DNA of 33,772 bases, from positions 1 to 33,772 of IMG/VR virus record IMGVR_UViG_3300042291_000186; one strand, written 5' to 3'. The position numbers were made by a program, and so were the translations under genes. Under the pieces are notes generated by a model. That model saw only the letters and a list, made by a program, of their open reading frames with translations. It was not told the DNA's origin and did not search any database. Positions within the stretch are counted from its first letter, which is position 1. Each line of letters begins with the position of its first letter. Positions 1 to 33,772 of the stretch are shown here, piece by piece. The stretch is from a virus.

Positions 1-220
1 TACACAATTTGTACAGCAGGTTAGAAGCGCAGAACAATCTCAAAGTAAAGAAGTTAAAATGTCTTTACCACAGGCTAGGATGCTTAGTTTAGCACTTGCT
101 GAAATGATGGATAAAATGAATCAAGACTACGAAATTATGTTTAATGCTCTTAAACGTAGTGTAGATACTGAAATTGTATCTGTAGAGATGGACGGTGGTG
201 GGTTTGAACTTCCTAAATAA
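1..220 (+). CDS. Unknown phage protein, 3' end only
   Basis: The frame is open from base 2 to the TAA at 218-220 and gives the last 72 residues of a protein whose start lies outside the window. The visible part is polar and probably helical (SLPQARMLSLALAEMMDKMNQ) and ends in a glycine-rich acidic tail with MDGGGFELPK. It shows no membrane segment and no catalytic motif. The tail resembles conserved small proteins I remember from marine T4-like phages, but no function can be assigned. Reading direction and tight spacing place it in the same rightward block as the next genes. The coding call is likely, because the frame has no stop and ends just before a possible late promoter; the identity is unknown. 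Confidence 0.7.
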   Translation, partial: TQFVQQVRSAEQSQSKEVKMSLPQARMLSLALAEMMDKMNQDYEIMFNALKRSVDTEIVSVEMDGGGFELPK

Positions 221-221
221 G

Positions 222-229
222 GATAAATA
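222..229 (+). promoter_or_regulatory. Possible T4-type late promoter motif
   Basis: GATAAATA differs at one position from the T4 late promoter TATAAATA. It lies 30 bases before the chosen start of the next gene and just after the preceding stop. The same octamer occurs on the minus strand at 17892-17899. Short AT-rich motifs arise by chance in such a genome, so this is tentative. Confidence 0.35.
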
Positions 230-244
230 TATGCGTATATTACT

Positions 245-248
245 GAGG
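245..248 (+). promoter_or_regulatory. Ribosome binding site that decides the start at 259
   Basis: GAGG lies 10 bases before the ATG at 259 but only one base before the upstream in-frame ATG at 250, which is too close to work. The start at 259 is therefore preferred. The site lies in the loop of a possible AT-rich stem formed by 228-234 and 252-258. Confidence 0.5.
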
Positions 249-258
249 TATGCATATA

Positions 259-543
259 ATGAGTCGACCAAAACCTAAAGTACTATTAGAGTACACAAAT
301 AAAAAAACTTATAAAGCTGAACAAGTTTTAGAAGCTGAAGCCATTTGGGCGGTCTTCTATAAAAATGAACCTTTTAATTTAAAGTCATTTAACAGCCTCA
401 CAAGTTATCCAGGTCCTAAATATAAAAAGACTAGCTTCTCTAATCCCGGCCACGCTGTAAATCTTGCTAAGAAATTAAATCTAACATTTGGTACTGAAAA
501 TTTCCAAGTTGTTAAGTTAACATCTGGCACCATTGTAAAATGA
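259..543 (+). CDS. Small conserved-type phage protein, unknown function
   Basis: A basic protein of 94 residues starting MSRPKPKVLLEY. The ATG at 259 is chosen over the in-frame ATG at 250 because of the GAGG at 245-248. It is rich in lysine, asparagine and aromatic residues, with a central SYPGPKYKKTSFSNPGHA segment and a C-terminal part (NLAKKLNLTFGTENFQVVKL) that looks like a helix followed by a strand. This resembles small basic proteins I recall from marine T4-like phages, but I know no function. It has no membrane segment. Its stop overlaps the next start (ATGA at 540-543), so the two genes are probably translated together. A possible late promoter lies upstream. Confidence 0.8.
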   Translation: MSRPKPKVLLEYTNKKTYKAEQVLEAEAIWAVFYKNEPFNLKSFNSLTSYPGPKYKKTSFSNPGHAVNLAKKLNLTFGTENFQVVKLTSGTIVK

Positions 544-947
544 TAACTAGAGATTTGCTAACTAAAATATTCCTACAACAGTGGGGTAAGAGTGTAGATG
601 AAACTAATGTAAATCTATATTCACATAAATGGTGGCAATCAAATCGAGTAAACAAACAAACTGCCTTTCGCCTTAGTGAAGAAGGGTATATGTTTTTGAC
701 GGGCGAATTGGAATTGAAGGAATATGAAATTCCATTTACTGAGCCAATTGAACTTAGTCCCCAAACAATTATCTTTTTGGAAAGATATATTGACTGTCCA
801 TATCTGTTAACTAATCAAAGCATTACTGTTTTTTCGGAAAAAAAGAGTTTTGAGCTAATGTTGTTTTCCGACGACATTAGAAAGTTTGGCTTAATTAAAG
901 CTATGAATGAGCGACAAAAAGAAATAGATTCTGAAAATAACACTTGA
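540..947 (+). CDS. Unknown phage protein, 135 aa
   Basis: The start overlaps the preceding stop in an ATGA, a typical translationally coupled pair. The product is soluble and acidic towards its end, with an aromatic N-terminal half (QQWGK, HKWWQSNR), a FRLSEEGYMFL segment that looks like a helix-turn-strand, and a charged C-terminal tail. No catalytic motif or membrane segment is visible. I recognise no family with certainty. The last codons and stop overlap the -35 box of the promoter for the next gene, so transcription of the ATPase gene starts at the very end of this one. Confidence 0.8.
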   Translation: MITRDLLTKIFLQQWGKSVDETNVNLYSHKWWQSNRVNKQTAFRLSEEGYMFLTGELELKEYEIPFTEPIELSPQTIIFLERYIDCPYLLTNQSITVFSEKKSFELMLFSDDIRKFGLIKAMNERQKEIDSENNT

Positions 948-972
948 CACTTCCTCGGGGTAGCTGTATAAT
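944..972 (+). promoter_or_regulatory. Perfect sigma-70 consensus promoter for the MoxR ATPase gene
   Basis: TTGACA at 944-949 and TATAAT at 967-972 are separated by exactly 17 bases, the full bacterial sigma-70 consensus. The -35 box overlaps the stop of the upstream gene, and the ATPase start lies 49 bases beyond the -10 box. Host RNA polymerase alone should use it, which fits early expression. A palindrome straddles the -10 box. Confidence 0.85.
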
Positions 973-978
973 AGCTAC
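960..978 (+). promoter_or_regulatory. Palindrome around the -10 box, possible operator
   Basis: GTAGCT (960-965) and AGCTAC (973-978) are perfect inverted repeats flanking the seven bases that hold the -10 hexamer. A dimeric repressor or activator could bind here, or the arms could form a hairpin near the RNA 5' end. Function is inferred from position only. Confidence 0.4.
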
Positions 979-1021
979 ATAAAGTAAATTTTTAACCCCG
1001 CAAACTTTAAGGAAATGTAAA

Positions 1022-2122
1022 ATGGCAGCAGAAATTATTAGCCGCACAGTTGGCCCAAAAAATGCTAAAAAGTCTCTACGTAAGGCTTTTAAAAACAAGC
1101 GTCCAATCTTCCTGTGGGGTCCTCCAGGTATTGGCAAGTCTGATATTATTAAACAACTAGGTGAGGAACTTGAAGCTCACGTAATTGATGTTCGTTTGAG
1201 TCTTTGGGAACCCACTGACATTAAAGGTATTCCGTACTTTGACTCAAATACTGGTACAATGGTTTGGGCTCCTCCCAGCGAATTGCCTAGCAAAGAATTT
1301 GCTAAAAACCATAAACAGATTATCCTGTTCATGGATGAAATGAATAGTGCGGCTCCTAGCGTACAGGCTGCGGCTTATCAGCTAGTGTTGAATCGTAAAG
1401 TTGGTACGTATGAACTGCCAGATAACGTTGTAATGGTTGCCGCTGGGAATCGTGAAACTGACAAGGGTGTTACTTATCGTATGCCTGCTCCGTTGGCTAA
1501 CCGCTTTGTCCACTTGGAGATGACTGTTGAATGGGAAGACTGGAACGAGTGGGCTGTACTTAATAAGATTCATAAGGACGTAGTTGGCTTTTTGACTTTT
1601 AGCAAAAAAGACCTGTACGACTTTGAACCTAAATCTAGCTCACGTGCGTTTGCTACTCCACGTAGTTGGTCTTTTGTTAGCGAACTTCTAGTAGATGACG
1701 ACACTGATGCTGATACCCTAACTGATCTAACTTCGGGTTCAATCGGCGAAGGCCTTGCTATTAAGTTTATGGCACATCGTAAACACGCAAGTAAAATGCC
1801 TAATCCTACAGACATTCTAAGCGGAAAGGTTAAAACAATGGACTCAAAAGAGATCTCAGCTATGTATTCTCTTACAGTAGCATTGTGTTACGAGCTTAAA
1901 GATAGTTGCGACAAAGGTGCTAAAGATTGGAACAAACAAGTTAATAACTTCTTTGAATTCATTATGAAAAACTTTGAAACAGAATTGGTTATTATGGGTA
2001 CTAAATTGGCATTGAGTACATACAAACTGCCGCTGGATCCAGATGAAATCGAGTGCTTTGATGCGTTCCACGCTAAATTTGGTAAGTACATTGCGGCGGC
2101 TACTGAAAAAGAAAGTCGTTAA
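1022..2122 (+). CDS. MoxR-type AAA+ ATPase
   Basis: A 366-residue AAA+ ATPase. Visible parts are Walker A GPPGIGKS (33-40), Walker B ILFMDE (101-106), a sensor-1 AAGN (140-143), LANRF (158-162) as the likely arginine-finger region, and ATPRSW (211-216) as likely sensor 2. The pattern fits MoxR ATPases, which hexamerise and act as chaperone-like remodelling engines with a VWA-domain partner (RavA/ViaA, CbbQ/CbbO and NorQ/NorD are known pairs). The next gene encodes such a VWA protein, so the pairing is strongly implied. AAGGA at 1009-1013 precedes the start by eight bases, and the gene has its own consensus promoter. Its substrate is unknown; virion assembly, host-protein remodelling or metal-centre insertion are open possibilities. 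It is a cytosolic protein with no membrane segment. Confidence 0.93.
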   Translation: MAAEIISRTVGPKNAKKSLRKAFKNKRPIFLWGPPGIGKSDIIKQLGEELEAHVIDVRLSLWEPTDIKGIPYFDSNTGTMVWAPPSELPSKEFAKNHKQIILFMDEMNSAAPSVQAAAYQLVLNRKVGTYELPDNVVMVAAGNRETDKGVTYRMPAPLANRFVHLEMTVEWEDWNEWAVLNKIHKDVVGFLTFSKKDLYDFEPKSSSRAFATPRSWSFVSELLVDDDTDADTLTDLTSGSIGEGLAIKFMAHRKHASKMPNPTDILSGKVKTMDSKEISAMYSLTVALCYELKDSCDKGAKDWNKQVNNFFEFIMKNFETELVIMGTKLALSTYKLPLDPDEIECFDAFHAKFGKYIAAATEKESR

Positions 2123-2138
2123 TAGGTTTCAAAACCAA

Positions 2139-2167
2139 TTGACAGGACCTTCGGGTCCTGTTATAAT
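2139..2167 (+). promoter_or_regulatory. Perfect sigma-70 consensus promoter for the VWA gene
   Basis: TTGACA at 2139-2144 and TATAAT at 2162-2167 are again spaced by 17 bases, a full consensus. The spacer is almost entirely a hairpin. The VWA gene start at 2198 follows 30 bases after the -10 box, with AGGAG at 2188-2192. The gene can thus be transcribed independently of the ATPase gene. Confidence 0.85.
2143..2160 (+). terminator. UUCG hairpin in the promoter spacer, possible terminator
   Basis: CAGGACC and GGTCCTG form a perfect seven-base-pair stem closed by a TTCG tetraloop, 20 bases after the ATPase stop. The bases after it are AT-rich (TTATAATAT) but not a true T-run, so termination may be partial. 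It overlaps the -35 box and fills the spacer of the next promoter. Confidence 0.55.
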
Positions 2168-2197
2168 ATATACATATAGCAAATAATAGGAGTAGAT

Positions 2198-3394
2198 ATG
2201 TCGCACAATGACCCAATTATTGATAAAATTATTGTAGCCCGGGTAGGGTTGCTACTTCGCCATCCGTTCTTTGGCAACATGGCTACCCGCTTAAAAATTG
2301 AAGAAGGCTCTGATTGGATGGGCACTGCCGCAACAGACGGACGAACCATTTATTTTAATCGAGAATTTTTTACGCCATTAACTACCAAGCAAGTAGAGTT
2401 TGTTATTGCTCACGAAATCCTTCATAATGTATTTGACCATATGGGTCGTAAAGAAGGGCGCAATGCTAAGATTTTTAACATTGCCGCTGACTATTGTGTA
2501 AACGGACAATTAGTTCGTGACCATATTGGTGACCACCAAATTAAAGGTATTACAATCTTTCATGACCCTAAGTATTACGGCATGGGTGCTGAAGAAGTAT
2601 ACGACCAAATTTTTGATGAGATGGACGAGAAAGAATTAGATGCTATCGGACAGTTACTAGACGACCACATTGACTGGGGTGAAGACGGCGGTGGCAAAGA
2701 TGGACAAAATAAACCATCGTATACTAAAGACGAGCTTAAACAAATTCGTGATGAAATCCGTGAGGCAACTATGCAAGCGGCACAGGCAGCGGGTGCTGGA
2801 AATACCCCCGCAAGTGTACAGCGGATGATTAAAGAGCTTACTGAGCCTAAGATGAATTGGCGTGAAATTCTGCGTCAACAAATTCAAAGTACTATTAAAA
2901 ACGATTATAGCTTTATGCGTCCTAACCGCAAAGGCTGGCACATGAGTGCTATTCTTCCAGGAACTCAATTCCAAGAAACAATTGATATCTGCGTGTCAAT
3001 TGACATGTCTGGCTCTATTGGCGACGAGCAAGCAAAAGATTTCCTAACAGAAATTAAAGGCATTATGGAAGAGTATAAAGACTTTAAAATTAAAGTTTGG
3101 TGCTTTGATACTAAGGTGTATAACGAAGCAGACTTTGATGGCTACACCATGGATGAGTTTGACGACTATGAAGTTATGGGTGGCGGCGGCACTGAGTTCG
3201 ATGCTAACTGGGATTACATGAAAGAGCACGATATTAATCCTAAAAAGTTTATCATGTTTACTGATGGATATCCATGGAGCTCATGGGGTGACGAAACGTA
3301 CTGCGATACAATTTTTATTATTCATGGAAATAATACAATTGTGCCGCCTTGGGGCGAATACGCTTACTACGAAGAAGTTAAGGAAATGGCGTAA
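2198..3394 (+). CDS. VWA-domain protein with HExxH metallopeptidase-like domain
   Basis: A 398-residue soluble protein with two domains. The N-terminal part carries HEILHNVFDH (72-81), an HExxH zinc-peptidase-type motif with a third histidine, followed by AADYCVN (96-102), as in the putative metallopeptidase domain called DUF2201_N. A charged linker (about 130-210) leads to a C-terminal VWA-like domain with a MIDAS-type site: DMSGS (269-273), GGGGTEF with the expected threonine at 332, and FTDG (354-357). Such proteins are partners of MoxR ATPases, and the ATPase gene lies just upstream. The VWA domain probably binds a metal-dependent ligand. Whether the HExxH site cleaves peptides is not shown. 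The gene has its own consensus promoter and a good ribosome binding site. Confidence 0.9.
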   Translation: MSHNDPIIDKIIVARVGLLLRHPFFGNMATRLKIEEGSDWMGTAATDGRTIYFNREFFTPLTTKQVEFVIAHEILHNVFDHMGRKEGRNAKIFNIAADYCVNGQLVRDHIGDHQIKGITIFHDPKYYGMGAEEVYDQIFDEMDEKELDAIGQLLDDHIDWGEDGGGKDGQNKPSYTKDELKQIRDEIREATMQAAQAAGAGNTPASVQRMIKELTEPKMNWREILRQQIQSTIKNDYSFMRPNRKGWHMSAILPGTQFQETIDICVSIDMSGSIGDEQAKDFLTEIKGIMEEYKDFKIKVWCFDTKVYNEADFDGYTMDEFDDYEVMGGGGTEFDANWDYMKEHDINPKKFIMFTDGYPWSSWGDETYCDTIFIIHGNNTIVPPWGEYAYYEEVKEMA

Positions 3395-3682
3395 ATGGCT
3401 TTAAAGAATGGCAAGCCTAACCCTTTAAATTATTTTGATATTCGGAGGGTTGAGTTTGCCGCTCCCCATTTTAAATACACTGTAATAGAAAAACATACAC
3501 CTACATTTATTAAACTAGTTAATCAGTGGATAACGCATAACCTAAATAATAGGTATTACATTGGACAAGATCTAACTTTAGACTATACAAACACAATTGT
3601 ATATACTACAAGAATCGGTTTTGAAAGTGAAAAAGAACTTAGTTTCTTCACAATTGCCTGTCCACATTTACAATCGAGATAA
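3395..3682 (+). CDS. Unknown small phage protein, 95 aa
   Basis: The ATG follows the preceding TAA with no gap, so it is very likely co-transcribed and coupled with the VWA gene. The 95-residue product is soluble and mixed alpha/beta, rich in asparagine and aromatic residues (NPLNYFDIRR, WITHNLNNRYYIGQD), and ends CPHLQSR. I see no catalytic signature or membrane segment and do not recognise the family. Its position makes it a candidate accessory to the MoxR/VWA pair, but adjacency is the only argument. Confidence 0.75.
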   Translation: MALKNGKPNPLNYFDIRRVEFAAPHFKYTVIEKHTPTFIKLVNQWITHNLNNRYYIGQDLTLDYTNTIVYTTRIGFESEKELSFFTIACPHLQSR

Positions 3683-3713
3683 ATTATATACACACTTAAT
3701 TTAAGGAGATACC

Positions 3714-3947
3714 ATGACCGATCAAGTGGAAACAAGTAAAGAAGCAACAACCGAACAACCGCAAGAAAATGCGGCTGAACTTAATATTAACGATCTTAAC
3801 GCAATGAAAGTTATTATCGATATTGCTAGCTCACGCGGCGCATTTAAACCAAACGAAATGGCTGTTGTAGGTCAAACATATAACAAGCTAACAACATTCT
3901 TAGATCAAGTTGCTAAACAAGCAGAAGCATCTAAACAAGGAGCCTAA
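3714..3947 (+). CDS. Small acidic phage protein, 77 aa
   Basis: AAGGAG at 3703-3708 is placed ideally for this start. The N-terminal 24 residues are a disordered, Glu/Gln/Thr-rich stretch. They are followed by a compact helical part (INDLNAMKVIIDIASSRGAF, then LTTFLDQVAKQ) that ends in an Ala/Gln tail. It matches my memory of a short helical protein common in marine T4-like phages beside the next gene, but I know of no function. The next gene starts two bases after this stop, with its own ribosome binding site inside the last codons here. Confidence 0.8.
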   Translation: MTDQVETSKEATTEQPQENAAELNINDLNAMKVIIDIASSRGAFKPNEMAVVGQTYNKLTTFLDQVAKQAEASKQGA

Positions 3948-3948
3948 T

Positions 3949-4542
3949 ATGGCACAATCATTAAAACACGTAGGTAGAATTAAAGCAACAAATAAAAAAG
4001 TACTAGTTGCGTATAGAACTCTACCAGGTGACGCATATAGCGCACTAGTTGTAGCAACCGAAAGCTTAGATGATCAATATCATAATGCGCTTATTAATTT
4101 GGTTGAAAGCGCAACCGCTCAAGAAGCATATGAGTTTGCCGAGGCATTAGACCGTACACAATTTCCAGACGGCAGTCGTATGTTGCCGAGTCTACATTCA
4201 AAAGGCCGTCTAATTAAAATTGGTACTGACCAAATTGAAATGACACCGTCGATTGGTGTGTCTATTTTACTTTCTGAATTAAATCAGATCATTGCCGAAC
4301 AACGCGGTATTGCTGTAGACGGATTATCAATTGCTCCAGGATCAGGTGATACTGCTACAGTAGCACCTGTTAAACAACCAATTGCTAGTGCTCCTGATGT
4401 TGCTAAGCCAGTAGTTGCGCCAGCAGGTACCCCAGATGATCAAGCTAAATTTTATCGTTCACAAGCTGATAAGTTAGCTAAAGAAGCTGCCGCCATGCGC
4501 CGTTTGGCTGAGGAGTTGGTTCCGACCAAAAAAGTTAAGTGA
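3949..4542 (+). CDS. Conserved-type phage protein, 197 aa, unknown function
   Basis: The ATG at 3949 is preferred over an upstream in-frame ATG at 3910 because AAGGAG lies just before it and the upstream start would sit inside the preceding gene. Residues 1 to about 125 form a compact domain beginning MAQSLKHVGRIKATNKKVL, with YRTLPGDAYSALVV and FPDGSRMLPSLHSKGRLIKI. A Pro/Ala/Val-rich linker (about 130-165) leads to a C-terminal helix of alternating charge (QADKLAKEAAAMRRLAEELV) and a basic tail (PTKKVK). I recall this layout from marine T4-like phages, always of unknown function. A linker with a short coiled helix suggests a protein-interaction role, which is inference only. Its TGA overlaps the next start. 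Confidence 0.85.
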   Translation: MAQSLKHVGRIKATNKKVLVAYRTLPGDAYSALVVATESLDDQYHNALINLVESATAQEAYEFAEALDRTQFPDGSRMLPSLHSKGRLIKIGTDQIEMTPSIGVSILLSELNQIIAEQRGIAVDGLSIAPGSGDTATVAPVKQPIASAPDVAKPVVAPAGTPDDQAKFYRSQADKLAKEAAAMRRLAEELVPTKKVK

Positions 4543-4859
4543 TGACTGCGGGAAGAATTCTTCCCAAAGAAGTCATCGAGCATTGGCCAGAAGTATTTGG
4601 AGAGGTAAAACTCAATGTGTTACCCCTTAGGTATCTCCATGCGGTACTGGTTAATTTTAAAGATGGCAAGACTTGGGAAATAAAAGTTACAGCTAAAACA
4701 AAAAAAGATGGATGGGAATCTTTTGAAAAGTCGTTGTCAGAATTATTTAAGGCATACGAAAAACGTATTGATAATATTGATTTTAAACTCGATACTATTA
4801 AAGTTAAAAAAGATATAGAAAAGTCTACTGAAAAATTTTTAAAAAATAAAAAACTATGA
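4542..4859 (+). CDS. Unknown small phage protein, 105 aa
   Basis: The ATG at 4542 overlaps the preceding TGA (TGATG). A GTG one codon earlier is possible but adds nothing. The protein begins MTAGRILPKEVIEHWPEVFG, continues with a strand-rich part (KDGKTWEIKVTAKTKKDG), and ends in a long, very basic helix (FKLDTIKVKKDIEKSTEKF and a lysine-rich tail). The basic tail could bind nucleic acid, but nothing proves it. I recall similar proteins in marine T4-like phages without a known function. It overlaps thyX by four bases (ATGA), so the two are translationally coupled. Confidence 0.8.
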   Translation: MTAGRILPKEVIEHWPEVFGEVKLNVLPLRYLHAVLVNFKDGKTWEIKVTAKTKKDGWESFEKSLSELFKAYEKRIDNIDFKLDTIKVKKDIEKSTEKFLKNKKL

Positions 4860-5524
4860 ATGTTAAGCTCTTATCATATTCACAACCAACAGAAGAATTT
4901 AAAAATTTAGGGCTAGCTGATGCGCAGGAACTCATTGCGTATTGCGCCCGAGTGTCCAATCCAAGCAATCAACTCAACACAGAAACAAGTGAAAAATTAA
5001 TCAAGTATTTGGTCAAACACCAACATTGGTCACCACTTGAAATGGTGTCTGCTTGTATAGAAATTACTACAACACGTGATATTGCTCGTCAGATTTTACG
5101 TCATCGTAGTTTTAGTTTCCAAGAGTTTAGTCAACGATATGCTGACCCAACAAAGGATCTCAATTTTGTTACAAGAGAAGCTAGACTTCAAGACCCAAAG
5201 AACAGACAGAATAGTGTTGACGTTGATGATCAACTGTTACAAAATGAATGGTACAGAGCTCAACAACGAGTCATATATGCCGCTAAAAGAGAATATGATT
5301 GGGCTATTGCTAATGGCATAGCTAAAGAACAAGCCCGAGCGGTATTACCCGAAGGGCTTATTGAAAGTCGTTTATATATGAATGGCACTCTACGTAGCTG
5401 GATTCACTTTATTGAACTACGTAGTGCTAACGGCACACAAAAAGAACATCAGGAAGTTGCTGTTGCGTGTGCCAAAGTTATTGCTGACATTTTTCCAATG
5501 GCTACTGGACTAGTTTCAAACTGA
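4856..5524 (+). CDS. thyX: FAD-dependent thymidylate synthase ThyX
   Basis: A 222-residue ThyX, the usual size for this family. The signature RHRx7S is complete at 82-92 and continues as RHRSFSFQEFSQRY (82-95), the FAD/dUMP-binding motif. ARAVLPEGL and the preceding residues match the conserved helix that contributes substrate contacts. The enzyme makes dTMP from dUMP using methylene-tetrahydrofolate, NADPH and FAD; in a phage it supports DNA synthesis during infection. The gene closes the rightward operon and overlaps the previous gene by four bases. Its last 76 bases are also the antisense of the convergent gene, and a terminator hairpin follows 33 bases after the stop. Confidence 0.97.
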   Translation: MNVKLLSYSQPTEEFKNLGLADAQELIAYCARVSNPSNQLNTETSEKLIKYLVKHQHWSPLEMVSACIEITTTRDIARQILRHRSFSFQEFSQRYADPTKDLNFVTREARLQDPKNRQNSVDVDDQLLQNEWYRAQQRVIYAAKREYDWAIANGIAKEQARAVLPEGLIESRLYMNGTLRSWIHFIELRSANGTQKEHQEVAVACAKVIADIFPMATGLVSN

Positions 5525-7200
5525 ATTTGTAACCACTCAAAGTCATTAATTAAGGACAATGCCGGTATATTGCCGGCATTTTCTTGACCGTACTCTTTGC
5601 CGGCGAGTGCGCCTGCGTAGGCATAAAATCCGTATGCCGCTGACTCGTTTAATATACACCACGCATTTAATCGATCTTCAGTTTCACTACTCACTTGTCC
5701 GTCAATTACCTTACTTGACAACTTAACACATTCTCTAAATGCTGATTTCCAAGTATTAAACGGATCTGTATTAAATGCTGTTATGTTCGATATTGTCGGC
5801 ATAGCTTTAAATTTAGAACTAATACTAGTAGTCATGTCAGCAGTAGTTGTAGACATGTTCATTGTTAGCTCACGGGGTAATAATTTTACGCCACCGTAGC
5901 CGTATACTAGGTCGTTAATAGGATTTTTACTTTGCCATACGTGTACAATGTTTCTAAGCATTTTTCTACTTTGTACATTATAAAATGGGATATATTCAAA
6001 TTCAAAATTAAATGTGTCTTCAATTATTGCGTCAGCATCTACTACCCAAAACATTTCTGTTGTTGCTAATTTGGCTGCTTCAATATGTGCTTGATGAATA
6101 CCTTTTACTCCGTGGACCCGTAACGCTCTTGGAAATCTTTCTAATAATCTAGCATAATTTTCGTCTGCCGTTAATTCGTTATATGAAATAAAAACCATGT
6201 CAAACGGCTTGGGCACAGATGCTACTACTTCCCATTCTTTTTTATTTGCTATAAATCTGTTAGTAAATTCACGTTCAGTGATTACAGAATGTTTACTATA
6301 TAATGTAACACCGTCAAAATGTTTCCCGTTTAAAAATACGTGATTAGTATTTCGATCATAAGTAAATTCTTCATCTTTTTGACTAAAATATAAATCAAAT
6401 TTAAAATCATATACAGGAATAACATTACTGGGAATATTCCAAAACAGTTCTGTAGTTGACTGTGACACTGCTGTTAAATATTCTTTGTATGTGGTCAGTT
6501 TAAAACGATCATATAATTTTGGACCGCTAGCAACAATATCCCATTCTTTACGTTGAATTGGAAAACGGTATTCCACTTCTCTTTTACTTAATGGTTTATT
6601 TTTAGAAAGTAAAAATACACCATCAAATGTATCTTTTCCCTGTTCTCTATGTATGAACGCATGATTTTCATTTCGATCATAATCATATTTTCCGTCTAAC
6701 GGATCAAACAATAAATCAAATTTAAAATTATCAGCAATTGTCATATTGCTTGAGGTCATCCAAAACATGTCAGTTGTACAGGAATCCATTGCGTTTAAAT
6801 AATCTTGATGTGTATCTATACAAAATATTTCGTATTTTCTAGTAACAGTAGCTTGAGTGTCTATTTCTTTTTTATTGTTAATAATGTAACGATAGGCAAA
6901 TTCTCGTTTTGAAATGTTAATTTCTTTTGAAGCTACACATATTCCAGTGTGAATAAAAGCATTATCGTGCTTGAAGACATGAACGTACTGCTGATCCCAT
7001 TCTGGTATAACATAATCAAATGTAAACGATGGCAATATTTCTACATCGTACCACACTATCCAAAATAATTTTGTAAAAGATTTTGATTTTGCTTCGTCAT
7101 AGGTTGTTGCTTGTTTAGCTAACGGATATAATAACTTAAACTGTTTATATCGAGATACACTAGCATTGCTACCGTTTGTAATAAAAATTATATCATACAT
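5449..7200 (-). CDS. Modular glycosyltransferase-like protein with three degenerate repeats
   Basis: A 583-residue protein made of four related modules. The C-terminal module (about 333-583) matches the whole of the next gene's product: RVHGVKG (361-367), then FWVVDADAIIED with a DxD at 388-390, GYGGVKL and FNTWKSAFRECVK. This fits a GT-A type glycosyltransferase fold, with DxD binding the metal and sugar nucleotide. Three N-terminal modules (about 1-122, 123-229, 230-332) repeat the same FW...F-F-D...KRE/TERE pattern, but where the DxD should be they read VWYDVE, TSSNMT and IPSNVI. They are probably non-catalytic. Start and upstream stop overlap by one base. The last 25 codons run into the convergent thyX. 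The substrate is unknown. Confidence 0.7.
   Translation of the reverse strand: MYDIIFITNGSNASVSRYKQFKLLYPLAKQATTYDEAKSKSFTKLFWIVWYDVEILPSFTFDYVIPEWDQQYVHVFKHDNAFIHTGICVASKEINISKREFAYRYIINNKKEIDTQATVTRKYEIFCIDTHQDYLNAMDSCTTDMFWMTSSNMTIADNFKFDLLFDPLDGKYDYDRNENHAFIHREQGKDTFDGVFLLSKNKPLSKREVEYRFPIQRKEWDIVASGPKLYDRFKLTTYKEYLTAVSQSTTELFWNIPSNVIPVYDFKFDLYFSQKDEEFTYDRNTNHVFLNGKHFDGVTLYSKHSVITEREFTNRFIANKKEWEVVASVPKPFDMVFISYNELTADENYARLLERFPRALRVHGVKGIHQAHIEAAKLATTEMFWVVDADAIIEDTFNFEFEYIPFYNVQSRKMLRNIVHVWQSKNPINDLVYGYGGVKLLPRELTMNMSTTTADMTTSISSKFKAMPTISNITAFNTDPFNTWKSAFRECVKLSSKVIDGQVSSETEDRLNAWCILNESAAYGFYAYAGALAGKEYGQENAGNIPALSLINDFEWLQIQFETSPVAIGKMSAITLAHATATS
5558..5586 (+). terminator. Rho-independent terminator of thyX
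   Basis: AATGCCGGT (5558-5566) and GCCGGCATT (5572-5580) form a nine-base-pair stem (one G-T pair) with a five-base loop, followed by TTCTT. The T-rich side faces the plus strand, so it ends rightward transcription from thyX. It lies wholly inside the coding sequence of the convergent gene. On the minus strand no T-run follows it. Confidence 0.75.
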
Positions 7201-8096
7201 TATCGTTTTCTTATTCTGCGAGGAGTATTATTGTACACTGTTTTAAAAAACTTACTACCTTCAACACCTAAGGTTGCTATTTCTAATCCACATTCATATT
7301 TTAATGTTTCACCTATTCCCATAATCTCATACGGCAACATTTCTTCTGTTATCTTACTATATGTGTTTTCCCACTGTGATGTCAACCATTCAAAGTCTCG
7401 AACATTAGCATAATCCCAGTCAGAGCAATTAGTTAAGTACGCACCCTCTCTTGCTCCATACATTGACCATAACCCATTTTCAACATCTTCACCAACATTA
7501 CACCATATTAATAATCGATCATAATTTTGCCACCAAACTGATTTAAGGTCTTTTACTCTAGCACCTTGGTCTAATGACATTTTTACACCTTCGCGAAAAC
7601 CTGCTCTCCATGCTTGAAACGGACTTGCGTTAGTATAGCTTTCACTGTAGTTGTCATTAAATTGATAATACCGATCATCAAAACAAAACTCCACTAATCC
7701 CTTAGTGTCGGCTGGGTCGCTGTTTTCGTGAGTTTTCATTTCATTAACAAATTTACGTGTCCATAATTTTAGGCCACCATTGCCATAACGTAATCCGTTT
7801 ACATGAACACTTCCGCACCAACTGAATACGTGGTCTGAGGTTAGTTTTAATTCGTCTAAATCTATCTCAACATTAAAAAACGCTGGATCTACAATATTGT
7901 CAGCATCAACTGTAACAAAATACTCTGTTTCACTTAGGGCGGCGCAGGCCTTGTGTGCGGCATCGCTGCCTTTAACTCCATGTACACGCTTGGCCCAGGG
8001 CAATTTATTACATAAATCTGCGTAATTTTTTTCAGCGTTAGGTTCGTCATAGCTGAGAAATATAACATCTTGTTCAATAATTTTAATCTTGCTCAT
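7200..8096 (-). CDS. Glycosyltransferase-like protein, GT-A type
   Basis: A 298-residue single-module relative of the C-terminal part of the downstream 583-residue protein. Shared blocks are RVHGVKG (37-43), TVDADNIVD with DxD at 64-66, YGNGGLKLW, and PFQAWRAGFREGVKM. The DxD after a hydrophobic strand is typical of metal-dependent GT-A glycosyltransferases. The acceptor and donor are unknown. It overlaps the upstream gene by 14 bases, and its stop shares a base with the next start, so all are one operon. It lies downstream of the tail fibre genes, so decoration of virion proteins or host surface sugars is plausible. No signal peptide or membrane segment is present, so it should act in the cytosol. 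The family label is by motif, not by search. Confidence 0.7.
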   Translation of the reverse strand: MSKIKIIEQDVIFLSYDEPNAEKNYADLCNKLPWAKRVHGVKGSDAAHKACAALSETEYFVTVDADNIVDPAFFNVEIDLDELKLTSDHVFSWCGSVHVNGLRYGNGGLKLWTRKFVNEMKTHENSDPADTKGLVEFCFDDRYYQFNDNYSESYTNASPFQAWRAGFREGVKMSLDQGARVKDLKSVWWQNYDRLLIWCNVGEDVENGLWSMYGAREGAYLTNCSDWDYANVRDFEWLTSQWENTYSKITEEMLPYEIMGIGETLKYECGLEIATLGVEGSKFFKTVYNNTPRRIRKR

Positions 8097-8700
8097 ACTT
8101 TAAAATTCCATAAGATTCAAAGAATCGTCGGGTACTAACAGCTATATTATAATAATCTTGTTCTGATAATGAAATCCAAGGAATTTCAATTGCCGTAGTG
8201 TTAGATATGTCTAACATGTCTATACTAATTGTTCTAATTAAAAAATTTGGATTATTGTTAAATGTGATGAAAAATAATAGTTGAGCCGTTAACCCAATTT
8301 GCTTAATTTGTTCTCTAGATGATTCATTAAGAGAAAATCCCCAGCATTTATTAACAGCATTCCACGTAACTGTTAAGGTAGTGTTATCGGTTGCTACTTC
8401 AGTTATTTTTGACAACCAGTGAGTATTAGCACTAATTGATTCGGACGGTTTAACAATAACCGGTGTATCTTTATCGATCAACGACACTATATATTCAGAA
8501 AAATTTTCCTTGCCAACTAGGAATTTTTCAATTCGATTATATTCTACTTTGATAAAATTAAGAGTACTATTTTCTCGTTTTTCATTTGTAATGGCATCTA
8601 TTTTACCGCCTTCAACAAAATACACATAGTATAAGTTGTCAATAATTCCAGAAATAGATGCTAGTTGGTCGTCGGTGAGATATTCTATTTCATCAGTCAT
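8083..8700 (-). CDS. Unknown protein within the glycosyltransferase cluster, 205 aa
   Basis: A 205-residue soluble acidic protein starting MTDEIEYLTDDQLASISGII. A helical N-terminus is followed by a mixed part with alternating hydrophobic residues (TLTVTWNAVNKCWGFSL) and a C-terminal segment with EIPWISLSEQDYYNIAVSTR that looks helical. I do not recognise it and see no DxD or other catalytic motif. It overlaps the gene on each side (8 bases with the upstream glycosyltransferase, 14 with the downstream one), so it belongs to the same operon. It may be a structural protein or an accessory of the transferases; context alone cannot decide. Confidence 0.75.
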   Translation of the reverse strand: MTDEIEYLTDDQLASISGIIDNLYYVYFVEGGKIDAITNEKRENSTLNFIKVEYNRIEKFLVGKENFSEYIVSLIDKDTPVIVKPSESISANTHWLSKITEVATDNTTLTVTWNAVNKCWGFSLNESSREQIKQIGLTAQLLFFITFNNNPNFLIRTISIDMLDISNTTAIEIPWISLSEQDYYNIAVSTRRFFESYGILKYEQD

Positions 8701-9535
8701 AAATTTTTTGCCCTTCTAATTTTACTATCATTTTATCTGTTAGAAAATCTTTTTCTACATAATGAAACAAAAACTCTTGACGATAATTACCAACCAGCAT
8801 AACTCCGTTTTCAAAATTAAAAGAAACAACATTTTGCCATGATGTAGGGACTGGATTCCATCCTTGTATTGCCGCTTTCATATGGATAAACTCAAGAGGC
8901 GAACAAGGATCAATTACCTGCTCTTCTATCCCCATAATGTTAATTGCTATAGCAGTTGCTAGATCAATACTAAGCCATTTTTGCGGACTAGTTAGGGTAA
9001 CTATTTTTGAACAATATTCCCAATTTTTAACAACAAATTCTAATACTTTAAAAAACTCAAGTGCTAAATCTGATTTTTTAAAATAAAATAATGCTACATA
9101 CGGATTAGATAATTTATTATTGATAAATGTTTTTCTATGAACATAGTCTGTTTTTACAATTTCATTTTTATAATTTTTAATAGTTGAACAAAATTTAAGA
9201 TCACTGTTACTACAGTAGTCCCACCAACTGCTTATATCATCTAAAAATAACATATCAGTGTCTAACACAATAGTTTCTTCATACGGCGACACATGGAATA
9301 TCTTCCATCGATTTTCAATCTTCCAAGTTGGGTTAGTAGCAAGGTCGTCCCATGGAATTTCTATTATTTTATCAAACACATGTTTGTAGTGTAAAGGCAC
9401 TGGATCGTTAGTAACTAGCGATATCTTAGTTACTGTTTTTTGCGTATTCTTAATACTAAGAGCAAGCGCATACGCTTGTTTTACGTAATCAATTGTTTTA
9501 GTATTCTGAGCAAGTACAACAAATCCTTTAGACAC
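8693..9535 (-). CDS. Glycosyltransferase-like protein with DTD motif (GT8-like)
   Basis: A 280-residue protein with a GT-A architecture: an N-terminal strand (FVVLAQN), a helix (IDYVKQAYALALSIK), SLVTNDPVP, and a hydrophobic strand leading to LDTDMLFLDD with DxD at 92-94. This layout resembles GT8-like glycosyltransferases, which use UDP-sugars with a divalent metal. It is clearly paralogous to the upstream gene product, sharing AQN...IDYVK, VFDKII and the DxD strand. The start is GTG at 9533-9535, chosen because a strong AAGGAGG lies five bases before it, inside the end of the upstream gene. Donor and acceptor are unknown. Sugar transfer onto virion or host-surface components is an inference from the tail-fibre context. 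Confidence 0.72.
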   Translation of the reverse strand: MSKGFVVLAQNTKTIDYVKQAYALALSIKNTQKTVTKISLVTNDPVPLHYKHVFDKIIEIPWDDLATNPTWKIENRWKIFHVSPYEETIVLDTDMLFLDDISSWWDYCSNSDLKFCSTIKNYKNEIVKTDYVHRKTFINNKLSNPYVALFYFKKSDLALEFFKVLEFVVKNWEYCSKIVTLTSPQKWLSIDLATAIAINIMGIEEQVIDPCSPLEFIHMKAAIQGWNPVPTSWQNVVSFNFENGVMLVGNYRQEFLFHYVEKDFLTDKMIVKLEGQKIYD

Positions 9536-10364
9536 CTTGGCCTCCTTCGACTACTCTAAGTAGGCTAGATTTATTCATTACATGAACATCTAAACCAGTA
9601 GTTTTGACTAGCGTGTACTCTCCACGGTACCCTTCTTTTTCAACTAAGAATTGCATTTTATCTTCTGCTATTCTTACTAACAAATCTCGATCTAAAATAT
9701 ACGTCATACTCCCTGGAAGCGCGGTCGCAAACTCTCCAGTAGTGTTATTATTCATGATATGAATTGCTATACTAAACGCAAAATCATTTCTAAATACTTT
9801 TGAATCTATAGTATACAGCAATCTATAATATTCCCAGTTTAATTTAATATTATCTACAATATTAAAAAATGCCTGTGTAAATTCGTCTTTCTTAAACACG
9901 AACACAGTAGCCCAATAAAATGGAATACTATACTGATTTAATCTATCAAAGCTACTAGTGTTACGCCAACTAGCAAGATCTAAACTAGAACGATATATTT
10001 GAAAATTACTGTTGCTGTTAAACGTTGGCAATAGCACTGATGAATTAATAATATAATCGCTGTCAATTACTAGTGTAGTATCATACGGTGTTAAATCAAA
10101 TATTTGACTTCTTGATTGATTTTTCCATACTAGATTTTTTGATGATAATGTACCATCATGAAACTTTTTTGTTTGTGTGGTATTAGAACTAATAACAATA
10201 ATTTGATCAAATACGTCAGTATCTGTAACTGCGTCTGGGGAGTCAGTTATAAGAGATACCGGTATGTTTAAATAATGTTTTAGTTGTTTAGCAGAAAATG
10301 TTGCAATCTTAACATAGTCAATTGCTCCATTATTCTGTGCAAATATAACAGCGCCGTGGGTCAT
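9528..10364 (-). CDS. Glycosyltransferase-like protein with DSD motif (GT8-like)
   Basis: A 278-residue paralogue of the next gene product. Shared features are VIFAQNNGAIDYVK near the N-terminus, SLITDSPDA, VFDQII, a WK..SR.QIF block, and the strand TTLVIDSDYII with DxD at 101-103. A metal-dependent GT-A type sugar transferase is the best reading. The two have diverged strongly, so they may use different sugars or acceptors. The start overlaps the preceding stop as ATGA. The last codons hold the strong ribosome binding site of the next gene, and the two genes overlap by eight bases. There is no signal peptide or membrane segment. Confidence 0.72.
   Translation of the reverse strand: MTHGAVIFAQNNGAIDYVKIATFSAKQLKHYLNIPVSLITDSPDAVTDTDVFDQIIVISSNTTQTKKFHDGTLSSKNLVWKNQSRSQIFDLTPYDTTLVIDSDYIINSSVLLPTFNSNSNFQIYRSSLDLASWRNTSSFDRLNQYSIPFYWATVFVFKKDEFTQAFFNIVDNIKLNWEYYRLLYTIDSKVFRNDFAFSIAIHIMNNNTTGEFATALPGSMTYILDRDLLVRIAEDKMQFLVEKEGYRGEYTLVKTTGLDVHVMNKSSLLRVVEGGQGV
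9541..9547 (-). promoter_or_regulatory. Strong Shine-Dalgarno for a GTG start
   Basis: On the minus strand this reads AAGGAGG, five bases before the GTG at 9535-9533. It lies inside the last codons of the upstream glycosyltransferase gene. No ATG is nearby, so it fixes the GTG as the start. Confidence 0.75.
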
Positions 10365-10711
10365 AGTGAAGTAATATCTACTAATGACCGTTTAGTCTTA
10401 ATGGCTGCGATCTTAATTGCGTAATCGTTAAGCGATTGAAAATACTGTTCAACTATTGTGTTAAAAAATATTTGAACATCTTCTATTAAAACTGGTAGAT
10501 TATTTTCGTCTAAAAACGCCACATCCGATGTGTGTCCTAGATCAATGACTGTTTTTGTAAAATTAATTAAAGTTGGGGTAATTTTAAATGTGCTACCATT
10601 TACATAATGTAGCAATTTTTGCTCAAATTCTTCTTTAATTACTCTTTTTTGCGAAGATAGTGTTGTCATATAATTGACAACTTGATATGCTTTTTCTAGA
10701 CGTTCGTCCAT
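10361..10711 (-). CDS. Small conserved-type phage protein, 116 aa
   Basis: A 116-residue, mostly helical protein starting MDERLEKAYQVVNYMTTLSS. It continues with KEEFEQKLLHYVNGSTF, a hydrophobic helix (LINFTKTVIDLG) and an aromatic-rich one (IQIFF-type, IVEQYFQSLNDYAIK), and has a basic tail. I recall similar small proteins near the tail fibre genes of marine T4-like phages but know no function. It begins a subset of genes that runs into the glycosyltransferases. AAGAGG precedes the ATG by seven bases. The leader can fold into nested stems that would cover the start codon, so translation may be regulated. Confidence 0.8.
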   Translation of the reverse strand: MDERLEKAYQVVNYMTTLSSQKRVIKEEFEQKLLHYVNGSTFKITPTLINFTKTVIDLGHTSDVAFLDENNLPVLIEDVQIFFNTIVEQYFQSLNDYAIKIAAIKTKRSLVDITSL

Positions 10712-10746
10712 AGATAACCTCTTGAGTATATCAAGTAATTATCTAT
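10710..10746 (-). promoter_or_regulatory. Nested hairpin over the start of the 116-aa gene
   Basis: On the minus strand, ATAGATAA (10746-10739) is the exact inverse of TTATCTAT (10717-10710), which includes the first two bases of the start codon. Inside it, CTTGA and TCAAG form a second stem around a five-base loop. The AGG of the ribosome binding site sits in the internal loop between the stems. Folding would hinder initiation. Confidence 0.45.
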
Positions 10747-10762
10747 TTTTTACAGCGGGAGC

Positions 10763-11707
10763 TTACATTCCGGTTTGGCTTGATGTTGGGGCTAGGATTG
10801 ACACGTTTGTGCCAGACGGTCTAATCATATTTACAGCAGTGTCGAGCGTTCCGCCTGCGGCATTAACGTTCTCGTCGACCGGAACACCAGTACCTGTTTG
10901 ATCGCCAGTGTCGTCATCTTGGAATCGTAATGTGAAAATAACATCGGCTCCGTTAGTTGATTTTCTAGCATAGATAAAATAATCGTTTTCTGCGTAGTTG
11001 CCAGCTGGCGCTGGTTTATGAAAGATTACTTGATCTGATGTAGTAAGAGTATTATATCCAACGGCGTATACAGTACCATTTGAACCAGAATACGTTGTAG
11101 TAGCATAATTCATTGTAACTACTGCAGCCTGGCTTAACATAGTAGTCCACGCATCATCTTTTGCTCCGGCGCTGGGTCCATTTCGACTAGACTGTAATTG
11201 AAAACTGCCGCCGGCATTAAAAAAGAATCTCATATTTTCAGCAGTACCTGCGCCGCTGGCACTTCCAGAAATAGTAATTACATTAGATATTGTACTATTC
11301 CAAGCACCTGATTTTGAAAAGGTAATAACTGTTTCAGTTGAGAATTGCCCCGGAGAGCCTAATAAAAATTTGTTTGAAACAACTGTGTCAGCAAATAAAT
11401 CATATTGATTTCTAAGTGCTTCAGTTATTACTAAACTAGTAACAGGAACTAATAAGTTTACGCCATCATTGGCGCTGCCTGTACTAACTGTACCGGTACC
11501 TAATTGATGCTCTCGTGCTGCACGTAAATCAGCTCTTAGATTTAGCCAACCGCTAAGGTTAATTTTATCACCGGCGGCAATTGCTAAACTAGTTACTGAT
11601 TGTCCGTATCCAGAGGTGCCACTACCAGTTCCCAAAATTCCAGCAATTTTATTTTGAATACTGTTATAGTCAGTGGCTTCAATTTTTTGTCCAATACCTG
11701 CGGCCAT
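10763..11707 (-). CDS. Probable tail fibre or virion surface protein, 314 aa
   Basis: A 314-residue protein low in cysteine and rich in Gly, Ser, Thr and Asn, typical of beta-structured phage fibre proteins. The N-terminus (MAAGIGQKIEATDYNSIQNK) resembles the N-terminal attachment segments of other marine phage structural proteins. The middle holds Gly/Ser-rich stretches (ITISGSASGAGTA) and the C-terminal half has DYFIYARKS and VIFTLRFQDDDTGDQTG, consistent with a beta-sandwich. It lies directly downstream of three tail fibre paralogues, with 12 bases between. The start has AGGAT eight bases upstream. The exact place in the virion is unknown. Confidence 0.65.
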   Translation of the reverse strand: MAAGIGQKIEATDYNSIQNKIAGILGTGSGTSGYGQSVTSLAIAAGDKINLSGWLNLRADLRAAREHQLGTGTVSTGSANDGVNLLVPVTSLVITEALRNQYDLFADTVVSNKFLLGSPGQFSTETVITFSKSGAWNSTISNVITISGSASGAGTAENMRFFFNAGGSFQLQSSRNGPSAGAKDDAWTTMLSQAAVVTMNYATTTYSGSNGTVYAVGYNTLTTSDQVIFHKPAPAGNYAENDYFIYARKSTNGADVIFTLRFQDDDTGDQTGTGVPVDENVNAAGGTLDTAVNMIRPSGTNVSILAPTSSQTGM

Positions 11708-11719
11708 TTTTGTATCCTA

Positions 11720-13255
11720 TTATAAAATTAAAGCTTCAACTAATCGTGTTCCAACGTCGGCACTAGTTTCTAACGCAATAGCAAAGTAATCAACTGTATT
11801 ACCAAATGCAGCTTGAGCAGTTCCGTCAGCGCCAGCAACTAAACGTTGACCTTTGGCAATATGACCTATCACTTTAACAGGAACTCGTCCTTTTAAAGCA
11901 ATATAAGTTCCGCCTTCTAACTCGCTATTCATCATGTATGCCGGGTTAGCAGATACTGCGCCAATAGCACGGAAGCCAACTTGCGTTGCTGTAACTTCTT
12001 TGTCGCCGCCAATCATTACAACTGTGCCAACTTCATAGTCGGCATCAGCAAGATATTTTTCTGCCAAGTCAGCATAATTAGCTGAAGTAGCAACTCCTTG
12101 GAATAACACAGCGTTAATATTACCAGTAGAGTCTCTAGCAACAATTGTATTTCCTGTGCCTGTTCCACTTGTATCAACGCTGGCAGTTCTATATATACCG
12201 CCAACACTTACGCTGTCAGCTTTAGTGGCTGCGCCGTCAAATACGTTAGCATATACTGTGTTAAATTTTACAGTAAGTGACCCAATATCGTATGTGAACC
12301 CATCGTTGTCATCACCGCCGTTTAGAATAGCGTTGCCAACTAATTTAATAGGAGTCTTTATAACACCAGATGCTTTTGTCTGAATTCGTAAAGACGATCC
12401 TTGAGTTTGTATTCTTGGATATGCTCCGGAAATATCAACTAGTAACCCATTTGTTGCCCAACTATCGCCGACTGTATAACCCGCATCGGCAAATCTAACA
12501 ACACGGGTAAATCCAGATGCTTGGTCGTTTCTTACAAAGTTTGATGCAAGTATTCCTCCTAACTTATCTGAGTTAGTAGCAGTACCAAAAAATCTAATAT
12601 CTGTTGAATCAGTAACACCATACATAGCATCCGCAGGATCTGATTCTTCAGTTAACGCTAGTGTAATACCAGGATGAATTGTGGTAAAACCTGCGATGTT
12701 TTGTCCTTCAATACCCTTATCAATATCAAACGGTACCATATCAATTGGGGCAATAATAAACGAAGTAAGACCATTTACTCTTGCTTCAATTATTGGATGA
12801 TTTTGCGCTGGGATTCTAGTATCAGTTAACTCTCTAGAAAACATTTCAGTTTGATTTGTTCCTGCAGCTTGTGGACCGATTAGCGTAAATGTACCTACGT
12901 TGTTTTTAGAGAATAGCTGTTTAGTACTACGCTTCCACCAAAAATCGCCTTCAACTAACCCTAGTGGTTCAATACTATCAGTTATTTCAGCGCCGCCGGT
13001 TGATTTAAATTTGCTGCCGTCAAAAAACTTTAATTTTTTATCTGTGCTGTTATACCACAGTTGACCTGCTGTTTTTCTTGCTGGTTCAATGCCATTAGCA
13101 AAATTTTCTAGTAATGCTAGAAAATTTTCATTCTGAAGTTCACCGTAACCAGCGTAGTTTTTGCCGACAAGTTTAACTGCATAGCTAGTATCGACTGTGC
13201 CGTCGGCAACAGTAACAGCAAAATCTCCGTTGTAATGATTAATCGTATATGGCAT
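11720..13255 (-). CDS. Tail fibre-like protein with shared N-terminal module, 511 aa
   Basis: Residues 1 to about 110 form a module shared with the next two upstream genes: DGTVD, LVGKNYAGYGE, NENF.ALLENFAN, GQLWYN, LKFFDGSKFK. It probably attaches the fibre to the same part of the baseplate. The middle is beta-rich. The last 118 residues (394-511) begin YADLAEKYLADADYEVGTVV. I know this motif from the C-termini of many marine phage fibres; it resembles the Peptidase_G2/IMC-type autoproteolytic domain, but I cannot see the catalytic residues clearly. A NATAAATA motif lies 24 bases upstream of the start. Confidence 0.78.
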   Translation of the reverse strand: MPYTINHYNGDFAVTVADGTVDTSYAVKLVGKNYAGYGELQNENFLALLENFANGIEPARKTAGQLWYNSTDKKLKFFDGSKFKSTGGAEITDSIEPLGLVEGDFWWKRSTKQLFSKNNVGTFTLIGPQAAGTNQTEMFSRELTDTRIPAQNHPIIEARVNGLTSFIIAPIDMVPFDIDKGIEGQNIAGFTTIHPGITLALTEESDPADAMYGVTDSTDIRFFGTATNSDKLGGILASNFVRNDQASGFTRVVRFADAGYTVGDSWATNGLLVDISGAYPRIQTQGSSLRIQTKASGVIKTPIKLVGNAILNGGDDNDGFTYDIGSLTVKFNTVYANVFDGAATKADSVSVGGIYRTASVDTSGTGTGNTIVARDSTGNINAVLFQGVATSANYADLAEKYLADADYEVGTVVMIGGDKEVTATQVGFRAIGAVSANPAYMMNSELEGGTYIALKGRVPVKVIGHIAKGQRLVAGADGTAQAAFGNTVDYFAIALETSADVGTRLVEALIL

Positions 13256-13278
13256 TTTCCATCATTCCTTATTCTTAG

Positions 13279-13286
13279 TATTTATT
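13279..13286 (-). promoter_or_regulatory. Possible T4-type late promoter motif
   Basis: The minus strand reads AATAAATA, one mismatch from TATAAATA, in the short gap between two fibre genes and 24 bases before the start at 13255. It could boost late transcription of the downstream fibre genes. AT-rich chance occurrence is possible. Confidence 0.35.
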
Positions 13287-13300
13287 CTATTTTGGCCCAA

Positions 13301-15151
13301 TTACAGATTGGCTGACCAAGCCCAAAATCCACTAGGTGCTATTGTATATAATTTTGCGATTCCTAGATCAATACACCAGATTCTACATTCTGTACCAATT
13401 TGGTGGGTGACTGCGGGATAAACTTTCTCAATAATCTGTGTGCCAATGTCGGCGTCTAACGTAACTCCGGCTAAAAACGCAGTATCAGCCGATAATCCTA
13501 ATGGCGCACTGCTAATTAATGACTGTACTGTTTGTAAATTTACAGCATCTGTAGGGTCTTGAGGGTTTGAAACATTGATGATTTTTCTACTACTAACATC
13601 AACGTTCCCGGTTCCTTTAGGGAGCAATACTACATCGCCCGATGCAAAACTATTACTAGTATAACTAATTGTGTTTCCATCAATACTAGTTCCGCAAGAA
13701 GCTAAATTACTGTATACTTGTAAAGTTCTTAATGTGCCTACTCCGGTTAAACTAGAATTAACTACCGAACTACCAAGAGTTGTGTAGTTTAATGTTTGAA
13801 TACCATTAATATAGTATGCTTTAGAACTAGCAATATTAAAATTTTCTGAGCTTGTCCACCCCGGAATTGTAGACGACCATGTTAAGGTTTTATCACCGTC
13901 TAACCCACCTTCTATAGATATCCCGCCGCCATCAGCTGTAGTATTTGACGGCGAAGCAACTTTTGCTAATTCAATTAATTTATCGGCTATTTCAATATTA
14001 ATAGTGTTAACGGAAGTTAAATTGCCCTCAACTGTTAAGCTACCTCTAATACGAGTATCACCGTTGACATCCAACGTAGTTGTCGGAGTGTCCGTATATA
14101 TCCCAACATATTCGTTATTAGCGTTAACAAAAATACTAGCTTGTAATCCGTTGGCAGCATTTTTTGATGAGACTTGGAAATTTTGATTAGATATATTTGA
14201 TGCTAATTCAAAAAGTGCGTTACTGACTGTTACTTGCGATTGTGTGCTTCCGCCAAGAATCAACGGAACTACGTTAGTAATAGTTACTGTACCGTTGATA
14301 GACGCATCGCCGGAATTACTTATGAAAGTATCTGCAGTTTTTAAATCTCCGTTACTGTCAACTAACGCATTTGCTCTAGTAGTAGTAACATCAAATTTTA
14401 AATTAGTTAATGTACTTGCGTTAAAGCCAGGAGCAATAATTACTTGTTTCCAATAAGCGATATCTGTAGGCAGGGTGCCGAGTGGCACACTTGATGTTGT
14501 TGCTTCATAAATGAAAGTAGGCGGAGTATTTGGATTACTTCTATATGTTACTCTATCTCCCCTGATGTAATTAATAGACGCACTAAAGGTCGGGCCTTGA
14601 AACTCAAGTCCTAAGCCGCCGCCGTCTACTGATGGAATAAATTGGTTGTTGCTAAAAATTCCTAATAAGATACCACCAACTTTAAATAAAATAATAGTTC
14701 GGGGGTTATCGTTAGTATCAGTTACGTCAACTACTTCGCAACCAGTTATTCCCTGAAACGTTGAATATGGAGGGCCTGCTAGTATTGTAGACACGCCGTC
14801 ATTAAAATATAACTGTTTACGTCTGCTATCGATCCAGATGTCACCTTGACCAATAGTTGAAGGGATAGTATTGGAAACAATACTACCACCACTTACTTTA
14901 AAACCTGAACCGTCGTAGATTTTTAATCGGCTTTCACTGGTATCAAACCATAGTTGTCCTTGAATTGGATTGTTTGGCGAGCTAGTATTGGCAAAATTTT
15001 CTAGTAAGTGAACAAAATTTTCATTAAATGCTTCACCATAACTACTGGCATTCTTTCCAACTAGGGTTAAATCAGTAGCTGTTTGGTCAACAGTACCGTC
15101 GACTATTTCTGTTAATACAGATCCATCAGTTTTGTTGATTATGTAGCTCAT
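13301..15151 (-). CDS. Tail fibre-like protein with shared N-terminal module, 616 aa
   Basis: The N-terminal module (about 1-120) matches the neighbouring fibres: DGTVD, LVGKNASSYGE, NENFVHLLENFAN, PIQGQLWFD, LKIYDGSGFK, GDIWID. A segment with INYIRGDRVTYRSN, FIYEATTSS and AYWKQV fits the pattern of a type 5/12 carbohydrate-binding module (aromatic - GD.V.Y - Y.A - W). It is followed by VGIYTDTPTTTLDVNGDTRI, a motif common in trimeric phage fibres, and a long beta-rich C-terminal part. The 616-residue product is probably a trimeric adhesin. Its start overlaps the collar fibre stop as ATGA. I chose the ATG at 15149-15151 on this basis. Confidence 0.78.
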   Translation of the reverse strand: MSYIINKTDGSVLTEIVDGTVDQTATDLTLVGKNASSYGEAFNENFVHLLENFANTSSPNNPIQGQLWFDTSESRLKIYDGSGFKVSGGSIVSNTIPSTIGQGDIWIDSRRKQLYFNDGVSTILAGPPYSTFQGITGCEVVDVTDTNDNPRTIILFKVGGILLGIFSNNQFIPSVDGGGLGLEFQGPTFSASINYIRGDRVTYRSNPNTPPTFIYEATTSSVPLGTLPTDIAYWKQVIIAPGFNASTLTNLKFDVTTTRANALVDSNGDLKTADTFISNSGDASINGTVTITNVVPLILGGSTQSQVTVSNALFELASNISNQNFQVSSKNAANGLQASIFVNANNEYVGIYTDTPTTTLDVNGDTRIRGSLTVEGNLTSVNTINIEIADKLIELAKVASPSNTTADGGGISIEGGLDGDKTLTWSSTIPGWTSSENFNIASSKAYYINGIQTLNYTTLGSSVVNSSLTGVGTLRTLQVYSNLASCGTSIDGNTISYTSNSFASGDVVLLPKGTGNVDVSSRKIINVSNPQDPTDAVNLQTVQSLISSAPLGLSADTAFLAGVTLDADIGTQIIEKVYPAVTHQIGTECRIWCIDLGIAKLYTIAPSGFWAWSANL

Positions 15152-17259
15152 TGTAGGACACCAGTAAAAATAATATAATTCATTGTAATGTACGGGTTCA
15201 TTGTACTGATAGAATCACCAACTCGAGATGCTGATACGCCGCCGCTATTTGGCAATCCGTATCCAGTTGCTCCGGCTGATAGACCGTACCCTGAAATTGT
15301 TCCGCCGTCTGCGGCGCCTGTTGGGCTACCACCAGCAAAATATTGTAATCCAGATTCGCTTTGAAGCGTGTGTTTATGCTCTGGAAGATTATTGATTTGA
15401 ATACTAATCTCTTCTGAACCGTTACTTTCTCCAATATTATCTGCCGATGTAGCAGTAACTCGATTAGCACTGCCTCCGCCTGCGTCAATTAAAATAGTTG
15501 GATCGTCTTTATCTGGAACTGTGGTATCGTTATCCATACTATCTGGTCCCATCGGGAATCTACCACGTAAATCTGGTAACGCAAACGTGTTTTTACCGCG
15601 AAGGCCTAATCGTTTATATGTATAACCAATTATTCCAAATAATTCTGGATACTCACTAATACGTACTTCGCCTCCATCGCATAACAAATAACCGTTTGGT
15701 AATACTGTTCCAGCAAACGGCATTAAACACCCAATTGGAACTGTTGGAATATTAGAAACAAACGATTGTTTTGTAACACGTTTAAGTCCACTGTCAACTC
15801 CCGATCTATATACTAATAATTGATCATCATTATTTGATTGGGTAACTTGCGGTTTTCCTGTAATAAGGTTTTGACTGATAGATGTAGTAAATTCAATAAG
15901 GCCAGGCGGACGACCAGTTTGAGGGGTCTGGCCGTCAAACTCTACGTTGTCACTTGCGACATCGCCAATTAATCTAAAAGTAGTAGCACTAGATAACTTT
16001 GCCGCTGATCCTGAGATGCTGCCTGATAGTGATCCTGTAAATGATCCGTTAAAACTACCAACAAATGACTGGGCATATATGTTTCTAAAACGTCTAGTGC
16101 TTGATCCAATATCGTAAATAGCATCTGCTGAATTATTTGGGCCAGGTAAAATAACAGGAAATGTAAATGGATTACCGTCAATATCAAAATAACTTGTTAC
16201 AATTTGTCCTGATGTAAAAATATTATTTCCAAATGTAGATGTTGATAATATTTCTAGTGTGTTACTTGAAACACCGCCAGAGGATGTAATATCTCCGTTA
16301 GTAATAATGTTTCCATTTACGTCTAACGCCTCTTGCGGAGTGATTGTATTAATACCAACTCTACTGTTTGAATCTACGTGAACTACTGTTGTTACTATTC
16401 CGTCGTTGGCAGTCAACTTAACACCAATGCTGCCGCCGCTAGTTTTAGAATATAAAATAGTTGACGATAATTCTTGACCAATGTTAAAACTTAAATCACT
16501 GCCAATACTAATACCGCCACTTGCTCTAATGTTTAACGGAGTATTAGAGGTACTAATTATATCGCCTCTAAGAAAATTGCTTGCCGCTACTGGAGATCCG
16601 TTGACTACTAGCGAATCTGCTTGGCTAGCAGTTCCCCACATTTTTGTTGGGGATACTAAACTGTCAGCATCAACAGTACTAATATTAAAGCCTTGACCAA
16701 TTGTAGTAAACCCTGGGATGAATAATTTAGGTTTAAATGATTCTTTACTTAATATTGCTACTTTACTATTGTTTGCAAAGAATGAAATTACGCTGTGAGA
16801 AATATTATTTGAATCAACAATAGTTTCAACATCCGGGCCTGTTTTTGCACCTGAACTGTATTGCGGTCCAATTAATAACCAGTTAGATCCAGAATACACA
16901 TGAAGTTGCTGAGTGTTTGTGTTAACCCAAAGATCACCAATTATGCCTACACTCGGTGCTGTTGGGAATTTTTTAACACTGCCCGCGGCCGTCCATACTG
17001 TACCGTCATATACTTTTAATAAATTAACATCTGGACTGTTGTCGTACCATAGTTGGCCTTCAATTGGTTGTGATGGTGCTGTGTTTTTAGCAAAATTTTC
17101 TAACAGATGTAAGAAATTTTCTGCCATGTAAGACGCATAACCAGCATAATTTTTTCCAACAAATTTTAAATCAGTTTGAGAATTAACTGTTTGATCTTCA
17201 ACCGTAATTGGCGGTTTACTTGGATTTGTAGTTTCGGTGTATTTGACTTGATATGACAT
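15148..17259 (-). CDS. Tail fibre with phage tail-collar domain, 703 aa
   Basis: A 703-residue fibre. Residues 1 to about 125 are the shared module (LKFVGKNYAGYASY, ENFLHLLENFAK, PIEGQLWYD, LKVYDG). The middle is beta-rich with VGINTITPQEALDVNGNIIT. From about 508 the Tail Collar domain begins: PIGCLMPFAGTVLPNGYLLC, YPELFGIIG, and FALPDLRGRFPMG. This is the domain of T4 gp12-like short tail fibres. EHKHTL (about 627-632) gives an HxH like the metal-binding pair in gp12, and the end reads TMNPYITMNYIIFTGV. It probably binds the host surface. GGAG at a suitable distance supports the start. Confidence 0.85.
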   Translation of the reverse strand: MSYQVKYTETTNPSKPPITVEDQTVNSQTDLKFVGKNYAGYASYMAENFLHLLENFAKNTAPSQPIEGQLWYDNSPDVNLLKVYDGTVWTAAGSVKKFPTAPSVGIIGDLWVNTNTQQLHVYSGSNWLLIGPQYSSGAKTGPDVETIVDSNNISHSVISFFANNSKVAILSKESFKPKLFIPGFTTIGQGFNISTVDADSLVSPTKMWGTASQADSLVVNGSPVAASNFLRGDIISTSNTPLNIRASGGISIGSDLSFNIGQELSSTILYSKTSGGSIGVKLTANDGIVTTVVHVDSNSRVGINTITPQEALDVNGNIITNGDITSSGGVSSNTLEILSTSTFGNNIFTSGQIVTSYFDIDGNPFTFPVILPGPNNSADAIYDIGSSTRRFRNIYAQSFVGSFNGSFTGSLSGSISGSAAKLSSATTFRLIGDVASDNVEFDGQTPQTGRPPGLIEFTTSISQNLITGKPQVTQSNNDDQLLVYRSGVDSGLKRVTKQSFVSNIPTVPIGCLMPFAGTVLPNGYLLCDGGEVRISEYPELFGIIGYTYKRLGLRGKNTFALPDLRGRFPMGPDSMDNDTTVPDKDDPTILIDAGGGSANRVTATSADNIGESNGSEEISIQINNLPEHKHTLQSESGLQYFAGGSPTGAADGGTISGYGLSAGATGYGLPNSGGVSASRVGDSISTMNPYITMNYIIFTGVLQ

Positions 17260-17262
17260 TTA

Positions 17263-17871
17263 TTATACTCCGCCCAATCCAGTTAAACTTTGAATACGCA
17301 CAGTATAGTCAACCTGAATTAATCGATTTAACGATTTTTGTACAGGATGAAATACTACATGAGTTAACAATAAACTTTGACCAGTAGAACTGTATGATTT
17401 AAGACCCAACTCGTCAAACACATATGCGCTTTCATTGTTAGTAGTAGTATCGTACGCCGATTGGCCGCTAGGCTCGCCGTAGTCTAGTAGACAGGTAATA
17501 AACACATCAGTGTAATTTGTACCAGTAACGTGTCTAGTTTCTACAAAATTGCGAGTTGGATCAACGTTATTACTGCTTCTATCGTCAACAATTTTAGTGT
17601 AAGTTTCGTTGTATAGACTAGCATTTGATCCCGAACTATTTGGAGTTAAATAGGTAATAATACCAGTTGGATCAATTGCTGTTCCGCCATTGCCAAAGGC
17701 CATTTGATATATAAAACCTTGGCCGCTGTTAGCGATGCTCTGAGCTAGTGCTATACTAATATTTTCGTAATGAACAGCATTACGCTTATTAATAAAAACT
17801 TCACCAGAAGCGGGGTCGTGAATCTTAATATGACCCTCTACATGAATTCCCGTTGTATCTTTACTCTGCAT
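17263..17871 (-). CDS. Probable virion structural protein, 202 aa
   Basis: A 202-residue protein, mostly beta, starting MQSKDTTGIHVEGHIKIHD. Visible blocks are FINKRNAVHYENISIALAQS, FIYQMAFGNGGTAIDPTG, YVFDELGLKS, and HVVFHPVQKSLNRLIQVDYT. This pattern is one I recall as a conserved structural protein in marine T4-like phages, lying close to tail fibre genes. The exact role (baseplate or fibre attachment) is not known to me. Three bases separate its stop from the collar fibre start. GAGAG and a GATAAATA motif precede the ATG, so it may start a late transcript. Confidence 0.7.
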   Translation of the reverse strand: MQSKDTTGIHVEGHIKIHDPASGEVFINKRNAVHYENISIALAQSIANSGQGFIYQMAFGNGGTAIDPTGIITYLTPNSSGSNASLYNETYTKIVDDRSSNNVDPTRNFVETRHVTGTNYTDVFITCLLDYGEPSGQSAYDTTTNNESAYVFDELGLKSYSSTGQSLLLTHVVFHPVQKSLNRLIQVDYTVRIQSLTGLGGV

Positions 17872-17891
17872 AATGCTCTCTCTTTATCTTA

Positions 17892-17899
17892 TATTTATC
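17892..17899 (-). promoter_or_regulatory. Possible T4-type late promoter motif
   Basis: The minus strand reads GATAAATA, the same octamer as at 222-229 on the plus strand, 20 bases before the start at 17871. The 60-base gap after the protease gene is one of the longer ones in this operon, which fits a promoter. Confidence 0.4.
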
Positions 17900-17931
17900 A
17901 ATGTGTATAATGTGATAGTTTAATTGGCTAG

Positions 17932-19581
17932 TTAGCCTCTATTCCTTACTCGTACTCTAGGATAAACTGCTCCAGAGACGCCTCTAAGTTTGTAAGTATT
18001 ACTTGAAGAAACATTACCAGACAGCAACCTTTCTAGTTTATAAAACAAATATCGATTGTTTGACTCTGTTCCCAGCGATGTAAAATCGCCTGCGTTGCCA
18101 CCAGTTGACGATATTTGTGATTTTTTAGAAGATGAAATTAAGTATGATAACGCTTCAGCTTGAGTTAATGTTTGTTGCTGTTCTGATAGACACGCAAGGC
18201 ACCCAGTAACTTGAGGGCCTGACATGCTAGTGCCTGAAATAGATCCTAATTTATAGCTAGGATTTCTTGGATCATTTGCTAGTGTAATGCCAAATTCAGC
18301 TGCAGCTCCAGAGTCGTATACTGCGCTAATAATATTTTTGCCCGGAGCATAGATTGATACTCTAGATCCGTAATTACTAAAATTAGTCTTATATTCCTGT
18401 GTTACCGTGTCAATAGCACCTACAGAAATTGCGTTATCACTGTTTGGTGAAGATCCTCGACTATGAAAATATGTAGATCCACCGGACACAATACTATTGT
18501 TATAATCCGAAGATGCTAGTGTAGCTGTTGGCCAATAACTATTACCTGCGCTAACCACTGTTATTACTCCATCAGCAATTGCATCCTCAATATCGGCATC
18601 AACTGCGGCAGTCCGTGCTGGCATCCTATAAAGATAGTTACCTCCCGGAACTGGTACTCCATTAGATTCTAAAGTGATTTTTTTAGTTGCGTCTAATCCA
18701 GTAACTGCTACAGTAGCTCCTCGATATGTTAGTGAGGTAATCCCGCTGAGATAAATTGCTCCGTATGAGTAGCCCCAGCTGTTATTACACACTGTTGGAT
18801 TCCGTCTACCAGTAGCAGGATTTATTGGCTTCTTTTTATGAAACTCTCTTATATAATCAAAAATATATACAGACCAGTCACCAGCAGGGCCGTTGCCTCC
18901 TGCGTAAATAAATTCCATATTATAAATGTTGGCATCTCGGGCCCAGCCCTGAGTGTTACCAGCAACAGTACCAGCAACGTGAGTTCCGTGGTTGCTAGAA
19001 ATGTTTGTATAACTGTATGATCCAGAAGTACTATATCCTAAACTTGCGCTGTGTTGAAACCAATCATATTGTACAGCTCTTGACCCTCCAGTACCGTCAG
19101 CATTAACAGCAAACTCTGGATGATTAAAATTTATGTGAGCATCAACTATTACAACATCAACATTTTTTCCAGAACTAGTAGTAGACACTGTTTGTGTTGT
19201 TTGTGTAAACGCACCGTTAGTCCCCCAATTAGATAACGGTTGTCCTGCGGCAACTCTATATAATCCCCAATTTTTATCATTAGTATCGACGGTTGCGCTT
19301 TTTTCAAAATTTCCAGATTGTACCCAGTGGGGCAATGCCTCAATACCAAGCGCACTTGGCAACTGTTCTACTGCTAGTACTCTAGGGTCGTTGCGCAATT
19401 GTTCGGCTTCAGCTTCAGTGATAAGAAAATGTGTATTCCTACTAATTTCTCTACGTTGACTAACTGTAACTTGTCTGTTAGGAATATATAAATCACCACC
19501 AGCAGTTTCCATATCGTCAAGCAGAGACGTAGCATCGTCCATTGTCTTAGCAGTTACAATATATTCTATTAAGTCTGTCAT
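17932..19581 (-). CDS. Subtilisin-like serine protease (S8) with I9-like propeptide
   Basis: A 549-residue protein with a full S8 protease signature. The catalytic residues read as D147 (VVIVDAH), H198 (HGTHVAG) and S452 (GTSMSGP), with the oxyanion asparagine N347 (VVSAGN). Residues 1 to about 78 fit an inhibitor I9-type propeptide, ending with LRNDPRVLAVEQLP. There is no secretion signal, which fits a virion-associated or intracellular phage protease rather than an exported one. The C-terminal tail ends in PRVRVRNRG. It lies between a repeat fibre and other virion genes, one base from the upstream stop, so it is likely made with them. Possible roles are processing of fibres or the giant protein, or cleavage of host surface proteins. 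Confidence 0.9.
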   Translation of the reverse strand: MTDLIEYIVTAKTMDDATSLLDDMETAGGDLYIPNRQVTVSQRREISRNTHFLITEAEAEQLRNDPRVLAVEQLPSALGIEALPHWVQSGNFEKSATVDTNDKNWGLYRVAAGQPLSNWGTNGAFTQTTQTVSTTSSGKNVDVVIVDAHINFNHPEFAVNADGTGGSRAVQYDWFQHSASLGYSTSGSYSYTNISSNHGTHVAGTVAGNTQGWARDANIYNMEFIYAGGNGPAGDWSVYIFDYIREFHKKKPINPATGRRNPTVCNNSWGYSYGAIYLSGITSLTYRGATVAVTGLDATKKITLESNGVPVPGGNYLYRMPARTAAVDADIEDAIADGVITVVSAGNSYWPTATLASSDYNNSIVSGGSTYFHSRGSSPNSDNAISVGAIDTVTQEYKTNFSNYGSRVSIYAPGKNIISAVYDSGAAAEFGITLANDPRNPSYKLGSISGTSMSGPQVTGCLACLSEQQQTLTQAEALSYLISSSKKSQISSTGGNAGDFTSLGTESNNRYLFYKLERLLSGNVSSSNTYKLRGVSGAVYPRVRVRNRG

Positions 19582-19582
19582 A

Positions 19583-20497
19583 TTAATCCTCTATTTTTAC
19601 TAAAGTCAATGTTATTGTAATTGCTGCAGGCACAGCTCCTTTATTAACAATCTTAATAGGAATGTTAGATGTTGGAACTACTTCGTTATTAAACCCAATT
19701 GTGCCGGGACTAATTACAATAATCTCTGCGCCAGCAGTAATGACTTCCGCAATTACACCAGATCCAGGTAAAGGATCAACAGTTTGTAATCTTGTTGAGT
19801 CTGCGGTCCTAGATGATGTGTCTGTATACAATGTTACCCAGGCAGAGGCCGATGCTTGTATCTTAAATAACAAATATGATTTGAATCCAGATATATCAAA
19901 CGTGCCAGTTGCTCCTGCTGCCAATGTGCCGCTAGTTACTGTCACTGTTGTTCTGTTTACAGCCACTGCCGTTGGTACAGCTGAAATTGCCCCATCTGTA
20001 ATTGTAATTGTTGAACCGTCAACTTTAACTCCACCTAATGTAAAATTAGTAGCCGTGGGCAATGTATAAGAATACGGCGCAGTTATTACCCCATCTGTAA
20101 TTGTAATTGTTGAACCGTCAACTTTAACTCCACCTAATTGTCCAGCGGCACTAACTTCTGCTATAGGTAAAGAATATGAATACGTTGAAGAAATTACACC
20201 ATCTGTAATACTAATAGATGTGCCGTCAACCTTCACACCCCCTAGTACTCCGGCACTTGTACCAGCAATGGGCAGTGTGTATTGCTGATCATCTGCCGAC
20301 AAAATGCCGTTATTAATTGACAACCTGCCGCCTACTTTGACACCACCTAATTCTGTTGTTGTAGCAGCCGGTAATGAATAAGATAAAGAATTGTAAAGTT
20401 CAGTAAAATTTTCATTAATTTTCTGTGCGCCGGATCGGAGTGTATCTCCATTTCCGTCATTAGCAATTTGTCCTGTTTGAATTTCCTGATATGCCAT
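19583..20497 (-). CDS. Repeat-containing tail fibre-like protein, 304 aa
   Basis: A 304-residue protein. The N-terminal segment (TGQIANDGNGDTLRSGAQK, then INENFTELYN) is a module I know from many marine phage structural proteins. Four copies of an LGGVKV-type repeat follow, beginning near residues 50, 85, 121 and 154; the later copies read LGGVKVDGSTITITDG. They are separated by YSYSLP-type linkers, so the part is a repeat shaft. The C-terminal 130 residues form a beta-rich, cysteine-free domain with FDISGFKSYLLFKIQ. AAGGAT precedes the start. It follows the giant gene by five bases and is one base from the protease gene. It is probably part of the tail or a fibre. Confidence 0.75.
   Translation of the reverse strand: MAYQEIQTGQIANDGNGDTLRSGAQKINENFTELYNSLSYSLPAATTTELGGVKVGGRLSINNGILSADDQQYTLPIAGTSAGVLGGVKVDGTSISITDGVISSTYSYSLPIAEVSAAGQLGGVKVDGSTITITDGVITAPYSYTLPTATNFTLGGVKVDGSTITITDGAISAVPTAVAVNRTTVTVTSGTLAAGATGTFDISGFKSYLLFKIQASASAWVTLYTDTSSRTADSTRLQTVDPLPGSGVIAEVITAGAEIIVISPGTIGFNNEVVPTSNIPIKIVNKGAVPAAITITLTLVKIED
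19990..20138 (-). repeat. Two identical 50-base direct repeats inside the fibre gene
   Basis: Bases 19990-20039 and 20089-20138 appear identical over 50 positions, with a period of 99 bases (33 codons). They encode LGGVKVDGSTITITDG and one codon more. A third, diverged copy lies at about 20194-20245 and a fourth at about 20295-20350. The two identical copies suggest recent duplication or homogenisation. Confidence 0.8.
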
Positions 20498-20502
20498 TTT
20501 TA

Positions 20503-23500
20503 TTATCCTTGATCAAATGTTATAGTGTTACTGTCAAATGTTCCATTAGTGTTGTCAAACGTTGATGTTATCGGAGCATTATCTTGTGTAGGTATATTAA
20601 ATTCAGTATACCATACACCCGGTTCTGCTTTTAAGAACCCTGATATTTTGTTGTTATCATTTAATATATTAGTTTCGCTGTCCCAATAAGTTAAAGTACG
20701 TTTAACAACAGTGACTTGTGTACCAAATGCTAGCGGAGTAGCTAACGTTAGCTGTTTTGATACCCCGTCAACTGTAAATTCTGCGTCAAATTGTACGTCG
20801 CCATTGGTACTGTCTGGATGATTGTTTACATTATAAACAGAATATGCGTCTTTCTTTAGACGAATGTTACCAATAAAGAATGACCAGTTTGCTATGTCAG
20901 TGTGGAACAAATTAGAACTAGTGTGTGCTGTTGTACATTTGTAAGTGTAACTACCTAATGTTACAAACATTCCAACATCATATGTCACGCTTGCCGCCCA
21001 CTCGGCTCCAATATTATATCCGCCTACAAATACTTCAATATCATGTGGCAACGTCTTAACAACATTAGTAGAAGTATTAAAAGTGTATAATCCTGGCGTA
21101 ATTTTAATTAAATTAACAATGTTAGAACCATCTGCTATTACTTGTTCAACAATTATATTTTCAATATAAGGAATAGTTTCACTTGGTCCAATATCTTGAA
21201 CAAACGATCCGGCACGATGTACAGTAGGAGTGCCAGTGCCTAATGTGCCTCGACGTAGTTGGCTTAAAATATTGCCAGTCTTGGTAAAGTATTCAATACG
21301 CTCGCCTCGGATTTCAATTACTCCTGGCTTATTTACAGTAGGGTTTGGCTCGTCAAATTTACTAGCATCAACAACCACAATACTAGTATCGTTCCATTCT
21401 AAATTACGAACTAACGAAGTTTGTTTGTTCAAACTTAATCGTTTATAGTGAACACGATTTAACATATCTTTAAATTGCATGTATGAAATACCAGGCTTCA
21501 ACACATTGCTACTGAATGTTAGTAATGTAAATTCATCGTTAGCTGCAGGGCTCGTTGATAATGTAACACTTTGTTTGTCTGAATTTAATTTAAAATCAAC
21601 ACTAGGTACCAGTAACTTACCGTTGCGCATGACCCACACGTAATTATCGCTAATAACAGTTCTATCTAATGTTATTGTACCGCCTGATATACCAGTATAA
21701 TTAAAATATTCAATAGTATCTGGCGTAAAGTTAATATTAGACGATACTGTAACTAGTGTTCGTTGAATATCCAATATATCATGCTTGTAAGAACTTATAA
21801 TTTCAACAACATTTAATGAATTGTATACTTCATTAAACACAATTTGCGGCTGAGTATTATTAATTCCAGGCAAGTATGTATAGAAACTACCTACTGTTAG
21901 ACTATCTTTTATTACGCTAATAACTAATTGTTGATTAACATATAAATTACGAATACGTGCTGTTATCTTAATATTAATTCCGCTAAGATCTACAACGTAA
22001 TCAGTACCTAACACAAGCATAGTGTTACCAACATATACTGTAATATCAGCAATATCTAAACCGTACTGTTGATATTTGTTTTTATCAATGGCATATATTA
22101 ATTTGTTTGATTTAATTTTATAATAAATGTTGTTTGCCGCTGGTAAAATTGTTTGGTCAACTCTTACAATCATGCTAGTTTCGGCAGGAAGACTGTTTCC
22201 AATTTTATTTTGAAGAGCATATGTTGACGTACCGTTTAATAAATCAGTTGAAGGATCGCGATTTTGGCGGCCATCGGTAGCAATTCTTTCAGTTTTAGTT
22301 ACAGCAAAAGTTTGTTCATTGCCACTGACAATTACAAAGTTTATAATAGTGCCAGTAGGTGGAGCAGAATCAAATCGTATGCCAACACGTTTATTGCTTT
22401 CATACGTAGCATCTGTTTCAAATAACTCAACTGCTTCAGGAATACCGTCAAGATATACTAAAGATGTAATATCTGACAACCACGGTGCTTTGGTAATAAA
22501 TTCAGTAGTTGAGCCGTTGCCAACAAAATAATCAAGATCTAAAATATTTGAACCGCTAAATCCAAAGCTGAATATTGAAACAATTTGCGTGTTTGTTGGA
22601 GCAGTATTAAACTTAATAGTACGAGTATTAAAATTAACAACGTAATCGTCGTTCATTGTTTTAATAACCGACGCAGATACGCCGTCAGTTATTTTTACAA
22701 TTACTGCCTGTGGACTATTAATTTGTTGAGTAATAGCATAATCAACTGTACTGTTGTCTCCAATATAATTATCTACTTTAATATTGGCAGAACCTGCGCT
22801 AGGTTTTTCGTATACTTTAATAGCAACAGTATCAAAAATTTGTCCCGGAACAACTTCTTCTGTAGCAGGGCTAGTTGTAGGCGTAACAAATCCGTCTCCG
22901 TCAACAATAATATCTTCAGCATTTAAACCAGTAGCAGAGCTATAAGCTAAGTTGCCGCCTGTTAACGCAGTATCATAGTCTGCTTCTTGAGGCTTAATTG
23001 AACCGTCACTAGTACTCTTACGAAAGATAAATTCATCTCCAGCATTTACAGTATATCCACTAGGAATAGTAATCACATCCGCGTCGCCGTTGCCAACAAA
23101 CGTGGCAACTACGTCAGGATCTAATCTAACTGGATCTAATGGCGAACTAATTGTTATTGTGCTACCGGCAGGTGCTAATTGAGCCAGCGTTATTAATCCA
23201 ACTATGCTAACTGTATAGTCAATATTTTTTACTAATGTGCGGGTAACAACTATATTACTGCCAATTCCAATAATTCCAAATATAATTTGATCTAGGCGTA
23301 AAGATGTTGCATTAATTATTTCAGTAACTTTTGTGTTATAACCAAAAATATTGTTAGCACTAGTTGTAATAATATCATTTATATTAATTCCCGCTGTGCT
23401 TGGCACTGATAAGATATATCCGCCAGCCGCATTTTCTACAGTAGTAGTAACAGTTTTAGATATCACTACCTTTAATGACTCGGCGGCAGTATTGTACTGA

Positions 23501-26500
23501 TAATCTAATCCGCTTGCAGAGTATGACTGTTGGTACAATTTAATATGATAGGTATTGATTTCTACGCCAGTTTCAGGCACGTATGGTAATGTGAATACGT
23601 GGGTGCCAGCTGCAACCGCAACAATATAATCATCAAAAGTTGCGTCAACACTATCCCATCTATCAGTATAGTAAGGTGTACTATCCCACCCTTGACTAAC
23701 ATTTAGTCCAAGACCGTTCATTATTACGCCGCCGTAGTCGACACCAGTCATTAACTGTGCTAGGTCTTTACCTACATCGCCTGTTTGCGGATTATAGTAA
23801 TATTGAATCCTGTCTGCCGCATTTAATAGACTCCAATCTTTCAAATACGATACTAAAACTATAGCATCTTTAGCAATGGCAGTTGTAAAAATAATAGACC
23901 CAGAATAACTAGTGTATCCTTTTGCAGTTGACTTAATTGTTACTAGTTTATAATCGTCACGTAGCACATCAACTCCGTTAATTGTTACAGACGATTTGCC
24001 TATTCTAATGTCAGGTGACCATTTTAACGGAAATTGTAAACGACTTCCGGTTCCAGTAAATGATTCAGTTTCTTCTAATTTAGTAATAAAATAATTTTGA
24101 GTTAATCTGTCAAATTTCATTTTAACTAAACTAGAACGAATTACACCGTTGCCAATATAAGCAACTACTTGCGCGGCAGTGCCGCCTTCATTTAGGCCGC
24201 CTTCAACTAAGACAGTTGGCGCATTTAAATAGTTACTGCCAGGTGTTAATAGTACTATTCTATTAACTTTACCATTAGAAATAAATGCCCTTGCTGTTGC
24301 GCCGGTGCCGGACTTACTGGCAATCCTAATAACCGGCGGTAAATTATATCCGCTTCCGCCGTCTACTATTTTAAGTTCAGTAACAGTAAATCCAACATTA
24401 TCAGCCCAATGTTTCCACGGATACGATGTTATTAGACTATCGTCAATTTGAATTACTTCGTCAACTATTTTAGTTTCAATAGTAGACTGATTTAAAACAC
24501 GATATGTTGGTTGTAAATCAAAATCAGTTAATGACAATTCACTAGTATCTGTTTTAGAATAAGAACTGATATATTCTCTAACCTTTGTTCTGTAAGGTTT
24601 TACTTCTGTTATATACGCTTCAAAATCTGATAAATTATCGCTGTTATAAGTAACTTTCTGAGTCAACTCGCCAACATTATGCTGTGCTTTAACAAAACTA
24701 GTTTTAAATATCCAGTCAAGATAATTTTGTTCCGAATACGCATAACGAACACACATAAAAAATAAATCTAAATAGTACGGTTTTAATTCGTCAATTAAAA
24801 TATTTTTTTGTAAACACACTAGGATATTTTGTAGTTCTCGGCTTGCGGAATTATCAAATATTGATCCATCATATAAAGAACCGTCATAACCATACGGTGT
24901 TCCAGAAAATTTATATAATTCAGGCAAGAATTGAATTGTGCCGTTTTGAATCCCAACTACCTCGTAACTTTGAGTCCAATCGATTGACGCTGATTCCGCA
25001 TATTTTCTTAGTAATAACCAAGTACCGCTACCAGTAGTCCTAACTTTAACTATTTGTCCTATCTTAGTAGTAACTGTGGTCAACTCAACAAATGTGTTGA
25101 CAGCGTAATCTATTAACGAGTATTGTCCATATCCGGTATGATACCAGTCAATATAATTCCAATATTTTCTAGTGTCATACCCTTGTGACTGAACTCTTGA
25201 CCAAGTTAAGGTAGATAGATCATATGAATAAATGCTCCAAGTATTAAGCGCCTGGACATCAGTATGAACTAGCGCAGAATATGATCTGATTGATATAGTA
25301 GTAGCATCATTATAACCAGTGCCTGATGAAATTATTGATGTTCCAACAATTTGACCTTTGGCATTTATTACAGTTTTAATCTTTGCTCCTTCGCCTGCCC
25401 CAGAGATATCAAGGTATGGGGCGTTAACATAGCCGTTACCTTTTGTAATAATAGTAACTGAAGTGATTGCGCCGTTAATTACTACTGGAGTAAGTACCGC
25501 GGGTTTAAATGCGCCAACGTTAGCAAATCTTAATTCAGCGTCAGTGTCAAATACAGTATCATATAATCCTAGATTAATATTTGGTTCAGGATCGTACGAC
25601 TCTAAACGTGTCAAGTCAGCATTACCTACTATTTGTGTACTTGATAATAGTAAGTTTGTCTTTTCAAAGAATTGTTTTAATGCTTCAAATCGATTTGCAA
25701 ACATGCCTTGACGAGGTCTATTTTCAATACCAAATTGTAACTTTGGCGGTAAACTAGGATCAGGCACTAGGCGGCCTTGCTCGTCTTTTCCGCACAAGCT
25801 GTCAAACCATTTTGTCTCAATAGCTGGTGGCAACACTGTGTTTATATTTTTACTAATTATTTTCCACTGACTGTGGATATTTTGTCCGGCATGATCAGCA
25901 ATCCAATATTGAACAGACAACACAACGTCTTTATCTTCTAATAAATTCGATACGTTGAATAAACTAAATGAGTTAGTGCCAGTTAGAGCTAAAAATTTAT
26001 ATCCATCACCTCTTGGGTTTGATATTAAATTAGCAACATCGTGTGCCGACATATTGCGATTAATAATATTTGGTATTGTTTTTTTATTTTTTACCCAGTA
26101 GTAATATGTATATTTGGTAGCTTTTGACACATTATCAAAACGTTTTTCGTAGCTGTACACATTATTTCCGTATAGGGTAGTTCCGCTTATACCTAATGTA
26201 GTTCCAGCGTCAGTGTCTGCTTGCTCGTTCCAAGCGTCCGGTAATAGTTGAGTTTCAACCCATTCGTATACGTCTATTGATGCTCCTGGAAATAATGTAC
26301 TCCAAGTACTGTTTCTATAAACAGTATCATCATCGTGACTATCTAAAAATTTTGCTGATCTTAAATCCCACCATAGCATACCTACTTGAGATTTTGTCCA
26401 TGACATACCGTTATCAATTTTAACAGTTGTATCAGCTGGCGTAGTTCCTAAAGGTGTGCTGTACACAGCAGGATCATAAAAAGTTTTATATTTTATTTCT

Positions 26501-29500
26501 TGCTCGGCTACTCCTGGAATTTTTCCCTGTACTGGATCAATTACATCTAAGTACGTAAGAAGCTTATTAGTTTTCTTATTATATAAGAACGCAGATTTAA
26601 TTTTTGTTAGGTCTAATTTGTTAATTTCTTTATGTAAGATTGACCAACTATATCTATCTTCCAATTTACTGTATTCGTAAACAAGGCCGGCGCGGGTTGT
26701 CCTATCAAGGGCATTTGGTGCGCCAACAAACACATGATTTGCCCCAACTACTACACTTGCTCCATACAATTCGTAATCGTAATTAGTAGTAGGTAAACTT
26801 TCACTGAATACCCAATTATTAGCATATCGATCATAAATGTCAACGCTGCCGCTGTTGGTACGGCGTGAGGTTATCTTTGTTAAATTGTCATCAAATATAG
26901 TTGAATTTGAATCGAACGTTGTTGGAATGTATGTATCAGCGGCAGTACTGTAAACTACAATGCTGTTATAATCATTCATAAATGATATTTTACTACCAAA
27001 ATGTTCTGCCGATTCGGGAATAACATTTTTAAGACTTTGATAGAACACGAATGCCCCGGCTGTATTTTTATAAACAAGCACAGCGCCTTGATCAATTTCA
27101 GCACCATCGGCAAGTATTGATGATATTGCTAGATATTCTGCAGTATCAGATAAGGTAATACTTTCACCAAATCTAGAATCTACACCAGTTATAGTTTGCG
27201 CCAATGTAAATGCAGAATCCGTTTTCTTATACACATATACTGATTCAGCGTTAGGAGCAGATATTGCTAAAGTTGATGAATCGCCGCTGACCTCAATCGC
27301 ATATCCAAACTGGTCCTCACTAGTTACTCCAGTGCCAATGCCAGTGTCGTTATTGTATACCCATTGGGTAGTTACAAAATTAAGGCGACCAGATGGTTCA
27401 GTATCAGGTGGTGCTGTTAATACATATAATGTTGAGCTTAGAATCTGTTTAACAGTTTGACCACTAGTGAATCCAACGCCAACTACTTCCATTCCTATAA
27501 CAACTCCACCTACAGGCACGGTTGTTTTAATAGTAGCATCAATACTTCCAATTGGATTATATAACGCAGTTGCATACGACACTTCGGTATAATTTAATTG
27601 ATAAACTCTGCCAGCATTATTATTTCGACCGGCTGCGCTAACAAATAATACGTTATCTCCAAATGCTAGATTTGATCCAAACAACTCAGTGTCAACTGCG
27701 TCAGGACTAGTAAATGTGCTAATCAATGAAAATAAGCCTGCGTTGTCTTTCTTATATAAAGAAACTACCCCTTGATTTATTAATTCTGACGGTACACCTG
27801 CTCTGTTAACTGTAATAAGTTCAGACACCGTTGTTGATACCGATACGTTACCTGCGGCAGGACTACCTATAGCTAACCAGGCACCGTCTGCTGATAGTGC
27901 TAACACATCTGAAAAATAAATTTTAGACCAATGTGCTACACTACTAGAAGGAATAACGTTGGCCGGTACAGTGTCATTAGCCTGATACCAACTGTTGATA
28001 TAAAACACAATAGTGCCAGTTGCGTATCCTGTGTCTACTAACCAGGTAGTTAATCCCAGCGAAGTAAACGGTTTACCAATTCTTTGAGTAGTTGACCACG
28101 GTACGCCAGGAACTGATTTACTATAAATTAATACATCGCCACTAGCTGAGGAAATTGCCGCTAGATTGCCAGCTTTGTTTACCGCAATAGTTCGGCCAAA
28201 TTCTAAGCCAGTGGTTGGAAGATACCCGGCAATTGTTGTAGATTGATATGCTTGATTAAATTCCCAAGTTGCCCATTTGCCGTCACCGGAGTCATCAGTC
28301 CATAATAAATCGCCATTAATTGGCTGTTTTTTTATTGTAGCATCAGCAGTATCTATGCTTGAAACTCTCTGTGATTGTAGGACAAACAGAGGAATAATTA
28401 AGTTAGGTGTAACCACCGGAGAAGATGTTAACGATGCTTCTAATATTAATACGTTTAGTTCAACCCTCTTAACTTTATAAAACCCCTTAAACAGAATTTG
28501 TTCAGTGCCAGCAAGATCTTTGTCGCCCTCAATGCCAACATATTCTCCTACTGTTATTTTTACAAGAACATCTGTTTCTAAAGATAATTCGTTATTGTTA
28601 GCATCGTAACTTACATTTAATATAGTTAAGTTTGAAGGAACATACTTATATACGTTCCATTCTCGACCTTCAAATCCACACCAGATATAGTTGCCATTAT
28701 TAATATTATCAATATTTTGCGTAACAATATTGTCAATTGTTAGTAACACTGCCGCCACTTCGTTTTCTCGAACATAACCAGGAGTTCTTAAATACGGTGA
28801 ATATTTTTTAACAACAGGCCATGGGTTGTTACTATACCCCAATGGTTTTAGATACACATCGTTAGGAGTTTGACGCACAATAAAATCAAGAGTACTTGAC
28901 TCAACATTGTTAACTAATTCAAATCCCTGAGGATTATTTTTAAATAGTGACTCATCTAAAATAAATTCAATATTTTCAAAGGCAGCACTTGCGCCGTATT
29001 GTCCAACACGAACTGCCCATTCTTCATCAAATACAATACTTTCTTGACCATCAGCACTTAACACATCAAACAACTTGTTTAATACGTTTTGTGTACCTTT
29101 TTCAATAATCATACCTTGATAAAATTTAAATTCACTAACATCATCTTTAATAATATTTTCAAGATATTGACGCTTTTGATAACCAATTAGATGCTGAGCG
29201 GCTTTTTGTTGTCCCACATCAAAGTTATCACTGTCTAAACTGTAAAAGTCTTCAAATTGGCTTGCTTTGTATGTCCAATTTGGAATTAGTCTTGGTGCTG
29301 GCTTGTTATCTAATTTAATCCAACTAGCTGGGTCAAATATATCTGTCCCAGGAGTAAACAAGTTTGCGCTGTAATAAAATTCTTTGTGCTTGACAATGTC
29401 ACCTAGCGCATAATCAGTCCACGACTCCCACGGTTGAATATTTGCTTGATCAAAAATAAATCCCGGAACATCAAACCCGCCGTACCAGTTGGTACTTACA

Positions 29501-32500
29501 TACCCTGATACTTTGATTCGCTCTTGTCTATATCCGCTTTCAGGATTATAAACGGTGTCATTAAACATTGTAGTGTTATTAAGCAATACTACTTGTTCTT
29601 TTTGTACTAAGAAAAAAGTTGCTCCAAAAATGCCGTCAGTTGTTGATGAGGCGTAACTTACAGAGTTATCCTCTCTATAAGAATTTATTAAGCGAGGCGG
29701 CATTGGCGACCCGTCTACTTTAAAGATTTCATATTCATGAAACGGATTTTTAATATCATCAACCACTGTATAAGGCACACTAAATGTTATCTTATCAGCT
29801 GACGGACTTAGAGATATAACTGAACTACCAACTGTACTTAGGCCATCTAACTTAACATAGTCGGCTTCTATAAAAATATCAGCTGATACTGATTTACGAA
29901 TAGCTTGATAATAATCACCGTTATATCGAATAATCTCTTGATACTCAGTAGTATTATACGGTATCCATTCTTTCCATTTTTCTTGACCGCTAGACCAATT
30001 TTGAGTTGTCCAGAACAAGAATTCTTTAGCACTTGTTTCCCAGTTAGTAATTAACGAAAGATTATTATTAAAATCGTCAAATATAAACCCTTGAGATTTC
30101 AACCATTCTCCATAGCCAATAATAAAATCAACTGTTTCCTGTACGGTTCTAAATTTTGTCCCGTAAGGAACAGTAATTTCTACAGAAGTATCCCATTCTG
30201 TTCTAAAAATTGCTTCTTGTCCGCCAATGATTGGCAACGCCCCTAATGATTCAAAATAGATAGCATTGAATACGGTTGTTGATGTATGCGTAACTTTTAC
30301 ACGATAGTAACGGTTATTGTATTTTACAACTTTATGAGTAGCGTATTGTTCGCCGGCAGTCCAAGAAGAAAAACTTTCTGAGATACCGCCAACATTGATA
30401 GTTGGCCCATTTTTTATATATGGAAAATATTTAAAATACGGTTGTACTTGACTATAACCTTTAACTTCAAACCCATCTTGTAATTTTGTAACAACTACTC
30501 CGCTATAGCTAATTCTTTTAACCGCAGAACTAACATTTAAAATAATATTGTAATCTTCTTGTGGAACAAATACACTGCCTGAACTAGAAGGAGTTTTACT
30601 GTCTAATAATAAATTAAATTTTTCTTTACTGGTAAACGCACCTAGTCGATAACTTAGTTGCATATTAAGCTGTTTTAAATTATATGAATACGTAGTATAA
30701 GATTTTAAATTATCGCTAAGGACATAATCAACAATGTAATTAATTACGCCGGCAGTTTGAACCCTAGTAGTACTTGAATATATACTAGGTAACACAACGT
30801 CTTGAGGACGAATTCTCAATCCAGTGTCTTTATATACTAGCTGTCCTGTTAAATTTCTAATAACTCTTGAACGGTCTAATAATACACCAAATGTTTTTGC
30901 CGGAGCAGTCAACATTGCTGTTATTAAAAAGCTAAATGGATAATAACTTCCTCGACGCCATGCTGCCTCAATTGGGCTGACATCACCAAATACAAAATCG
31001 TTGCTAACTGATACATTGTTTGGTCCAATAACTAAATTTGAAAAGATTGGTCCTAAAATTTCTCCGTTCTCATCAACAGGAATAGAATTAGCTAAAAAGG
31101 GTCTAACATATTTGGCCAAACGTACAACTGGTTTTCCTGGTTCCTTAACCAGTCCTAATCCTAGGTCTTGCCAAAGCACTAAGTTGTCTCTAGTATACGG
31201 GGCTGGGCCGTACACAGTTTCCCACCAGACAGGTGCTTCACTAAATCCTAACATTTCCCATGGGCATAAATTAGGTCTGTCAGTGTCTAACATCCAGCGA
31301 TATATACCTCTCCAATACCCCGGCACTGGTCTGCCGTCAATCGCAGAGTGTCCTTGATAGTTATATGTAAGACTGTTGGTTCTATCAAAACTTAACGGTT
31401 TAGAAAAATCTCTATCAATTAATCTAGTCCATTTATAAAATTGTGTTGACAGCACTTCATTAAATTCTGTTAAATTATAATCAGTAGGTCTAACATAACT
31501 TGGAAGAAAATCGTTAATGTCAAATATACTAGCATCATATTCAACTTTAATATTATTATAAATTCTTTTTTCTAATTCTAGAATTAGGTCATCTCGATAA
31601 TCACCGTAGGCTAATACTTGGCTACCATCGTGCCCCTGTATCATAGTCCTCGGAGTGACTAAACTTGTATCAAGATAAATTTTAGGTTCGTACTTAGGCC
31701 AGATACCTAATTTAGTTGGTGTTAGTGGTACAAAACAGCCATCAGTATTTTCATACTCAACTATAGCAATAAGATCATCATTGTTTAGCGTTGCTCTGAT
31801 AACAACAAACCCTTGACTATCAAATGTATAATCTTTTGAATGGATCAGTTGTACACCGTTTAAATAAACATAAACTGCTTGGTTTGACAGTACTCCCAAA
31901 CTAAAGGTAGATGTTAACGGGTATGATTTTATCCTATAGTCAATTACAGTATATTCGTTATATTGATTGGCGCCATACCCAAACATGTCACTAAAATAAT
32001 ACGAAACATTAGTTGGTTTATCTTTGTTAATTGCTTGTAAAATTAAATTAACTTGTGCCACTACATCAGTTGAATATACTTCAAGTGTATCAATGATTGA
32101 TATAAAATTTCTTTTAAACTTATTATAATCGTTCTTAGCAGTTTCAATAGCACGAATGATATTGTTTTCTTGATTGGTAATATGATACAACGACAATCCC
32201 ATTGGGCCGCTATGTTGTACAAATTTAGTACCGTACGGAGTTACATCGCCTAAGTCTCTAAGATTGCCGGCGCCTGGATATTGTCCTTCAAATGTATCAA
32301 TATTGTCAACTATGGAATTTACGTGATCAATAACTTCGCCTAATGTAAAGTCCGAAAGATTATTATTTAAAGGATTGTTTTGTAGATTAATAGGTATTTC
32401 GTAATAACCCTTAGAGTTGATTGGTTGCTCGGCAAATGCTCTAATTGTCAACACATCATCAACTGTAATATCAGTGGCTAATATTACTTTTTTGTAAACA

Positions 32501-33772
32501 GGTCCAGTTATAACTGACCATAAAGATTTATCAAGGCGGCGCCCGTTAACATATAACCGAACTACTAAATCTGCCAACTCATCTTTATTATCAAAGATAT
32601 CAATTTCAAAGTTATTTGTTAAATTTGAATTTTTATAAATTCTAACAGCGGCTTGAGTGTTAGTTACTAATGCTGTTTTCCATCCGTTAGCATAGCTTAT
32701 GGTTGCTGTTTCTGTAGAAAATTTAGTAAGATAGCCAACATTGATATTTTTATCAATCACATCTGCTAGATTTTTGTATCTAAAAGTATCTGTTAAAATA
32801 TTAAAATTGAAAACAATGTCGCCAATATTACTAATATTTTTATAAGTTAACGCAAATCCTAACTTATTGTCTACTGCTCCACTGCCAATTTTATAAGAAA
32901 ATAACTTTGTGCCAATAAAAGTAGACCCTTCATACGCAGTAGTATCTCCGTAACTAACTCCGGTGTCATCAACAATATCAAATAGGGGCGGTTGATTCAG
33001 CACGGTTTTTTGCTGGCCTACTTCCCATGTAGTACCATTGAACCAATAAGACTTTCCAACATTTAATGTGCCTTGTTTAACTAGCACAACGTCATTTAGC
33101 GTAGGTTCAGTTTCTAACACAAGGTGTAATTGACGACTCCCGGTATTAAGATGTAATACGTCAAGAAACTCTACTCTATAAATTTTATTTTTTACATAAC
33201 TATCAATGTCAGCAGTAAACAACACTCGCTGACCTTGTACTAACGGCACTCCATCAACGTTGTACCCAAACGATCCTTCAATTGTAGAAAATACGTCAGG
33301 GGTGTATGTATCAATTAAATCAATGTCGGCAATTGTCTGTAGTCCAAAATTAAATAATTTTATGCCTGCTTCAAATTCAATAATTGGCCGGGTTGCTCGT
33401 GCCGTTTGGTCAAGTGACGGTATTTTATTATTAAATGCTGCACTAGTATTAACTACATCTTTATGGAACCAGCGATTATATCGACTCCACGGGTTTTTAT
33501 CAAGACTTGCTCTGTTAATAACAATATAATCAGGTGTTCCGGCAAAGGCCGTAGCATCACTAAACGGCATATTATCAAAAGGAGTTGAATCAAATAAGAT
33601 TGATTCAGATTGTGTATATGTGCTGATTAGTGCTAACTCAGATTGTTTGATTAAAATAATGGCCGTGCCTACACCTTCAACATAGTATTCGTCAGATGCG
33701 TATGACTCTGGAGTAACCCCGCCTATAAACTTTACTTTCATGCCGTTACTAAGAGCAGTACCGTCAGTTAAT
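20503..33772 (-). CDS. Giant virion structural protein, 5' end outside the window
   Basis: One uninterrupted frame covers 39% of the window. An in-frame ATG lies at 33741-33739, but the frame stays open to the window edge (LTDGTALSNG precedes that Met), so the protein probably begins further out. At least 4,422 residues are visible, numbered here from that Met. It is beta-rich with no signal peptide or membrane helix. About 1845-2365 hold seven FG-GAP-like blades. Five segments fit type 5/12 carbohydrate-binding modules. Paired GxGYxxxP repeats lie near 2765-2820 and 3120-3185. Short [FY]D repeats occur near the N-terminus, mid-protein and at the very C-terminus. It is most likely a tail or baseplate surface protein involved in host adhesion; no enzyme motif was recognised. 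Confidence 0.85.
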   Translation of the reverse strand, partial: LTDGTALSNGMKVKFIGGVTPESYASDEYYVEGVGTAIILIKQSELALISTYTQSESILFDSTPFDNMPFSDATAFAGTPDYIVINRASLDKNPWSRYNRWFHKDVVNTSAAFNNKIPSLDQTARATRPIIEFEAGIKLFNFGLQTIADIDLIDTYTPDVFSTIEGSFGYNVDGVPLVQGQRVLFTADIDSYVKNKIYRVEFLDVLHLNTGSRQLHLVLETEPTLNDVVLVKQGTLNVGKSYWFNGTTWEVGQQKTVLNQPPLFDIVDDTGVSYGDTTAYEGSTFIGTKLFSYKIGSGAVDNKLGFALTYKNISNIGDIVFNFNILTDTFRYKNLADVIDKNINVGYLTKFSTETATISYANGWKTALVTNTQAAVRIYKNSNLTNNFEIDIFDNKDELADLVVRLYVNGRRLDKSLWSVITGPVYKKVILATDITVDDVLTIRAFAEQPINSKGYYEIPINLQNNPLNNNLSDFTLGEVIDHVNSIVDNIDTFEGQYPGAGNLRDLGDVTPYGTKFVQHSGPMGLSLYHITNQENNIIRAIETAKNDYNKFKRNFISIIDTLEVYSTDVVAQVNLILQAINKDKPTNVSYYFSDMFGYGANQYNEYTVIDYRIKSYPLTSTFSLGVLSNQAVYVYLNGVQLIHSKDYTFDSQGFVVIRATLNNDDLIAIVEYENTDGCFVPLTPTKLGIWPKYEPKIYLDTSLVTPRTMIQGHDGSQVLAYGDYRDDLILELEKRIYNNIKVEYDASIFDINDFLPSYVRPTDYNLTEFNEVLSTQFYKWTRLIDRDFSKPLSFDRTNSLTYNYQGHSAIDGRPVPGYWRGIYRWMLDTDRPNLCPWEMLGFSEAPVWWETVYGPAPYTRDNLVLWQDLGLGLVKEPGKPVVRLAKYVRPFLANSIPVDENGEILGPIFSNLVIGPNNVSVSNDFVFGDVSPIEAAWRRGSYYPFSFLITAMLTAPAKTFGVLLDRSRVIRNLTGQLVYKDTGLRIRPQDVVLPSIYSSTTRVQTAGVINYIVDYVLSDNLKSYTTYSYNLKQLNMQLSYRLGAFTSKEKFNLLLDSKTPSSSGSVFVPQEDYNIILNVSSAVKRISYSGVVVTKLQDGFEVKGYSQVQPYFKYFPYIKNGPTINVGGISESFSSWTAGEQYATHKVVKYNNRYYRVKVTHTSTTVFNAIYFESLGALPIIGGQEAIFRTEWDTSVEITVPYGTKFRTVQETVDFIIGYGEWLKSQGFIFDDFNNNLSLITNWETSAKEFLFWTTQNWSSGQEKWKEWIPYNTTEYQEIIRYNGDYYQAIRKSVSADIFIEADYVKLDGLSTVGSSVISLSPSADKITFSVPYTVVDDIKNPFHEYEIFKVDGSPMPPRLINSYREDNSVSYASSTTDGIFGATFFLVQKEQVVLLNNTTMFNDTVYNPESGYRQERIKVSGYVSTNWYGGFDVPGFIFDQANIQPWESWTDYALGDIVKHKEFYYSANLFTPGTDIFDPASWIKLDNKPAPRLIPNWTYKASQFEDFYSLDSDNFDVGQQKAAQHLIGYQKRQYLENIIKDDVSEFKFYQGMIIEKGTQNVLNKLFDVLSADGQESIVFDEEWAVRVGQYGASAAFENIEFILDESLFKNNPQGFELVNNVESSTLDFIVRQTPNDVYLKPLGYSNNPWPVVKKYSPYLRTPGYVRENEVAAVLLTIDNIVTQNIDNINNGNYIWCGFEGREWNVYKYVPSNLTILNVSYDANNNELSLETDVLVKITVGEYVGIEGDKDLAGTEQILFKGFYKVKRVELNVLILEASLTSSPVVTPNLIIPLFVLQSQRVSSIDTADATIKKQPINGDLLWTDDSGDGKWATWEFNQAYQSTTIAGYLPTTGLEFGRTIAVNKAGNLAAISSASGDVLIYSKSVPGVPWSTTQRIGKPFTSLGLTTWLVDTGYATGTIVFYINSWYQANDTVPANVIPSSSVAHWSKIYFSDVLALSADGAWLAIGSPAAGNVSVSTTVSELITVNRAGVPSELINQGVVSLYKKDNAGLFSLISTFTSPDAVDTELFGSNLAFGDNVLFVSAAGRNNNAGRVYQLNYTEVSYATALYNPIGSIDATIKTTVPVGGVVIGMEVVGVGFTSGQTVKQILSSTLYVLTAPPDTEPSGRLNFVTTQWVYNNDTGIGTGVTSEDQFGYAIEVSGDSSTLAISAPNAESVYVYKKTDSAFTLAQTITGVDSRFGESITLSDTAEYLAISSILADGAEIDQGAVLVYKNTAGAFVFYQSLKNVIPESAEHFGSKISFMNDYNSIVVYSTAADTYIPTTFDSNSTIFDDNLTKITSRRTNSGSVDIYDRYANNWVFSESLPTTNYDYELYGASVVVGANHVFVGAPNALDRTTRAGLVYEYSKLEDRYSWSILHKEINKLDLTKIKSAFLYNKKTNKLLTYLDVIDPVQGKIPGVAEQEIKYKTFYDPAVYSTPLGTTPADTTVKIDNGMSWTKSQVGMLWWDLRSAKFLDSHDDDTVYRNSTWSTLFPGASIDVYEWVETQLLPDAWNEQADTDAGTTLGISGTTLYGNNVYSYEKRFDNVSKATKYTYYYWVKNKKTIPNIINRNMSAHDVANLISNPRGDGYKFLALTGTNSFSLFNVSNLLEDKDVVLSVQYWIADHAGQNIHSQWKIISKNINTVLPPAIETKWFDSLCGKDEQGRLVPDPSLPPKLQFGIENRPRQGMFANRFEALKQFFEKTNLLLSSTQIVGNADLTRLESYDPEPNINLGLYDTVFDTDAELRFANVGAFKPAVLTPVVINGAITSVTIITKGNGYVNAPYLDISGAGEGAKIKTVINAKGQIVGTSIISSGTGYNDATTISIRSYSALVHTDVQALNTWSIYSYDLSTLTWSRVQSQGYDTRKYWNYIDWYHTGYGQYSLIDYAVNTFVELTTVTTKIGQIVKVRTTGSGTWLLLRKYAESASIDWTQSYEVVGIQNGTIQFLPELYKFSGTPYGYDGSLYDGSIFDNSASRELQNILVCLQKNILIDELKPYYLDLFFMCVRYAYSEQNYLDWIFKTSFVKAQHNVGELTQKVTYNSDNLSDFEAYITEVKPYRTKVREYISSYSKTDTSELSLTDFDLQPTYRVLNQSTIETKIVDEVIQIDDSLITSYPWKHWADNVGFTVTELKIVDGGSGYNLPPVIRIASKSGTGATARAFISNGKVNRIVLLTPGSNYLNAPTVLVEGGLNEGGTAAQVVAYIGNGVIRSSLVKMKFDRLTQNYFITKLEETESFTGTGSRLQFPLKWSPDIRIGKSSVTINGVDVLRDDYKLVTIKSTAKGYTSYSGSIIFTTAIAKDAIVLVSYLKDWSLLNAADRIQYYYNPQTGDVGKDLAQLMTGVDYGGVIMNGLGLNVSQGWDSTPYYTDRWDSVDATFDDYIVAVAAGTHVFTLPYVPETGVEINTYHIKLYQQSYSASGLDYQYNTAAESLKVVISKTVTTTVENAAGGYILSVPSTAGININDIITTSANNIFGYNTKVTEIINATSLRLDQIIFGIIGIGSNIVVTRTLVKNIDYTVSIVGLITLAQLAPAGSTITISSPLDPVRLDPDVVATFVGNGDADVITIPSGYTVNAGDEFIFRKSTSDGSIKPQEADYDTALTGGNLAYSSATGLNAEDIIVDGDGFVTPTTSPATEEVVPGQIFDTVAIKVYEKPSAGSANIKVDNYIGDNSTVDYAITQQINSPQAVIVKITDGVSASVIKTMNDDYVVNFNTRTIKFNTAPTNTQIVSIFSFGFSGSNILDLDYFVGNGSTTEFITKAPWLSDITSLVYLDGIPEAVELFETDATYESNKRVGIRFDSAPPTGTIINFVIVSGNEQTFAVTKTERIATDGRQNRDPSTDLLNGTSTYALQNKIGNSLPAETSMIVRVDQTILPAANNIYYKIKSNKLIYAIDKNKYQQYGLDIADITVYVGNTMLVLGTDYVVDLSGINIKITARIRNLYVNQQLVISVIKDSLTVGSFYTYLPGINNTQPQIVFNEVYNSLNVVEIISSYKHDILDIQRTLVTVSSNINFTPDTIEYFNYTGISGGTITLDRTVISDNYVWVMRNGKLLVPSVDFKLNSDKQSVTLSTSPAANDEFTLLTFSSNVLKPGISYMQFKDMLNRVHYKRLSLNKQTSLVRNLEWNDTSIVVVDASKFDEPNPTVNKPGVIEIRGERIEYFTKTGNILSQLRRGTLGTGTPTVHRAGSFVQDIGPSETIPYIENIIVEQVIADGSNIVNLIKITPGLYTFNTSTNVVKTLPHDIEVFVGGYNIGAEWAASVTYDVGMFVTLGSYTYKCTTAHTSSNLFHTDIANWSFFIGNIRLKKDAYSVYNVNNHPDSTNGDVQFDAEFTVDGVSKQLTLATPLAFGTQVTVVKRTLTYWDSETNILNDNNKISGFLKAEPGVWYTEFNIPTQDNAPITSTFDNTNGTFDSNTITFDQG
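26650..28210 (-). repeat. Seven FG-GAP-like blades within the giant protein
   Basis: Seven segments share the pattern [FY][GS]..[IVL]....-(5-8)-[IVL][AVF][IV][SVG]: FGRTIAV, FSDVLAL, FGSNLAF, FGYAIEV, FGESITL, FGSKISF and YGASVVV. They are spaced about 50-110 residues apart and are each followed by strands such as LAISAPN or VFVGAPN. Seven such repeats are the number in an integrin-type beta-propeller. Coordinates are approximate. Confidence 0.6.

Follow-up and report, generated by a model that had tools for sequence, protein, structure and literature searches.

The window analyzed here (the whole stretch of DNA, 33,772 nucleotides, its source record being a 33.8-kb virus contig) encodes a MoxR-type AAA+ ATPase and a zincin-VWA protein, a pair that we tentatively propose to be an ATP-driven protein-remodeling machine, probably made early by host RNA polymerase and at work during takeover or genome replication, its role not being confined to late particle assembly. 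The pair has been described before, in its Atu_ph07 homolog (Iyer et al. 2021, PMC7824862), and what we add on it is better evidence on distribution, motifs and likely timing; the less expected part is the regulatory junction between the two genes, where a covarying hairpin lies inside the promoter of the second. The carrier of the pair is a jumbo phage. On the plus strand the ATPase gene (1022–2122) is followed by the zincin-VWA gene (2198–3394) and by a 95-residue ORF that starts one base past the VWA stop, and the pair's ORFs and the zero-spaced third gene were found where a preliminary description of this DNA had placed them. The features referred to below are as follows.

250–543, plus strand: 97-residue protein, the most conserved small neighbor in related jumbo phages.
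540–947, plus strand: 135-residue protein upstream of the ATPase, with weak homologs beside the ATPase in Phosso, BF and SCTP-2.
944–972, plus strand: perfect sigma-70 consensus promoter (TTGACA-17-TATAAT) before the ATPase gene (sequence scan; relatives).
1022–2122, plus strand: predicted MoxR-type AAA+ ATPase, 366 residues (PF07726 AAA_3 above cut-off; phrog_1297; invariant motif residues).
1118–1141, plus strand: Walker A motif (GPPGIGKS) of the ATPase (sequence; K39 and S40 invariant).
2139–2167, plus strand: perfect sigma-70 promoter of the VWA gene with an extended -10 (TGTTATAAT), its 17-bp spacer wholly within the hairpin (sequence scan; relatives).
2142–2161, plus strand: hairpin with an 8-bp stem and a UUCG loop between -35 and -10 (RNA MFE -13.4 kcal/mol, z -4.1; covariation).
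2198–3394, plus strand: predicted zincin (DUF2201_N) and VWA (DUF2201) protein, 398 residues (PF13203 and PF09967 above cut-offs; AlphaFold model).
2411–2425, plus strand: HExxH motif (HEILH, residues 72–76; sequence, alignments).
3002–3016, plus strand: MIDAS DxSxS motif (DMSGS, residues 269–273; sequence, alignments).
3395–3682, plus strand: 95-residue protein with a predicted small alpha+beta fold, weakly related to the post-VWA genes of Phosso and Atu_ph07.

Pfam searches matched the ATPase to the MoxR family AAA_3 (PF07726; 31.3 bits, cut-off 27) and to AAA (34.3 bits, cut-off 21.2), the 13 families found up to an E-value of 0.1 all being AAA-type or other P-loop families, and it also matched PHROG 1297, annotated as 'ATPase', at 1.6e-99. 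Residues K39, S40, D105, E106, N143, R161 and R214 (Walker A/B, sensor 1 and arginines) were invariant in nine of nine phage homologs. With an AAA_3 domain and this set of residues the protein is predicted to be a MoxR AAA+ ATPase; it had previously been called a complete AAA+ ATPase from the letters alone, with which Pfam, PHROG and the invariant residues agree. A sequence search against solved structures gave a weak match to midasin.

The 398-residue partner matched PF13203 (DUF2201_N; 9.7e-42, residues 14–245) and then, in the same chain, the VWA-like family PF09967 (4.5e-15, residues 265–388), and all nine of the phage homologs searched matched both DUF2201 domains; together with the HExxH and MIDAS motifs, this arrangement marks it as a predicted DUF2201 zincin-VWA protein. 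That both motifs are intact had been noted before and was borne out here, HEILH and DMSGS being present and kept across homologs, with T332 and D356 as further MIDAS residues and H81 or D98 as the candidate third zinc ligand of the predicted metallopeptidase. In an alignment of 49 proteins, 29 of them phage or phage-like and the other 20 taken from bacterial contigs, no row departs from the five MIDAS residues or from H76/H81. All 29 phage rows also have H72, D98 and the HExxH glutamate; among the 20 bacterial rows, H72 and D98 are kept in 19 and the glutamate in only 14. Ten divergent VWA proteins (including those of N4, LUZ7, AR9 and CR8) retained every zincin and MIDAS motif residue. Strong selection thus acts on these motifs, and from the counts we read the VWA site as a fixed core and the peptidase site as kept in nearly all phages examined. 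Atu_ph07 (locus L152), which lay outside the aligned sets, has HQILH, with Q in place of the HExxH glutamate; the published example phage for the pair has lost its peptidase glutamate. In the AlphaFold model (mean pLDDT 81.5, pTM 0.55) the VWA half is a normal VWA domain (best Z 12.8 against the PDB, rmsd 2.5, 137 residues aligned), the list of matches to the 398-residue model being taken up by VWA domains, and sequence searches against solved structures gave weak matches to MJ1213. The 'HNH endonuclease' label of phrog_1314 found no support, no HNH family being found among the Pfam matches of any of nine homologs; many records carry this label although the protein has no HNH domain.

In the passages of Iyer et al. 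2021 (PMC7824862) that concern this pair, ASV44729.1/ASV44728.2 are named as MoxR and vWA partners of a chaperone pair whose metallopeptidase domain is N-terminal, and a role in virion assembly is proposed for them, the analogy being a MoxR-vWA pair from an archaeal virus. We confirmed these two proteins as the Atu_ph07 homologs of the window's pair, which by this homology, its adjacency and its N-terminal metallopeptidase domain belongs with the phage MoxR-vWA/metallopeptidase pair of those authors. In Atu_ph07, an Agrobacterium phage, the homologous genes are adjacent and in the same order, and the VWA proteins are 37.7% identical over 98%; however, Q stands for the HExxH glutamate, and no promoter-spacer hairpin was found upstream of its VWA gene. 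AR9 g028/g029 (an AAA ATPase and a 'zincin-like protease fused to vWA domain') are likewise adjacent and have all zincin and MIDAS residues, but they have an annotated early promoter in a phage with its own RNA polymerases, whereas the window's pair has the sigma-70 type. N4 gp24/gp25 and their counterparts in N4-like phages are a homologous pair, gp25 retaining HExxH and MIDAS; they differ in identity (25–29% in alignments), in belonging to a 70-kb podovirus, and in the extra ORF between the genes in LUZ7 and EE36phi1.

Among bacterial systems, a likeness to RavA/ViaA of E. coli had been pointed out earlier and is sound in kind, a MoxR ATPase standing with a VWA partner, here one with HExxH. 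RavA has a C-terminal accessory domain, whereas Pfam found no RavA-type C-terminal domain in the window's ATPase, and ViaA is not known to have a zincin domain, in contrast to the window's partner. CbbQ/CbbO also combine a MoxR-type ATPase with a VWA protein; however, CbbQ carries a C-terminal family of its own, which is absent from the 13 Pfam families of the window's ATPase, and the partner is a DUF2201 rather than a CbbO-like protein. As for the MoxR-vWA ternary conflict systems (bpMoxR, VMAP), bpMoxR scored 18.9 bits on the ATPase in the Pfam search, under its cut-off of 27, and PADLOC returned no defense match for the VWA protein and low-scoring generic AAA matches, with nothing else, for the ATPase; a tie to conflict systems, mentioned for related sets in the preliminary description, was not upheld.

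Hundreds of cultured phages have kept the pair, with N4-like podoviruses of 70 kb at one end of the range and jumbo phages of 490 kb at the other. Searches with tblastn matched the VWA protein to 785 phage records and the ATPase to 830, N4, rV5-like phages, PA5oct, 121Q-like phages and Bacillus phage AR9 among them; the arrangement is thus not due to chance, and the counts of VWA protein and ATPase by host genus were nearly equal (Pseudomonas 112/112, Klebsiella 70/70, Erwinia 34/34). In the close clade, 112 distinct loci have at least 1.4 kb of upstream sequence; in 110 of them the ATPase gene precedes the VWA gene by less than 150 nt, and in the other two the gap is 150–700 nt. That the genes might lie apart in related phages had been raised beforehand as an argument against the pairing, and this was found in part among 16 annotated records examined around one or both genes: all 15 records that carry both have them adjacent (nine: Atu_ph07, Phosso, N4, BF, ZC08, D98b, CR8, PBECO4 and AR9), separated by one to four genes (five: PA5oct, 4; TM27B, 3; SCTP-2, 2; LUZ7, 1; EE36phi1, 1) or, in the vequintavirus EmilHeitz, ~3.7 kb apart on opposite strands. 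The 16th record, Mycobacterium phage MsGreen, had a weak ATPase match and no annotated partner. In contigs labeled bacterial, a designation that rests on the label only, a matching ATPase was near the VWA gene in 28 of 32 loci. Our literature search found no experiment on the pair; in the portions of text available, the CRISPRi-ART paper (PMC11879866) mentions N4 knock-downs for rII and nothing on the pair, and an N4 lysis preprint and a jumbo phage review do not mention it.

Exact TTGACA-17-TATAAT sites occur in the window twice only, one ahead of each gene of the pair; these promoters, and the hairpin inside the second, are features absent from the preliminary description. Of the distinct ATPase upstream regions, 103 of 108 were within 0–1 mismatches of consensus, and 123 of 126 distinct VWA upstream regions had a 17-bp-spaced site with at most two mismatches. 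Judged from sequence, the two genes are predicted to be transcribed separately, each from a host-type promoter of sigma-70 consensus, for which reason host RNA polymerase probably transcribes the pair early; that is, we infer 'early' from the sigma-70 consensus. A 383-kb relative has 34 exact promoters, as against none in a reversed-pattern control, and its region G001:C1:87000-98000 (locus L533) holds a dense array of small ORFs, many behind an exact promoter, that looks like an early gene array; the distance from TTGACA to the ORF start is commonly 55–61 nt in the array and is 59 nt for the window's VWA gene. In Bacillus phage AR9 the pair lies directly behind an annotated early promoter, early promoters being the sole class annotated in the stretches of that record examined and an added late promoter possible; in the main text of the AR9 transcription paper (PMC5312081), as far as it was available, g028/g029 are not mentioned by number. 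Due to these three lines of evidence (the sigma-70 promoters, the promoter array of the 383-kb relative and the AR9 early promoter) we favor early expression over the published assembly idea, which the promoter evidence turns into a testable question of timing. T4-type late promoters (TATAAATA) were not found before the window's minus-strand genes, and therefore the window gives no direct early/late contrast.

At the junction of the two genes, the hairpin takes in the whole 17-bp spacer of the VWA promoter, including the TGT that precedes the -10, along with ACA from the -35 hexamer. Among 123 sites taken from the 126 VWA upstream regions and picked by promoter score alone, 113 have all eight stem pairs and 91 have a UNCG loop. 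Across 54 distinct elements, both sides of a stem pair were changed in 94 cells, as against 32 (sd 5) in shuffled data, and the covariation score was 0.489, as against 0.129 shuffled and 0.05–0.19 when the partner was slid by 1–3 columns, counts that are inflated by relatedness; the sharp register optimum and the five or more stem types are hard to get without real stem pairing. Sister loci L257 and L261–L265 lack a hairpin in the spacer and have a stem-loop farther upstream, followed in at least L263–L265 by a T-rich run, as in an ordinary terminator, and then by the promoter. In loci L004 and L084 a gene is inserted between the hairpin promoter and the VWA gene, and in L004 the element therefore stays with the ATPase end. 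The inserted L004 gene (L004:6999-7577) is a 192-residue ORF and, judged by eye, a putative 2-oxoglutarate-dependent oxygenase.

A scan of viral contigs with a UUCG-specific pattern gave at least 81 sites, of which at least 45 adjoin a VWA gene, at least 26 lie elsewhere with at most one stem mismatch, and at least 10 lie elsewhere without such a stem. With pair-bearing contigs and duplicates removed, at least 19 hairpin sites were left, at least 15 of them outside ORFs and at most 120 nt from the end of an upstream co-directional ORF; the distance for these intergenic sites was usually at most 21 nt. Of 96 generic promoter sites, 54 were likewise outside ORFs and within 120 nt of such an end. 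Elements resembling the hairpin promoter were seen at other junctions in viral contigs without the pair, such as L267, L275, L280, L302 and L303, among others.

On these observations it is quite possible that we are dealing with a compact junction of a new kind, in which an RNA hairpin, serving to end or protect the message upstream of it, would fit precisely within the 17-bp spacer of a sigma-70 promoter of consensus sequence, the outer pairs doubling as the -35 ACA and the extended -10 TGT, such that a 29-bp element would close one gene and open the next; it would derive from a separate terminator and promoter, as still found in sister phages, and recur at junctions in apparently unrelated viral contigs. 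Alternatively, the palindrome may be an operator for a dimeric repressor, against which stand the UNCG loops (91/123) and the finding that, of the 34 exact promoters in the 383-kb relative, just one has such a site. The UNCG loops suggest selection on RNA, and because of this we take the hairpin to end or protect the upstream message while being nested in the promoter that follows; termination at it is putative, since a U-tract is absent. A canonical plus-strand terminator is not supported, no U-tract following the stem and the scan calling a terminator on the minus strand only. The hairpin as a general feature of early promoters was ruled out: among 97 distinct generic TTGACA-N14-TGN-TATAAT sites from viral contigs, one had the 8-bp stem, and this single site belongs to contig L266, where the same hairpin pattern adjoins a VWA gene. 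We found nothing on point for a hairpin-in-promoter element in those parts of the literature that were accessible, and it may still be published; if the reading as a nested message end is true, it would show that a promoter and the signal for the end of a gene can share the same bases.

MoxR proteins form rings and use ATP to pull on or remodel a client. In the machine that we propose, the ATPase would form such a ring, with ATP powering the pulling on or remodeling of the client, the VWA partner would present clients via its MIDAS metal site, and the zincin domain at its N-terminus would either cut the client polypeptide or hold it. Each gene would be transcribed from its own sigma-70 promoter early in infection, the hairpin at the end of the ATPase message, folded into the VWA promoter spacer, would probably end or protect the ATPase mRNA, and the machine would act during takeover or genome replication, not solely in late assembly. 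We infer ring formation, MIDAS recruitment, proteolysis, early timing and the function of the hairpin from what was observed, namely the domains, conserved motifs, co-occurrence, promoter sequences and covarying hairpin. An early role is supported by gene neighborhoods in N4-like and several jumbo phages, the pair lying amid RNA polymerase, helicase, DNA polymerase or nucleotide-metabolism genes in N4, LUZ7, EE36phi1, D98b, TM27B and SCTP-2. It is weakened by the structural genes upstream of the pair in BF and PBECO4 and by the PA5oct record, which flags the ATPase as detected by ESI-MS/MS, a mark that could place it in the particle.

These same two observations favor a virion assembly chaperone, by which the pair would act late in infection and help structural proteins to be folded or processed, a role that the relevant passages of Iyer et al. 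2021 (PMC7824862) propose in group 2.2 jumbo phages; with consensus sigma-70 promoters on both genes, an early promoter upstream of the pair in AR9 and the replication or transcription neighborhoods of N4-like and several jumbo phages against it, we consider this proposal unlikely. A role in host takeover or counter-defense, in which the machine would dismantle or cleave a host complex (e.g., polymerase, respiration or a defense assembly), agrees with the early-type promoters, with the fuller retention of the protease motif in phage than in bacterial rows, and with rIIA/rIIB near the pair in N4, LUZ7 and one vequintavirus; however, the VWA protein has no defense-family match, no host target is known, and the almost universal presence of the pair in close relatives fits core machinery better than arms-race genes. 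We consider this role unlikely, slightly more so than assembly. It is improbable that the pair is a replication-phase factor maturing one phage enzyme (DNA polymerase or a metal-dependent nucleotide enzyme), as CbbQ/CbbO do for Rubisco, for although DNA polymerase, helicase, dCMP/dCTP deaminase and thymidylate synthase are recurrent neighbors, these are common phage genes that vary by lineage, and none accompanies the pair in every record examined.

The 95-residue gene had been put forward as a candidate third component, with the question of whether it is always present, and this is weakly supported. It has 362 relatives in IMG/VR, and a single-sequence search of cultured phages gave no significant match; its profile matched the small genes that follow VWA in both Phosso and Atu_ph07 (hhalign probability 80, 1.3e-5), an unrelated control reaching a probability of 0.2. 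A three-sequence profile of post-VWA small genes had a single match in the 383-kb relative, the 95-residue gene itself (E-value 0.05), and the reverse search, with the 95-residue profile against Phosso and Atu_ph07, found nothing. The predicted fold had no viral match under an E-value of 0.07, and the best PDB match, at Z 6.4, was uninformative. In 110 of 124 close loci no more than 60 nt separate the VWA stop from the start of this gene, which is displaced in the other 14, and it was not recognizable beside the pair in BF, PA5oct or SCTP-2. In close loci with enough upstream sequence, the 97-residue gene was present in 106 of 107 and the 135-residue gene in 107 of 107, and these two genes upstream of the ATPase are the more conserved neighbors. 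The 97-residue gene occurs in 15 cultured-phage records, which together with eight Erwinia/Serratia records top the list of VWA matches; if a third component exists, this gene is no worse a candidate, and synteny alone proves neither.

Beyond ThyX, the minus strand of the window encodes tail-fiber-like proteins, a subtilase and a virion-type protein of 4412 residues. The last of these, a single ORF at 20503–33741, matches the virion structural PHROG phrog_10938 (2e-282), due to which an N4-like virion RNA polymerase, which would account for a hairpin promoter, was ruled out for it. Matches to carbohydrate-binding modules lie close to the C-terminus of this protein, and the subtilase-family (Peptidase_S8) protein is encoded at 17932–19581, on the minus strand, amid tail/baseplate-type genes.
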